Assembly: GCF_026184235.1 (NCBI RefSeq)
Contig: NZ_CP110806.1
Coordinates: 1 to 64,000 of the forward strand
Direction of reading: 5' to 3'
Origin: Cellulomonas sp. S1-8
GTDB lineage: Bacteria > Actinomycetota > Actinomycetes > Actinomycetales > Cellulomonadaceae
DNA length: 64,000 nucleotides
Shown here: positions 1 to 64,000 of the stretch, one piece after another
Position numbering within the stretch: the first letter of the stretch is position 1
How the letters are laid out: each line of letters opens with the position of its first letter
Made by a program: the position numbers and the translations under genes
Notes under the pieces: generated by a model
Seen by the model: the letters and a program-made list of their open reading frames with translations, nothing else
Told to the model about the DNA's origin: nothing
The model's database searches: none

Positions 1-24
1 CGACCCGAGACCCGCGCGCACAGG

Positions 25-45
25 TGTGGACAACTATGTGGACGA
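25..45. promoter_or_regulatory. DnaA-box-like sites upstream of dnaA
   Basis: Two near-consensus DnaA boxes on the minus strand, tgtggacaa at 25-33 and tgtggacga at 37-45, lie 56-76 bases before the dnaA start. Boxes in this position commonly let DnaA repress its own gene. That role is inferred from position and motif only. Confidence 0.5.
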
Positions 46-100
46 CTGTCGACCGTGCCAGACTCACCCATCCCGCCGTACCGAGGACCGAGGTAGGACG

Positions 101-1657
101 TTGTCACAAGACGAAGAGCCGACCCGCGTCTGGGGTCACGTCGTCACGAACCTCGAGGCGAGCCCCGACATCACCCCGCGGCAGCTCGCGTTCGTCCGTC
201 TCGCACACCCGCTCGGGCTGCTCGACGGCACGATGCTGCTCGCGGTCGGCAACGACCTGACCAAGGAGTACCTCGAGACGCGGGTCCGCGCCGAGGTCAC
301 CCGCGCGCTGTCCGAGGCACTGGGCCGCGAGGCACGGTTCGCGATCACGGTCGACGCCGAGGTCGCGGACGACATGCCGCCCGCGCTGCGCGTCGTCCCG
401 CCCTCCCCCGGGCAGGCGCCCTACGAGCGCAACGGCGAGCAGCGTCCGGACCTCGCTCTGGTGACGTCGCACCACGGCTTCTCGCGCGACGACCACGGCG
501 ACCAGACGTCCGGGCGCTCCGACGACGGTCCGGGTGATCGCCACGACGACGGTCGGCCGTCCCTGCGCTCGGTCGACGGCTCCTCGCACGACGGCGCCGC
601 ACCACGGCGCGGGCTGTCCGAGCCGGCCAGGCTCAACCCCAAGTACCTGTTCGAGACGTTCGTCATCGGGTCGTCCAACCGGTTCGCCCACGCCGCGGCG
701 GTGGCGGTCGCCGAGGCGCCCGCGAAGGCGTACAACCCGCTGTTCATCTACGGCGACTCCGGGCTGGGCAAGACGCACCTGCTGCACGCGATCGGGCACT
801 ACGCGCAGAACCTGTACCCCACGGTGCGCGTGCGGTACGTGAACTCGGAGGAGTTCACCAACGACTTCATCAACTCCATCGGCGAGGGCAAGGCCGGGTC
901 GTTCCAGCGGCGCTACCGCGAGGTCGACGTCCTGCTGATCGACGACATCCAGTTCCTGCAGGGCAAGGAACAGACGATGGAGGAGTTCTTCCACACGTTC
1001 AACACCCTGCACAACGCCAGCAAGCAGGTCGTCATCACGTCCGACGTCCCGCCCAAGCAGCTGAACGGGTTCGAGGACCGGATGCGGTCCCGCTTCGAGT
1101 GGGGCCTGATCACCGACGTGCAGCCGCCCGACCTCGAGACGCGGATCGCGATCCTGCGCAAGAAGGCGGCGAGCGAGCGCCTGCAGGCCCCGGACGACGT
1201 GCTGGAGTACATCGCCTCGCGCATCTCGACGAACATCCGCGAGCTCGAGGGTGCGCTCATCCGCGTCACCGCGTTCGCGAACCTCAACCGCCAGCTGGTC
1301 GACGTGTCGCTGGCGGAGATCGTCCTCAAGGACCTCATCACCGACGACCAGACGCAGGAGATCACGTCCACGACGGTCATCGGCCAGACGGCCGCCTACT
1401 TCGGACTGACGATCGAGGACCTGTGCGGTTCCAGCCGGTCCCGCGTGCTCGTCACGGCCCGGCAGATCGCGATGTACCTGTGCCGTGAGCTCACGGACCT
1501 CTCGCTGCCGAAGATCGGTCAGGCGTTCGGTGGACGCGACCACACGACCGTGATGCACGCGAACCGCAAGATCCGCGAGCTGATGGCGGAGCGGCGCTCC
1601 ATCTACAACCAGGTCACCGAGCTGACCAACCGCATCAAGCAGCAGCACCGGGGCTGA
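101..1657 (+). CDS. dnaA: Chromosomal replication initiator DnaA
   Basis: DnaA binds DnaA boxes at oriC, forms an ATP-bound filament and melts the origin. The 518-residue product has the expected layout: an N-terminal domain I, a charged linker rich in Asp, Gly and Arg (about 110-180), an AAA+ domain with Walker A GDSGLGKT near 218-225 and Walker B LLIDDIQF near 278, and a C-terminal DNA-binding domain with the signature GGRDHTTVMH near 477. I chose the TTG at 101 because a gaggtagg ribosome site precedes it and the protein then begins SQDEEP. The open frame extends to an ATG at 26, but those 25 residues overlap the DnaA-box-like sites and look non-coding. oriC and dnaN follow. Confidence 0.97.
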   Translation: MSQDEEPTRVWGHVVTNLEASPDITPRQLAFVRLAHPLGLLDGTMLLAVGNDLTKEYLETRVRAEVTRALSEALGREARFAITVDAEVADDMPPALRVVPPSPGQAPYERNGEQRPDLALVTSHHGFSRDDHGDQTSGRSDDGPGDRHDDGRPSLRSVDGSSHDGAAPRRGLSEPARLNPKYLFETFVIGSSNRFAHAAAVAVAEAPAKAYNPLFIYGDSGLGKTHLLHAIGHYAQNLYPTVRVRYVNSEEFTNDFINSIGEGKAGSFQRRYREVDVLLIDDIQFLQGKEQTMEEFFHTFNTLHNASKQVVITSDVPPKQLNGFEDRMRSRFEWGLITDVQPPDLETRIAILRKKAASERLQAPDDVLEYIASRISTNIRELEGALIRVTAFANLNRQLVDVSLAEIVLKDLITDDQTQEITSTTVIGQTAAYFGLTIEDLCGSSRSRVLVTARQIAMYLCRELTDLSLPKIGQAFGGRDHTTVMHANRKIRELMAERRSIYNQVTELTNRIKQQHRG

Positions 1658-2441
1658 CGCACGCCCCTCACCACCGGTCTTCTCCTTGCCGGACGCAGCC
1701 TCCCCCTGGACACCCGACCAGAGTTATCCACAGGTTTGCCCACTGCCTGGGGACACTTGTGAACGCCTTCACCCAATCGGGTTAACCAGGCGCCCTCAGG
1801 CGCGCAAAGAACGCACGTCACAGCGTCGTGACCTGCAGGGACGCCATCTGCACCCCACGCTGAGCGCGTCCACAGGTGGTCGAGAAACACCGTGCTCACG
1901 CGAGTTCTGTGAGAGGACTCTCACCATCAAACCGCCACGAATCGCTTGACGACGCCGCGCGGGACCGGGTGAAACATGCATGGGACGAATGTTCACACCT
2001 GTGTACACACCTGTGGACGACGGTGGACGACACGCGGTGGAGCTGTGGATCCCGGCCGCGGATCGGTGGACGACGAATCGCTCCGCTCGCACCGTCCACC
2101 CTCGTCCACCGCGCAGCGTCCTGGGACCACAGGCTCCTCCACACGCCGCCACGCCTGCTGACCTGCGCACCGACCCTCCATCCACATCATCAACAGGACC
2201 GATGACGACGACGAACCATTGATCAGAGGGGAATCCACACACCGACGTTGGGGACGGGGCGCGGGCGGCGGCGACCCGCGCCGAACTCACCGGCCACCCC
2301 GACCCCGTGGCCTGTACCGGGTGTCGGGCCTGTCGCGTAGTGTTCGGCACAGCCCCGACAACGCCCGCTGCCGTGCCCGAACGTGCCCGTTGCGCACCGC
2401 CGTGCACACGCTCCCGGGCCGGACGACGAGAAAGGTGATGC
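1658..2441. other. Chromosomal replication origin oriC
   Basis: This 784-base gap between dnaA and dnaN has no credible gene and is less GC-rich than its surroundings. It holds a perfect DnaA box, ttatccaca, at 1724-1732, and weaker boxes on both strands: tgtggacga 2012-2020, tgtggatcc 2044-2052, gaatccaca 2231-2239, plus tccaca cores near 1869, 2138 and 2181. The arrangement is typical of actinobacterial oriC, which carries many degenerate boxes. It must also contain the dnaN promoter, which I could not pin down. Confidence 0.9.
1724..1732 (+). promoter_or_regulatory. Consensus DnaA box
   Basis: The sequence ttatccaca matches the bacterial DnaA-box consensus at all nine bases and lies 67 bases after the dnaA stop, inside oriC. 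Confidence 0.85.
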
Positions 2442-3572
2442 ATGAGGTTCCGCGTCGATCGTGACGTGCTCGCCGATGCCGTCACGTGGACCGCACGCAG
2501 TCTGCCCACGCGTCCGCCGGTCCCGGTCCTGGCAGGGGTCCGCATCGAGGCGGACACCACGGGCACCGTCCAGCTGTCGAGCTTCGACTACGAGGTCTCC
2601 GCCCGCGCCCAGCTGCCGGCGGACGTGAGCGAGCCCGGCACCGTCCTGGTCTCGGGACGCCTGCTCGCGGAGATCTCCCGGTCGCTGCCGGCCAAGCCGG
2701 TCGACGTCGTCCTGGACGGCACGAAGGTGCAGGTCACGTGCGGGGCCAGCCGCTTCACGCTGCTGACGATGCCGGTCGAGGACTACCCGAACCTGCCCGT
2801 CATGCCGGAGCTCACGGGCACCGTCGACGGCGACGAGCTCACGCACGCGGTGGCCCAGGTCTCGGTCGCCGCGAGCCGCGACGACACGCTGCCCCTGCTC
2901 ACCGGCGTGCGGGTCGAGATCGAGGGCGAGAAGGTCACCATGCTGGCGACCGACCGCTACCGGCTCGCCCTGCGCGAGATGACGTGGAAGCCGACCAACC
3001 CGGCCGTCGCGGCCGTCGCCCTGGTCCGGGCGCGGACGCTCTCCGACGCGGCGAAGTCGCTGGGCGGGTCGGGCTCGGTGTCCGTCGCGCTGTCGACGGG
3101 CGGCGGTGTCGACCTCATCGGCTTCGAGGCCGCCGGGCGCCAGACGACGAGCCTGCTCGTCGACGGCGACTACCCGCCCGTGCGCCGGCTGTTCCCGGAC
3201 GACACGCCGATCCACGCGATCGTCAACACCCAGGCCCTGGCGGAGGCCGCCAAGCGCGTGGCCCTCGTCGCCGAGCGCAACACCCCGATCCGGCTGACGT
3301 TCACCGACGGCCAGGTCGTGCTGGACGCCGGCCAGGGCGACGACGCGCAGGCCTCCGAGGCGCTCGAGGCCGTGCTGGTCGGTGAGGACATCTCAGTCGC
3401 GTTCAACCCGCACTTCCTGGCCGACGGCCTGGGCGCGCTGGACACCACCTTCGTCCGGATGTCGTTCACGCACCCGAACAAGCCCGTGGAGTTCACGGGC
3501 CAGGAGTCGCTCGAGGGCGACGACCTCAAGGACTACCGCTACCTGCTGGTGCCGATCCGCTTCGCCAGCTGA
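2442..3572 (+). CDS. dnaN: DNA polymerase III beta sliding clamp
   Basis: The 376-residue product is the ring-shaped clamp that tethers DNA polymerase III and other clamp-binding proteins to DNA. The length and the three-fold clamp domain pattern fit the family. The N-terminus MRFRVDRDVLADAV and the C-terminus ending YLLVPIR are typical; the usual M-P/M-R ending is extended by a few residues (FAS). The ATG at 2442 follows a gagaaagg ribosome site. It lies directly downstream of oriC and before gnd and recF, the conserved actinobacterial order. Confidence 0.97.
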   Translation: MRFRVDRDVLADAVTWTARSLPTRPPVPVLAGVRIEADTTGTVQLSSFDYEVSARAQLPADVSEPGTVLVSGRLLAEISRSLPAKPVDVVLDGTKVQVTCGASRFTLLTMPVEDYPNLPVMPELTGTVDGDELTHAVAQVSVAASRDDTLPLLTGVRVEIEGEKVTMLATDRYRLALREMTWKPTNPAVAAVALVRARTLSDAAKSLGGSGSVSVALSTGGGVDLIGFEAAGRQTTSLLVDGDYPPVRRLFPDDTPIHAIVNTQALAEAAKRVALVAERNTPIRLTFTDGQVVLDAGQGDDAQASEALEAVLVGEDISVAFNPHFLADGLGALDTTFVRMSFTHPNKPVEFTGQESLEGDDLKDYRYLLVPIRFAS

Positions 3573-3674
3573 CACCGCACGCGCCGACGCCGCACGCGCG
3601 GCCACGCCACGGGTGCGGCACAGTGGCCCGGACGGACGTCGCCGCACACGGCGGGACGCGGAGAGGGGCACGGC

Positions 3675-4604
3675 ATGCACATCGGTCTGGTGGGTCTGGG
3701 CAAGATGGGCGCGAACATGCGCCTGCGGATCCGGGGCGCGGGCATCGAGGTCACGGGGTACGACCGCAACCCGGACGTGACCGACGTGCCGTCGCTGCAA
3801 GGGCTGGTCGAGGCGCTGCCCGCCGGTGAGCGCGTCGTCTGGGTGATGGTGCCGTCGGGTGCGATCACGGACGGCGTGATCCAGGACCTCGCCGGCCTGC
3901 TGGCCCCGGGCGACCTGGTCATCGACGGCGGCAACTCGTACTACCAGGACGACGCACCGCACGCGGCGACGCTCGCGGCGCACGGCATCGGCTTCATCGA
4001 CGCCGGGGTCTCCGGTGGCATCTGGGGCCTGGAGAACGGCTACGGCCTGATGGTGGGCGGCGCGCCGCAGGACGTCGAGCGGGCGATGCCGGTGTTCGAC
4101 GCCCTGCGCCCCCCGGGCGAGCGTGCCGACGGCTTCGTGCACGCGGGCCCGGTCGGCGCCGGCCACTACGCGAAGATGGTGCACAACGGCATCGAGTACG
4201 GACTCATGCAGGCGTACGCCGAGGGCTACGAGCTGCTCGCCGCGAAGGACCTGATCACGGACGTGCCGGCGACGATGCGCGCGTGGACGACGGGCACGGT
4301 CGTGCGGTCGTGGCTGCTCGACCTGCTGGTCCAGGCGCTCGCCGAGGACCCGCGCTTCGGTGCGATCGACGACTGGGTCGAGGACTCGGGCGAGGGTCGC
4401 TGGACCGTCGACGAGGCGATCGACCTGGCCGTCCCGGCGCCCGTCATCTCGGCGGCGCTGTTCGCCCGCTTCGCGTCCCGGCAGGGCGAGTCCCCCGCGA
4501 TGAAGGCCGTCGCGGCGCTGCGTCAGCAGTTCGGTGGGCACGCCGTGCGCGCCGCGGGTGCGGCGACGGTGACCCCGACGGCGCCACCCACGTCGGAGGC
4601 CTGA
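3675..4604 (+). CDS. gnd: 6-phosphogluconate dehydrogenase, decarboxylating (short form)
   Basis: This enzyme oxidatively decarboxylates 6-phosphogluconate to ribulose 5-phosphate in the pentose phosphate pathway. The 309-residue length and N-terminus [15 protein letters not shown], a Rossmann GxGxxG fold, match the short GntZ/YqeC-type family, which generally uses NAD+. [14 protein letters not shown] near 115-128 is the substrate-binding signature, and [16 protein letters not shown] near 157-172 carries the catalytic Lys. A gagagggg ribosome site precedes the ATG. Insertion of gnd between dnaN and recF is common in actinobacteria and does not imply a replication role. Confidence 0.93.
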
Positions 4605-4609
4605 GCCGC

Positions 4610-5800
4610 GTGTACGTCGCGCACCTGTCCCTCACCGACTTCCGGTCGTACCCGCAGGTCGAGCTGCCGCTCGAGCCGGGCATCACCGCGTTCGTCGGAC
4701 CCAACGGGCAGGGCAAGACGAACCTCGTGGAGGCGATCGGGTACGTCGCCACGCTGGGCAGCCACCGGGTCCCGTCGGACGCGGCGCTGGTCCGGGCGGG
4801 TGCCGGCCGCGCGGTCGTGCGGGCGCGGGTCGTCCGCGAGGAGCGCGCGTCGCTCGTCGAGGTCGAGATCACGCCCGGCAAGGCGAACCGCGCCCGGGTC
4901 AACGGCGGCTCCCCCACGCGGGCGCGCGACATCCTGGGGATCCTGCGGACCGTGCTGTTCGCGCCCGAGGACCTCGCGCTCGTCAAGGGCGACCCGGACG
5001 GGCGCCGCCGCTTCCTGGACGATCTGCTGGTGCAGCTCACGCCGCGGATCGCGGGTGTCCTCGGGGACTACGAGCGGGTGCTGCGGCAGCGATCGGCGCT
5101 GCTGAAGTCGGCGGCCGCCGCGACGCGGGCGCGCGCGGGTGCCGACCTGCGCACGCTCGACGTGTGGGACGCGAAGCTCGCCCAGGTCGGCGCGCAGGTC
5201 GTCGTCGCGCGGCAGGCCCTCGTGGCCGCGCTGGGGCCGCGGGCCGCCGACGCGTACCGGCAGGTCAGCTCGGGTCAGGGCGAGCTGCGCCTGGCGTACC
5301 GCTCGACGCTGGACGCCGCGGCGGCGGACGGCGAGCCCACGGTCGAGCCCGATGCGGGCGTCGACCTGGTCGAGGCACGGCTGCTCGACGCGATGGGCCG
5401 GCTGCGCAGCAAGGAGATCGAGCGGGGGGTGTGCCTGGTCGGTCCGCACCGCGACGACCTGGTCCTCACCCTCGGTGACCTGCCGGCCAAGGGGTACGCG
5501 AGCCACGGGGAGTCGTGGTCGGTGGCGCTGGCGCTGCGGCTCGCGTCGTACGCGCTGCTGACCCACGGCGTCGACGACGCGGGCGCGTGGGCGGCGGACT
5601 GGGGTCCGGACGGCGAGCCGGTGCTGATCCTCGACGACGTCTTCGCGGAGCTGGACACACGCCGCCGTGAGCGGCTCGCGGAGCTGGTGGCGGGGGCGCG
5701 GCAGGTGCTGGTGACCGCGGCGGTGCCGCAGGACGTGCCCGAGCCGCTGGCCGGTGCCCGCGTCGACGTCATGGGGGGCGAGGTCGCGCGTGTCCTCTAG
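4610..5800 (+). CDS. recF: DNA replication and repair protein RecF
   Basis: RecF loads RecA at gaps in damaged DNA and helps restart forks. The 396-residue product has a Walker [10 protein letters not shown] near 30-38, an SMC/RecF-like architecture and a C-terminal Walker [12 protein letters not shown]. The GTG at 4610 is chosen because ggagg lies about a dozen bases upstream and the protein then begins [14 protein letters not shown], the usual RecF N-terminus. The open frame continues upstream only because of GC bias. It starts 5 bases after the gnd stop and overlaps the next gene by 11 bases, so translation is probably coupled. Confidence 0.96.
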
Positions 5801-6440
5801 GCCGGGACGCGGCTCGTCGGGGGCGGGACGACGCTCCCCCGTCGACACGTCCGGCCCGAACGCTCCGGGACCGGACCCCGCGCAGGGGACGGACGACGAC
5901 GCGCTCCTGCCGGCGCCGACGTCGGTGCCGGATGGGCTGCCGGTGTCCGAGCTGGTCGTGCTCACACCTCCCGAGCAGGTGGTCCGTGCCGCGCTGGCGC
6001 GCGCGAAGGCGGCCGCGCGGGCGCGGGGCCTGCGTCCCGGCGTGGTCCGCAGCAGGCCCGTGAGCAGCGGGGCCGCCGCGGGGCCGCGCGACCCGCAGCC
6101 GCTCGCCGTGTCCGCGGGCCTGCTGGCCCGTGACCTGGGCTGGGAGCCGGGGCTCGTCGTGGGTGACCTGGTGCACCGGTGGGCGCAGATCGTGGGGCCG
6201 CAGGTCGCGGACCACTGCGAGTTCGTGTCGTTCGAGGCGGGGCTGCTGACGGTCCGGGCGTCGTCGACGGCGTGGGCGGCGAACCTGCGGCTGCTGGCAC
6301 CGACGATGTTGGCGCGCTTCGACGAGACGCTCGGCGAGGGCGTCGTCGTGCAGGTCGAGGTGGTGGGTCCGGCGGGCCACGGCTTCGGACGTGGCCCGCG
6401 CCGGGTCGCCGGTCGCGGTCAGCGGGACACGTACGGCTGA
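5790..6440 (+). CDS. DUF721 protein, probable DciA-type helicase loader
   Basis: The 216-residue product carries a C-terminal DUF721 domain (about 110-200), with the typical run [18 protein letters not shown] and a following beta-rich segment. DciA is the ancestral loader or operator of the replicative helicase DnaB in bacteria lacking DnaC. The N-terminal 90 residues are low-complexity, rich in Pro, Ser, Gly and Asp. The GTG at 5790 overlaps the end of recF and has a G-rich ribosome site (ggggggcgagg). Position between recF and gyrB is conserved in actinobacteria. The helicase-loader role is inferred from family membership. Confidence 0.88.
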
Positions 6441-6571
6441 GCCGCCCACGACCTGTCCTGCCACACGCGCCCCTTCCTGCCCGATCCGGGGCGTCCAGCG
6501 GGTAGACTAGACAGGTCAACAAAGGCGCCTGCCTGCCCACGAGAGCCCGGAACTCCGCCGACATGGAGTGA

Positions 6572-8722
<2,151 letters not shown>

Positions 8723-8786
8723 CGCGGGCGCCGGCGACGCCGGCCACCGCGACCGACCTGGTACCGACGACTGGAGTGACCCGCAC

Positions 8787-11377
<2,591 letters not shown>

Positions 11378-11381
<4 letters not shown>

Positions 11382-12379
11382 GCGACACGCCCCCCTCGAT
11401 CCCCCCGCGGAAGCGACCGACGACTCCCATGACGGGCGGCGCGCCGTCGCCCGACCAGGGAGGTGCGGTGCAGGCCGCCGAGCACGACGCGTCGGCCGGC
11501 AGCTCGTGGGCGTCGCTCGGTGGGGTCGGGGGCTCCGCTCCCCCGACGTACACGGTCGACGTGGGCCGGGCGCCGTCGACGTCGGGCCGGACGTCCGGTC
11601 CCGCGTCGTCGCCGCAGCGGTCGTCGAGCGGTGCCGCGCCGGCGCGGTCGTCGGGTCCCTCGGGGTCATCGGGTGCGTGGACGGACGAGCGGTCCCGCTC
11701 GACCGAGCCCCGCCGGACCACGACGGCCGCCCCTGCCCCGGGTGAAGGTTCTGGCGACGACGAGCCGCCGTCGCCGCTGGTCACGGCGGTGGACGCCACG
11801 ACCGAATGGCTGAAGAAGGCCGCGGGAGTCACGGGATCCGGCCTGTCCAGGGCGTATTCTCAGCTGACCCGACCCCGCACCGAGGACGCCCACATGACAG
11901 CGACGCCGACGACAGCCGGTGCCACCACCGCCGAGCGCCCGGCAGCGCGGTCCACCGCGCCCGTCACGGGGGCGACCCCGCGGCCGGCGACGGGCCGCAT
12001 CCCCACGGTGGGCGGCGGGCCACGGCGCGTCCGGCTCGCGATCTCGCGCGTTGACCCCTGGTCGGTCATGAAGCTCGCGTTCCTGCTGTCCGTCGCGATC
12101 GGCATCATGATCGTCGTCGCGGCAGTCGTCGTGTGGTTCACGCTCGACGGCCTGCACGTGTTCACGCAGATCGACGACCTGGTCACCCAGGTCGTCGGCA
12201 CGGAGAGCCCGCTGGACATCCTGGCGTACGTGTCGTTCGAGAAGACGGTCTCGGCGGCGACGCTGGTGGCCGTCATCGACGTCTTCCTGCTGACGGCGCT
12301 CGCCACGATCGGCGCGTTCCTGTACAACATCGTGGCGGCTCTCGTCGGTGGCGTGAACGTCACGATGACCGACGAGTGA
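11378..12379 (+). CDS. DUF3566 membrane protein
   Basis: The 333-residue product has a long low-complexity N-terminus (1-210, rich in Pro, Ser, Thr, Ala and Arg), then a conserved DUF3566 domain with two membrane segments, about 228-255 ([20 protein letters not shown]) and 290-325. Its ATG overlaps the gyrA stop, so it is translationally coupled to gyrase. The family is conserved next to gyrA across actinobacteria. Its function is unknown. Confidence 0.9.
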
Positions 12380-12519
12380 GCCGTCCGGGTCTGCCTCCGG
12401 TGCTGGACTGCGGGACCGCCGCCATCGGTTTGGGTGCGGTGGCCGCGCTGGGGTAGTCTCGACCGTCGCGCCCGCCGGTGCGGATCCCCTCGTGGGGTCG
12501 GACCGGTCGGACGTGTCAC

Positions 12520-12593
12520 GGGCCTATAGCTCAGACGGTTAGAGCGCTTCCCTGATAAGGAAGAGGTCACAGGTTCAAGTCCTGTTAGGCCCA
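12520..12593 (+). tRNA. tRNA-Ile (anticodon GAT)
   Basis: A 74-base cloverleaf. The acceptor GGGCCTA pairs with TAGGCCC, the anticodon GAT lies at 12554-12556, and the T-loop GGTTCAAGT is canonical. CCA is not encoded. It sits downstream of the gyrA operon as in most actinobacteria. Confidence 0.96.
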
Positions 12594-12656
12594 CGCTGCA
12601 GGTACGCGCGTCGTACCGCGGACTGGCGGCACCCGCCCGAGACACCGGGGGAACCG

Positions 12657-12776
12657 ATGAAGAAGCTCCTGCTCCTGGCCGCTGCCGCGGCCGTCGGATA
12701 CGTCGCCTGGCAGAAGTACGCGCAGGACCGCGACGAGCGGGACCTGTGGGCCGAGGTCACCGACACCTTCGAGTGA
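12657..12776 (+). CDS. DLW-39 family small protein
   Basis: A 39-codon gene between two tRNAs. It encodes a tiny protein with a hydrophobic N-terminus (MKKLLLLAAAAAVGYVAWQK), a charged segment and the diagnostic DLW triplet at residues 29-31. A ggggg-type ribosome site precedes the ATG. The length of exactly 39 and the position between tRNA-Ile and tRNA-Ala match the actinobacterial DLW-39 family, of unknown function. The N-terminal stretch could be a signal anchor. Confidence 0.92.
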   Translation: MKKLLLLAAAAAVGYVAWQKYAQDRDERDLWAEVTDTFE

Positions 12777-12792
12777 CTCCCCGGCCCGTCCC

Positions 12793-12865
12793 GGGGCCAT
12801 GGCGCAATTGGTAGCGCACCTGCTTTGCAAGCAGGGGGTTAGGGGTTCGAGTCCCCTTGGCTCCA
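12793..12865 (+). tRNA. tRNA-Ala (anticodon TGC)
   Basis: A 73-base cloverleaf with acceptor GGGGCCA pairing with TGGCTCC, including the G3-U70 wobble pair that identifies tRNA-Ala. The anticodon TGC is at 12826-12828. CCA is not encoded. Confidence 0.96.
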
Positions 12866-12914
12866 CCCGGCACGGTTCGCGACGGCACAGGTGCGCGACG
12901 CGGAACGCCGTGAC

Positions 12915-13478
12915 TCAGTCCCGCGTCACCACGATGCGATCGGCGAGCTCCTCGACGTCGAGGCCCTCGTCGTCGGGCAGCCGCAGGGCGTTCACCAGCC
13001 GCGCAGGTGTGCACCCGTGCCGGCGCAGCTCCTCGACGAGGATCCGCAGGCAGGTCAGGGCCCGGTAGGGGAAGGGGTCCTCGTCCTCGCGCGCGTCGAA
13101 CGCGAGCACCACCGTGCCGCCCTGGACGTCCGGGTAGCCGAACGGGTCCGGGTCCTCGATCTCGACGTCCGGGCCGGCCTCGACCCCCTCGTCGTCGACC
13201 CGGGCGAACCGCCGCCACGCGACGTCGCACGCGTCCCGCGTCCGTGCGGCGTCGGCCGACTCCACCCGGACCCAGCACCGCATCACGACGTACCCGCCCG
13301 GGGTGAGCACGGGTCCGAAGACGTCACCGCCGCACTGCACGTCCCCGGCGGTCGACTTCGCGCGGACCGCCAACGCCCACAGGCCCTGCGAGACCCGCAC
13401 GTCGTCCCCGTCGGGGTCGGCGAGCACGGCCTCGATCGCCGCGCGCCACACGCCGTCCACGGCCACCGCATCGCTCAT
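12915..13478 (-). CDS. Hypothetical protein
   Basis: The 187-residue acidic protein has no domain I recognise, no signal peptide and no membrane segment. It contains WRRFARVDDE and an acidic stretch EIEDPDPFGYPD, and looks globular and cytoplasmic. I start it at the ATG at 13478 (MSDAVAVDG), because the in-frame extension up to 13538 is Gly/Arg-rich and looks non-coding. It is transcribed towards the tRNAs and is followed on the same strand by nothing. The neighbour upstream is an RsbW-like ATPase. Confidence 0.7.
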   Translation of the reverse strand: MSDAVAVDGVWRAAIEAVLADPDGDDVRVSQGLWALAVRAKSTAGDVQCGGDVFGPVLTPGGYVVMRCWVRVESADAARTRDACDVAWRRFARVDDEGVEAGPDVEIEDPDPFGYPDVQGGTVVLAFDAREDEDPFPYRALTCLRILVEELRRHGCTPARLVNALRLPDDEGLDVEELADRIVVTRD

Positions 13479-13571
13479 GCCACGGACGCTACCGGCTCGC
13501 CCACCCCGCCGACCGGAACCCCACTCCATGTCTGCCACCCCCAGCGGTGAGCGGTGTTGCGGTCGTGGCCG

Positions 13572-14042
13572 TCAGCGGACTGCGAACGTGGCCCAGACGT
13601 TCTTGGTCCGCTCCGTGGCGTACCAGCCGACCTCCTGCGAGAGCTGCCGCGCCAGGTGCAGGCCCAGGCCGCCCTCGCCGCGGATGCGCGCGCCGGCGTA
13701 CACGGGCGCGGACTCGGGGTCGTGGTCCCCGACGTCGAGCATCCAGCGGTCCTCGCGTCGCGACAGGCGCACCATCGTGGGCGGCAGGCCGTGGACGAGG
13801 GCGTTGGACGCCAGCTCGGTGGCGATGAGGACGAGGGCCTTGGGCGTGCCCGTCAGCTCGTGCAGTCCCCCGACCTCGTGCTCGGCGATCTGCGAGGCGA
13901 GCTCGTGGCGCAGCGTTCGCAGCTGGGCCGTCGTTGACAGCGCCCACTCGCGCACCAGCTCGTACCCCGCCGGCGGCTGGCTCAGGGGCAGTCCGGCGTC
14001 GACCCCTGGCAGGTCCAAGGGCAGGTGCTTCCAGTCCTCCAT
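13572..14042 (-). CDS. RsbW-like anti-sigma regulatory ATPase
   Basis: The 156-residue product is a GHKL-fold histidine-kinase-like ATPase of the short anti-sigma-factor type. ATELASNALVHG near 92-103 is the N box, DVGDHDP near 122 the G1 box, and GEGGLGLHLARQLS near 141-154 the glycine-rich lid. Such proteins bind sigma factors or anti-anti-sigma factors and can phosphorylate the latter. The ATG at 14042 follows a gggagggag ribosome site. No partner gene lies next to it. Confidence 0.85.
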   Translation of the reverse strand: MEDWKHLPLDLPGVDAGLPLSQPPAGYELVREWALSTTAQLRTLRHELASQIAEHEVGGLHELTGTPKALVLIATELASNALVHGLPPTMVRLSRREDRWMLDVGDHDPESAPVYAGARIRGEGGLGLHLARQLSQEVGWYATERTKNVWATFAVR

Positions 14043-14367
14043 GTGAGCTCCCTCCCGTCGGTCCAGAGTCGAGCCTCACAGCAACGGGACGAAGATGCAC
14101 GTCGGAGCCCCGCGCGGCACGTGACGAGGGCTGGCGCGGTACGTGACGAGGGCTGGACGAGGGCCTGCTCGCGCGTCATCGGAACCGTGGTGTACAGTCG
14201 TCATGCGTTCTTGCCACGCGAACACCTACCGTGGCGTACTTCGGTCCACCGCATCGGAGCGAGGACCAACGCAACCGGGCAGCACCGCTGCCGTCGAACA
14301 TCTCCGCCGCCGAAGGCGCGGAGCGAAAGTAGAGATCATCACTGACCAGTACCTCGAGTCGTCCGCC
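14043..14367. other. Intergenic region between RsbW-like gene and csp region
   Basis: This 325-base divergent gap has no convincing gene. It contains a 22-base tandem repeat (14113-14156) and should hold promoters for both flanking units. I could not assign -10 and -35 hexamers with confidence. Confidence 0.4.
14113..14156 (+). repeat. 22-base tandem direct repeat, two copies
   Basis: Two adjacent 22-base units, 14113-14134 and 14135-14156, differ at one position (C/T at base 6). Each contains the core acgtgacgagggctgg. The function is unknown; it may be a binding site or recent slippage. Confidence 0.85.
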
Positions 14368-14688
14368 GTGCCAGCAGTTGCGGCACCGGTCAGCTCCGGG
14401 CAGGCTCCCGTGTGGCGCCCCGCCGATGACGACCTCTGGGTCGCCACGGCAGGCGGCGAGTACGCGGGCCTCATCGCCCGCCGTGCCGACGGCTTCCATG
14501 CCCATGACCAGCTCACCCGCCCGCTCGGCGTCACCCCGACGTTCGACGCTGCGGCCCACCTCGTGGCGACGCTCCGCGTCCGCCCGCTGCGTGCACGACG
14601 TGCACGCACCCACCACCGTCAGCGCCCCTCCGGGCGCGGCATCCGGAGACGCATTCGCGGTCCGGTCGACCGAATGAAGGAAGACATC
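14368..14688 (+). other. Open frame continuous with cspA, possible small protein
   Basis: From the GTG at 14368 (or 14410) a frame runs into the cspA ATG without any stop. The first 55 residues look protein-like ([20 protein letters not shown] and a following segment), similar in feel to small actinobacterial proteins with a beta-strand repeat. The last 35 residues before cspA are Arg-rich and look non-coding. It could be a separate gene that has lost its stop or frame, an N-terminal extension of the cold-shock protein, or a long 5' leader. Confidence 0.35.
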
Positions 14689-14895
14689 ATGGCCACCGGA
14701 ACTGTGAAGTGGTTCAACGCTGAGAAGGGCTTCGGCTTCATCGCCCCGTCCGACGGCTCCGCCGACGTGTTCGCGCACTTCAGCGCGATCGCCGACACCG
14801 GGGGCTTCCGTAGCCTCGACGAGAACCAGCAGGTCGAGTTCGACGTCACGCAGGGCCCCAAGGGCCTGCAGGCGTCCAACATCCGCCCGCTCTGA
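14689..14895 (+). CDS. cspA: Cold-shock protein CspA family
   Basis: The 68-residue product is a single OB-fold cold-shock domain with RNP1 KGFGFI at 16-21 and RNP2 DVFAHFS at 29-35. It begins [14 protein letters not shown], the standard actinobacterial Csp start. It binds single-stranded RNA and DNA and acts as an RNA chaperone. The ATG follows a gaaggaag ribosome site at 14676-14683. The in-frame extension upstream is discussed separately. A strong terminator follows at 14941-14976. Confidence 0.95.
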
Positions 14896-14940
14896 CTCAC
14901 ACCGGCTCCGGGGCGCGCGAGCGCCCCTGACCGATGCACC

Positions 14941-14976
14941 ACGAGAGCCGCGCAGCATCTGCTGCGCGGCTCTCGT
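14941..14976. terminator. Intrinsic terminator after cspA
   Basis: A perfect 17-base-pair inverted repeat (acgagagccgcgcagca) around a two-base loop, followed by cgtt. It ends cspA transcription; the T tract is short, as is usual in high-GC genomes. Confidence 0.8.
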
Positions 14977-15106
14977 CGTTGCGTACCGGGGAAACAGGGC
15001 GACGCGGCCGGGGATCAGCAGGGATCCTCCTCTCGGCCCGGCGGGAGACCTCCGCCGGGTGTCCCGCGTCCGGACGCTCCCGGACGCCTCTACCAGGAGG
15101 GGTGCC

Positions 15107-16333
15107 ATGACCAACGCGTTCCCCGTCGAGCTGCGCGGCGCCGCCGCGCCCACGCTCATGTGGGCCCACGAGCACGACGTCGAGCCGGCTGCGCTGCAGC
15201 AGCTGCGCAACATCGCCGCGCTGCCCTGGGTGCACGGGGTCCGCGTCATGCCCGACGTCCACCTGGGCAAGGGGGCGACGGTCGGGTCCGTCATCGCGAT
15301 GCGCGACGCGGTCTCCCCCAACGCCGTCGGCGTCGACATCGGCTGCGGCATGATCGGCGTCCGCACGTCCCTGACGGCGGACGACCTGCCGGACGACCTC
15401 CACGCGCTGCGCACGGCGGTGGAGGCCCGCATCCCCGTGGGTTTCCGCTCGCACGACGAGGCGGTCGACCTGCGCCGGCTGCGGCCCATCGGCGCGCGGG
15501 CGCAGACCGCCGAGGCGCTGCGGGGCGCGGATGCGTTCTGGGCCCGGTTCGACTCGCTGACGCCGCAGGTGCGGGACCTGGAGACGCGTGCGCGGCGCCA
15601 GCTCGGCTCGCTGGGCGGCGGGAACCACTTCCTCGAGGTGTGCCTGGACCAGGACGACGGCGTGTGGCTGCAGCTGCACTCCGGGTCCCGGAACATCGGC
15701 AAGACGCTCGTGGAGGTGCACGTCGCCGTCGCCAAGGGCCTGGCGCACAACCAGGGCCTCGTCGACCGGGACCTCGCGGTCCTGCTGACCGGCACACCGC
15801 AGATGGAGGCCTACCTGAACGACCTGTGGTGGGCGCAGGAGTACGCGGCCCGGTCCCGTGCGGTCATGATGACGCTGTTCGTCGACGCCGTACGGGCGAC
15901 GTTCTCCGACCGGGAGGTGACGTTCGAGGAGGTCGCGAACGTCCACCACAACTACGTGACGACCGAGCACATCGACGGCGCCGACCTCGTCGTGACCCGC
16001 AAGGGCGCGATCCGGGCCGGCGCGGGGGACCTGGGCCTCATCCCGGGGTCGATGGGGACGGGCTCGTACATCGTGCGCGGGCTGGGGAACCCGGCGTCGT
16101 ACTGGTCGGCGTCCCACGGCGCCGGCCGGCGCATGTCGCGGAACGCGGCCAAGCGGACGTTCACGCTCGACGACCTGGCGGCGCAGACCGCAGGCGTCGA
16201 GTGCCGCAAGGACGCCGGCGTGCTCGACGAGATCCCCGGTGCCTACAAGGACCTCGACCAGGTCATCGCCGCCCAGGCGGACCTGGTGGAGGTCGTCGCC
16301 CGGCTCCGGACGATCGTCTGCGTGAAGGGGTGA
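15107..16333 (+). CDS. rtcB: RtcB-type RNA ligase
   Basis: RtcB joins RNA 2',3'-cyclic phosphate or 3'-phosphate ends to 5'-OH ends using GTP and Mn2+, in RNA repair or tRNA restoration. The 408-residue product has the metal and guanylate ligands in family order: DIGCGMIG near 75, GGGNHFLE near 170, HSGSRNIG near 190, a VHHNYV segment near 282, and SHGAGRRMSR near 340, whose His is the guanylylation site. The ATG at 15107 follows aggagggg. No rtcA or rtcR lies nearby. It is framed by two strong terminators, so it is probably monocistronic. Confidence 0.93.
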   Translation: MTNAFPVELRGAAAPTLMWAHEHDVEPAALQQLRNIAALPWVHGVRVMPDVHLGKGATVGSVIAMRDAVSPNAVGVDIGCGMIGVRTSLTADDLPDDLHALRTAVEARIPVGFRSHDEAVDLRRLRPIGARAQTAEALRGADAFWARFDSLTPQVRDLETRARRQLGSLGGGNHFLEVCLDQDDGVWLQLHSGSRNIGKTLVEVHVAVAKGLAHNQGLVDRDLAVLLTGTPQMEAYLNDLWWAQEYAARSRAVMMTLFVDAVRATFSDREVTFEEVANVHHNYVTTEHIDGADLVVTRKGAIRAGAGDLGLIPGSMGTGSYIVRGLGNPASYWSASHGAGRRMSRNAAKRTFTLDDLAAQTAGVECRKDAGVLDEIPGAYKDLDQVIAAQADLVEVVARLRTIVCVKG

Positions 16334-16339
16334 CGGGCC

Positions 16340-16372
16340 GAAGGCCGTGCAGCAGTCTGCTGCGCGGCCTTC
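16340..16372. terminator. Intrinsic terminator after rtcB
   Basis: A 15-base-pair stem (gaaggccgtgcagca / tgctgcgcggccttc, one mismatch) seven bases after the rtcB stop, followed by gctctctcc. It could also serve the convergent gene on the minus strand. Confidence 0.75.
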
Positions 16373-16379
16373 GCTCTCT

Positions 16380-16411
16380 CCTGGTGTCGCTCAGCCCTGG
16401 TGTCGCTCAGC
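16380..16411 (+). repeat. 16-base perfect tandem repeat
   Basis: The unit cctggtgtcgctcagc occurs twice back to back. The second copy covers the stop codon of the minus-strand gene ending at 16407. Probably a slippage duplication. Confidence 0.8.
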
Positions 16412-16973
16412 GGCGCACCCCGCGCCGGGCCCGCGCGACGATGTCGGCGAGCACGTCGTCGGTGTAGACCGGTTCGGCCTCGTCGGTCACGACCCCCTCG
16501 TCGAGCGTCGCCCACTGCCAGTGCGGGTGGACGTCCGCGGTCGTCGCGTCGTCGTGCAGGCGCAGGTCCAGCAGCACGGCGTACCGGTAGCCGAACCGCC
16601 GCTGGATGGCCTGCGCGACTGCGAGGTCCGCCGCGCCGGGCGCCGCGGCGGACGCGTCGGCCGTCAGCTCGACCAGCAGCAGGTTGTGCTCCGGCCCGAG
16701 CCGGCCGCGCTGGTGGACGATCAGGTGCGGCGGCCGGTGCGTGGCGCCGTCCAGCCGCACCGACGACTCGAGCACCATGCCCGACCGGTCGTAGTCGGCG
16801 TCGACGTCCCACGTCCGCTCGACCATGCCGCGCAGCGCCCAGCCCAGGTGGAACGAGACCGTGCGTTCCGACGGTCGGCTCGTGCCAGCGGACGGGGCCA
16901 CGAGCGTCCACTCGTCGACGAGCGTGGTGGTGAGCGCGATGCGCACCCTGGCCTGCAGGTCGGCGAGCAGCAT
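16407..16973 (-). CDS. Hypothetical protein
   Basis: The 188-residue product is not a family I recognise. It has no signal peptide or membrane segment. The middle (HLIVHQRGRLGPEHNLLLVELTA near 83-105) and the run VAQAIQRRFGYRYAVLLDL near 119-137 resemble the alpha/beta core of a nuclease-like or PD-(D/E)XK-type fold, with LVELT as a possible beta strand before a helix. This is a weak impression. It converges on rtcB. Confidence 0.65.
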   Translation of the reverse strand: MLLADLQARVRIALTTTLVDEWTLVAPSAGTSRPSERTVSFHLGWALRGMVERTWDVDADYDRSGMVLESSVRLDGATHRPPHLIVHQRGRLGPEHNLLLVELTADASAAAPGAADLAVAQAIQRRFGYRYAVLLDLRLHDDATTADVHPHWQWATLDEGVVTDEAEPVYTDDVLADIVARARRGVRR

Positions 16974-17038
16974 GACGGGACGCTACCGCTGCGCAGCGGC
17001 GGCCGACCAGGACCTGTGGGTGCAGGTGCCCCGCCAGG

Positions 17039-17740
17039 TCACGCCATGCCGAGCTGCTCCCGGACGGGACCGAGGCCCTCGATGCGCATGTCCGGGCGCA
17101 GCGCGTCGGGCCGGGCGTCCCAGTCGGCGCGGTCGAGGACGAACAGCTGGCTGTCCACCGGGCCGCCCTCACGCGCCTGGTGCAGCACGCCGTTCTCGCG
17201 GTACCCGATCTTGCGGCTCACCCCCGCCGAGCCGGGGTTGTCGACGAACGCCGAGCTGGTCGCGTGCAGCGCGTCGAAGCCCTCGAACAGCAGGTGCAGC
17301 ACCATCAGCCGCATCCGCGTCCCGACGCCGCCGTGCTGGTGGCTCAGGCCGAGCCACGAGCCCGTCTCGGCCGTGCGCGTCACCAGGAAGTCCTTCGCGT
17401 AGAAGCCCTGCGTGCCCAGCGGCACGCCGTCGCGGACCACCGCGAGCTCGATCGCCCAGTCCGTGGGCGTCGTGCGCTGCCGCAGGCCCCACTGGTACGT
17501 CATGACGCTGCGCGCCACCTGCGTGGGCGTGCCGCGCGTCCACGGCACCAGGAACGGCATGTAGTCCTCGCGGTGCACGCCCCGCGCGGCGAGCCGGGCC
17601 AGGTCCAGCAGCATCCGGTCGTCCGGGGCGCGCAGCTCGAGGTCACCGCAGACGACGCGCAGGCCGGTCAGCGGCCAGATCTCGACGTCGGTGAGGGCGG
17701 GGGACGGGTCGACGGGCGGCGTCGGGGAGGCGTCGTTCAC
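17039..17740 (-). CDS. GNAT family N-acetyltransferase
   Basis: The 233-residue product is an acetyl-CoA-dependent acetyltransferase of the RimJ/RimL-like type. It has the segment TDWAIELAVVRDGVPLGTQGF, then SWLGLSHQHGGVGTRMRLMV, where Q/RxxGxG/A binds acetyl-CoA, then FVDNPGSAGVSRKIGYREN, a common GNAT ending. The GTG at 17740 is chosen because ggggagg precedes it; the frame continues upstream without coding character. The substrate cannot be told from sequence. Confidence 0.85.
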   Translation of the reverse strand: MNDASPTPPVDPSPALTDVEIWPLTGLRVVCGDLELRAPDDRMLLDLARLAARGVHREDYMPFLVPWTRGTPTQVARSVMTYQWGLRQRTTPTDWAIELAVVRDGVPLGTQGFYAKDFLVTRTAETGSWLGLSHQHGGVGTRMRLMVLHLLFEGFDALHATSSAFVDNPGSAGVSRKIGYRENGVLHQAREGGPVDSQLFVLDRADWDARPDALRPDMRIEGLGPVREQLGMA

Positions 17741-17827
17741 CGCTGCAGCCTCCCCGGCGCGCGGGGGCGGGGTCAATACGGAACCTCCGAGCACGGGGCG
17801 GGCACCGGCGGGCTGCCGGGCAAGGTG

Positions 17828-17862
17828 GCGAGGGCGTCGCGCGCAACACGCGACGCCCTCGC
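17828..17862. terminator. Hairpin downstream of the cellulase gene
   Basis: A perfect 14-base-pair stem gcgagggcgtcgcg / cgcgacgccctcgc around a seven-base loop, between the cellulase stop and the GNAT start on the same strand. Probably a second terminator insulating the two genes. Confidence 0.65.
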
Positions 17863-17938
17863 CCGACGTCCGACTGCCCCCGCGTCGGACGTCAAGCCCG
17901 GGCGGACGGAAGCGGGCCGCCCGCCCGGGGTTTGAAGC

Positions 17939-17981
17939 GGTCCCGATCCGGCGACGTCGGGGGTCGAGCCGGACCGGGACC
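17939..17981. terminator. Terminator just after the cellulase stop
   Basis: Inverted repeat ggtcccgatccggc / gccggaccgggacc, with one mispair, begins about seven bases after the cellulase stop codon on the minus strand. Confidence 0.65.
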
Positions 17982-17988
17982 CGTCTGG

Positions 17989-21621
<3,633 letters not shown>

Positions 21622-21636
21622 TTAGGCGCGGGCATA

Positions 21637-21675
21637 CGCCGGCCCCGGACCGTCGGGGACGGGCCGGGGCCGGCG
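21637..21675. terminator. Terminator after the Ala/Lys-rich protein gene
   Basis: A 12-base-pair perfect stem cgccggccccgg / ccggggccggcg just past the stop of the minus-strand gene that ends at 21693. Confidence 0.7.
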
Positions 21676-21692
21676 TTCGGGTGGTGCAGCGA

Positions 21693-22535
21693 TCAGATCG
21701 CGGGGGTCTCGCCCTCGTCCGGGGTCTTCGGCGCCGAGCGGCGGGTGGCCTTGCGCGCGGTCTCCTGCGCGGCCTCCTTGGCCTCCTTGGCCTTGTCGCC
21801 GATCTCCTCGCTCGCGTGCGCGACGGCCTCGGCGGCCTTGTCCGCTGCCTCGCGACCCTTCGCGACGGCCGCGCCGGCAGCCTCGCCGACCGCGTCCGCT
21901 GCGTCGCCGACGGCGGTCTGCGCGCGTGCCTTGAGCGACTCCCCGCCGAGCGAGTCCGCGGGCTCCCACGGCTCGGCCCAGGGGTCGGTGGTCGAGCGCG
22001 AGCGGAGCCAGGCGAAGACCGCCGCGCCCGCACCCGCGAGACCGGCGACGACCCAGAACACCTTGGCGCCCGAGTGCGAGCGATCGGCCTTGGCGGCCTC
22101 CTTGGCGGCCTTGCGCGCCGCCTTCGCGACCTTCTTCGAGTGCTTGCCGGCCTTCCCGGCCGCGACGTCGGCCGCGTGCTCGACCTGCGCGCCGGCCTTG
22201 ACCGCGGCTGCGTTGAGCGCGGCGACCAGCGCCGGGATCAGGTCGTCGACGAGCTTGTCGTGCGCCGTGTCGATCGCCGGCGTCGCCTTCCTGGCGGCCT
22301 TCTCGACCTGGGGCGCCGCGGTCTTGACGCTCTCCTTGTACAGGTGCTCCGCGCGGGGCAGGAGCCAGTCGATGAACGCCTCCACCTTGGGCGTCGTCCA
22401 CTCCTTGGCGTGCCCGGCCGCGTCGGAGGCCTTCGCCGCCGCGTCCTTGGCGCCGTCGGCGAGCGATGCTCCCAGGTCGGCCGCCTGCCCCTTGAGGCGT
22501 TCGGTGTCCACGTCGATCTTCGGACGATGGGTCAT
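21693..22535 (-). CDS. Ala/Lys-rich protein with one membrane segment
   Basis: The 280-residue product is dominated by Ala-, Lys- and Glu-rich helical stretches, in the style of histone H1 or LEA-like proteins. It has a single hydrophobic segment near 158-176 (AKVFWVVAGLAGAGAAVFAW). The N-terminal 150 residues and C-terminal 75 residues are probably amphipathic helices or coiled coil. The ATG at 22535 gives MTHRPKIDVDTERLKG. Similar proteins are common near ppi genes in actinobacteria, and their function is unknown. It diverges from the cyclophilin gene. Confidence 0.75.
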   Translation of the reverse strand: MTHRPKIDVDTERLKGQAADLGASLADGAKDAAAKASDAAGHAKEWTTPKVEAFIDWLLPRAEHLYKESVKTAAPQVEKAARKATPAIDTAHDKLVDDLIPALVAALNAAAVKAGAQVEHAADVAAGKAGKHSKKVAKAARKAAKEAAKADRSHSGAKVFWVVAGLAGAGAAVFAWLRSRSTTDPWAEPWEPADSLGGESLKARAQTAVGDAADAVGEAAGAAVAKGREAADKAAEAVAHASEEIGDKAKEAKEAAQETARKATRRSAPKTPDEGETPAI

Positions 22536-22704
22536 GTGCCACTCCCGCGCTGTCTCGGACTGCTCTCGACTGGTCGGCGACGCTGTGACCTCACACTCTG
22601 CCACTGCCGGGCCACTCGTGCCTGATGCACGCCGGTGGTTCGCCAGCGGCGAAGTGCACGGTGCGACCGGGTGCGACGTCGGCGACGGGTGCCAGACTGG
22701 TGCC

Positions 22705-23244
22705 ATGTTCGCGACCATCCACACGTCCGCCGGTGACATCCGGGTCGAGCTGTACGAGAACCACGCACCGCGCACCGTCGACAACTTCGTCGGCCTCGCG
22801 CAGGGTTCGATCGAGTGGACGGACCCCTCGACGGGTGCGCCCCGGACCGACCCCCTGTACTCCGGCGTGGTGTTCCACCGCGTCATCCCCGACTTCATGA
22901 TCCAGGGCGGGGACCCGCTCGGCAACGGCCGTGGCGGCCCGGGCTACCAGTTCGACGACGAGATCCACCCCGAGCTGACGTTCTCCGAGCCCTACCTGCT
23001 CGCGATGGCGAACGCCGGCAAGCAGCTCAACCCCGTGACCGGCAAGGTCGGCGGGACCAACGGCTCGCAGTTCTTCATCTCGGTCGCCGCGACCACGTGG
23101 CTCAACGGCAAGCACACGATCTTCGGCAAGGTCGCCGACGACGCCAGCCGGAAGGTGGTCGACGCGATCGCTGCGCTGCCGACCCGTCCGGGCGACCGCC
23201 CCGTGCAGGACGTGACCATCACGTCGATCGACGTGGAGGGCTGA
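22705..23244 (+). CDS. Peptidyl-prolyl cis-trans isomerase, cyclophilin type
   Basis: The 179-residue cytoplasmic cyclophilin catalyses proline isomerisation in protein folding. It shows FHRVIPDFMIQGGD near 53-66, with the catalytic Arg, and GSQFFISVA near 118-126. There is no signal peptide. The ATG at 22705 gives the usual short N-terminus MFATIHTSAGDIRVELYEN. The stop is directly followed by the rhomboid gene region, the conserved actinobacterial order. Confidence 0.95.
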   Translation: MFATIHTSAGDIRVELYENHAPRTVDNFVGLAQGSIEWTDPSTGAPRTDPLYSGVVFHRVIPDFMIQGGDPLGNGRGGPGYQFDDEIHPELTFSEPYLLAMANAGKQLNPVTGKVGGTNGSQFFISVAATTWLNGKHTIFGKVADDASRKVVDAIAALPTRPGDRPVQDVTITSIDVEG

Positions 23245-23347
23245 CATCAGCGGCTCCTCCGTCCCGGGCGGCCCCCTCGCGGGGCCGCCCGCGGCACCCG
23301 GCGACGACGGGTCGCAGCCCCCGGTCTGCCCCCGTCACCCGGACCGC

Positions 23348-24139
23348 GTGGCGTACGTCCGGTGCCAGCGGTGCGGGCGCCCCGCGTGCCCGGACTGCCA
23401 GCGGCCCGCGCCGGTGGGCGTGCACTGCGTGGACTGCGTCGCGGAGGCGGCGCGGACCGCGCCGGAAGGTCGCACCGTCTTCGGCGGGCGCGTGCGCGGG
23501 GGGCGTCCCGTCGTCACCCTGACGCTCATCGCGCTGTGCGCCGTGTCCTACGTGCTGCAGCTGACCGTGACGGGCTGGACCTCGCAGTGGGCGTTCAGCC
23601 CGGTGGCCGGCGCCTTCGAGCCGTGGCGCTTCCTTACGGCCGCGTTCCTGCACTCCCCGGGGCAGATCTTCCACATCCTGTTCAACATGATCGCCCTGTA
23701 CATGGTCGGGCCGTACCTCGAGTCGACGCTCGGCCGCGCGCGGTTCGCGACGCTCTACCTGGTCAGCGCACTGGGCGGGTCGGTCGGGGCCGTGCTGCTC
23801 GCCCCGGCGACGGACACGTGGACCACGGCGATGGTCGGCGCGTCGGGCGCGGTGTTCGGGATGTTCGGTGCGGTGCTCGTGGTGCTGCGGCGCCTCGGCC
23901 GTGACGCCGGCCCCATCATCGGGATCCTCGTCCTCAACGGCGTCCTGGGCTTCGTCCTGCCGGGCATCGCGTGGCAGGCGCACCTCGGTGGCCTCGTCGT
24001 CGGCGCGGCCCTCGGCGCCGCCTACGCGTACGCGCCCCGGGAACGTCGTGCGCTCGTGGGGTGGGCCGCGCCGCTGGCGCTGCTCGTCCTGCTCGGTGCC
24101 ACGACGTGGGGGATGTACGCGTCGTACGGCCTGGTGTGA
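23348..24139 (+). CDS. Rhomboid family intramembrane serine protease
   Basis: Rhomboids cleave membrane proteins within the bilayer. The 263-residue form from GTG 23348 has six or seven membrane segments, a HILFNMIALYMVG segment near 107-119, the catalytic Ser in GASGAVFG near 163-170 and the catalytic His in AHLGGLVVG near 212. The N-terminus carries a Cys-rich zinc-finger-like module (CQRCGRPACPDC, then HCVDC). Its first ligands (CPRHPDR) lie upstream of this GTG and are still in frame. A frame with a strong ggaggg site would start at ATC 23246, so the true protein is probably 297 residues. Confidence 0.9.
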   Translation: MAYVRCQRCGRPACPDCQRPAPVGVHCVDCVAEAARTAPEGRTVFGGRVRGGRPVVTLTLIALCAVSYVLQLTVTGWTSQWAFSPVAGAFEPWRFLTAAFLHSPGQIFHILFNMIALYMVGPYLESTLGRARFATLYLVSALGGSVGAVLLAPATDTWTTAMVGASGAVFGMFGAVLVVLRRLGRDAGPIIGILVLNGVLGFVLPGIAWQAHLGGLVVGAALGAAYAYAPRERRALVGWAAPLALLVLLGATTWGMYASYGLV

Positions 24140-24209
24140 CGGGCCTGGTGCGAGGGGCGTTCTGTGACCGGCCTGGGGCGACGTCCGCCCGGGCCGCTGC
24201 CCGGGGGGC

Positions 24210-24229
24210 GAACTACACCGGTGTAGTTC
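24210..24229. promoter_or_regulatory. 20-base perfect palindrome
   Basis: A perfect inverted repeat with core tacaccggtgta, flanked by gaac and gttc, in the gap between the rhomboid gene and crgA. The ten-base core acaccggtgt recurs at 24704-24713 on the other side of crgA. The binding protein is unknown. Confidence 0.6.
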
Positions 24230-24282
24230 TCCACAGGTCTGTGCACTGCCTGTGGACGGCCCGTAGGACCGCCTGTGGACGA
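24227..24282. promoter_or_regulatory. Cluster of DnaA-box-like sites
   Basis: Three near-consensus nine-mers at regular spacing: ttctccaca 24227-24235, tgtggacgg 24251-24259 and tgtggacga 24274-24282. The starts are 24 and 23 bases apart. They lie about 22 kb from oriC, between convergent genes. They may titrate DnaA or form part of a regulatory site. Confidence 0.4.
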
Positions 24283-24346
24283 GACTGTGGGCAGAGCGAC
24301 GCGCCCTGCCCCACCGGCCGACGACGACCGCGCCGACGAGGTCCGA

Positions 24347-24598
24347 TCAGCGCCAGCGGGTGAGCATGCCGAAGCCCACGATGATGATCGCGAAGCCGAT
24401 CGCCAGGTTCCACTGACCGAGGCCGGGGACGGGGTAGCCGGCGCCCGGGGACAGGTAGGTGACGACGAGCCAGACCAGCCCGAGGATCATCAGCCCCAGG
24501 GACAGGGGCAGGAACCAGCGGGGCAGCGGCGGCAGCGGGGTGGCCTTCGCGGGCGGCGGGGTGTACGTCGCCTTCTTGCGCGACTTCGACTCGGGCAC
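24347..24598 (-). CDS. crgA: Cell division protein CrgA
   Basis: CrgA is a small actinobacterial septation protein that interacts with FtsZ, FtsQ and penicillin-binding proteins. The 83-residue product has a basic, Pro-rich cytoplasmic N-terminus and two membrane segments, about 29-47 (WFLPLSLGLMILGLVWLVV) and 62-79. The GTG at 24598 follows an aggag site; the upstream in-frame extension has no coding character. Position beside the rhomboid, DUF881 and sortase genes is conserved in this phylum. Confidence 0.92.
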   Translation of the reverse strand: MPESKSRKKATYTPPPAKATPLPPLPRWFLPLSLGLMILGLVWLVVTYLSPGAGYPVPGLGQWNLAIGFAIIIVGFGMLTRWR

Positions 24599-24703
24599 GG
24601 GCGTGGCTCCTGTCTGCGACGGTGCGGTGAGCAGGCGGGGCATCGACGCCACCGCGAGGACCAGGACGGTGGGCCGTCCGGGTGCCCCGTGTCGTCGACC
24701 TGC

Positions 24704-24713
24704 ACACCGGTGT
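24704..24713. promoter_or_regulatory. Second copy of the acaccggtgt palindrome
   Basis: A ten-base palindrome identical to the core of the site at 24210-24229. It lies in the divergent promoter region between crgA and the DUF881 gene, about 106 bases upstream of the crgA start. Confidence 0.45.
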
Positions 24714-24824
24714 CGGCATGCTGCCGAACGTGACCTAGCGTAGTGCCGTCGTCCCGCGTGCCGTGCGGGAAGCCCGCGAGGGCCGGCACGGGGCGCGGCG
24801 GACGACGCAGCGGAGGGAGCAGAG

Positions 24825-25682
24825 GTGACGCACGACGGGAACCGGGCGGACACCCGCCCCACGCGGCCGCGTCGCCGCGGCCTGGGTCGCGGAGCCGTCG
24901 CGGTCGGCCTGGTCCTGGGGCTGTCCGGTCTGCTGTTCACCGTCAACGCGCGCAGCACCAGCGCGGGCGAGGCCCGTCACCCGCAGGACCTGCGCGAGCT
25001 CACCGAGCAGAAGGCCGCCACTGTCGAGCGGCTGTCCCTCGAGGTGGACGCCCTGCGCTCGCAGGTCGAGACGCTCGCCGCCGAGCAGAACGCCCTCGCC
25101 GGCCTGCCGGTCGTCACCGCGGGCGCGGGCGCCCTCGTCGCCGGGGGATCGGTCCCCGTCGCCGGCCGGGGCCTGGTCGTCCGGCTCGACGACGCCCCCG
25201 TCGACTCGCGTCGCGAGGACGTCAACCCCGACATGCTCGTCGTGCACCAGCAGGACATCCAGTCGGTGATGAACGCGCTGTGGGCCGGCGGCGCCGAGGC
25301 GATGGGCCTGATGGACCAGCGCGTCGTGTCGACCACCGGGGTGCAGTGCCAGGGCAACGTGCTGCGCCTGCACGGACGCATGTACTCCCCGCCGTTCGTC
25401 ATCACGGCGGTGGGCGACCCCGACCTGCTGCGCGCCGCCCTCGACGACGACCTGGCCGTGAGCAGCTACATCCGCGACGCGGGCGAGCTCGGGCTGGGCT
25501 GGCACGTCGAGGACCGCACGGACCTGGCGCTGCCCGCCTACTCCGGCGCCACCGAGCTCACCTGGGCGCACGTGCCCGACGACGTCGAGGTGCTGCCCGG
25601 CCTCCCGGCCGCGACGACGACCGGCGACGACGCCCTCGCCGGCGACGCCCTCGCCGGCGACGCGGCGGAGGCCGAGCTGTGA
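24825..25682 (+). CDS. DUF881 family protein
   Basis: The 285-residue product has a short basic N-terminus, a single membrane segment near 22-45, a predicted coiled coil (about 50-85, with repeated Leu and Glu), and then the extracellular DUF881 domain with conserved VRLDDAPVD and DIQSVMNALWAGGAEAM. The GTG start follows a ggaggga site. The family lies beside divisome and sortase genes in actinobacteria. The function is unknown, with a cell-division or wall role inferred from context. It overlaps the sortase gene by four bases. Confidence 0.88.
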   Translation: MTHDGNRADTRPTRPRRRGLGRGAVAVGLVLGLSGLLFTVNARSTSAGEARHPQDLRELTEQKAATVERLSLEVDALRSQVETLAAEQNALAGLPVVTAGAGALVAGGSVPVAGRGLVVRLDDAPVDSRREDVNPDMLVVHQQDIQSVMNALWAGGAEAMGLMDQRVVSTTGVQCQGNVLRLHGRMYSPPFVITAVGDPDLLRAALDDDLAVSSYIRDAGELGLGWHVEDRTDLALPAYSGATELTWAHVPDDVEVLPGLPAATTTGDDALAGDALAGDAAEAEL

Positions 25683-26446
25683 ACGCCGCGCCCGCCGCGG
25701 TGCGGCCGCCCGCGCACGCCCGCACGCCACGGCCCCGGACCGCCGCGACGTTCGTGTACGGCGCCGTCGGGGTGCTCGGCGAGCTGCTCATCACCATCGG
25801 CGTCCTGCTGCTCGGGTTCCTCGTGTGGCAGCTGTGGTGGACGGACGTCGAGGGCAACGCCGTGCAGGCGGAGATCGTGCGCGAGCTCGACTTCGAGCAG
25901 CCCGTCGTCACGGCGGCCGACGACGGGATCGCCGAGCCGCGGCGCGACGAGCCGCCCGTGATGGACGAGCCGGCCCACGCGACGACGTTCGCGACGCTGC
26001 AGGTGCCGCGGTGGGTCGGGGAGCAGGAGCGCCCGATCTCGCAGGGCACGGACCGTCCCACGGTGCTCGACGTGCTCGGCATCGGCCACTACGAGGGCAC
26101 CGCGATGCCGGGCGGCGTCGGCAACTTCGCGCTCGCCGGCCACCGCGTGACGTTCGGCAAGCCGTTCAACCGCATCGAGGAGCTGCAGGTCGGCGACGCG
26201 ATGGTCGTGCGGACCACGGACACCTGGTACGTCTACAAGGTGACGGCGACGGAGGTCGTCATGCCCGCCGAGGTCCGCGTGATCGCGCCCGTGCCCAACC
26301 AGCCGGACGCCACGCCGACCGAGCGGTTCATCACCCTGACGACCTGCCACCCCATGTTCTCGGCGCGCGAGCGGTACGTCGTCCACGGCGTGCTCGACTA
26401 CTGGGCGCCCGTGGCCGACGGCACCCCCGCCGAGCTGCTGGGATGA
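25679..26446 (+). CDS. Class E sortase
   Basis: Sortases attach surface proteins to peptidoglycan by cleaving at an LPXTG-like motif (LAXTG for class E) and transferring to the cross-bridge. The 255-residue product has an N-terminal membrane anchor near 32-56, the catalytic His in FALAGHRVTFG, the Cys in TLTTCHP, and the Arg in ARERYVVHG. The GTG overlaps the DUF881 stop as GTGA, so translation is coupled. The cellulase in this window has no sorting signal, so substrates must lie elsewhere. Confidence 0.93.
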   Translation: MNAAPAAVRPPAHARTPRPRTAATFVYGAVGVLGELLITIGVLLLGFLVWQLWWTDVEGNAVQAEIVRELDFEQPVVTAADDGIAEPRRDEPPVMDEPAHATTFATLQVPRWVGEQERPISQGTDRPTVLDVLGIGHYEGTAMPGGVGNFALAGHRVTFGKPFNRIEELQVGDAMVVRTTDTWYVYKVTATEVVMPAEVRVIAPVPNQPDATPTERFITLTTCHPMFSARERYVVHGVLDYWAPVADGTPAELLG

Positions 26447-26500
26447 CGGCCGGGTGACCGGCAGGCGGGACCGGGCTGGGCGGACGACGACGGGAGGCAC

Positions 26501-26662
26501 ATGATGTACGGATGGTTGTGGCGGCACCTGCCGGGCCCGACGCCCGTGCGCCTGCTGCTCGCGGCCGTGCTCGCCGCGGCGGTGCTCGTGGCGTGCTTCC
26601 TGTGGGTGTACCCGGCGATCGCGCCGTTCATGCCCTTCAACGAGACCACGGTGGGGGAGTGA
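26501..26662 (+). CDS. Small membrane protein, 53 residues
   Basis: A short gene between the sortase and the TrpG/PabA gene, with cgggagg upstream. The product begins MMYGWLWRHLPGPTPVR and has one strong membrane segment (about 17-40), followed by a short tail ending FNETTVGE. Its stop overlaps the next ATG (TGATG), which supports real translation. Such small proteins are found at this place in related actinobacteria. The function is unknown. The second ATG at 26504 is an alternative start. Confidence 0.8.
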   Translation: MMYGWLWRHLPGPTPVRLLLAAVLAAAVLVACFLWVYPAIAPFMPFNETTVGE

Positions 26663-27285
26663 TGACGCGGATCCTCGTCGTCGACAACTACGACTCGTTC
26701 GTCTACACGATCGTCGGCTACCTCGACCAGCTGGGCGCGAAGACGGAGGTCGTCCGCAACGACGCCGTGCCGCCCGCCGACGAGCGCGCCGGGTACGACG
26801 GCGTCCTCATCTCCCCCGGGCCGGGCGCACCCGTCGACGCGGGCGCGAGCATCCAGGTGATCCGGGACTGCGCCGCGGCGGGCACGCCGATGCTCGGCGT
26901 CTGCTTGGGCCACCAGGCGCTCGGCGAGGTCTTCGGTGGCGTCGTCACGCACGCGCCCGAGCTCATGCACGGCAAGACGAGCCAGGTCGAGCACGACGGG
27001 CAGGGTGTCCTGGCCGGCCTGCCGGAGCCGTTCACCGCGACGCGCTACCACTCGCTCGCGGTCGTCGACGGCACGTTCTCCGACGAGCTGGTCGTCACGG
27101 CCCGCGCGCACGGCATCGTCATGGGCCTGCAGCACCGCGAGCTGCCGCTGCACGGCGTGCAGTTCCACCCCGAGTCCGTGCTCACCGAGGGCGGGCACCG
27201 GCTGCTCGCCAACTGGCTGCGGGTCTGCGGCGCGGCCGACGCGATCGAGCGGTCCGTGGGGCTGCACCCGCTCGTGCGGCTCTGA
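26662..27285 (+). CDS. Anthranilate/aminodeoxychorismate synthase glutaminase component
   Basis: This class I glutamine amidotransferase (TrpG/PabA type) hydrolyses glutamine and passes ammonia to a chorismate-using partner. The 207-residue product has the catalytic Cys in MLGVCLGHQALG near 75-86 and the His/Glu pair in GVQFHPESVLTEGG near 170-183. No trpE or pabB is adjacent, so the pathway (tryptophan or folate) cannot be decided. Position beside pknB and crgA is standard in actinobacteria. Confidence 0.92.
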   Translation: MTRILVVDNYDSFVYTIVGYLDQLGAKTEVVRNDAVPPADERAGYDGVLISPGPGAPVDAGASIQVIRDCAAAGTPMLGVCLGHQALGEVFGGVVTHAPELMHGKTSQVEHDGQGVLAGLPEPFTATRYHSLAVVDGTFSDELVVTARAHGIVMGLQHRELPLHGVQFHPESVLTEGGHRLLANWLRVCGAADAIERSVGLHPLVRL

Positions 27286-27312
27286 GCCTCGCGCGCTGAC
27301 GGCAGGCTCACC

Positions 27313-27348
27313 ACGAACGCCCCCGGCCAACAGGCCGGGGGCGTTCGT
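27313..27348. terminator. Bidirectional terminator between amidotransferase gene and pknB
   Basis: A perfect 16-base-pair stem acgaacgcccccggcc around the loop aaca, between two convergent genes. It can end transcription from either side. Confidence 0.85.
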
Positions 27349-27359
27349 CGTGCGTGCTG

Positions 27360-29381
27360 CTAGCCGCCGCTACCCGGCAGCAGAGACGACGGTGTCGGCG
27401 TGCTGCCCCCGCCCCCGCCGTTCCCTCGCGGCCCGCCCGACACCCGCAGCTGGACCTGCTGCCCCTTGGCGATCTCGGTGCCGCCGCTCGGGTTGGACGA
27501 CACGACCGTGCCGACCGGGTCGTCGGACTCACCGGGGTCGAGGTCGTCCCTGCTGACGTTCGTCAGCCCGACGGCCGTCAGCGCCGCCACGGCCTGCTCG
27601 TACGTCATGCCGCGCAGGTTGTTCGGCACGACCGCGGTGCTGGGCGGCGCGGCGATGCCGAGGTTGACGACCGTGCCCTGGGGGACGATGTCGCCCTCCG
27701 CGCGGTCCTGGGAGATGACGTTGCCCTCCGGCTCGGTCGACTCGACCTCGCTGGTGTTGACGCGCAGGCCCAGGTCGGCCAGCGCCTGCGTCGCGACCTC
27801 GACGTTCTGGCCGGTGACGTTGGGGACGACGACGTTGCCCGACGACACGAACAGCGTGACGGTCGCTCCCGACGAGGCGGCGGCGTTCGCGGCCGGCTCC
27901 GTCTTGGTGACCCGGTCCTTCGGCACGGTCGGGCTGTCCTCGCGCTGGCGCGCGGGAGCCACGACGAGCCCCGCAGCCTCGAGCGCGGCGACCGCCTCGG
28001 CCTCGGTCTTCCCCGTGACGTCAGGGACGGTGACCTCGGACGGTCCGGTCGAGATGTAGAGCAGGACCTCGGTCTCCTTCTCGACCGACTCGCCCTCGGC
28101 GGGGTCGGTGCGCGTCGCGAGCCCGGCGGCGACCTCGTCGCTGGGCTCCTGCGCGGGCTTGGACAGCAGGTCCGCCTCGCTGAGCGCCGCCTGGGCGGCC
28201 TCCAGCGACAGGCCCGTCACCGCCGGGACCTCCACCGTGGTCTCGGGCGGCGGTGCGGAGCTCGCCATGATCGCCCAGATGATGCCACCGACGGCGAGCA
28301 GGGCCACGGCCGCGAGCACCCACACGAGCCACGGGCGCTTGTTCTCGTCGTCCTCGTCGCCCTGCTGGGTGGTCGTCGTCGTCGCCAGGCCCGTCGCGCC
28401 CCACGGCGCCGTCGCGGGCGGCATCGCCTGCGTCGTCGCCACGGCGGGCGCCATGACCTGGGTCGCGTCGCCCGCGGGGACCGCAGCGAGCGCCGCGCCG
28501 ACGGCGGGCGCGTCGACGTGCCCGCCGCGCAGCACGGCCTCGAGGTCGGCGCGGAACTCCGCGGACGAGGAGTAGCGGGCGTCGCGCTCCTTGGCCAGCG
28601 CCTTGAGCGTGATGCGGTCCAGCGCGTCGGGGACGTCGGACGCGATGGTGCTCGGCACCGGCGGGATCTCGCGGACGTGCTGGTAGGCGACCGCCACGGG
28701 GGAGTCCCCGACGAACGGCGGACGGCCCGTGAGCAGCTCGAACAGCAGGCAGCCGGTGGAGTACAGGTCGGACCGGGCGTCGACCTGCTCGCCGCGCGCC
28801 TGCTCCGGCGACAGGTACTGGGCGGTGCCGATGACGGCCTGCGTCTGCGTCATCGTCGCGGCGGAGTCCGCGATGGCGCGCGCGATGCCGAAGTCCATGA
28901 CCTTGACCGCGCCCGTCGGCGTGATCATGACGTTCGCGGGCTTGATGTCGCGGTGCACGATGCCCGCGTGGTGGGAGTACTCGAGCGCGGAGAGCACGCC
29001 CGCGGTGATCTCGACGGCCTCGTCGATGGGGACGGCGTGCCCGTCGCGCAGGATGTCCCGCACGGTGTGGCCCTCGACGTACTCCATGACGATGAACGGG
29101 ACGTGCGCGACGTTGCCGGACGGCTCGGTGAAGGTGTCCTCACCGGTGTCGTAGACGGCGACGATCGCGGGGTGGTTCAACGCGGCGGCCGACTGCGCCT
29201 CGCGGCGGAAGCGGGCCTGGAACGACGGGTCGCGCGCCAGGTCGGAGCGCAGGATCTTGATGGCGACGGTTCGCCCCAGGCGCGTGTCGTGCCCGATGTG
29301 CACCTCGGCCATGCCGCCACGCCCGATGAGCTCGCCGACCTCGTACCTGCCGGCCAGGATCCGGGATCCGTCGTCCACCAC
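27360..29381 (-). CDS. pknB: Ser/Thr protein kinase PknB with four PASTA domains
   Basis: PknB phosphorylates cell-wall and division proteins in response to peptidoglycan fragments. The 673-residue product has a glycine loop GRGGMAEV near 20-27, catalytic Lys in VAIKI, HRDIKPANV near 142 and DFG near 162. A membrane segment lies near 350-368, and four extracellular PASTA repeats follow (starting VEVPAVTG, VTVPDVTG, VVVPNVTG, AVVPNNLRG), then a Gly/Ser-rich tail. Its GTG overlaps the pknA stop by one base. It is the last gene of the fhaA-to-pknB operon. Confidence 0.96.
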   Translation of the reverse strand: MVDDGSRILAGRYEVGELIGRGGMAEVHIGHDTRLGRTVAIKILRSDLARDPSFQARFRREAQSAAALNHPAIVAVYDTGEDTFTEPSGNVAHVPFIVMEYVEGHTVRDILRDGHAVPIDEAVEITAGVLSALEYSHHAGIVHRDIKPANVMITPTGAVKVMDFGIARAIADSAATMTQTQAVIGTAQYLSPEQARGEQVDARSDLYSTGCLLFELLTGRPPFVGDSPVAVAYQHVREIPPVPSTIASDVPDALDRITLKALAKERDARYSSSAEFRADLEAVLRGGHVDAPAVGAALAAVPAGDATQVMAPAVATTQAMPPATAPWGATGLATTTTTQQGDEDDENKRPWLVWVLAAVALLAVGGIIWAIMASSAPPPETTVEVPAVTGLSLEAAQAALSEADLLSKPAQEPSDEVAAGLATRTDPAEGESVEKETEVLLYISTGPSEVTVPDVTGKTEAEAVAALEAAGLVVAPARQREDSPTVPKDRVTKTEPAANAAASSGATVTLFVSSGNVVVPNVTGQNVEVATQALADLGLRVNTSEVESTEPEGNVISQDRAEGDIVPQGTVVNLGIAAPPSTAVVPNNLRGMTYEQAVAALTAVGLTNVSRDDLDPGESDDPVGTVVSSNPSGGTEIAKGQQVQLRVSGGPRGNGGGGGSTPTPSSLLPGSGG

Positions 29382-30736
29382 TAGTGGTCCTTCGCTTCCG
29401 TCGGTCGCGGGTCATCGGTGCGTGCACGTGCCCCGCCTGCGGGATCGGACGCGCCGTCCCGGGTCGGTTCTGCGGTGATCATCCCACCCGGTGGGCCGCC
29501 ACGAGGGTACTCGGCGGACACCGTGGCACCGCCTGTCTGCGGGGCTCCCGCGCCCAGCAGCCGGTCCGCGAACGCGGCGCCGAGCAGCGCGACGAGCACG
29601 AGGACCAGGACGACCAGGGGCAGCCGCAGCCGGCGCACCCAGGCGACCGCGCTCGCGAGCGCCCCGTCGAGGGACCGGTCCGGGGTCGAGCCGTGCCGGG
29701 CGCGTCGCGTCCCCTCGTCAGGGGCGGCCGCCGCACGGCCGGGCCGCTCGCGGCGCGACGGCGGGTACGACGGCGGCGCGTCGTCGGCCGTGGCCGTGCC
29801 GGGGGCCGTGCCGGGGGCCGTGCGCTGCCGGTCACCGGGCGCGGGCTCGGTCGCGCGGCGGCTGTCCCGCGCGCGCGACGGCTTGCTGACCAGGACGGCG
29901 ACGCCCGACGGCGGCGTCTGCGGCATGAGCTTGTCCAGCAGGCCCGCGAGCTCCTCGCCCGACGCGGGCCGCTCCGCCGGCTCCTTCGACAGCAGCCGCA
30001 GCACGAGCGCCGCGAGCTTCTTCTCGACGGCGGCCGACAGCGGTGGCACCGGGTCGTTGACGTGGGCGACCGCGATGTCGACGGCCGTCGGCCCCGTGAA
30101 CGGCCGGCGGCCCGCCAGCGCCTCGTACGCGACGACCCCGAGGGAGTACAGGTCCGACAGCGGCGTCGCGGGACGTCCCACGGCCTGCTCGGGGGACAGG
30201 TACTGGGCCGTGCCCATGACCATGCCCGTGGCGGTCATCGTCTTCTGGTCGGCGGCCAGGGAGACGCCGAAGTCGGTGATCTTCACCTTGCCGGAGCGCG
30301 CCAGCAGGATGTTGCCCGGCTTGACGTCGCGGTGCACGACGCCCGCGAGGTGCGCGGCGTGCAGGCCGCGGGCCGTCTGCGCGAGGATCGGCAGCAGCCG
30401 GCGGGCCGGCAGGACCGGCTCGCGCTCGAGCAGGTCGGACAGGGGCTCGCCGACGACGAGCTCCATGACGAGGTACGCCGAGCCGTCCTGCTCGCCGTAG
30501 TCGAACAGCGCCGCGATGTGCGGGTGGTGCAGCGCGGCGGAGTTGCGCGCCTCCGTGCGGAACCGCTCGAGGAACCCCGCGTCCCCGGCGAACTCCTCGC
30601 GCAGGACCTTCACGGCGACGGCCCGCGCGAGGGCGTCGTCGTTCGCCTCCCACACCTCGCCCATGCCGCCGACGGCGATCCGGCGCAGCAGCCGGTAGCG
30701 GCCACCGCCCAGCGCGACACCCGGTGCGGACCTCAT
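29381..30736 (-). CDS. pknA: Ser/Thr protein kinase PknA
   Basis: The partner kinase of PknB in controlling growth and septation. The 451-residue product has a kinase domain (about 10-270) with AVGGMGEVWEA in the glycine loop, a catalytic Lys in VAVKVLREEF, VHRDVKPGNILL and DFGVSLA. A Pro/Arg-rich linker and one membrane segment near 395-412 follow. There are no PASTA domains. The ATG at 30736 overlaps the pbpA stop as ATGA; the frame upstream is GC-bias shadow. Confidence 0.95.
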   Translation of the reverse strand: MRSAPGVALGGGRYRLLRRIAVGGMGEVWEANDDALARAVAVKVLREEFAGDAGFLERFRTEARNSAALHHPHIAALFDYGEQDGSAYLVMELVVGEPLSDLLEREPVLPARRLLPILAQTARGLHAAHLAGVVHRDVKPGNILLARSGKVKITDFGVSLAADQKTMTATGMVMGTAQYLSPEQAVGRPATPLSDLYSLGVVAYEALAGRRPFTGPTAVDIAVAHVNDPVPPLSAAVEKKLAALVLRLLSKEPAERPASGEELAGLLDKLMPQTPPSGVAVLVSKPSRARDSRRATEPAPGDRQRTAPGTAPGTATADDAPPSYPPSRRERPGRAAAAPDEGTRRARHGSTPDRSLDGALASAVAWVRRLRLPLVVLVLVLVALLGAAFADRLLGAGAPQTGGATVSAEYPRGGPPGGMITAEPTRDGASDPAGGARARTDDPRPTEAKDH

Positions 30737-32184
30737 GAGCCGAGCACCGCCTCGATGACGGCGCGGGCGATCGGTGCGGCGACCGCACCGCCGGTGGCCT
30801 CGTTGCCGAGGCTGCCGCCGTTCTCGACGATGACCGCGACCGCGACGCGGGGTGCCTCGGCCGGCGCGAACGCCGTGAACCACGCGTGCGGGGGCTCACC
30901 CTCGACGGTCTGCGCCGTGCCCGTCTTGCCCGCGACCTGCACACCGTCGATGCGGGCGGAACGTGCCGTGCCGGACTCGACCACACCCACCATCATCTGG
31001 GTCAGGGCGCTCGCGGTGGACGCCGACACGGCGTCGGAGAGCAGCGCGGGCTCCGTCTGGGAGACGACCGTCAGGTCCGCGGCGCGGACCGTCTCGACGA
31101 GGTACGGCGTCATGAGGCGTCCGCCGTTGGCGATCGCCGAGGCGACCATCGCCATCTGCAGCGGCGTGGCCTGCACGTCCCGCTGCCCGATCGCCGACTG
31201 AGCGAGCTGTGCGGCGTCCAGTCCGGTGGGGAAGACCGACTCGACGACGGGCATGGGCACCGTCAGCGACGGGTCGAGGAACCCGAACCGCTCGGACTGC
31301 TCGCGCAGCGCGTCCTCGCCGAGCGTCATGCCGAGGCTCGCGAACGCGGTGTTGCAGGAGATGCGCATCGCGTCCGCCAGGGTCGACTGCTCGCCGCCGC
31401 AGCTGCTGCCGCCGAAGTTGCCGATGGTCGCGGACGTCTGCGGCAGCGTGAGCTCGGTCGGCGACGGCACCAGCGTCTCGGCGGTGTACGCACCCGACTC
31501 GAGCGCAGCGGCGGCGGTCACGAGCTTGAACGTCGAGCCGGGCGCGTAGCGCTCCTGCGTCGCGTTGGAGCGCAGCGGGTTGCCCTCGACGGCCTCGAGC
31601 GCGCGGTACTGCGCGGCGGCGTCGCTCGTGGAGTGCACGGCCAGCACGTTGGGGTCGAAGCCCGGCGTGGAGACGAGCGCGAGGATCCGGCCCGTCGACG
31701 GCTCGATCGCGACGACCGCACCGTGCTGGTCGCCGAGGCCGTCGCGCGCGGCCTGCTGCGCCGCGGGCAGGATCGTCGTCTCGACCGCGGCGCCCTCGGG
31801 GCGTCGGCCCGTCAGCAGGTCGCGGATGCGGGAGAAGAACAGCTGGTCGGACCGGCCGGTGAGCTGGTCGTTCGCGTGCTCCTCGAGCTGGCTGCGGCCG
31901 TTGGCGATCGAGTAGAAGCCCGTCACGGCGGAGTACAGCTCGCCGTTCGAGTACGTGCGCTGGTAGCCGAACGGGTCGTCGACCGGGACGGACGACGCCA
32001 CGGCCTCGCCGCCCGCGACGATCGGGCCGCGCGCGTTGCCGTGCTCGCGGTAGAGCGTGCGGACGTTGCGCGGGTCGGTGTTGAGGGACTCCGCCTGGAA
32101 GAACTGCACCCAGGTGGCCGAGGCCATGAGCGCGACGAACATGACGAGCGTGATGGTGGCGAGGCGACGCAGCGGGGTGTTCAT
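30733..32184 (-). CDS. pbpA: Penicillin-binding protein PbpA, class B transpeptidase
   Basis: A membrane-anchored D,D-transpeptidase for peptidoglycan cross-linking. The 483-residue product has an N-terminal anchor (about 8-28), a dimerisation domain, and the transpeptidase motifs SxxK (PGSTFK near 220), SCN near 276 and KTGT near 396. It lies between ftsW/rodA and pknA with four-base overlaps on both sides, as in Mycobacterium, where PbpA is phosphorylated by PknB. Confidence 0.95.
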   Translation of the reverse strand: MNTPLRRLATITLVMFVALMASATWVQFFQAESLNTDPRNVRTLYREHGNARGPIVAGGEAVASSVPVDDPFGYQRTYSNGELYSAVTGFYSIANGRSQLEEHANDQLTGRSDQLFFSRIRDLLTGRRPEGAAVETTILPAAQQAARDGLGDQHGAVVAIEPSTGRILALVSTPGFDPNVLAVHSTSDAAAQYRALEAVEGNPLRSNATQERYAPGSTFKLVTAAAALESGAYTAETLVPSPTELTLPQTSATIGNFGGSSCGGEQSTLADAMRISCNTAFASLGMTLGEDALREQSERFGFLDPSLTVPMPVVESVFPTGLDAAQLAQSAIGQRDVQATPLQMAMVASAIANGGRLMTPYLVETVRAADLTVVSQTEPALLSDAVSASTASALTQMMVGVVESGTARSARIDGVQVAGKTGTAQTVEGEPPHAWFTAFAPAEAPRVAVAVIVENGGSLGNEATGGAVAAPIARAVIEAVLGS

Positions 32185-33770
32185 CGTTGCTCACCTCCCC
32201 GCTGGTCGTCGCTCAGGTGCTGGGTCGGGCTGTCGTCGGGCGCGGGTCCGTCGGCGGCGCGGGTGGCCGTCGACGTCCGCACCGGCGGGGCGCCGCCCAC
32301 CACCGGGGTCCCGGCGACGGGCGTGCCGGTGCGCCCGCTGCCCGTGCTGCGTCCCCCGCCGACGGGCCGGCTGCGCTCCGGTGAGGACATGGGGATGCCG
32401 ATGTCCGGCGTCGCGACCGCCCGCACGGCGGGGACGGGCCGGCGTGCCTCGTCGGACACGCGCAGCAGCAGCGCTGCGATGACCCAGTTGGCCACCAGGG
32501 ACGACCCGCCGTACGCCAGGAAGGGCGTCGTCAGGCCCGTCAGGGGGATGAGGCGCGTGACGCCACCGACGACGACGAACAGCTGGAACGCGATGACGAA
32601 GGACAGGCCGCCCGCGAGGAGCTTGCCGAAGCCGTCGCGGACGCCGATCGCGGTCCGCAGGCCGCGCTGCACGAGGACCGTGTAGAGCAGCAGGATCGCG
32701 AGCAGGCCCGTCAGGCCCAGCTCCTCACCGAGGGCCGCGACGATGAAGTCGGAGTACGAGAACGGCACGAGCTCGGGCCGGCCCTGGCCCAGGCCGGTGC
32801 CGAACAGGCCGCCGCTGGCCATGCCGAACAGCCCGTACACGAGCTGCCCCGACCCGCCGATCTCGCGGCGGAAGATGTCGTCGTCCAGCGCGTGCAGCCA
32901 CACGTCGAACCGCGCGCCGACGTGCCCGAACGTCGCCGCGGCGGCCGCCGCCCCGACGACGAACAGCAGCAGGCCGATGACGATCCACGACGTGCGCTCG
33001 GTCGCCAGGTAGAGCGTCGCGACGAACAGCCCGAAGAACAGCAGCGACGTGCCCAGGTCGCGCTGCAGCACGAGGACGGCGAGCGAGGCCGCCCACACGA
33101 CGATGATCGGCCCCAGGTCGCGTGGGCGGGGCAGCTGCATGCCCAGCAGCCGCTTGCCGGCCAGCGCGAGGGTGTCGCGGTGCGTCACCAGGTAGCCGGC
33201 GAAGAACACGGCCAGCGCGATCTTCGCGAACTCCGCGGGCTGCATGCCGACCGGCCCGACGCGCACCCAGATCCGGGCACCGTTGATCGTCTGCCCCAGG
33301 CCCGGGATCAGCGGCAGCACGATCAGCACGAGGCCGACGACCATCGCCGTGTACGTGTACCGGCGCAGCGTGCGGTGGTCGCGCAGGACGAGCAGGACCG
33401 TGATGGCCAGGGCCACCGAGATCGCCGTCCACGCCAGCTGCCGGTCGGCGATGTCCGCGTCGGCACGGCCGCGCGCCGCGAACGCGATGGAGATGCGGTA
33501 GATCATCGCCAGGCCGATGCCGTTGAGCGCGACCACGACCGGCAGGATCACCGGGTCCGCCCACGGGGCGCGTATCCGCAGCACCAGGTGCACCGCCAAC
33601 GCCAGCACCGTGGTGCCGACCGCGTACGCGATGACGTGCGGGGGAACGGACCCCGTCGCACCGAGCCCGGCGAGCACGTACCCGGCGATGCCGATGCCGA
33701 GGGCGGGCACGAGCAGCAGGAGCTCGGTCCCGCGCCCGGGCCGGACCCGGTGGGGCTGGACGCCGGCCAT
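32181..33770 (-). CDS. FtsW/RodA/SpoVE family peptidoglycan polymerase
   Basis: SEDS glycosyltransferases polymerise lipid II with a class B penicillin-binding protein. The 529-residue product has about 11-12 membrane segments, the family segment NGARIWVRVGPVGMQPAEFAK near 168-188 and EELGLTG near 375. The C-terminal 80 residues are a disordered Pro/Thr/Gly tail, a likely phosphorylation region. The ATG at 33770 overlaps the pstP stop (TGATG). Actinobacteria call this gene rodA or ftsW; pairing with pbpA favours the elongation-type RodA role. Confidence 0.94.
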   Translation of the reverse strand: MAGVQPHRVRPGRGTELLLLVPALGIGIAGYVLAGLGATGSVPPHVIAYAVGTTVLALAVHLVLRIRAPWADPVILPVVVALNGIGLAMIYRISIAFAARGRADADIADRQLAWTAISVALAITVLLVLRDHRTLRRYTYTAMVVGLVLIVLPLIPGLGQTINGARIWVRVGPVGMQPAEFAKIALAVFFAGYLVTHRDTLALAGKRLLGMQLPRPRDLGPIIVVWAASLAVLVLQRDLGTSLLFFGLFVATLYLATERTSWIVIGLLLFVVGAAAAAATFGHVGARFDVWLHALDDDIFRREIGGSGQLVYGLFGMASGGLFGTGLGQGRPELVPFSYSDFIVAALGEELGLTGLLAILLLYTVLVQRGLRTAIGVRDGFGKLLAGGLSFVIAFQLFVVVGGVTRLIPLTGLTTPFLAYGGSSLVANWVIAALLLRVSDEARRPVPAVRAVATPDIGIPMSSPERSRPVGGGRSTGSGRTGTPVAGTPVVGGAPPVRTSTATRAADGPAPDDSPTQHLSDDQRGGEQR

Positions 33771-35248
33771 CACAGGGCGAGCGTGACCGCTGCGGGGCCG
33801 GAGGTCGGCCCGCCGGCGGTGGGCGCGGGGTCGGTGGGCGGGGGGATCACGGGCACGGTGGACTGAGGGGGGAGCGTCGGGTCCGGCGTGCCGGACACGG
33901 TCGGCGTCGGCGTGGCCGAGGGGGTGGGCTCGGGCTCGTCCTCGACGTCCTCCGCGAGCATGGCGACCAGGCGCCGCGCCTCCTGCAGGGAGCCGGCGGA
34001 GATGGTCTGCTCGACGCGTTCGCGCAGGTAGCCGGGCAGGTCCTCGACCTGCACGTCGGACGTCTCGACCAGGGAGGCGAGGTTCAGCGGGCCGAGCTGC
34101 TGCGGGATGCCGCGGTAGACGGCGACCGTGCCGTCCGGTGCGCCCACGAAGTACTGGGTCTGCGTCCACCCGTAGCCGCCGGCGATCGCCGCGACCAGGG
34201 CCACCCCGACGGCGATCCACGTCACCACCAGCCCGCGACGCCGGGGCGACGGCTCCAGCGGCTCGTCCTCGGCGTCCGGGGCGTCGTCCGACGCGGTCGT
34301 CGTCACCGGTGCGCGCGACTCGTCGTCGTCCGTGTCGTCGTCGTCGTCCGCCGGCTCGTCGTCGGACGCGGTCGCGGGCGCACCGGAGCGGGCGCGCCGC
34401 GACAGCCAGGCCGCGCGCGCCGCCGGCCCGTCCGCCGCGGCCGACGGGCGGTGGCGGCTCACGGCCGCGGCGCCGACGACCGCGCTCGTCGTCGACGGCA
34501 TCGCCCCGTCCGCCAGGTCGTCCAGCTCGACGACGTCCGCCAGGACGACCGTCACGTTGTCGGGTCCGCCGGCGCGCAGCGCCAGCTGCACCAGCCGGTC
34601 CGCGCACGCGTCGACGTCCGCGATGTCGGCGAGCGTCTCCGCGATCGTCTCCGCTGAGACGTAGCCCGACAGCCCGTCGGAGCACAGCAGCCAGCGGTCG
34701 CCGGGACGCGCCTCGCGCACCGACAGGTCGGCGGTCACGTCGGTGTCGAAGTCCCCCAGGACCCGCATGACGACGGAGCGCTGCGGGTGGTGCTCCGCCT
34801 CCTCCGGGGTGATGCGTCCCGTGTCGACCAGGTGCTGCACGAACGTGTGGTCCGTCGTGACCTGCGTGAGCGTGTCCTCGCGGAACAGGTAGCCGCGCGA
34901 GTCGCCCAGGTGCACCATCGCCAGCTTGTTGCCCGCGCGCAGGATCGCCGTGACGGTCGTGCCCATGCCCGCGAGGTCCGGCTGCGCGTCGCTGCGCGCG
35001 ATGATCTCGGAGCGCGCGTCGTCCAGGGCCGTCTCGAGCTCGTCGAGCGCGTCGTCCGGGCCGTGCGACTCCCCGTCGAGCGGGGCGAGCGCGGCGACCG
35101 CGACCGACGACGCGACGTCGCCGCCAGCGTGCCCGCCCATGCCGTCGGCGACGACGAGCAGGTGGGGACCGGCGTACGCGGAGTCCTGGTTGTCGGAGCG
35201 CACGAGGCCGACGTCGGAACGCGCGGCGTAGCGGAGGGCGACCGTCAC
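33770..35248 (-). CDS. pstP: PP2C-family Ser/Thr phosphatase PstP
   Basis: It removes phosphates placed by PknA and PknB. The 492-residue product has an N-terminal PP2C domain (1-235) with metal ligands in SDNQDS near 18, VADGMGGHAGG near 33 and SDGLSGY and GGPDNVTVV near 190-230. A long acidic Asp-rich linker, a membrane segment near 342-360 and an extracellular domain with a Pro/Thr tail follow. Start GTG at 35248, four bases after the fhaB stop. Confidence 0.95.
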   Translation of the reverse strand: MTVALRYAARSDVGLVRSDNQDSAYAGPHLLVVADGMGGHAGGDVASSVAVAALAPLDGESHGPDDALDELETALDDARSEIIARSDAQPDLAGMGTTVTAILRAGNKLAMVHLGDSRGYLFREDTLTQVTTDHTFVQHLVDTGRITPEEAEHHPQRSVVMRVLGDFDTDVTADLSVREARPGDRWLLCSDGLSGYVSAETIAETLADIADVDACADRLVQLALRAGGPDNVTVVLADVVELDDLADGAMPSTTSAVVGAAAVSRHRPSAAADGPAARAAWLSRRARSGAPATASDDEPADDDDDTDDDESRAPVTTTASDDAPDAEDEPLEPSPRRRGLVVTWIAVGVALVAAIAGGYGWTQTQYFVGAPDGTVAVYRGIPQQLGPLNLASLVETSDVQVEDLPGYLRERVEQTISAGSLQEARRLVAMLAEDVEDEPEPTPSATPTPTVSGTPDPTLPPQSTVPVIPPPTDPAPTAGGPTSGPAAVTLAL

Positions 35249-35251
35249 GCG

Positions 35252-35755
35252 CTACCTCTGCAGCTCGAGCAGGCTCTGGCCCACTCGCACCGGCGTGCCG
35301 GTGGGGACGGCCGTGGGCTGCTCGACGCGCTGCTCACCGACGAACGTGCCGTTGGTGGATCCCAGGTCCTCGACGAACCACTGCTCACCCTGCGGGAAGA
35401 TCCGCGCGTGCCGCGACGAGGAGTAGTCGTCGTCGAGGACGAGCGTGCAGCTGGGGGCGCGCCCGACGAGCACCGCCGACGACCCGAGCGGCAGGGTCGT
35501 GCCGCGCAGCGGTCCCTCCGTCACGACGAGCCGCGTGGGGCCACCCGTGCCGCGCGGGCGTCGGGGTGAGCGCGGGGCCTCGCCGATGGGCACGGGCGAC
35601 TCGGCTGCGGGCGCGGCCTTGCCGGGCGAGCGGCGGCGGTCGATGATCCGCGTGCCGTACAGGTCGCGGCGCAGCACCGTGATCGCCGACAGGACGAGGA
35701 ACCACAGCAGCGCCAGGTACCCCAGGCGCAGCAGGGTGATCGTGAGCTCACTCAT
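35252..35755 (-). CDS. fhaB: FHA-domain protein FhaB (FipA)
   Basis: The 167-residue product has an N-terminal membrane segment (about 8-27), a basic linker and a C-terminal FHA domain with VLVGRAPSC, SSSRHARI and STNGTFV, which bind phosphothreonine. In mycobacteria FhaB/FipA links FtsZ and FtsQ under PknA control. It starts at ATG 35755, nine bases after fhaA. Confidence 0.94.
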   Translation of the reverse strand: MSELTITLLRLGYLALLWFLVLSAITVLRRDLYGTRIIDRRRSPGKAAPAAESPVPIGEAPRSPRRPRGTGGPTRLVVTEGPLRGTTLPLGSSAVLVGRAPSCTLVLDDDYSSSRHARIFPQGEQWFVEDLGSTNGTFVGEQRVEQPTAVPTGTPVRVGQSLLELQR

Positions 35756-35764
35756 GCGGGGGCA

Positions 35765-36472
35765 TCACTCGTCCACGTCCGCGTCGCCACCGGTCCAGAA
35801 CAGGATCCGGGTGCGACCGATCGTCAGCGTGTTGCCGTCCAGCAGGGTCGCGGCGGGCACCTGGTGCCCCTCGACGAACAGCCCGTTGGTGGAGCCCATG
35901 TCGCTCGCGACGACACCGTCGGGCGTCACCTTGATCTCCAGGTGACGGCGTGAGACGCCGGGGTCGTCGACGATGATGTCGGCCTCCGAGCCGCGGCCGA
36001 TGACCGTGACCGGGCCCGTGAGGATGTACCGCTGCCCGTCGATGTCGATCAGGGGGTGCCGCGGGCTGGGAGCCGAGTTCGTCGCCGGCGCCACGGCACC
36101 GCGCATCGTCGCGCTGTGCACCGCGAACCGGCCCGGTTCCTGCTCGGTGTTCTCGCTGAAGGAGACCGTCACGGGACCGACGAACGCGTAGTGCTGGCTG
36201 GACGCGTGCTCGGTGACGTTGGCCGCGAGCTCCTCCGCCAGCGCCTCGGCACCCCACGCCTCGACCTGGTCGTAGTCGGGCGTGGACAGCTCGATGGTGA
36301 ACTCGTTGGGCACGACCGTGCGGTCGCGTCCCACCACCGCGGCGCGGTCGTCGAGCTCGCGCTTGAGGGCGTCGGCCAGTTCGATGGGTTTCACCTCGCT
36401 GCGGAAGGCGCGTGCGAACGCGTTGTTGACGACGCGCTCCACGCCGTTCTCGAACTTGTCGAGGAACCCCAC
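35765..36472 (-). CDS. fhaA: FHA-domain protein FhaA (DUF3662)
   Basis: The 235-residue product has an N-terminal DUF3662 domain (about 1-120) and a C-terminal FHA domain with VIGRGSEADI, SRRHLEI and STNGLFV. It reads phosphothreonine marks made by PknA and PknB and is linked to lipid II flipping through MviN in mycobacteria. I prefer GTG 36472, which gives MGFLDKFENG and sits six bases after a ggaggga-type site; GTG 36478 lies too close to it. The linker between domains is shorter than in mycobacterial FhaA. It is first in the seven-gene operon. Confidence 0.92.
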   Translation of the reverse strand: MGFLDKFENGVERVVNNAFARAFRSEVKPIELADALKRELDDRAAVVGRDRTVVPNEFTIELSTPDYDQVEAWGAEALAEELAANVTEHASSQHYAFVGPVTVSFSENTEQEPGRFAVHSATMRGAVAPATNSAPSPRHPLIDIDGQRYILTGPVTVIGRGSEADIIVDDPGVSRRHLEIKVTPDGVVASDMGSTNGLFVEGHQVPAATLLDGNTLTIGRTRILFWTGGDADVDE

Positions 36473-36832
36473 GTTCACCTCCCTCCCGCCGGGGCGTGCC
36501 GTGCGGCCCGTCCCACCTGTCGTCGGCACGCGACGCGGGTGCGACGACGGTCCGTGCCGATGGTATCCGTGCCGTGGGCTGGACGGGTGCCCATGGGAGT
36601 GATGCGTGCGCGTTGCGCACCGGTGCGGGGGTGGTGGGAGGGGGTCGGGAGAGGGCGGGGAGCGGGTGAGGAGGGGGTAGGGGCCGGGTGGGAGGCCGGT
36701 TGTGGTCACATCTCGCCGCAGCGGACCGGATGGTGGTCGGTTCTGTGACCACTTCTCGGTGCCTGTGGATGTGGGTGCAGGTGTGGGGCCGTTCGGGGAG
36801 CGGGGTCCCGGCGTGCTAACGTTCTCCGGCGC
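36473..36832. promoter_or_regulatory. Promoter region of the fhaA-pknB operon, with a G-rich tract
   Basis: This 360-base gap must hold the promoter of the seven-gene operon on the minus strand and that of tRNA-Leu. At 36627-36694 the plus strand has about eleven runs of three or more guanines with short spacers, a strong G-quadruplex-forming pattern. I could not assign hexamers with confidence. Confidence 0.5.
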
Positions 36833-36915
36833 GCGCGAGTGGCGGAACGGCAGACGCGCTGGCTTCAGGTGCCAGTGTCCGAAAGGGCGTGCGGGTTCAA
36901 ATCCCGCCTCGCGCA
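36833..36915 (+). tRNA. tRNA-Leu (anticodon CAG)
   Basis: An 83-base class II tRNA. Acceptor GCGCGAG pairs with CTCGCGC, the anticodon CAG is at 36866-36868 and a variable arm (tgtccgaaagggcgt) precedes the T arm GCGGGTTCAAATCCCGC. CCA is not encoded. It marks the edge of the accessory region. Confidence 0.95.
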
Positions 36916-36924
36916 CAGGTGGGT

Positions 36925-36940
36925 GGTTCCGGAAGGAACC
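36925..36940. terminator. Short hairpin after tRNA-Leu
   Basis: A six-base-pair stem ggttcc with loop ggaa, ten bases after the tRNA. It may be a processing or pausing element. Confidence 0.4.
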
Positions 36941-36954
36941 GCTCAGGTGGTACC

Positions 36955-36990
36955 GAAACTCCCGGTCAGGGTTCTCTGGCCGGGAGTTTC
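36955..36990. terminator. Terminator for tRNA-Leu
   Basis: An 11-base-pair stem gaaactcccgg / ccgggagtttc, extended by weaker pairs, followed by gtgg. Confidence 0.7.
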
Positions 36991-37040
36991 GTGGTTCTGG
37001 GGGTGTCGGGACCGGTCTGGATGCGCTCGCGGACTTCGAG

Positions 37041-37070
37041 AAGCCCTGCCGATGGGTGTCGGCAGGGCTT
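37041..37070. terminator. Second terminator hairpin downstream of tRNA-Leu
   Basis: A 12-base-pair perfect stem aagccctgccga around a six-base loop, followed by ctgggg. It may serve the convergent remnant on the minus strand as well. Confidence 0.65.
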
Positions 37071-37184
37071 CTGGGGTCGATTCGGCGCTGTTGAGCCTGA
37101 TCGCGGGCACGCTGATGCCGACTCGGTGGTGCGGTCATGCGTCCCGGCCGGCTGCCGGGCGATCAGTCGTCGATGGTCAGGCGC

Positions 37185-37493
37185 CTACCCGCGGTACGGG
37201 CGGCGCCGGCCCTTCGTCCAGGTGTGGCGGTCCATCGGTTCGGTCGACGGTTCTTCGCCGAGCTCGACCTGCCACGGGTCCGGTTGGTGCCGGGCGAGAT
37301 GCCAGCCCCGGAGTCTCTCGATGTTGTGCGCCGCGAGCGTCACCGCCATCAGCAGCGTGGTCGCGACGAGCCCGGGCACGCGGAAGTACCCGCGGTTGAC
37401 GTCGCGGACCTGGTAGCGCAGCCGAGCGTCGAGCCCTTCGATCAGGCTGCGGCGGTTGAAGGACAGCGCCCACCGCGTGGACTGCCAGGGCAA
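37185..37493 (-). pseudogene. Probable transposase remnant (C-terminal part)
   Basis: About 100 codons resemble the C-terminal end of a DDE transposase: RRSLIEGLDARLRYQVRDV near 14-32, in which the Glu would be the third catalytic acid, and a helix VATTLLMAVTLAAHNIERLR. The TTG start has no ribosome site and the upstream sequence holds no matching N-terminal part in any frame, so the gene appears truncated. No terminal inverted repeats were found. The family assignment is tentative. Confidence 0.45.
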
Positions 37494-37605
37494 CGGCGCC
37501 GTAGACCAGCAACCGGATCGCCGAGCTGCGACTCGACTTCAGTTGCGAGCTCGGCCGGTCGATGACCAGTGCGAAAGCCAACCTGAAGGGCACCCGAGTC
37601 AGCCT

Positions 37606-38721
37606 GTGAACGACATCCCGCACGACGCCACGCCCCGGTCCCCGTCTGGTCGTGTCCCCACGTGGGTCGTCGACGAAGCCGGCACCGGCGAGGCGGACGT
37701 CCCTGACCCGTGGCGGCAGGGCCCCATGGTGTGTGGGCCGCCGGCAACCGTCCAGGCATCGAGACGGGGGTGGCACGGTCGCCGCGCTGAGCGTGTCGAG
37801 CGCCGCAGCGTTCGCGCGTCGCGACGCCCAGCTGGTGGCATCCGGCAGTCCGCGGGACACGAGAACACGCGCGTCCTGTTCGTCGTGGCCTTGTTCGTCA
37901 CGGGGGCGTGGTTCACGTACGGGGTTGCGTTCACCACGCCGGTCGTCGGTGCGCCCGTCGACCTGGGCGGCATCGACGTCCCTGTGCCGGCCGCGCCAGG
38001 GGCGACGCCGACGGGCACGACCATCCCCGAGGACGTCCGCACAGCGATGGGGTTCCCCACGCCCGGATTCGAGGCGGGCTCCGCTCCCCTCGGGCGCCCG
38101 CCGCTCGTCGCTCCGGTGTCGAGCTCGTACGCGTTCCTGCACGTCCAACCCGACGGCATCACGCCGGTCTCCTGGGACCCGTGCCGCCCGATTCACTACG
38201 TGACCCGTACGGCCGGCGCACCACCTGGCGGCAATGACATGATCGCGGCCGCGGTCTCGGCAGTGTCAGCAGCGAGCGGGCTGGTCTTCGTCAATGACGG
38301 CGCCACTGATGAGAGCGACCCGCTGCGCAGCATGCGGCCGCTGTCCCAACCGGCGCTCTACGGCGACCGTTGGGCCCCGGTCCTGATCGAGTGGGACACC
38401 GAGGCGCAGAACATGCGCCTTGCCGGCGACATCGCCGGTGTGGGCGGACCGACGCCGGTGTCCATCGACGGGCAGCTGCTGGTCAACGTGACCGGTGGCA
38501 TCCAGCTGGACGTCGAGCAGGTCATGGACGCCCAGGCTGACGACGGGCAGGGCGTCACGATCGTGATGCACGAGCTCGCGCACCTGGTCGGTCTGGACCA
38601 CGTCGCCGACCCGACCCAGATCATGAACCCGTCCGCGATGCCCGGCGTGAACACGTTCCAGGCGGGCGACCTGACCGGTCTGGCCCTGCTCGGTCAGGGG
38701 ACCTGCGACCCACGCTTCTGA
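37606..38721 (+). CDS. Matrixin-type metalloprotease, membrane-anchored
   Basis: The 371-residue product has the zinc-binding motif HELAHLVGLDH near 322-332, the metzincin pattern HExxHxxGxxH, and a Met-turn IMNPS about 10 residues later. This is the matrixin-like (M10A) domain found in many actinobacteria. One membrane segment near 88-108 (VLFVVALFVTGAWFTYGV) would place the protease outside the cell. The N-terminus contains the stretch PSGRVPTWVVDEAG seen in homologues. The GTG at 37606 is a tentative start, since the frame is open upstream and the ribosome site is weak. It is the last non-biosynthetic gene before the cluster. Confidence 0.8.
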   Translation: MNDIPHDATPRSPSGRVPTWVVDEAGTGEADVPDPWRQGPMVCGPPATVQASRRGWHGRRAERVERRSVRASRRPAGGIRQSAGHENTRVLFVVALFVTGAWFTYGVAFTTPVVGAPVDLGGIDVPVPAAPGATPTGTTIPEDVRTAMGFPTPGFEAGSAPLGRPPLVAPVSSSYAFLHVQPDGITPVSWDPCRPIHYVTRTAGAPPGGNDMIAAAVSAVSAASGLVFVNDGATDESDPLRSMRPLSQPALYGDRWAPVLIEWDTEAQNMRLAGDIAGVGGPTPVSIDGQLLVNVTGGIQLDVEQVMDAQADDGQGVTIVMHELAHLVGLDHVADPTQIMNPSAMPGVNTFQAGDLTGLALLGQGTCDPRF

Positions 38722-38989
38722 CCACGGTCCACGCCGGCGGCGATTGCCGCGTGACCCGGCGGGCAACCAGTGCGCTGCACGACTGCCCGTTCCAGGTGCA
38801 CGCCACACCCGGCCCGTCATGCGGTCGTCGACGGGTGCACGTCGACGGCGCCGGCTCGTGACGCCGGCCGAGGGTGAGGTCACGCCGATCCGATCACCCC
38901 TGCTCAAGGGGCGCGGGAACTGAGCACCCGGAGCATCGTGCCAACGGCGACAAGGGGGGTCGGTGGTGCACCGACCGCGGACCCCGCGC

Positions 38990-40114
38990 TCACCGCCCGT
39001 CGTCACGCCCGTGGAGGAAGAGGAACCCGTCGGCGTCGAGGTGCCCGAGGTCACCCACCGGACGGAACCCCCGCACCCCGGTGCGCGCGCCGCCAGGGGA
39101 CAGTCCGAGCCGACGCATGTGGACACGCCCGACCGCCCCCACCGGGACGCGACGGTCCTCCCGGTCGAGGATCTCCAGCCGCGTGAGAAGACCCCGCCCG
39201 ACCGTGCCGGGACGTGCGAGCCAGTCGTCTCCGCGCACGAACGTGTAGCCGTACCCCTCGGTGCTGCCGTACCACTCGTGCACCCGGTCCGCACCGAGCC
39301 CGGCGATCCACTCGCGCTTCAGGTCGTGGTCGCAGGGAAACACCCCGTGGAACAGCGACCGCAGCGTCCGCAGCGCGCCCACCGACGGTACGGCGGCCAG
39401 GGCGGCCGCCATCTGCGGGGGCGTCGTCTGCCACCACATGATGCCCTCGTCGAGCACGGCGGCGACCGCGTCCGCGCCGTCCCCGGTGCGCGTCGTCACG
39501 ATGAGGTTGCCGTCCATGAGCCCGTCGAGCAGGGCGACCAGCGGACCGGCGTGGTAGAACGGCGTCGACAGCAGCTGCCGCTGCCCCGCGACCCACCCGG
39601 TTGCGCGCAGCAGCGCGTTCGGCACGAGCTGCGACGAGTGGCGCGGGTGACGCCCCTGCGGCGCGAGCTTGGGTGTGCCCGTCGTGCCGCTCGTGCACAG
39701 GTAGTAGGCCGGCAGGTCCGTGGCCGTCGTGCGCTGACCGACCACCCCCGGGACGACGGTCGCCGCCACATCCAGCCGCGGGTGCAGCAGGACGCGGACG
39801 TCGGCACCGACCTCGGCCGCGAGCGACGGCAGGAGATCCGCCGGCGGCAGCCGCGGCGGGATGACCAGCGGGACCGCGCCTGCCCGCAGGCAGCCGAGCA
39901 GACGCGCCACGCTGTCGCCGTCGTTGCCCGTCGGGAGGATGACGACGGTGCGCCGGCCGTCTCCGTCAGCGGCCACCGAGCGGGCGGCCTCCCGCGTCGC
40001 GTCCGCCAGTTCACCGCGGGTGAGGTCGTCGACCGTCGCGTCGCCGAGGACCCGCAGCGTTACGGCACCGGGCCGCTGAGCGGCGAGCACGTCGAGCCGG
40101 CTGCAGATGTCCAC
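38990..40114 (-). CDS. AMP-binding adenylate-forming enzyme lacking the C-terminal subdomain
   Basis: Members of this superfamily activate carboxylic or amino acids as adenylates and often load them on carrier proteins. The 374-residue product has core motifs YYLCTSGTTGTPK (A3) near 137-149, YGSTEG (A5) near 288 and GDLGHLDADGFLFLHGRDD (A7-A8) near 354-372. It then ends, so the C-terminal subdomain of about 100 residues with the A10 lysine is missing. A frameshift was not evident downstream. It starts at GTG 40114 with gaggagag upstream, 14 bases after the second ligase gene. It may work with a C-terminal subdomain supplied by another protein, or be inactive. Confidence 0.8.
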   Translation of the reverse strand: MDICSRLDVLAAQRPGAVTLRVLGDATVDDLTRGELADATREAARSVAADGDGRRTVVILPTGNDGDSVARLLGCLRAGAVPLVIPPRLPPADLLPSLAAEVGADVRVLLHPRLDVAATVVPGVVGQRTTATDLPAYYLCTSGTTGTPKLAPQGRHPRHSSQLVPNALLRATGWVAGQRQLLSTPFYHAGPLVALLDGLMDGNLIVTTRTGDGADAVAAVLDEGIMWWQTTPPQMAAALAAVPSVGALRTLRSLFHGVFPCDHDLKREWIAGLGADRVHEWYGSTEGYGYTFVRGDDWLARPGTVGRGLLTRLEILDREDRRVPVGAVGRVHMRRLGLSPGGARTGVRGFRPVGDLGHLDADGFLFLHGRDDGR

Positions 40115-40128
40115 GTCTCTCCTCGATG

Positions 40129-41607
40129 CTAGGACGGCGCGGGACGCGCCGGCCCCGCGAGCGCGACGTAGTCGGTCTTGCCACTGCTGAGGCGCGGTAT
40201 CCGGGGGGTCTCACGGGCCCGCAGGAGCCCGGTCGGTATGCCGAGCCGGCGGCACACCTCGCTGTGGCGCACCGCGACCTGCTCGGCGCTCGCCCGCTCG
40301 ACGTGGACCACCGCCCGGTGACCGTCGACCGCGACGGCCGCCGTGGGGCCGAGGTCGCCGAAGAGCCGCTCGAGGTCGTCGAGCTCGACGCGCACGCCCG
40401 CGAGCTTGACGACCCGGTCGACGCGCCCGTGCACGTACAGGTACGCGTCGCGCAGCTCACCGCGGTCCGACGTCCGGAGGACCCCCCCGAGCCCGTCGGG
40501 TGCGTCGAGGTCGGCGCGGCGACTCGCGTACCCCAGCATGACCCCCGGCCCACGCACCACGACGCGACCGACGACCCCGGGTGGTGCGGGCCGCCCGTCC
40601 TCGTCCTGGATCTCCACCTGGGTTCCCGGCACCGGCACGCCGACCGACCCGGGACGCACGCGCACCTGCTCCGGCGGCAGGACGGTGACGCGCGCCGTCG
40701 CTTCGGTCATCCCGTACATCACCGCGAGGCGGCCGCCACCCGCCGCGACGACGTCGGCGGCGCGGGCCGTGTCCTCGGCGCCCAGCGCACCGCCCGCGAC
40801 CGTCACCATGCGGACCGTCGGCGTCCGCAGCAGCGCGGCACGGCTCGCCAGCAGCGAGCGCACCTGCAGGGGGACGAGGGCGACGTGTGTCGTCGCGGTG
40901 CGCTCGACACGCCGCCAGAAGGGCAGGCCGGTGGGGGACTCGTCCGACAGGAGCACAGTCCCGCCCGCGGCCAGCGTGCTGTGCAGCACCGACATGCCGT
41001 AGGTGTAGTGCAGCGGCAGCGAGGTCACCGCACGCGTGTGCTCGTCGAGGCTCAGCGCCGCGGCGATGGCGCGGGCGTTCGACTCGACCGCCTCGCGCGA
41101 GAGGCGCACGAACCGCGCGCCTCCTGTCGATCCGGACGTCGACAGCAGCAGCGACGTCCGGACGGACGTGGACGCGACGTCGGCTCGGCCTTCCGGCACC
41201 GCGCGCCGCACGACGACGGACACGCGGACCGACGGGGCGATGTCCCACGTGACCGCCGGCGTCGCGCCGTGCAGACCGACGGCTCCGACCACGTGGTCCG
41301 GGTCGAAGTCGGTGAGGTGACGCGCCAGCTCGGCGCGCGTCGTGCTCGGGGCGAGCCAGGCGACGGTGTGGCCCGACGCAAGGGCCGCGAGGTGCACGAG
41401 CACGCACGCGGGCGTGCGGTCGCCGACCACCGTGACCAGCGACCCGGGTCGACCGCGGTCGAGCCGCGCGGCGATGTCGTCGACGGCGGCCAGGACGTCC
41501 GCGTGGGTGAGCGTGGAGCCGTCGGCGAGGACGAGCGCCGGCCGGTCCGACGCGGTCATCCCGAAGAGGTCGGCGTCCGGCACTCCCTGCGCGGCACGCG
41601 TCCCCAC
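40129..41607 (-). CDS. AMP-binding adenylate-forming enzyme, full length
   Basis: The 492-residue product has an A3 motif LLSTSGSTGGARF near 165, an A5 motif MYGMTEATARV near 305, A7 near 382 (SDRGELRD), A8 GRVDRVVKLAGVRVEL near 400 and a C-terminal PRLSSGKTDY, where the Lys is the A10 catalytic residue. It therefore appears active, and resembles stand-alone acyl or aminoacyl activating enzymes. The substrate cannot be read from sequence. The GTG at 41607 follows aaggagggg. It is first in the two-gene minus-strand operon and diverges from the carrier protein gene. Confidence 0.85.
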   Translation of the reverse strand: MGTRAAQGVPDADLFGMTASDRPALVLADGSTLTHADVLAAVDDIAARLDRGRPGSLVTVVGDRTPACVLVHLAALASGHTVAWLAPSTTRAELARHLTDFDPDHVVGAVGLHGATPAVTWDIAPSVRVSVVVRRAVPEGRADVASTSVRTSLLLSTSGSTGGARFVRLSREAVESNARAIAAALSLDEHTRAVTSLPLHYTYGMSVLHSTLAAGGTVLLSDESPTGLPFWRRVERTATTHVALVPLQVRSLLASRAALLRTPTVRMVTVAGGALGAEDTARAADVVAAGGGRLAVMYGMTEATARVTVLPPEQVRVRPGSVGVPVPGTQVEIQDEDGRPAPPGVVGRVVVRGPGVMLGYASRRADLDAPDGLGGVLRTSDRGELRDAYLYVHGRVDRVVKLAGVRVELDDLERLFGDLGPTAAVAVDGHRAVVHVERASAEQVAVRHSEVCRRLGIPTGLLRARETPRIPRLSSGKTDYVALAGPARPAPS

Positions 41608-41704
41608 GAAGCCCCTCCTTCGTCCCGTCTGTCGCCGTCGTGCGCCGGACGGGACCACGACCCTACCGTCGGCCGGCACGACGACGACCGCGGCTCCGCG
41701 GGTT

Positions 41705-41734
41705 TTGACGCGGCGCTCGGGTCGGTGGCAGAGT
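41705..41734 (+). promoter_or_regulatory. Possible promoter of the carrier-protein operon
   Basis: The -35-like ttgacg at 41705-41710 is followed after 18 bases by the weak -10 cagagt at 41729-41734. It lies 41 bases before the carrier-protein start, in the 168-base divergent gap. Confidence 0.35.
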
Positions 41735-41775
41735 CGCACATTTCGCCCACCAGATGACGTCGGACAGGAGGTCGC

Positions 41776-42324
41776 ATGCCAGAGGTTCGAGGACGCATGA
41801 CCGCCGTCACGGGTCCGGTGGCCGCCCTCGAGGACGTGGCGGCCGTGTCGCTGCTGCACGACGGCGACGACCGCGAGCTGCTGGCGGTGGCGTCCGACCG
41901 TTTCCTCAGCGGCCCGGAGTTGCGTGCGGTGGTCGCCGCGGCCGGAGTGCACCCCCCGGACCGGGTCGTCGTCGTGCCCGCGCGCTCGGCCGGTGCGCTG
42001 AACCACGTCGATGCGATCCTGGCCGACCCGGCGGCGGCCGTCTACGACTTCCGTCCGCCACGCGACGACCTCGAGCGCAGCCTCTGCGCGATCTGGCAGG
42101 AGACGCTCGAGGTCGACGCCGTCGGTGTCGAGGACGACCTGTTGGACCTCGGTGGCGACTCGATCACGGTCATGGAGATCGCGCTGCGCGTCCAGCAGCA
42201 CACCGGCGTCGAGCTCGACCTCGCGGACGTGTTCGAGGCGGGCACCGTCCGGGCCCTGGCCACCCGCGTCGCCGACCTGCGCGGGCCCGGGGCGCCCGGC
42301 GCCGACCGACCCGACCCGACCTGA
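41776..42324 (+). CDS. Peptidyl-carrier protein with adenylation C-terminal-subdomain-like N-terminus
   Basis: The 182-residue product has a C-terminal carrier domain (about 92-172) with LLDLGGDSITVMEIALR, the Ser being the phosphopantetheine site. The N-terminal 90 residues (ELRAVVAAAGVHPPDRVVVV, then PARSAGALNHVDAIL) align with the last part of an NRPS adenylation domain, where the usual NGKVD has become ALNHVD, so the A10 lysine is lost. Intriguingly, the neighbouring ligase at 38990 lacks this same subdomain. Start ATG 41776 with aggagg upstream. Carrier and enzyme are presumed cytoplasmic partners. Confidence 0.85.
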   Translation: MPEVRGRMTAVTGPVAALEDVAAVSLLHDGDDRELLAVASDRFLSGPELRAVVAAAGVHPPDRVVVVPARSAGALNHVDAILADPAAAVYDFRPPRDDLERSLCAIWQETLEVDAVGVEDDLLDLGGDSITVMEIALRVQQHTGVELDLADVFEAGTVRALATRVADLRGPGAPGADRPDPT

Positions 42325-42422
42325 CCACAGGTCAGTCCGACCTGCGCCGGCGCCGTCGCGGGCGGTGTCACCGCCTGCCCGCGCTGCGTGGACGTCCGCG
42401 CACCGTTCGACGAAGGAGCCAC

Positions 42423-43355
42423 GTGACGACCCCGGACGACACCGAGCGGTCCGGCCGGCGAGACGACCTGCGGGACGCGCTCGCGGTGACCGTGCCGGTC
42501 CCCTCGGGCCACCAGGCCTGGGTCACACGGGACGCCGCCCTGCGGACCCTGCGGTGCACGGCCGCCGACCTCGACTCCCTGCTCGCGGCCGGCCTGGCGC
42601 ACCAGGGCGGACAGGTCGAGCGGAACGACGTGTGGAACGTCGGCCTCCACGACGCGTCCAGGCGTTCGGTCCCGGCCCGCGAGATGCTCTTCTTCGACAT
42701 GATGCTGCGCTCGGAGGGCGCCGACTGGCTGTCGGCGCGGCGCTACACGGCCGTTGCGGAGGCGCGCTGCCCCCGGGGACCCGCGTGCGCCGAGCCGGTG
42801 TGGCCGCAGCCGCCGCGCTCGGGAGCGCGCTGGGAGTCGCAGACGGGTGGCCCGGGCGCGAGCCGGTGGACCGGCGATGTCGTCCTCAGCGGACGTCGGA
42901 CGACTCCGGACCCCGTGCTGGGCGAGGTCTGGGACCATCTCCTGGAGACCTACGCGTACCAGGCGACGCCGTCCTCGCTCGCGCGCGACGTCGAGCGCAC
43001 GCGTGAGCGTCGCGTCGGGGACTGCGAGGCGCTCGCGCGGCTGCTCGTCGACGACCTGCAGGCGGCCGGGCATGAGGCCCGTCTGCAGACCGGCTACTTG
43101 CTCGGCGGCGTCAGGACGCGGTGGCACTACTGGGTCCGGGTGACGGGGAGGGACGGGACGACGACCTCCCTGGACCCGTCGATGGCCGTTCTCGCGCAGC
43201 GCTTCTTCTCCCCCGAGTACGCTCGGTGGTGCTACGGGTCCGAGCTCAACCGGGTCGTGCCGCTCGTCGAGGAGGACGACTTCTGGGTCGAGCACGTCTG
43301 CGCCACCGGGTCCGCGCGCGTACCCGTCGAGCTGACGTTGCGGATCCGCCGCTGA
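42423..43355 (+). CDS. Transglutaminase-fold enzyme
   Basis: The 310-residue product has a transglutaminase-like core in the second half. Cys lies in VGDCEALARLLVDDLQAAGHEA near 199, His in RWHYWVRV near 235, and Asp in SLDPSMAVLA near 250, the Cys-His-Asp triad in canonical order. Bacterial members include proteases and, in andrimid biosynthesis, AdmF, which forms an amide bond between carrier-bound units. In this setting an amide-forming role is attractive but inferred. Start GTG 42423, 98 bases after the carrier protein, probably co-transcribed. Confidence 0.8.
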   Translation: MTTPDDTERSGRRDDLRDALAVTVPVPSGHQAWVTRDAALRTLRCTAADLDSLLAAGLAHQGGQVERNDVWNVGLHDASRRSVPAREMLFFDMMLRSEGADWLSARRYTAVAEARCPRGPACAEPVWPQPPRSGARWESQTGGPGASRWTGDVVLSGRRTTPDPVLGEVWDHLLETYAYQATPSSLARDVERTRERRVGDCEALARLLVDDLQAAGHEARLQTGYLLGGVRTRWHYWVRVTGRDGTTTSLDPSMAVLAQRFFSPEYARWCYGSELNRVVPLVEEDDFWVEHVCATGSARVPVELTLRIRR

Positions 43356-43431
43356 CGACCTGCGGCTGACCCGCTGACGAGGGTCACCGGCCACACCGGC
43401 AGGTCGACCTGGCGCCGGTCGACGTGAGCCC

Positions 43432-44562
43432 TCAGTAGGTCATGCCCATGAGGTCGCGGACGTCGTCGAGCGTGCGGTCGGCGATGTCGCGGGCGCGCTG
43501 GTTGCCGCGTGCGAGGATCGCCTGCAGGTACTCGGGACCCTGGGCGGCGGCCTCCGCGCGACGTTCGCGCATGGGACGCAGCCCCTCCACGAGGGCCTCG
43601 GTCACGACCTGCTTGAGCCGCCCGGCACCGGCCGCACCGACCTCCTCGGCGAGCGCCTCGGGCGTCGTCCCGGCGAAGTGTGCGCCGATCGTCAGGAGGT
43701 TCGCGATCTCGGGGCGACGGTCGGGCTCGTAGGTGATGTGCCGCTCGGAGTCGGTCTTGGCGCGCTTGACGAACCGGACCGTCTCCTCCTCGGTCGCACG
43801 GATCTCGAGGCCGTTGCCGGCAGACTTCGACATCTTGGCGCCGTCGTTGCCCAGGATCGTCGGAGTCGACACGATGAGGGCGTCGGGCTCCGGGAAGTAC
43901 GGCCGGTCCGGCGAGTAGCGGCTGTTGAAGCGTCGGGCGATCGCGCGGCTGATCTCCAGGTGCGGCAGCTGGTCCTGGCCCACGGGCACGAGGTTGGCCC
44001 GGCAGAACAGGATGTCCGCGGCCTGGTGCACCGGGTACGTGAACATCAGGCCCGACATGCCGCGCCGGCCACGCCGCTCGGCGTCCGCGGTCTCCGCCTT
44101 CACCGTGGGGTTGCGCTCGAGCTCGGCGACCGTGACCAGCGACAGGAAGGGCAGCATGAGCTGGTTGAGCGCCGGGACGGCGGAGTGCGTGAAGATCGTC
44201 GTGGCCTCCGGGTCGATCCCGGCGGCGAGATAGTCCAGCAGCACCTCGCGCACGACGCCGGAGAGGTCGCCGGCGACGTCGCGGTCGGTGATGACCTGGT
44301 AGTCGGCGACGATGAGGAAGATCTCGACGCCCTGCGCCTGGAGCCGCACCCGGTTCGCCAGCGTCGCGATGAGGTGCCCGAGGTGCAGGGCGCCCGTGGG
44401 ACGCTCGCCCGTGAGCACCCGGAACGGCGTCGGGTCGGCTGCGATCTGCTGCTCGAGCGCCGCGGAGCGTCGCCACGCGGCGCGGACGGACTCCGTGGAG
44501 TACACGCCGTCGATGGCGGCGGACGTGGCGGGCTCTGTGCTCAAGGCTCTGACCTTCCTCAT
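43432..44562 (-). CDS. trpS: Tryptophanyl-tRNA synthetase, bacterial type
   Basis: A class I synthetase that charges tRNA-Trp. The 376-residue product has the HIGH-equivalent in TGERPTGALHLGHL near 51-64, and KMSKS in GAKMSKSAGNG near 246. The N-terminal and loop sequence (LIVADYQVITDRD) resembles the TrpRS branch that includes Streptomyces coelicolor TrpRS1, the isozyme linked to indolmycin resistance. The open frame starts at ATG 44562, but TTG 44544 has the better ribosome site (gaagg eight bases before it) and gives 370 residues. It lies 99 bases after the kinase gene on the same strand, last in a four-gene set. Confidence 0.93.
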   Translation of the reverse strand: MRKVRALSTEPATSAAIDGVYSTESVRAAWRRSAALEQQIAADPTPFRVLTGERPTGALHLGHLIATLANRVRLQAQGVEIFLIVADYQVITDRDVAGDLSGVVREVLLDYLAAGIDPEATTIFTHSAVPALNQLMLPFLSLVTVAELERNPTVKAETADAERRGRRGMSGLMFTYPVHQAADILFCRANLVPVGQDQLPHLEISRAIARRFNSRYSPDRPYFPEPDALIVSTPTILGNDGAKMSKSAGNGLEIRATEEETVRFVKRAKTDSERHITYEPDRRPEIANLLTIGAHFAGTTPEALAEEVGAAGAGRLKQVVTEALVEGLRPMRERRAEAAAQGPEYLQAILARGNQRARDIADRTLDDVRDLMGMTY

Positions 44563-44661
44563 GGCTCGCGCCGGTCGCGGGACCAGGCCGGGCTGCGAAG
44601 CGGGAGGTCCCAGGGTCGTGGCAGGGGACTCCGGACAGCAGGTGGGGAGCCAGCGGCGACC

Positions 44662-45684
44662 CTACCGTGCGGTGACGAGCCGCACCGCCTCCCCGATGAG
44701 AGGCGCCGCGAGCCACGGGCGCTCCGGCACGACGCGTGGGACCTCACGCAGATACAGCATCGCCGTGTGGTGCGCCAGTGCCGTGGCGTCCGCGTCCCGT
44801 CGGTGCGGGTCCGTCATGGACTCGAAGGCGGCCAGGCCGGGGGCGAGCACGTCGGCGCGGGGCGAGTCGGGGAGGTCGTAGGTCAGCTCCGCGCGGCCGG
44901 GTGCGGAGGTCCTCACGCTGCCCCGCGAGCCCTCGAGGAGCCCTTCGACCTGCCACCACCCGATGACGTGGCTGAGGAGCATCCGCCAGTCGTGGTGAGT
45001 CCCCGCCCACTCCCAGTCGACGAGGTGCCACCGGTCGTCGGGCTCGACGAGGACGTTGCGCGGTTGGGGGTCGCCCTGGCAGGTCACGTGCACGGCCGGG
45101 GCGGGGACGCCGGCGAGCCGGTCGAGCGCCGCACCGAGCGCACCGTGGTCACGTCCGTTGACGACGAGGCGTGTGTCGAGGGTGTCGCCGGGTCCGAGCC
45201 CGAGCGCGGGGAGCGCCCACTCGAGCCCCTGGACCGCACGCCGCCACCGCATCGAGTGGCTCCGCGTCGCCAGTGCCGGCGTGAAGCCGGGGACCGCGGT
45301 GGAGCGCCAGATCCGTTCGAGGTCCTCGACGACGTCGCGCCAGATGCGGACGGCCCGCGCCGGGTCGGTGGCGTGCACGTCGGCCAAGGTGGTGGCCGAG
45401 GGGCACTCGGTCACGAGGACGTCGCGCCCGCGGCGGCGGCTCGCGTGCAGCACCTGCGGCAGCCGGCCCGGGAAGTGGGGCGCGATACGGTCGCGCGCCG
45501 CGGCCTGCTGGGGGGCCGACACGCGGCCCCAGCGGGCGGACTTCACGGCACGTCGTGTGCCGCACGGGAGCGTGACGATCGTGACGACGGCGCCGGACGA
45601 CCCGGTGTCCACCATGCTGGAGATCCGGCCTGGCCCGGGTCCGCCGGTCGCCAGCACGGGCGGAGGTGTCTCGAGGACCGTCAC
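44662..45684 (-). CDS. APH-like phosphotransferase with altered catalytic motif
   Basis: The 340-residue product has the choline/aminoglycoside-kinase fold. The catalytic loop CQGDPQPRNV near 222-231 aligns with the HGDxxxxN motif but with Gln in place of the usual His, and WHLVDWEWAGTHHD near 239 carries the DxD metal site. Substrates of this family are small alcohols such as aminoglycosides, choline or homoserine. Start GTG 45684 overlaps the upstream stop as GTGA, so it is translationally coupled to the TrpRS-like gene. A role in modifying the cluster product or in self-protection is inferred. Confidence 0.75.
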   Translation of the reverse strand: MTVLETPPPVLATGGPGPGRISSMVDTGSSGAVVTIVTLPCGTRRAVKSARWGRVSAPQQAAARDRIAPHFPGRLPQVLHASRRRGRDVLVTECPSATTLADVHATDPARAVRIWRDVVEDLERIWRSTAVPGFTPALATRSHSMRWRRAVQGLEWALPALGLGPGDTLDTRLVVNGRDHGALGAALDRLAGVPAPAVHVTCQGDPQPRNVLVEPDDRWHLVDWEWAGTHHDWRMLLSHVIGWWQVEGLLEGSRGSVRTSAPGRAELTYDLPDSPRADVLAPGLAAFESMTDPHRRDADATALAHHTAMLYLREVPRVVPERPWLAAPLIGEAVRLVTAR

Positions 45685-46730
45685 GGGCGATCGCCCGACC
45701 CTGCGCCTGCGGTCGCGGGTCGTCGGCCGCCCGCGCGCAGGGACGGCGTGCCCAGGTCGACGACCGACCGTGCGACAGCCTCGACGTGGAGGGCCTTGCA
45801 CTCGCCGCACAGCAGGTCGCCCGACTGGCACGCCACGAGCGTCGCCTGCGCCTCGTCCGCGGGCCGCAGGAGCTCCACGCTCGCGAAGAGCGGGCACTGC
45901 ACCGGGTCGCCGCCGCGTGCACGCTGGTCGTCGACGTGGTCACGTCCCCCGGTGACGGCGCTGCGCACCTTGCGGCGGACGTCCGCCGGGGCGTCGTCGA
46001 GGAAGATCGTCGAGGCGGGGTCCTTGACGGAGCCGCGGCCGGTGGGCAGGCGCAGGCTGGGGAAGAGTCGCCGGTAGAGGAGCGTCGGCGTGGGCAGCCC
46101 GAGTGCCCGGCCGGCGCGCGCCAGCGCGACGCTGTGCGCGGCCTGCTTGGCGTCGACGAACACGACGTCCCGGCGGTCGGCGCGGGAAGGTGCGTGCAGG
46201 AAGGCCCCCAGCATCGTGCCCAGGTCGGTGAACACCGAGGCGGGCGTGGAGTCGTCCCAGCCGTAGACGCGGGCGAGCTTGCCGACATGGAGGACCGCCA
46301 GCGCCTCGCGTTGCGTGCGCCGGAGCGCGTCGTCGTCGTCGGGCACGACCTCCACGGAGCAGTCGGGAGCCCCGAACCACGTCAGCATGTGCTCGAACAG
46401 CCGCACGGCGCCCTGGTCGGTGTCAGGCCCGCCGAACAGGAGCACCCGCCCGTCCTCCGGGAGCGTCTGCGCGACCGACCGCGCCAGGCCGACGTGGCCG
46501 AGGTGGAACCGACGGGCAGTGAAGCCCACGCGCACATCCCCGGACGTCGGCGTCGCCGAGGGCCGCCCGTCGGGCTGCTGCCACGCCCACACCTCGGGCG
46601 TCGGCGCGCTCTGGCCCCACCCCTGGCCATGGACGACGGGCCGCAGACCGAACTGCCGGACCCGCGGCTCCTCGTCGTCGGTCGTGCCCGCGTTGAGCCG
46701 ATCGTGCCACTGCGTGATGCTCGTCAGCAC
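45681..46730 (-). CDS. Archaeal/eukaryotic-type TrpRS homologue with broken KMSKS loop
   Basis: The 349-residue protein aligns in my reading with the catalytic and C-terminal parts of archaeal/eukaryotic TrpRS. FHLGHVGLAR near 68 matches the HIGH motif. LGLPTPTLLYRRLFPSL near 218 matches the human segment before KMSAS. KDPASTIFLDDAPADVRRKV and VTGGRDHVDDQR, then GDLLCGECKAL near 318, match the human SDPNSSIFLTDTAKQIK, SGGRDTIEEHR and TGELKKAL segments. The KMSAS position reads RGSVK. Its catalytic lysine is thus altered, so normal tRNA charging is doubtful. It overlaps the nucleotidyltransferase gene by seven bases and the kinase gene by four. This is unlike the true bacterial trpS in the same operon. 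Confidence 0.75.
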   Translation of the reverse strand: MLTSITQWHDRLNAGTTDDEEPRVRQFGLRPVVHGQGWGQSAPTPEVWAWQQPDGRPSATPTSGDVRVGFTARRFHLGHVGLARSVAQTLPEDGRVLLFGGPDTDQGAVRLFEHMLTWFGAPDCSVEVVPDDDDALRRTQREALAVLHVGKLARVYGWDDSTPASVFTDLGTMLGAFLHAPSRADRRDVVFVDAKQAAHSVALARAGRALGLPTPTLLYRRLFPSLRLPTGRGSVKDPASTIFLDDAPADVRRKVRSAVTGGRDHVDDQRARGGDPVQCPLFASVELLRPADEAQATLVACQSGDLLCGECKALHVEAVARSVVDLGTPSLRAGGRRPATAGAGSGDRP

Positions 46731-47572
46731 GGGGAGCCGCCGGCGGCGACCGCGTGGAGCAGACCCAGCGCGGCGTCCCGCTCCGCGCAGCTCGCGCGGG
46801 CGTCCGCCTTGCTGAAGTACAGGTCGGGGAAGCCCGCGTCGGACCCGTGGCAGACCGCGCCGAACGCCCAGAACCGCGCCGTGCAACGGTCACGCAGGTC
46901 GACCGCGACGTCGGCGGTGCCCTCGGCGTAGCGCCACCCCCCAGGCGTCGCCCGGACGGCACCGGTGGCCGCCAGCGCACGCAGGTGCGCCTCCCGCTGG
47001 TGCGTCCACACCTGGTCGAGGAGGGCCGTGTCCCGCACGAGCCGGGCGACGTAGCTGCTGAAGTCCGGGTACAGGTCGAGGAAGGCGAGGTACGCATGGG
47101 CCAGCACCTGGTCGGCCGTCCACGGACCGCGGTGCCCTGACGCCTCGGCCTCGCGGGCACCGAGCGGACCGAGGAACCGCGCGGCGGCGGTCGCGGGCGC
47201 ACCGTCGTCGACGGGTCGGTCGGTGGTGTGGGGGCTGAACAGCTTGAGCGCGAAGTACCCGCCGAACCGGTGGTCGCGGGCGTCCGCCTCCAGGTCGTCG
47301 TGGGACAGCACGTAGACGGTCACGGGGCGGCCGTCCCAGGTGGCGTCCCGCCGGTGGGGAGCCGTGCCCGGGCGGCTGTCGTGCAGCAGCATGGCGTCGA
47401 GGTCGCTCTCGGCGCGACCGGCGCCGAGCGGCAGGCTGCCGTAGAAGACCCACCGGCGTCCGCTCGTCGGGACGTCGGCGACGGTGGGGCCGAGCGTCGC
47501 GACGATGTCGGGGATCTGCTGAGTGAACGCAGGACAGATGGCCGTGCTCACCGTGTGCATCGTGTACCCCAT
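46724..47572 (-). CDS. Nucleotidyltransferase-fold protein
   Basis: The 282-residue product has a DNA-polymerase-beta-type nucleotidyltransferase core: YGSLPLGAGRAESDLDAML near 46-64, the GS-x10-DxD pattern. A third acidic residue probably lies in the following VTVYVLSHDDLEAD strand. The family includes antibiotic nucleotidyltransferases, MNT antitoxins and small-molecule adenylyltransferases. The C-terminal 180 residues are helical and unassigned. The ATG at 47572 is first in the four-gene set with TrpRS-like, kinase and trpS genes. Its substrate is unknown. Confidence 0.75.
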   Translation of the reverse strand: MGYTMHTVSTAICPAFTQQIPDIVATLGPTVADVPTSGRRWVFYGSLPLGAGRAESDLDAMLLHDSRPGTAPHRRDATWDGRPVTVYVLSHDDLEADARDHRFGGYFALKLFSPHTTDRPVDDGAPATAAARFLGPLGAREAEASGHRGPWTADQVLAHAYLAFLDLYPDFSSYVARLVRDTALLDQVWTHQREAHLRALAATGAVRATPGGWRYAEGTADVAVDLRDRCTARFWAFGAVCHGSDAGFPDLYFSKADARASCAERDAALGLLHAVAAGGSPC

Positions 47573-47986
47573 CGTCGCCGTCCTGCTTCTCCCGGCTCGA
47601 CGCCGAGGTTCCCCGCGCGCTCGCACGGAGGACGCAGCGTAGCGGCAGCTCTTCTTTTCCGTGCGCGGCCGGTCGACCGTTCCGCAGACCCGGTGGGGCA
47701 CGTGCGCCGTACCCACGGCGAAAGTCGCGAGAACGTCCACCAGAGGTGCGGACCACCATCTGAGACAGCGCCGTGGCTGTCCGAGATGTCGGATACCGTA
47801 TCGTTAAATCAAACGGACGCAAATGGCTCGCACCGCCATTGATATCCGTCCACGGAGTCGTCGACGGATCACCATTCCGATGGCCTGCTCCGCGATGCTG
47901 CGTTCGCGTCGAGCCGTCGAATGGACGACGTGCCGCCGAGGCCGGCGCACCTCGGTTTTCTCGACCGTTCTTCCTGGAGGCGCAGC
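47573..47986. promoter_or_regulatory. Divergent promoter region between nucleotidyltransferase and P450 genes
   Basis: This 414-base gap separates two oppositely transcribed operons and contains the least GC-rich stretch of the cluster (about 47790-47830, including cgttaaatcaaacgg). No regulator gene lies next to it. I assign no hexamers. Confidence 0.4.
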
Positions 47987-48985
47987 ATGACCGCGGGTGG
48001 CCACCTCCAGGATCAGGTGCAGTCGTTCTGCCCGATCCCCCCGGGGCAGCAGACGGTGACGTCCTCCGAGGAGGCGCGCGCGGTGCTGCTCGCACCGCGG
48101 TACACCACGCGGCGTGACGTGACCTCGGTGGACCTCTACCGGGATGAGACCCTCGACGCACGCACCCGGCTCGCCTCCTTCTTCAACTCCTGGCCCATGT
48201 ACTCCGAGGGCGCGCAGCACGCCGTGCTGCGCCGGTTGACGCGGCAGATCGTCGCCGCCGGCACCGAACCCGCACTGGCCGGGGTCGAGCGGGTGCTGGC
48301 GGACGCACTGCCTCCCCTGCCGCGCACCGCCGCGGCCGACCCGTTCGACTGGGTCGCGGACGTGTCGGTACCGGTGAGCGCAGCGGTCGTCGGAGGGCTC
48401 CTCGGGCCCGTCCTGCCGCGCGTCCCGGTCAGCGAGCTCGTCGCCCTCGGTGCTGCCCTCATGCTCCAGCTGTCGAGGCTGGCACCCGGCCCCGCCACCG
48501 AGCAGGCCGCGCTCGCGGCCGGTGCGCGGCTGGCGGACATCGCCGAGCTGCACCGCGACGTGCTCGACGAGCAGCTCGAGTGCGCCGGGACGAGCAGCGA
48601 GCTCATCGGCGGTGCGCTGGCCCAGATCGTCACGGGGGCCCTCGACCCGCTGCAGGCCGCGGTCTCCTGCGTCCCGCTGCTCCCGGGGGAGAAGGCTCGT
48701 GCCGTCGTCGCGCAGGCGGCGCCTTTCAGGTTCGTCCGGCGGATCGACACGCTCGCCCCCGGCGCCGGCGGCGTCCGGGTCCCGCTCGTGTGGCCCGAGC
48801 CCGGGGCGATCCCGTTCGGCTTCGGTGCTCACCGCTGCACCGCCGCGGCACTCACCGAGCAGGTGGTCGCGCTCGTCGTCGACCGCGTCGACGCCGTCGC
48901 TCCGGACGGGCTCGTCGTCGTCAGGGGCGCGCTCGCCCCGGCCGCCTTCCTGCGATTCGAGGACCTGTGGGTCAGCCACCGGTAG
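47987..48985 (+). CDS. Cytochrome P450-like protein with atypical conserved regions
   Basis: The 332-residue product has the haem-binding loop FGFGAHRCTAAALTEQ near 285, matching FGxGxHxC with the thiolate Cys. The region before it (AQAAPFRFVRRI) lacks the usual ExxR Glu, and the I-helix AGxxT motif is not clear. It is 60-70 residues shorter than typical P450s. A few actinobacterial P450s (CYP157 family) also lack ExxR, so it may still bind haem. The ATG at 47987 follows ctggagg. It is first in the five-gene plus-strand set ending with the HAD gene. Confidence 0.75.
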   Translation: MTAGGHLQDQVQSFCPIPPGQQTVTSSEEARAVLLAPRYTTRRDVTSVDLYRDETLDARTRLASFFNSWPMYSEGAQHAVLRRLTRQIVAAGTEPALAGVERVLADALPPLPRTAAADPFDWVADVSVPVSAAVVGGLLGPVLPRVPVSELVALGAALMLQLSRLAPGPATEQAALAAGARLADIAELHRDVLDEQLECAGTSSELIGGALAQIVTGALDPLQAAVSCVPLLPGEKARAVVAQAAPFRFVRRIDTLAPGAGGVRVPLVWPEPGAIPFGFGAHRCTAAALTEQVVALVVDRVDAVAPDGLVVVRGALAPAAFLRFEDLWVSHR

Positions 48986-50202
48986 GCCGCCGCGCCGAGG
49001 CCCGGCGCGATCACGCGGCCACGGATGCGCCGCAGCCGCCCATCCTGGTCGACGGTGACGGCGCCGCCACCGACGAGACGCTGCGTCGGGCGGGTGCGGC
49101 ACTGAGGGGTCGGGTCGCACGCGGGGAGCACGTCGTGCTGGAGCAGCCGACCGCCCGGACCGTCGCGGCGGCCGTGCACGGACTCGACGGGTGGGCGGGA
49201 GTGGTCGAGCTCCTCGGAGCGGGCGACCGCAGGTCACAGAAGCCGGTGACGCCGCCCCCGGCAGGTGGCGTGGCGGCCGTGGCCGCCACGGCGTGGCGGG
49301 TCCACACGTCAGGGACGTCGGGTCGCCGGTCCTGGACCGACCACACGTGGACCACCCTGAGCGCCGGGGTGCGGCAGGGCGCGGGCGGGGGGCCACGGCG
49401 CCGGTGGGGGCTGCTCTTCCCCGCCTGCCGGATGGCGGGCCTGCAGGTGATCGCCCAGGCGCGGACGACCGGTGACGTCCTGGTCGACCCGACGCACCTC
49501 ACGAACCTCGCGGACCAGATCGCCTTCCTCGCCGAGCACGGGGTCGACGCCCTGTCGGCGACCCCGACACGGTGGCGCCAGCTCCTGCGGATGTCCGGGA
49601 CCGACCTCCTGCACCTCGCCCAGGTGACCCTCGGCGGCGAGACCGTCGATCAGCCGCTGCTGGACGCGCTGCGTGCGCGTTTCAGCGCCCGCGTCACGCA
49701 CGTGTACGCGTCGACGGAGGCGGGCAGCTGCTTCGCCGTGCACGACGGGCGTGCAGGTTTCCCCGTGGGCCGGCTCGGTGACGAGCTCCAGGTCCGCGAC
49801 GGCGTGCTCCACGTACGGGCCCCGTGGAGCATCACGGCCGGGCCGGACGGGTTCGTGTGCACGGGCGACCTCGTCACGGTCGACGGCGACCGCGCGTACT
49901 TCCGGGGCCGGCGGTCCGGTGTCCTCAACGTCGGTGGCGAGAAGGTGTCGCCCGAGGTGGTCGAGGTGGTCCTGCGCGAGCACCCCGCTGTTGTCGACGC
50001 CGTGGCCACCGGCCGGCCGAACACGTTCTGCGGCACGGTCGTCGTGGCCCGGGTCGTCCCCGTCGACGAGCAGCACCCCCCACGTCAGGGCGAGCTGCGC
50101 CGCTGGGTCGCGGAGCGGCTGACCGGCGCGCACGTGCCGGCGGTCATCGACGTCGTGCCTCACCTCACCCAGACCACGGCAGGAAAGGCGGCACGCGCAT
50201 GA
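48967..50202 (+). CDS. AMP-binding enzyme with truncated N-terminus
   Basis: The 411-residue product has an A3 motif VHTSGTSGRRS near 118, where the usual final Lys is absent, a conserved YASTEAG near 242, CTGDLV near 297, GRRSGVLNVGGEKVSPEVVE near 311-330 and a final TTAGKAARA with a lysine in A10-like position. The first 100 or so residues normally before A3 are shorter than usual. It overlaps the P450 gene by 19 bases if started at GTG 48967, the best in-frame start I can find. It ends by overlapping the SDR start (ATGA). It probably loads the ACP encoded two genes later. Confidence 0.72.
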   Translation: MGQPPVGRRAEARRDHAATDAPQPPILVDGDGAATDETLRRAGAALRGRVARGEHVVLEQPTARTVAAAVHGLDGWAGVVELLGAGDRRSQKPVTPPPAGGVAAVAATAWRVHTSGTSGRRSWTDHTWTTLSAGVRQGAGGGPRRRWGLLFPACRMAGLQVIAQARTTGDVLVDPTHLTNLADQIAFLAEHGVDALSATPTRWRQLLRMSGTDLLHLAQVTLGGETVDQPLLDALRARFSARVTHVYASTEAGSCFAVHDGRAGFPVGRLGDELQVRDGVLHVRAPWSITAGPDGFVCTGDLVTVDGDRAYFRGRRSGVLNVGGEKVSPEVVEVVLREHPAVVDAVATGRPNTFCGTVVVARVVPVDEQHPPRQGELRRWVAERLTGAHVPAVIDVVPHLTQTTAGKAARA

Positions 50203-50945
50203 GCGGGCAGCAGCGCACCACCACGGCGGAGCAGGACCGCCGCGTCATCGTGGTCACCGGCACCAGCAGCGGGCTCGGACGCGCCGTCGCGGGCCGTCTG
50301 GTGGCGGACGGCTACGTCGTCGTCGGCATCGCGCGCAGGGACGTCGAGGAGGCCGAGGTCGGGGTCGGCTACCGCCACGTCCGCGCCGACCTCGGCCGGC
50401 TCGACGCACTGCCGGCGCTCGTGCGCGAGGTCGTCGCCGAGCACGGCGCGCCCTACGGGCTGGTGAACAACGCGGCCGGTGCGGTCGCCGGGGTGCTGCC
50501 CAACCTCACCGACGACCAGGTGCGCCACGCCGTCGAGCTGGACCTGCTGTCTCCTCTGCTTCTCACCAAGCACCTGGTGCGTCCGATGATCTCGCGCGGG
50601 GTGGGCAGGATCGTCAACGTCTCGTCGATCGTCGCCGAGAGCGGGTTCCGGGGACTGTCGGTGTACGGCGCCGCGAAGGCGGGCCTGGTGGGCTTCACGC
50701 GTTCGCTCGCTCGCGACGTCGGCGCACGGGGCGTCACCGTCAACGCGGTCGCACCCGGGTTCCTCGACACCGCGATGACGGGGACGATGGACGACGACAC
50801 CGTGCAACGGGTCCGCAACCGGAGCCCGCTCAAGAGGTTCGCGACGGTCGACGAGGTGGGTGCCGCGGTCGCCTACCTGCTGTCGGACGGTGCGGCCGGT
50901 GTGACCGGCACCGTTCTCACCGTCGATGCGGGGTCGACGGCATGA
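50199..50945 (+). CDS. SDR family ketoreductase-type oxidoreductase
   Basis: The 248-residue short-chain dehydrogenase has the cofactor motif TGTSSGLGRAVA near 21-32, NNAAG near 89, the catalytic Ser in VNVSS near 140 and YGAAK with Tyr and Lys near 156. It resembles FabG, which reduces 3-ketoacyl-ACP. With an ACP gene directly downstream (four-base overlap), reduction of an ACP-bound ketone is likely but inferred. Start ATG 50199. Confidence 0.88.
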   Translation: MSGQQRTTTAEQDRRVIVVTGTSSGLGRAVAGRLVADGYVVVGIARRDVEEAEVGVGYRHVRADLGRLDALPALVREVVAEHGAPYGLVNNAAGAVAGVLPNLTDDQVRHAVELDLLSPLLLTKHLVRPMISRGVGRIVNVSSIVAESGFRGLSVYGAAKAGLVGFTRSLARDVGARGVTVNAVAPGFLDTAMTGTMDDDTVQRVRNRSPLKRFATVDEVGAAVAYLLSDGAAGVTGTVLTVDAGSTA

Positions 50946-51004
50946 CGCCGACGACCACCCCCACCAGCCGCGCGTCGAGCGCGGGAACCACCAAGGAGAG
51001 ACTC

Positions 51005-51268
51005 GTGTCGGACACGCAAGATGTGCGGGCAGCGGTCGTCGGCGTGCTGGAGGCGCTGCTGATCGAGGACGGGGTGGAGCACCCGGAGCTCACGGACGAC
51101 GTCGACCTGAGCGACGTCGGCCTCGACAGCCTCGGGTTCGCGGTCCTCATCACACGTCTCGAGGACGAGCTGGACCGCAACCCGTTCGTCACGATCGAGG
51201 GCGTCGAGGCGCCGCGCACCGTCGGGTCGCTCGTCGCGCTCTACCAGCCGGGCCACGCGCCGGCGTGA
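51005..51268 (+). CDS. Acyl carrier protein
   Basis: The 87-residue product is a four-helix carrier with DVGLDSLGFAVLI near 39-51, the Ser being the phosphopantetheine site. I prefer GTG 51005, which has aaggag seven bases upstream. The frame extends upstream to an ATG at 50942 that overlaps the SDR stop; the 21 extra residues are Thr/Ser-rich. It is flanked by the SDR and HAD genes. No phosphopantetheinyl transferase gene lies in the window, so activation must come from elsewhere. Confidence 0.85.
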   Translation: MSDTQDVRAAVVGVLEALLIEDGVEHPELTDDVDLSDVGLDSLGFAVLITRLEDELDRNPFVTIEGVEAPRTVGSLVALYQPGHAPA

Positions 51269-52131
51269 CGGACCGTCGCGGCGGCGTCCTGCCCACGACG
51301 GCTCGGGTGTCACGGTCGGCAGAGGGCGTGCCCCGGACCGCCGGACCGACCCTCGTCGCCCTCGACATCGACGGCACGATCGCCGACGACGCCGGGACGA
51401 TCAGCCGCGGCGTCGTGGCCGCCGTCCGCACCGCGCAGGCCGTGGGGCACCACGTGGTGCTCGCGACCGGCCGGTCGCTGGTCGGTCTCGCACCGGTCCT
51501 GCGGCAGCTCGACAGTGCGGACGGCTGGGCCGTCATGTCGAACGGCGCGCTGCTGGTGCGGGTCGGCGGCGGCGGACCCGTCGGGTACCGGGTGGAGGCG
51601 GCGCGGCTGTTCGACCCGTGCGCCGTCGTCACCCGTGCCGTGGAGCTCGTGCCCGAGGTGGCGGTCGGCGCGGAGGAGGTGGGTTCCGGGTGGCGGTTCT
51701 CGCGTCCTCTCCCGACGAGGCCGCCGCGGGGCACATTGCGCTGGGCGTCCCTCGTGGAGCTGCGCACGACCCCCGCCACCAAGGTCGCGCTGGTCGCGCC
51801 CGGGATCGGCCGCTTCGTCGACGTGCTGGCCGCGACCGGCGCGACCGTGACGACGGTCGGCCAGGACTGGCTCGACGTCGTCGGGCCCGGGGTCTCCAAG
51901 GCCGCCGCCCTGGAAGACCTCCGGTGTCGCCTGGGGGTGCCGCTCGCCGCGACGCTCGCCGTCGGCAACGGGAGCAACGACGTCGCGATGCTGTGCTGGG
52001 CCGCTCGGTCCTACGCGACCGCGGATGCACCCTCGGCCGTGCGGGCCGCGGCGAGCGACGTGTGCGCTGCGGTGGCGGACGACGGTGTCGTCGACGTGCT
52101 GCGCTCGCTCGACGACCCTGCACGGCGCTGA
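51265..52131 (+). CDS. HAD-superfamily hydrolase, Cof type
   Basis: The 288-residue product has the nucleophile motif ALDIDGTIADD near 32-42, LATGRS (motif II-like), a conserved Lys in the segment before GVSK and GNGSNDVAML near 231-240. Cof-type phosphatases act on small phosphorylated metabolites. Here it may remove a phosphate from a biosynthetic intermediate, perhaps one added by the APH-like kinase; this is inference. It starts at GTG 51265, overlapping the ACP stop as GTGA, and ends 37 bases before the convergent ABC gene. Confidence 0.85.
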   Translation: MTDRRGGVLPTTARVSRSAEGVPRTAGPTLVALDIDGTIADDAGTISRGVVAAVRTAQAVGHHVVLATGRSLVGLAPVLRQLDSADGWAVMSNGALLVRVGGGGPVGYRVEAARLFDPCAVVTRAVELVPEVAVGAEEVGSGWRFSRPLPTRPPRGTLRWASLVELRTTPATKVALVAPGIGRFVDVLAATGATVTTVGQDWLDVVGPGVSKAAALEDLRCRLGVPLAATLAVGNGSNDVAMLCWAARSYATADAPSAVRAAASDVCAAVADDGVVDVLRSLDDPARR

Positions 52132-52168
52132 GCCGCCGACCTTCCACGCCGCCGCCGGTCCGCGCGGG

Positions 52169-54073
52169 TCACGACGAGACGGACGAGCTCAGCAGCACGC
52201 GGTACCGGCCCTCCTGCTCCGCCAGCTCCTCGTGACGGCCGGCCTGCACGATCCGACCGGCCTCGAGCACCACGATCCGGTCCGCCTGCCGGACCGTCGA
52301 CAGCCGGTGGGCGATCATGAGGATCCCCGCCCCGGCGAACAGCTGATCCATCGCCGCACGCACGTGTGCCTCCGTGGCCGTGTCGAGGTGGGCGGTCGGC
52401 TCGTCGAGCACGACGAAGGCCGGGCGCTTGAGGGCTGCCCGGGCGATGGCGATCCGCTGCCGCTCACCGCCCGAGAGGCGGTGGCCCTTCTCGCCGATCA
52501 CCGAGTCGAGGCCGTCGTCCAGCTGCGCGACGAGCTCGTCGAGGGCGACCGCCCGGCACACGTCGAGCAGCTCGCTGTCCGTGGCGTCGGGGTTCGCGTA
52601 CCGGAGGTTGTCACGGACGCTCGCGTGGAGCACGTACGGCTCCTGCGGGATGTACGCGATGAGCGCGGCACGCTGCTGCTCGTCGAGGGACTGGATCGCG
52701 TTGCCGGCGATCTCGACGGTGCCCTCGTCGCAGTCGAGCAGACCGGCGGCGATGCCCGCGAGCGTCGACTTGCCGGCACCGGAGGAGCCGACGATCGCGA
52801 CGACCTCCCCCCGATCGACCGTCAGGTCGATGCCGTCGAGCGCGTCGGTGCGTGCGGCGCCGGGCCGGGCGTCCGCCGTGGGGCCGCGGTCGTCCCCGCC
52901 GAGGCCGGTGATCGGCAGGAAGGAGATGGACAGCGCGTCCCCGGCGTGGGAGAGGCCCTCGATGGAGTACGAGGACACCGGGGGGTACCGGTACCGCGTG
53001 CCACGCATGCGCAGAGCGGGCGCCGGCTGTCCCGCACGCGGCTGCTCGGTGGGCGTCGTGCCGGCCGGCCGTGCGGCAGGGGTGTCGCCGGAACCTGCGG
53101 CGAGGACGGCCTCGACGCGGTCGAGCGCGATCGTCGACCGCATCCTGGGGTAGCGCGTGCCGAGCAGGCTCTGCACCGGGGCCTGCAGCTGCTGGAGGTA
53201 CAGCACGATGAGGATGACGCTGCCGACCGTGACGTTCTGCTCGGCCACGAGCCACACCCCCATGGCGAGGGCTCCGGCGGTGATGACGACGAAGGCGGCA
53301 CCGTAGCTGGCGCCCGACGTCGCCGCGGCCTTCGCGGTGGCCGCGGTCAGCCCGGCGAGCTCGCGCGTCTTCTCCTCGAAGTGGCGCTGCTCGCGCTCCG
53401 TCTGCCCGTTCTGGCGGGCGAGGACGGCCCCGTCCCGGCTCACGAACGTCTCTGCGGACGACGCGAGGTCCTTCGTGACGTCGAACGACCGCGCGATGAG
53501 CTGGTTGATCCGTGCCTCCGCGCGGCGCACGTAGGCGATGGCGACCGGGATGACGACGAGCAGCACCAGGAGCCGCGGGTCGACGAGCGCGACGATGACC
53601 ACCGAGGCGACGATGGTCGTCACGCCCGAGACGACGACGGGGACGACGGACGTGTACATGGCCTCGGCGCCGTTGGCGTCACTGGTCAGGCGGCTGACGA
53701 TCGCCCCCGGCCGGACCGTCGTGTAGAACTGGATCGGCATGGTCGTCAGGCGGCGGAACATCGACGACTGCATGTCTGCGATGACCTCGCCGGCCGCCCG
53801 GGTCGAGACGACCCGCGCCGCGTAGGTCATCCATACGCCGAGTAGACCGAGGCCGAGCATCCCGGCGATCTGCCAGGCGACGTCGCTGCCGGTGGTCCTG
53901 TCCTGGACGAGCCCGTCGATGACCGACCGCAGCAGGAGGACCTGGACCAGCGGGGCGACGCCACCGATCACCTGGCAGACGTACGAGACCGTGAACCGTC
54001 TGCGGTGGGCGCGGACCAGCTGCCGGACGTTCGCGTGCCGGGCGGGGTCTTCGACGGTGCTCCGCCGGCTCAC
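52169..54073 (-). CDS. ABC transporter, fused membrane and ATPase domains
   Basis: The 634-residue half-transporter has an N-terminal six-helix membrane domain (about 30-320) and a C-terminal ATPase with Walker A GSSGAGKST near 440, signature LSGGERQR near 543 and Walker B FVVLDEPT near 564. It belongs to the exporter type, presumably a homodimer that exports the cluster product. The start is uncertain: GTG 54073 overlaps the stop of a 20-codon open frame with a strong ribosome site (ATG 54132). The ABC gene may be translated by coupling to it. Confidence 0.92.
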   Translation of the reverse strand: MSRRSTVEDPARHANVRQLVRAHRRRFTVSYVCQVIGGVAPLVQVLLLRSVIDGLVQDRTTGSDVAWQIAGMLGLGLLGVWMTYAARVVSTRAAGEVIADMQSSMFRRLTTMPIQFYTTVRPGAIVSRLTSDANGAEAMYTSVVPVVVSGVTTIVASVVIVALVDPRLLVLLVVIPVAIAYVRRAEARINQLIARSFDVTKDLASSAETFVSRDGAVLARQNGQTEREQRHFEEKTRELAGLTAATAKAAATSGASYGAAFVVITAGALAMGVWLVAEQNVTVGSVILIVLYLQQLQAPVQSLLGTRYPRMRSTIALDRVEAVLAAGSGDTPAARPAGTTPTEQPRAGQPAPALRMRGTRYRYPPVSSYSIEGLSHAGDALSISFLPITGLGGDDRGPTADARPGAARTDALDGIDLTVDRGEVVAIVGSSGAGKSTLAGIAAGLLDCDEGTVEIAGNAIQSLDEQQRAALIAYIPQEPYVLHASVRDNLRYANPDATDSELLDVCRAVALDELVAQLDDGLDSVIGEKGHRLSGGERQRIAIARAALKRPAFVVLDEPTAHLDTATEAHVRAAMDQLFAGAGILMIAHRLSTVRQADRIVVLEAGRIVQAGRHEELAEQEGRYRVLLSSSVSS

Positions 54074-54132
54074 GGCTGCACCGGTCGGCCCGCGTCGACG
54101 ACACCGTCCGGTACCGGCGGGGTGGTCGTCAT
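54070..54132 (-). CDS. Possible 20-residue leader peptide
   Basis: A short open frame, MTTTPPVPDGVVDAGRPVQP, preceded by a strong site (gagggaga, seven bases before ATG 54132). Its stop overlaps the GTG of the ABC exporter gene. Either it couples translation of the exporter, or the exporter frame is shifted here by a sequence difference. Confidence 0.4.
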   Translation of the reverse strand: MTTTPPVPDGVVDAGRPVQP

Positions 54133-54507
54133 GGCAGATCTCCCTCTCGACGGCACAGCCGCGCGCATGCTCCTCGTCGAGGTCGTCGCCGGCGGAAAGA
54201 ATGACGAACGGGTGGTGCTCGCGCGTCGCAGCGAATGTAGCGCACGTCGCTGTTCTGTCATTGTGTATCTCACGGAGCGACACGACCCGCCCATGTGGTC
54301 CACGATGTGACCGGCCCCGGTGCGCGGTACGTGCCGACGGTATCGTCTCCTGAGTTTTTCATGACGCCGACCGTGCGCACGCCCGATCCGCTCGCAATGC
54401 GTGCTGTGCTCGGTCGTCCTGACGTCGACGTGCGGAGGCATCGGCGTTCTCTGCCGGTGCGTGTCGTCGTGCAATTCTCCGAGGTCGACGGAAATGGAGG
54501 ACGGCCC
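54133..54507. promoter_or_regulatory. Divergent promoter region between exporter and condensation genes
   Basis: This 375-base gap has lower GC and must drive the exporter on one strand and the condensation-like gene on the other. No clear hexamers or operators could be assigned. An open frame continues upstream of GTG 54508 to 54295, with an unlikely start. Confidence 0.4.
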
Positions 54508-56433
54508 GTGGGAAAGCTCGTCGCGGGGAAGGGCGGGTCGGCCGTGGTCCGCACGGGACCGCTGAACTGGGCCCAACGCATCTTCTGGCTCTCGAACTAC
54601 GTCGCGTCGCGCCAGGGTGGCGACGGGGCCCCGCTGATCCAGTGGGGTGTCGACGTGCCGCCCGGTGCGACCGTCGGCGGGCTGGAGGAGGCCCTCGGTC
54701 GGTGCGCGCGTGCCTTCGAGGCGCTCCGGACGGTCTACGTCGACGCCGGTGCGCGGTCGGCCGAGCAGATGGTGCTCCGGAGTCACCACCCGAGGATCGT
54801 CGACGACCGCGAGGACGGGTCGGGCTGGCTCGACATCTCCCGCGAGCCGTCCGTCCACTGCCGGGTCCGGCAGGAGGACGGCGCGCTCGTCAGGGTGACG
54901 CTAGTGGCGAACCAGATCGACATGGACGGCTGGTCCATGGCCCGCGTGTCGCGCCTCCTCACCGACCTGCTGAGCGGAGTGCCCTTCGAGGACGCCGCGC
55001 GCGGCACGTCGCTCGTCCTGCACCCCCTCGACGCGGCGCTCCAGCTCGAGGCGGACGACAAGCACGTTCGCCGGGCGCTGCGGGGACTCGCCTGGGTGGC
55101 CGAGGAGCAGTCACGGACCCCGCGCAACCCGCTGCCGGTCGATCGCTCCGCAGGTGCGCCGGGAGGGCAGCGCGGTTACTCGGCGCTCGAGCCGGGGTTG
55201 ATGCGCGACCTGCGCACGGTCGCCGACGTTGCCCGTGTGACGGCGCCGACGCTGGTGCAGGCGGTGATCGGCATCCTCCTCGCACGCTGGACCTCGACAA
55301 GCCGCCTGTTCGTCGCTCCCGCGGTCTCCAACCGGTGGCGCCCCGAGAGCCGTACGTCGATCGGGAGGTACGCCACGTGGGCGGCGACGGTCGTCGAGGC
55401 CCAGGAGGACGTGCCGCTGGCGCAGTGCCTGCGGACCGCCCATCGGAACCTGCTCCAGACGTACGTCTGCTCGCCCGCCGACTTCGCCGAGCAACCGGTT
55501 GTCAAGAGTCGCGCGGATGCGGGCTTCGGCAGCCTGCTCGCCATCCCGGTGGGCTTCGAGTACCTCGACTTCGACGACGGTGACCGCGCCGACGTACGTC
55601 AGGGGCCTGCGGTGACCCAGCCGCAACGGTCGCGCTGGACGGTTCCGGGTCCCGCGGGCCACGTCTCGTTCACGATCGTCCCCGGGGGCGACGACCTGCG
55701 GCTGGTCATGACGATCGACGACGCCGTCGCGCCGCCGGACCTCCTCGACCGGCTGTTCGAGGACGTGGTGGACCTGCTGCGCAGGGTCTCGACCCTGACG
55801 GCCGCAGAGCTCGACCAGCCGCTCGGGACGGTCTGCGCGCCTCGCCCGCGCGTGCTCGGGGACGCGGGCACGGTGGTGCGGCGGGGCCAACGCTTCTCCG
55901 GGTCCCGCATGCGCGCGGCCGTGATGCGTGACGCCGTGGTCGACGACGTGTCGTTCACGGTCGTGCGCCGCCCCGAGGAGCGGCTCGTGGCGGTGGTCCG
56001 GTCCGGGCGCCCCGATCTGCGGGCGGCCCACGAGCGGCTGCTCATGGCGGCCGCGACGGATCCGTTGACGGTCGTCGCGGACCTCTACCTGCGCACGACG
56101 CGGGCCGATGCCCTGCCGGACGTGGTCGACGCCGTGACGGAGCTGACCGGGCGTCCGGGCGTCGTGGAGCTGTTCGACCCCCAGGTCCACTACCTCGACG
56201 ACTGCATCGACACCCCGGAGCGCGCCGCACTGCGCCGGGCGTTCGAGGCGAGCCACCCGGGCCGCACCGCGGACCTCACGCGCGCGTACTACGAGCAGGG
56301 CGGAGAGCACCTGCGGCTCCCGCTGGTGCTCGAGCGCCTGCGTCGCGAGGGCCTCGACGACGTCGACTGCGACCTCTTCCTGCAGTTTGCGAGTCTCGGT
56401 GCCATCGCCAGGGAGATCGCCGCGGACCGGTAG
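54508..56433 (+). CDS. Condensation-domain-like protein with degenerate active site
   Basis: The 641-residue stand-alone protein resembles NRPS condensation domains: GPLNWAQRIFWL near 18 as the C1-like region, then NQIDMDGWSM near 140, where the active-site motif HHxxxDG is expected. Here both His positions read Ala-Asn, so the catalytic His is lost. The later region (SNRWRPESRTSIGRYATW) resembles the C5 motif. The C-terminal 190 residues form a separate unassigned domain. Start GTG 54508 has ggagg seven bases upstream. It is alone on its strand between the exporter and a small open frame. Confidence 0.7.
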   Translation: MGKLVAGKGGSAVVRTGPLNWAQRIFWLSNYVASRQGGDGAPLIQWGVDVPPGATVGGLEEALGRCARAFEALRTVYVDAGARSAEQMVLRSHHPRIVDDREDGSGWLDISREPSVHCRVRQEDGALVRVTLVANQIDMDGWSMARVSRLLTDLLSGVPFEDAARGTSLVLHPLDAALQLEADDKHVRRALRGLAWVAEEQSRTPRNPLPVDRSAGAPGGQRGYSALEPGLMRDLRTVADVARVTAPTLVQAVIGILLARWTSTSRLFVAPAVSNRWRPESRTSIGRYATWAATVVEAQEDVPLAQCLRTAHRNLLQTYVCSPADFAEQPVVKSRADAGFGSLLAIPVGFEYLDFDDGDRADVRQGPAVTQPQRSRWTVPGPAGHVSFTIVPGGDDLRLVMTIDDAVAPPDLLDRLFEDVVDLLRRVSTLTAAELDQPLGTVCAPRPRVLGDAGTVVRRGQRFSGSRMRAAVMRDAVVDDVSFTVVRRPEERLVAVVRSGRPDLRAAHERLLMAAATDPLTVVADLYLRTTRADALPDVVDAVTELTGRPGVVELFDPQVHYLDDCIDTPERAALRRAFEASHPGRTADLTRAYYEQGGEHLRLPLVLERLRREGLDDVDCDLFLQFASLGAIAREIAADR

Positions 56434-56894
56434 GCGCTCGACGATGAAGCTGGATGCTCAGAGGACGATCAGTCACCTTCGACCCCCCGTACGTCCCGAT
56501 GTGGATTCCCGACTGGCTGAAGACTCGCGGCTCACGTCACCGGTGCGGGTGTTCGAGGTCGGCCCAGGGCGGGCGCCTGCGTCGATCGGGCTCTGCCGGG
56601 ATCACGCGACGACGGACGCCGTGATGCGCAACCTGCTGGAGCAGGACGGCTGAGGCAGGACGCCGCACGGTACTGCGACGCCTCCGAGAGGCGGCTGGGT
56701 TTCAGGCTGCCCCCTCCCGAACCCCCGCCGCCCCGCACGGCCACGCACGCCTGACCTAGGCAGTTGGGCCCAGGTCCACGCCCACACCCACCCCTACCCT
56801 CGCGGAACGGCCCGCGCCACGCGCAGCCGGCACCGCTGACCGCCCGGCGCCGCGGCTCCGTCACGTCGCACCGACCCAGCGAACGGAGCCCGTC
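56434..56894. other. Region between condensation-like and fabI genes
   Basis: This 461-base stretch holds one possible small gene (56444-56653) and a 240-base remainder without a convincing gene. The latter should contain the fabI promoter. Confidence 0.4.
56444..56653 (+). CDS. Possible 69-residue protein of unknown function
   Basis: A frame begins MKLDAQRTISHLRPPV at ATG 56444, 11 bases after the condensation-like stop. It is soluble and slightly charged, with RVFEVGPGRAPASIG in the middle and ends RNLLEQDG. It has no MbtH signature. Ribosome site weak. It could be a small cluster protein, or a random frame. Confidence 0.35.
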   Translation: MKLDAQRTISHLRPPVRPDVDSRLAEDSRLTSPVRVFEVGPGRAPASIGLCRDHATTDAVMRNLLEQDG

Positions 56895-57659
56895 ATGGGA
56901 CTGCTCGACGGTAAGTCCATCCTGGTCACCGGCGTCCTCACCGAGGGGTCGATCGCGTTCCACGTCGCGCGGCTCGCGCAGGAGCAGGGCGCCGACGTGG
57001 TGCTGACGTCCTTCGGCCGGCAGTTCCGGCTGACCGAGGCCATCGCGCGGCGCCTGCCCGCACCGGCCCCCGTCGTCGAGCTGGACGTGACGTCGACGCA
57101 GGACCTGGCCGACCTGGCGACGCGGGTCGCGGCGCACGTCCCGCGGCTCGACGGCGTCGTGCACTCGATCGGCTTCGCACCGCAGTCCGTGCTGGGCGGG
57201 CGGTTCCTCGAGGCGGCCTGGGAGGACGTGAGCACGGCGCTCCACGTCTCCGCGTACTCGCTCAAGGCGCTGGCCGTGGCGGCCCGCCCGCTGCTGGGTC
57301 CCGGCTCCTCGGTGGTGGGTCTGACGTTCGACGCGCGCTACGCCTGGCCGGTGTACGACTGGATGGGCGTGGCCAAGGCGGCGTTCGAGGCGACGTCGCG
57401 GTACCTCGCGCGGGACCTGGGACCCGAGGGGGTCCGGGTCAACCTGGTGTCCGCCGGTCCCGTCAGGACGACCGCCGCCACGTCGATCCCGGGCTTCGAC
57501 ACCATCGAGCGGGGGTGGGACGCGCGCGCCCCGCTGGGCTGGGACGTCCGCGACGCCGGGCCCAGCGCGCGCGCGGTCGTCGCCCTGCTGTCCGACTGGT
57601 TCCCGGCCACCACAGGAGAGGTCGTGCACGTCGACGGTGGCGCGCACGCGATGGGATGA
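56895..57659 (+). CDS. fabI: Enoyl-ACP reductase, FabI/InhA-like
   Basis: The 254-residue product reduces enoyl-ACP with NAD(P)H. It has the N-terminal LLDGKSILVTGVLTEGSIAF typical of InhA/FabI, a HSIGFAP segment near 90-96 and the Tyr-Lys pair in the Y-x6-K pattern around YDWMGVAKAAF near 155-165. The ATG at 56895 has gaacgga upstream. It overlaps the flavoprotein gene by ATGA. Most actinobacteria keep a main enoyl reductase elsewhere, so a second one here could belong to the biosynthetic locus or protect against an enoyl-reductase inhibitor. That is inference. Confidence 0.87.
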   Translation: MGLLDGKSILVTGVLTEGSIAFHVARLAQEQGADVVLTSFGRQFRLTEAIARRLPAPAPVVELDVTSTQDLADLATRVAAHVPRLDGVVHSIGFAPQSVLGGRFLEAAWEDVSTALHVSAYSLKALAVAARPLLGPGSSVVGLTFDARYAWPVYDWMGVAKAAFEATSRYLARDLGPEGVRVNLVSAGPVRTTAATSIPGFDTIERGWDARAPLGWDVRDAGPSARAVVALLSDWFPATTGEVVHVDGGAHAMG

Positions 57660-59146
57660 GCGCGATGTCCGCCCGCCACGCGGGTCCGTGGCCGACGATC
57701 ATCCAGGGCGGGATGGGGGTCGCCGTCTCCTCCTGGACGATGGCGCGCGCCGTGTCGCTCGCCGGCCAGCTCGGCGTGGTGTCCGGGACGGCGCTCGACG
57801 TCGTCCTCGCCCGCAGGCTGCAGGACGGCGACGTGGGGGGGCACCTGCGGCGCGCGCTCGCGCACTTCCCCGTGCCGGCGATCGCGCAGCGGATCCTCGA
57901 CCGGTACCTGCGTCCCGGCGGACGTCCGCCCGGCCAGCCGTACCTGCCCGTGCCGAAGCTCAACGCCCGCCCGTCCGCCCGTGGCAGCGAGCTGGGCACG
58001 GTGGGGGCGTTCGCCGAGGTGTGGCTGGCCAAGGAGGGTCACGACGCGCCGGTGGGGATCAACCTCCTGGAGAAGGTCCAGCTGGCGACGCCGAGCGTGC
58101 TCTACGGCGCGATGCTCGCGGGCGTGGACGTCGTCCTCATGGGTGCGGGCATCCCCACCCAGATCCCGCGCCTGCTCGACCGCCTGGCCGGGCACGAGGA
58201 GAGCTCCCTGGACCTGCACGTCGACGGTGCCACCACGCGGCACGGCGTCGGCTTCGACCCCCGCGCCCTCACCGGGGTCGTGCTGGCCAGGCTCCGCCGG
58301 CCGCGGTTCCTGGCCATCGTCTCGGCGCACGTGCTGGCCGCCCACCTGGTCCGGGAGGAGGTGACCCGGCCGGACGGGTTCGTGATCGAGGGCTGGCGGG
58401 CCGGCGGGCACAACGCGCCCCCGCGTGGCCGCATGGTCCTCGACGACCAGGGGCAGCCGGTGTTCGGGCCTCGCGACGACGCCGACCTGGCCAAGGTGGC
58501 CGACATCGGCCTGCCGTTCTGGCTCGCCGGCGGCACGGGGAGCCCCGAAGGTCTGCGCGACGCGCTCCGCGCCGGCGCGACCGGCGTCCAGTGCGGCTCG
58601 CTGTTCGCCCTGGCCGAGGAGTCCGGCCTCGACGACACCCTGCGTGCGCAGATGCTCGCCGCGTTGCGCGCCGGGACGCTCGAGGTCCGCACCGACCCGC
58701 GGGCGTCGCCGACGCGCTTCCCGTTCAAGGTCGTCTCCCTGCCCGGGACGCAGTCCGACGACGCGGTGTACGCGGCCCGGCCGCGGCTGTGCGACATCGG
58801 CCACCTACGGACGCCCTACGAGCGGACGGACGGGTCGCTGGGCTACCGGTGCCCGGGTGAGCCGGTCGCGACGTACGTCGAGAAGGGCGGGCCGGAGGCG
58901 GAGACCGCCGGACGCAAGTGCGTGTGCAACGCGCTGCTGGCCGGTGCCGGGCTCGGTCAGGTCCGACGCGACGGGTACCGCGAGACGGCCCTCGTCACGC
59001 TGGGCTCGGACGTCGAAGGGCCGACCCGGATGCTCGCGGAGCACCCGGAGGGCTGGACCGCCGCCGACGTGGTCGCCTTCCTCCTGGACGGCTCCGGCGG
59101 CGTTCCGTCGAGCACGACGCCCGGCGGGCCCGACAGCGCCGTGTGA
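57656..59146 (+). CDS. Long nitronate monooxygenase / PfaD-like flavoprotein
   Basis: The 496-residue product has an NMO/FabK-type TIM barrel with IIQGGMGVAVSSWTMAR near 14-30, EGWRAGGHNAPP (flavin-binding segment with the catalytic His) near 246-257 and FWLAGGTGSPEGL near 283. It is 130 residues longer than plain nitronate monooxygenases. The extra C-terminal part carries a Cys-rich segment (GYRCPGEPV, then RKCVCNALLAG). PfaD-like proteins act as trans-acting enoyl reductases in polyunsaturated fatty acid and polyketide pathways. The ATG overlaps the fabI stop, so the pair is probably co-regulated. Confidence 0.78.
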   Translation: MSAMSARHAGPWPTIIQGGMGVAVSSWTMARAVSLAGQLGVVSGTALDVVLARRLQDGDVGGHLRRALAHFPVPAIAQRILDRYLRPGGRPPGQPYLPVPKLNARPSARGSELGTVGAFAEVWLAKEGHDAPVGINLLEKVQLATPSVLYGAMLAGVDVVLMGAGIPTQIPRLLDRLAGHEESSLDLHVDGATTRHGVGFDPRALTGVVLARLRRPRFLAIVSAHVLAAHLVREEVTRPDGFVIEGWRAGGHNAPPRGRMVLDDQGQPVFGPRDDADLAKVADIGLPFWLAGGTGSPEGLRDALRAGATGVQCGSLFALAEESGLDDTLRAQMLAALRAGTLEVRTDPRASPTRFPFKVVSLPGTQSDDAVYAARPRLCDIGHLRTPYERTDGSLGYRCPGEPVATYVEKGGPEAETAGRKCVCNALLAGAGLGQVRRDGYRETALVTLGSDVEGPTRMLAEHPEGWTAADVVAFLLDGSGGVPSSTTPGGPDSAV

Positions 59147-59251
59147 CGGGCCGGCGGCCCTCCCCTGCCCCCTGCCGGGCGCGTCACGTCCGGCCCGGCC
59201 GCCGTGGTGATGGGCGTGTGGGGGCGGCCGCTGCGAGGCCGGGTGCCAGCC

Positions 59252-60139
59252 TCAGCCCACCTCGAGCGTCGACCCGGGGACCAGCTCGCGGATCGTCACG
59301 ACGAGGGCCCGGGCGGCGTCCTCGTCCTCGTCGTACGTCTCGTGGTGGCAGACGGTCAGCTGCGGTGCGAGCGAGTCGTCGGTGAAGGAGACCTCGACCG
59401 CGTGGTCGGGCGGCACGGGCAGGCCGACCAGAGCCTCGAGCGCGGGCAGGTTGTCGTCCCACGCGGCGGACACGCGCTGCGCCCACTGCGCGTCGGAGAC
59501 GTGCCGCGAGCCGTTGTCGGTGCTGCGGGAGCCCAGCGCGTCGGGGTCGCGCTCGATCGTGGTCCCGTAGACGACCTCCGCGTGCGCGCCGTCGACGCCG
59601 ATGGCGATGCCGACCTCGACCGCGAGGGACGACGCGCTCCACCTGCTGCCCGCCGCCTGCAGCACGCCCTCCCACCAGCGGACGGCCACCTGGGCCGTCG
59701 CGACGGCGGCGTCACGCGGGACGTCGCTGATCGTGAAGGCGCCGTCCTCCGCGTCGAGGCTGATCGTCGTGGTGGGGATCGCCGCGTACAGGTCGTCGTG
59801 CGCCTGGGCCAGCACGTCGAGCGCGGGCACCGCGTGGTCGGGCAGCGCGAAGGCCGAGTACGGCGCGTGCTCGTCGTCGGAGTCGTGGACGGAGAGGTGG
59901 ACCGACCAGCGCTCGTCGCCGGCGCGGACGACCTCGACGACGGAGGCCAGCAGCGCGGAGCTCTGCGACCGGTCGGCGACCGCCTGGACGAGGTACGTCA
60001 GCTCGATGCCCTTCTCGGGCTCGGTCAGCTGGATCTGCGCCCCGGCCGGCAGGGTCGACTCCAGCGTCCGGACCCGCGCGTGGGCCGCCTCGCGGTCGTA
60101 GGGCGTGTCGTTGCCGGTGAGGAAGTCGAGGAGTCCCAT
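59252..60139 (-). CDS. Hypothetical protein
   Basis: The 295-residue soluble protein begins MGLLDFLTGND. It has the segment SVHLSVHDSDDEHAPYSAFALPDH near 79-102 and several acidic Asp-rich stretches. I do not recognise the family. Start ATG 60139 is preferred over the upstream frame, whose 18 residues are Arg/Gly-rich. It converges with the cluster from the right and probably marks its end. Confidence 0.7.
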   Translation of the reverse strand: MGLLDFLTGNDTPYDREAAHARVRTLESTLPAGAQIQLTEPEKGIELTYLVQAVADRSQSSALLASVVEVVRAGDERWSVHLSVHDSDDEHAPYSAFALPDHAVPALDVLAQAHDDLYAAIPTTTISLDAEDGAFTISDVPRDAAVATAQVAVRWWEGVLQAAGSRWSASSLAVEVGIAIGVDGAHAEVVYGTTIERDPDALGSRSTDNGSRHVSDAQWAQRVSAAWDDNLPALEALVGLPVPPDHAVEVSFTDDSLAPQLTVCHHETYDEDEDAARALVVTIRELVPGSTLEVG

Positions 60140-60308
60140 GGGGCGACGGTACGGGGCTGCGCGCCCGCCACCCGACCGGGACGCCACCCGCACACCGCCA
60201 GCGGGCTGGATCGCCCTCTGGCGGTGAGGGGTCGTTCCGGCCCCGCGCCGACCAGTCCGGCGAGCGTGATCGGTCGACCCGGCGACCTCCCGTTCCTAGA
60301 CTCCCGCC

Positions 60309-60692
60309 ATGGCCTGCCGCATCAGTGAGCTCGTCCTCGACGCCGCCGACCCCGAGGGTCTGGCCGTCTTCTGGTGCGGCGTCCTGGGGTACGTCGAGGT
60401 GGGGCGCGAGAGCGACGGCAGCATCGAGATCGGGCCGCCCGACGTGGGTTTCGGGGGCCCGCAGCCGACGATCGTCCTCAGCCCCAGCAGCGAGCCGCGC
60501 CGCGGCAAGCTCCCGCTGCACCTCGACGTCAGCCCCACGGACCGGGACCAGGACGCGGAGCTCGTCCGGCTGCTCGCACTGGGCGCGCGACCCGTCGACG
60601 TCGGTCAGCCCGCCGATGCGACCTGGCACGTCCTGGCCGACCCGGAGGGCAACGAGTTCTGCCTGCTGCGCACCCGGCTCCCCCCGGTCTGA
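60309..60692 (+). CDS. VOC family (glyoxalase-like) protein
   Basis: The 127-residue product has a vicinal-oxygen-chelate fold: ISELVLDAADPEGLAVFWCGVLGY near the start and LPLHLDVSPTDRDQDAELVRLLALGA, then WHVLADPEGNEFCLLR near the end. The DPEGNEFCLL ending is the common family hallmark. Substrates range from metals and antibiotics to aldehydes and cannot be told here. Confidence 0.88.
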   Translation: MACRISELVLDAADPEGLAVFWCGVLGYVEVGRESDGSIEIGPPDVGFGGPQPTIVLSPSSEPRRGKLPLHLDVSPTDRDQDAELVRLLALGARPVDVGQPADATWHVLADPEGNEFCLLRTRLPPV

Positions 60693-60705
60693 GCCCTGGC
60701 GGACC

Positions 60706-61233
60706 TCAGGACGCGTCGTCCCACGACGCGATCCGCGCCCGGGACGTCTGGATCCACTCCAGCGTCGCGCGGCCGCGCAGCTCGCCCGCGTCGAGGGTGA
60801 GCAGCGCCCAGCGCTCGTCCGGGTCGTCGGTGTCGAGGGCGGCGCGGATCGCCGCGAGCCCGGCGAGGCGCTCGCGGACGTCCCGCTCGGTCGACGCGAG
60901 CAGGTCCAGGGCCCCCTGCCGGCCGAGCTGCCGTCCGAGGAACACGCGCAGCAGCACCCCGTCGCGCGGTGGCGCGGTCTCGGGCGGGGTGCGCAGCTCC
61001 TCCCGCAGGCGGGTGAGCCCGTCGGGGGTGATCGCGAACCGTCCCTCGTCGTCGCGGCGGACCAGGCCGCCGGCCTCGAGGCGCGCGAGCGTGGGGTAGA
61101 TCTGCCCGTAGCTCTCGGTCCAGAAGTGGCCGAGCGTCTCGAGGATCTCCTGGCGCAGGCGGTAGCCGGACATGGGGGCCAGCGCGAGGGCGCCGAGGAC
61201 GGCGAGCTCGGTCTGGGCGCGGGGACGCGGCAT
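60706..61233 (-). CDS. PadR family transcriptional regulator
   Basis: The 175-residue regulator has an N-terminal winged helix (1-85) with MSGYRLRQEIL and GQIYPTLARLEAGGLV, and a C-terminal helical dimerisation domain (about 95-175) with ERDVRERLAGL. PadR proteins repress nearby genes and respond to small ligands. It diverges from a small membrane-protein gene across a perfect palindrome at 61244-61256, its likely operator. Confidence 0.92.
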   Translation of the reverse strand: MPRPRAQTELAVLGALALAPMSGYRLRQEILETLGHFWTESYGQIYPTLARLEAGGLVRRDDEGRFAITPDGLTRLREELRTPPETAPPRDGVLLRVFLGRQLGRQGALDLLASTERDVRERLAGLAAIRAALDTDDPDERWALLTLDAGELRGRATLEWIQTSRARIASWDDAS

Positions 61234-61243
61234 GGCTTGACTC

Positions 61244-61256
61244 TATCTGACAGATA
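61244..61256. promoter_or_regulatory. Likely PadR operator
   Basis: A perfect 13-base palindrome tatctgacagata, 10 bases upstream of the padR start and 15 bases before the divergent gene start. The flanking ttgac at 61237 could be part of a -35 element. Confidence 0.7.
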
Positions 61257-61271
61257 TACGACGCTCATCGC

Positions 61272-61652
61272 ATGACCCAGCTCGCCGTCGTCGTCGCCCT
61301 GGTGCTCCTGGGCGCGCTCGCGGTGCTGCAGGTGCTGCTCGCCGCCGGCGCGCCCCTCGGGCGGTACGTCTGGGGCGGCGGGCACGACGTCCTGCCGCGC
61401 GGGCTGCGCATCGCCAGCGCGGCCTCGGTCCTGCTCTACGCCGGCTTCGCGCTGCTCCTGCTCGACCGCGCGGGCCTCACGGACGTCCTGCCGGACACCG
61501 TCGCGCGCGTCGGGACGTGGGTCCTGCTCGGCTACCTGGTGCTGGGGGCGCCGACGAACGCCCTGTCCCGCAGCCGCCGCGAGGCCCTCGTCATGACGCC
61601 GACGTGCCTCGTCCTGGCGGCCTGCGCGCTGGTCGTCGCGACGTCCGCCTGA
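61272..61652 (+). CDS. Small four-helix membrane protein
   Basis: The 126-residue product has four predicted membrane segments (about 6-28, 52-68, 80-100 and 108-124). It contains the stretch NALSRSRREALVMTP near 96-110, common in a family of small actinobacterial membrane proteins of unknown function. It is divergent from padR and is the probable target of the palindrome at 61244. Confidence 0.8.
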   Translation: MTQLAVVVALVLLGALAVLQVLLAAGAPLGRYVWGGGHDVLPRGLRIASAASVLLYAGFALLLLDRAGLTDVLPDTVARVGTWVLLGYLVLGAPTNALSRSRREALVMTPTCLVLAACALVVATSA

Positions 61653-61842
61653 GGCGCGTCCCCGCAGCTGGTCACCTGTCCGGGTGGACGGTGCGGCCCG
61701 TGTCACCCGTCTGCCCGCGGCCCGGGACGACGTCACCCGTCGTTCACCACCCCGACGTCCCGCGCTCGTCGTCCCGTCGCGGCACCCGCCTAGCGTCCCC
61801 TCCGACTTGCCGGCCCGCCGGCGCCCGTGAGGAAGGACCCCC

Positions 61843-64000
61843 GTGAGCGAGCACCGCCCGCAAGCCCCCCGTGCCCGGTACCGACGTGGGGCCGCGACCG
61901 TCGCCCTGACGACGCTGCTGGGCGCGGGCCTCGTCCCCGCGCTGCTGGCACCCGCGTCGGCGAACCTCGTCGCAGAACCGGTGCGCTACGACGCCACGGA
62001 CGCGGCGCTCACGCTCGCACCGCTCGGCACCTACGAGACGGGCGTGTTCGACGCGTCGGCCGCGGAGATCGTGGTCTTCCACGCGGGCACGCAGCGGCTG
62101 TTCGTCGTCAACGCGGAGTCGGGCGAGGTCGACGTCCTCGACGCCTCGGACCCGTCCGCGCCCACGAAGGTCGGGACGATCGGCGTCGCCGGCATCGTGG
62201 ACGCGCTGGGCGACACGGTGCCCGAGGGGGCCTCGGTGAACTCCGTCGACGTGCGCGCGGACGGGCTCGTGGTCGTCGCGGTCGAGCACGCGACGAAGAC
62301 CGAGCGCGGCTGGGTCGCGTTCCTCGACGCCGTGTCGCTCGACGTGCTCGGTGCGGTGCGCGTCGGCGCGCAGCCCGACCGCGTGGTCGTCGCGCCCGAC
62401 GGTGCGTGGGCCGTGACGGCCGACGAGGCCGAGCCCGCCGACGACTACAGCAGCGACCCGGCCGGGTCGGTGAGCGTCGTGGCCCTGCCGTCCGGCGTGG
62501 CCGCACCCAGCCAGGAGGCCGTCAGCACGGCGGGCTTCGACGCGTACGACGCACCCGGTGCGCTGCCCGACGGCGTCCGCGTCTTCGGACCCACCGGCCC
62601 CGGGACGCCCGCGCTGCTCCCGTCGCTCAACCTCGAGCCGGAGTACGTGACGGTCGTGGGCGGCACCGCCTACGTGACCCTGCAGGAGGCGAGCGCGCTC
62701 GCGACCGTCGACCTCGCCACCGCCACGGTCACGGGCATCCGCGCGCTCGGCACGCAGGACCACTCCGTCGTCCCGCTCGACCCGTCGGACCGTGACGGCG
62801 GCTTCTCCCCGCGCACGTACGACGGCCTGCGCGGCCTGTACCAGCCGGACTCGATCACGTCCTACGAGGCCGACGGCGTCACCTACCTCGTCACCGCGAA
62901 CGAGGGCGACGCCCGCGAGTGGGGCGACTACGCCGAGCCCGCGCGCGTGAAGGACCTCGGCGACGACGGCCTCGCGCCGGTCTGCGAGCCGCTCGCCGGC
63001 CTCACGGGCGACGCGGACCTCGGGCGTCTCAACGTCTCGACCGCGTCCGGCCTGGCCGCCGACGGCTCCTGCTACGAGGAGCTGTACGCCTTCGGCTCGC
63101 GGTCCTTCTCGATCTGGACGACCGACGGCACGCAGGTCTGGGACTCGGGGTCCTCGTTCGAGGACGTCACCGAGGCCGCGGCGCCGGACTTCGTGAACTC
63201 GAACCACAGCGAGTCGAACCTCGAGGGCCGCAGCGACGACAAGGGCCCCGAGCCGGAGGCCGTCACGATCGGTGAGGTCGACGGGCGCACGTACGCGTTC
63301 GTCGGGTTCGAGCGCGTCGGCGGCGTGGCCGTCTACGACGTCACCGACCCGCGCGACGCGACCTTCGTCAGCTACGTCAACAACCGCGACTTCTCGGTGT
63401 CCGTCGAGGACGGCGGCGACCTGGCCGCGGCCGGCGACCTCGGGCCCGAGTCCATCACGTTCGTCCCGGCGGCGGACTCCCCGACGGGTGAGCCGATGCT
63501 CGCCGTCGGCAACGAGGTCTCGGGGACGACGACCCTGTTCGCCGTCGAGACCGACGCCCCCGCGGACGACGAGCTCGTCGAGCTGCAGCTGCTCGGCATC
63601 AACGACTTCCACGGGCGCCTCGAGCCGGACCTGCGCGGCGGTGTCGCCGGTGCGGCGGTCCTGTCCGGGGCGGTGCAGCAGCTGCGCGGCGAGAACCCCG
63701 ACACGGTGTTCGTGTCCGCGGGCGACAACATCGGCGGGACGACCTTCCCGTCGGCCGTCGCGCAGGACGTCCCGACGATCGACGTGCTCAACGCCGCGGG
63801 CCTGGACGTCTCGGCCGTCGGCAACCACGAGTTCGACCAGGGCGTCGACGACCTCACCGACCGGGTGCAGCCGCTCGCCGACTTCCCCTTCCTGGGGGCG
63901 AACGTCTACGCGCGGGGCACGACGGAGCCGGTGCTGCCGGAGTACGAGGTCGTGGAGCGCTCCGGCGTCCGCGTCGCGTTCGTCGGCGTCGTCACCGCGC
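61843..64000 (+). CDS. Secreted choice-of-anchor I / 5'-nucleotidase protein (partial, runs off the window)
   Basis: The frame is open to the last base (719 codons). A signal peptide spans about 1-43, ending at APASAN. The following 530 residues form a beta-propeller-like choice-of-anchor I module. At about 580 a calcineurin-type metallophosphatase begins (LGINDFHGRLEPD), with VSAGDNIGG near 625 and VGNHEFDQG near 662, the metal ligands of secreted 5'-nucleotidases. The nucleotidase C-terminal domain must lie beyond 64000. GTG 61843 has gaggaagga upstream. It would release phosphate or nucleosides outside the cell. Confidence 0.88.
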   Translation, partial: MSEHRPQAPRARYRRGAATVALTTLLGAGLVPALLAPASANLVAEPVRYDATDAALTLAPLGTYETGVFDASAAEIVVFHAGTQRLFVVNAESGEVDVLDASDPSAPTKVGTIGVAGIVDALGDTVPEGASVNSVDVRADGLVVVAVEHATKTERGWVAFLDAVSLDVLGAVRVGAQPDRVVVAPDGAWAVTADEAEPADDYSSDPAGSVSVVALPSGVAAPSQEAVSTAGFDAYDAPGALPDGVRVFGPTGPGTPALLPSLNLEPEYVTVVGGTAYVTLQEASALATVDLATATVTGIRALGTQDHSVVPLDPSDRDGGFSPRTYDGLRGLYQPDSITSYEADGVTYLVTANEGDAREWGDYAEPARVKDLGDDGLAPVCEPLAGLTGDADLGRLNVSTASGLAADGSCYEELYAFGSRSFSIWTTDGTQVWDSGSSFEDVTEAAAPDFVNSNHSESNLEGRSDDKGPEPEAVTIGEVDGRTYAFVGFERVGGVAVYDVTDPRDATFVSYVNNRDFSVSVEDGGDLAAAGDLGPESITFVPAADSPTGEPMLAVGNEVSGTTTLFAVETDAPADDELVELQLLGINDFHGRLEPDLRGGVAGAAVLSGAVQQLRGENPDTVFVSAGDNIGGTTFPSAVAQDVPTIDVLNAAGLDVSAVGNHEFDQGVDDLTDRVQPLADFPFLGANVYARGTTEPVLPEYEVVERSGVRVAFVGVVTA

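Follow-up and report, generated by a model that had tools for sequence, protein, structure and literature searches.

A tryptophanyl-tRNA synthetase-like protein family with a replaced KMSKS loop, encoded beside an intact tryptophanyl-tRNA synthetase in a candidate biosynthetic module

The DNA analyzed here (the window) is a stretch of 64,000 nucleotides of Cellulomonas sp. S1-8 (NZ_CP110806.1, positions 1 to 64,000). Its 36.9–59.2-kb region begins at a tRNA-Leu gene, varies among relatives, and encodes the proteins listed in Table 1 together with an enoyl-reductase-like protein and a nitronate-monooxygenase-like protein. We read this region as a biosynthetic cluster with a four-gene module set inside it, which consists of genes for a nucleotidyltransferase (NTase), a tryptophanyl-tRNA synthetase (TrpRS)-like protein, a kinase and an intact TrpRS. 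In the relative G003, an orthologue (67%) of the gene at 59252 lies approximately 5.5 kb after the tRNA gene; no such orthologue was found within the 15 kb read in G008 and G014. Behind the tRNA-Leu gene, the stretch 36833–37493 holds a remnant of 102 codons that shares 92% identity with a portion of the 534-aa protein encoded at the same place in G008. The tRNA-Leu site resembles a hot spot of integration; a search of the window for another copy of the tRNA-Leu end, as an attachment site, found none. A Matrixin-type metalloprotease (Pfam M10, 2.7e-5) is encoded at the edge of the cluster (37606–38721, plus strand). A further ORF (47921–48985, plus strand) was judged P450-like by eye (FGFGAHRC), had no Pfam match at E 0.01 and may be degenerate.

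Table 1. Features of the module and its surroundings (window positions)
Feature	Position	Strand	Remarks
tRNA-Leu (CAG)	36833..36916	+	start of variable region with cluster
AMP-binding ligase	38990..40114	-	
AMP-binding ligase	40129..41559	-	start inferred
Carrier protein (PP-binding)	41776..42324	+	
Transglutaminase-core protein	42423..43355	+	
Intact bacterial-type TrpRS	43432..44562	-	376 aa; HLGH; KMSKS at 43822-43836; TIGR00233
APH-like small-molecule kinase	44662..45684	-	TGSSGA loop, AVK, CQGDPQPRN and VDWEW motifs
TrpRS-like protein	45681..46730	-	349 aa; archaeal/eukaryotic TrpRS fold; without aminotransferase domain
KMSKS slot of TrpRS-like protein, RGSVK	46023..46037	-	residues 232-236
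HIGH motif of TrpRS-like protein, HLGH	46494..46505	-	residues 76-79
Putative polymerase-beta-type NTase	46724..47572	-	motif GS-x9-SDLD at 47396-47440; 46-55% identity to relatives
AMP-binding ligase with C-terminal domain	48967..50202	+	
SDR / ketoreductase	50199..50945	+	
Carrier protein (PP-binding)	50942..51268	+	
HAD hydrolase	51328..52131	+	Pfam Hydrolase_3; different Pfam family from HAD_2 of outside modules
ABC exporter	52169..54073	-	
Condensation-like protein	54508..56433	+	just below Pfam cut-off

A sequence-only reading of this DNA had described the TrpRS-like protein as a homologue of archaeal/eukaryotic TrpRS that keeps the HIGH region and the C-terminal third and reads RGSVK at the KMSAS position. 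These observations were confirmed. The protein has the TrpRS fold across its full length, C-terminal domain included; its structural relatives in the PDB are the archaeal/eukaryotic TrpRSs 3a04, 3jxe and 2quj; and the C-terminal GGR and CGECK segments are present. Assignment to another Rossmann family was rejected, as the VIA list contained TrpRS and then TyrRS. The scores against synthetase models fell below the cut-offs, with 77.9 bits for the TrpRS equivalog model (cut-off, 478) and 19.1 for Pfam (cut-off, 21.1). A cyclodipeptide synthase was also considered and rejected (no CDPS Pfam match; tRNA-synt_1b was the only match at E up to 1), as was anti-phage defence (PADLOC models matched none of six proteins at E up to 0.01). 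The earlier reading overlooked the intact TrpRS gene, the aminotransferase fusion in relatives and the gene order shared by outside loci, all described below.

The altered loop is a property of the family. In all 21 aligned members, the first position of the KMSKS slot is R, never K, and the third is S or T; the fifth is R, K or H in 20 members, the exception being P0003 with RMSAG. HLGH is found in 16 of the 17 aligned members with letters at HIGH (P0018 has HAGH), and D193 and Q196, which form a D-x-x-Q motif, are kept in all 20 members with letters there. HAGH is also read in the L075 fusion, which lies outside the family alignment. The retention of the R-x-S/T-x-basic slot, HLGH and D193/Q196 across the family therefore indicates a conserved replacement and not decay. 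In eukaryotic TrpRS, a strand tyrosine contacts the indole (extracts of PMC12135181). The equivalent residue is Phe in 15 of 16 family members, a substitution that is only suggestive because the N-terminal half, in which it lies, aligns weakly. In summary, the family resembles archaeal/eukaryotic TrpRS in fold, HIGH motif and C-terminal segments, but differs from it in the loop, in being usually fused to an aminotransferase and, by this weak alignment, in a Tyr-to-Phe change.

One protein search detected at least two members in addition to the window protein, P0002 and P0003, and a second, with residues 1–345 of the W. vitaminophila fusion as the query, detected at least 19 proteins. All 19 that were listed carry a fused aminotransferase domain (PF00155, taken from precomputed Pfam domains); they originate from Streptomyces, Myceligenerans, Streptomonospora, Actinoplanes and metagenomes, and those bearing a source name are annotated as aminotransferases. 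The closest PDB relative of the aminotransferase part is HisC (3cq5, 2.9e-25). Only two of the members found are not fused, the window protein and P0003 (365 residues); the latter is an aminotransferase by its source name, yet Pfam gives tRNA-synt_1b alone. The reading frames of family members are open, and they match the window protein at 37–53% identity. Because its closest aligned relative, P0020 from Myceligenerans (53%), is fused, the window lineage has probably lost the aminotransferase domain. No displaced copy of this domain was found in the window (E 1e-3), and a close copy elsewhere in the window genome was likewise rejected, since the best of five matches showed 35% identity. Plasmid carriage was rejected as well: none of the 99 records that matched covered more than 80% of the query, and in the ten records listed the match was to the aminotransferase part. 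The family is rare. The window genome is the sole match among 58 relatives and among 221 same-family genomes, and the 392 genomes examined in the G062 genus included two with a member, as did the 394 same-class genomes, the window genome being one of the latter two; these samples overlap.

The DNA context was read for the window and for all four outside loci obtained from genome searches, namely L034 (S. gossypii, corresponding to P0014), L035 (W. vitaminophila), L064 (G632) and L075 (G877); other family members are known as proteins. All four outside loci carry, on the same strand, genes for a HAD protein, the NTase, the TrpRS-like::aminotransferase fusion, TrpRS, the kinase and a luciferase-like oxidoreductase, and in L035 and L064 the last is followed by a gene for a TylF-type methyltransferase. 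The NTase, TrpRS-like protein, kinase and TrpRS occur together in five of five loci, window included, and the TrpRS is of the bacterial type in each. The window order is NTase, TrpRS-like, kinase and TrpRS, the last two being swapped relative to the outside loci. Since the window encodes no homologue (E 1e-3) of the HAD_2, aminotransferase or luciferase-like parts of the outside modules, its pathway either differs from theirs or is decaying; the methyltransferase is likewise without a homologue there.

Among four NTase members, one reached Pfam NTP_transf_2 (E 0.0017) and the window member had no Pfam match; its predicted model had a pLDDT of 54.9, and no related PDB chain was found. Of the 392 genomes of the G062 genus, two (G357 and G379) encode a relative of this NTase but lack the module, a pattern equally in keeping with a detoxifying role for this protein. 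These module-free relatives lie at L086:5984–6838 and L087:5458–6312, and the SDLD motif is lost in L087 (G357). The kinase keeps its loop, lysine and catalytic motifs, with weak model scores (APH 3' 5.8e-4, far under the cut-off; for the L035 kinase, Pfam APH 1e-4, sub-threshold) and no PDB match.

The intact TrpRS is encoded two genes downstream of the TrpRS-like gene, at the end of the window operon, and its TIGR00233 score of 229 bits exceeds the cut-off of 176.75. A tree was built from 20 TrpRS sequences, with the L075 TrpRS and the G006 TrpRS2 (L044; not called as a gene) left out. With 100/100 support, this tree set one group apart from all other sequences: the window TrpRS, the module TrpRSs of three outside loci and six second TrpRSs (TrpRS2) of the same genus. 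Within this group, the window TrpRS nests among the TrpRS2 sequences of its own genus (99/99, seven rows), and the module TrpRSs of L034, L035 and L064 form a separate sub-clade. Because the module enzymes fall into two sub-clades, the window and outside lineages appear to have acquired their spare TrpRS independently, as would be expected if a second TrpRS were needed. The six same-genus TrpRS2 sequences (L042, L043, L045, L046, L047 and L048) are 58–64% identical to the window TrpRS over the aligned part. Genes resembling purF and purM lie near five of these six called genes and near the uncalled G006 TrpRS2 (the neighbour names purF, purM and gyrA are our assignments by eye). As no module gene was seen beside the six genes, a TrpRS of this clade by itself proves no product. 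At the position that we take to be relevant to indolmycin (H43), the window TrpRS has Q, whereas the housekeeping TrpRS and the L034, L035 and L064 enzymes have H; there is thus no common resistance signature at this position, and none was identified elsewhere among the module TrpRSs in the tree. The module TrpRS of G877 (L075:11545–12588) has KASKS instead of KMSKS. A third type of TrpRS, with KMGKT for KMSKS, occurs in three same-genus genomes (L049, L050 and L051), where no module gene was seen adjacent to it.

Of the three PF00579 matches in the window genome, one was read as a TyrRS, one is the cluster TrpRS and the third is a remnant of 71 positions. The remnant (L057:6532–7056; G000:C1:1256531–1257055) is a deleted housekeeping TrpRS, which corresponds to residues 1–83 and 261–351 of the G003 TrpRS with 85.5% and 80% identity, respectively. 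The deletion is in frame, covers 531 bp (177 codons) and has a 4-base shared sequence, ACCT, at its junction. The genes flanking the remnant agree with those in the five relatives used for comparison, showing that the site is syntenic. Two or more PF00579 genes are present in 38 of the 39 other same-genus genomes, the exception being G013, which is 89% complete; the housekeeping loci of five genomes were read (L052–L056) and the others were counted from the match table. An assembly fault is an unlikely source of the deletion. Apart from the cluster TrpRS, no full-length TrpRS was found in the window genome and, given that the catalytic core of the housekeeping enzyme is deleted and relatives keep theirs, the strain most likely relies on the cluster enzyme for translation.

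AlaRS is a class II synthetase, and the TrpRS-like protein belongs to class Ic. In the ascamycin cluster, the AlaRS-like AcmF is missing most of the residues that activate ATP and alanine, yet it uses Ala-tRNA to attach alanine to a nucleoside sulfamate; AcmD supplies the Ala-tRNA and also shows greater resistance to the product (extracts of PMC12945691). The present module resembles this arrangement in placing a degenerate synthetase-like protein and a spare synthetase for the same amino acid in one cluster; as there described, however, AcmF is truncated and uses Ala-tRNA, and it is not homologous to the TrpRS-like protein, which is usually fused to an aminotransferase. In SB-203208, the isoleucine transferase SbzA, a cluster IleRS that is also called a self-resistance protein, has AMSKA for KMSKS (extracts of PMC12945691); it shares the altered loop, but it is one protein for both jobs, which the window module divides between two. 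Agrocin 84 holds a stable leucyl-adenylate analogue, and its genes include agnA, a truncated, biosynthetic AsnRS homologue, and agnB2, an immune LeuRS (extracts of PMC4392301 and PMC7916415). The pairing of a synthetase-derived biosynthetic enzyme with an immune synthetase is alike, but the synthetase families are others and the extracts mention no set of NTase, APH and HisC-type enzymes. For indolmycin, tryptophan transamination is reportedly involved, to judge from the title of a cited paper. It is an early step in the chuangxinmycin (cxn) pathway (extracts of PMC12087186 and PMC6804068), and the cxn cluster was found via the potential resistance gene trpRS (PMC12087186). In the indolmycin producer, a second TrpRS, which is resistant, is encoded at another site of the genome, and indolmycin and chuangxinmycin are the natural TrpRS inhibitors named (extracts of PMC12087186 and PMC6804068). 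These systems, likened here by description, share with the module TrpRS as the target, a proposed one in the case of the module, and, for cxn, a clustered trpRS, but the extracts describe no TrpRS-like biosynthetic enzyme.

Like synthetase-like natural-product enzymes, the TrpRS-like family has an altered activation signature and an extra synthetase clustered with it (five of five loci); as expected of a self-resistance TrpRS, the cluster TrpRS of the window and of three outside loci comes from a clade apart from the housekeeping enzymes. The sequence-only reading knew of no described system with this combination. That holds for the family, in that open-licence PMC searches, with hits checked in part, gave no description of the synthetase family, the fusion, the replacement loop, the module or the replaced housekeeping gene. 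It does not hold for the general design, a degenerate synthetase-like enzyme with a spare synthetase in one cluster, which is documented for ascamycin and agrocin 84. The same reading had proposed a non-translational use of tryptophanyl-adenylate chemistry. An altered TrpRS relative in a non-translational context is supported by the fold, the family-wide RGSVR-type slot, the usual aminotransferase fusion and the co-conserved small-molecule enzymes; the tryptophanyl-adenylate part is conjectural, and the residue at the indole-contacting position is Phe by a weak alignment.

We assign a probability of about one half to the reading in which the module makes a TrpRS-directed compound, with the TrpRS-like protein as a biosynthetic enzyme and the intact TrpRS as an insensitive copy of the target. 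The operon would then act as a transferable module for the synthesis of a TrpRS-attacking compound, a stable mimic of the aminoacyl-adenylate or nucleotide type being the most likely kind. The nucleotide site of the TrpRS-like protein (HLGH and the R-x-S/T-x-basic loop) may bind a nucleotide-like acceptor or adenylate, and the protein may join an amino-acid-like group to this acceptor, by analogy with the unrelated AcmF, SbzA and AgnA. The phosphate part would be built or capped by the kinase and NTase, and in the outside loci the amino part would be prepared by the fused HisC-type aminotransferase, the HAD protein and the luciferase-like oxidoreductase. A HisC-type aminotransferase and a HAD protein resemble the histidinol-phosphate steps and, because of this resemblance, we speculate that the product might be a stable adenylate mimic formed when the NTase caps an amino alcohol. 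The spare TrpRS could protect the producer as an insensitive target copy and, in the window genome, would have replaced the housekeeping TrpRS with its deleted catalytic core. Human TrpRS is 91-fold lower on B. subtilis tRNA-Trp, and bacterial/eukaryotic cross-charging is poor (extracts of PMC12135181), which argues against the use of Trp-tRNA by an archaeal/eukaryotic-type enzyme such as this one, which should be a poor match for a bacterial tRNA-Trp.

APH-type kinases and NTases (ANT) are classical antibiotic-modifying enzymes, and the operon might instead be an immunity cassette in which these two inactivate a TrpRS inhibitor, the TrpRS-like protein sequesters it and the intact TrpRS replaces the target, biosynthesis being left to the neighbouring AMP-ligase and carrier genes or to another organism. 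The module-free NTase genes and the lack of aminotransferase, HAD_2 and luciferase-like parts in the window agree with this explanation. We nevertheless consider it unlikely, since the aminotransferase, HAD and luciferase-like proteins of the outside loci, with the TylF-type methyltransferase in two of four, would be superfluous for immunity. The surroundings of the window module, with two carriers, three AMP ligases and a transglutaminase-core protein within 8 kb, would also suit a TrpRS-like amino acid:carrier ligase that loads a carrier of the surrounding assembly line; SerRS-like ligases offer a precedent, and carrier-charging, synthetase-type ligases that add Ser are listed in extracts of PMC9437257. 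Against this, three AMP ligases are already present in the window and no carrier was recognized by eye among the genes of the four outside loci, and we judge the carrier-ligase explanation quite unlikely.

A pseudoenzyme, decaying or purely structural or regulatory and kept by fused or neighbouring enzymes, would account for the changed KMSKS lysine, the Phe for the indole-contacting Tyr (by weak alignment) and the missing aminotransferase of the window copy. However, the frames are open, and the loop, HLGH and D-x-x-Q are conserved among members as diverged as 37–53% identity, which indicates that the site itself is kept; this explanation thus also appears quite unlikely, if a shade less so than the carrier ligase. 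Finally, the whole TrpRS fold with its C-terminal domain could suggest an archaeal-type TrpRS that serves translation with a dedicated tRNA. A search for a tRNA-Trp gene beside the module gave none in the window, L034, L035, L064 or L075 and, with the altered KMSKS, the aminotransferase fusion and a bacterial-type TrpRS alongside in every locus, such a role is very improbable.

We prefer the reading of a biosynthetic module with a self-resistance TrpRS. Its most specific form, in which a new TrpRS-derived, RGSVR-loop enzyme family fused to a HisC-type enzyme makes an adenylate-type anti-TrpRS antibiotic and one host, having lost its own TrpRS, translates all of its Trp codons with the self-resistance TrpRS, is tentative and perhaps doubtful. 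The window strain is a naturally occurring example of what seems to be the replacement of an essential housekeeping gene by a cluster-borne synthetase, and the small module points to a TrpRS-directed compound. If this is true, TrpRS would be added to the synthetases that have been put to use as natural-product enzymes, here with a conserved loop in place of KMSKS.
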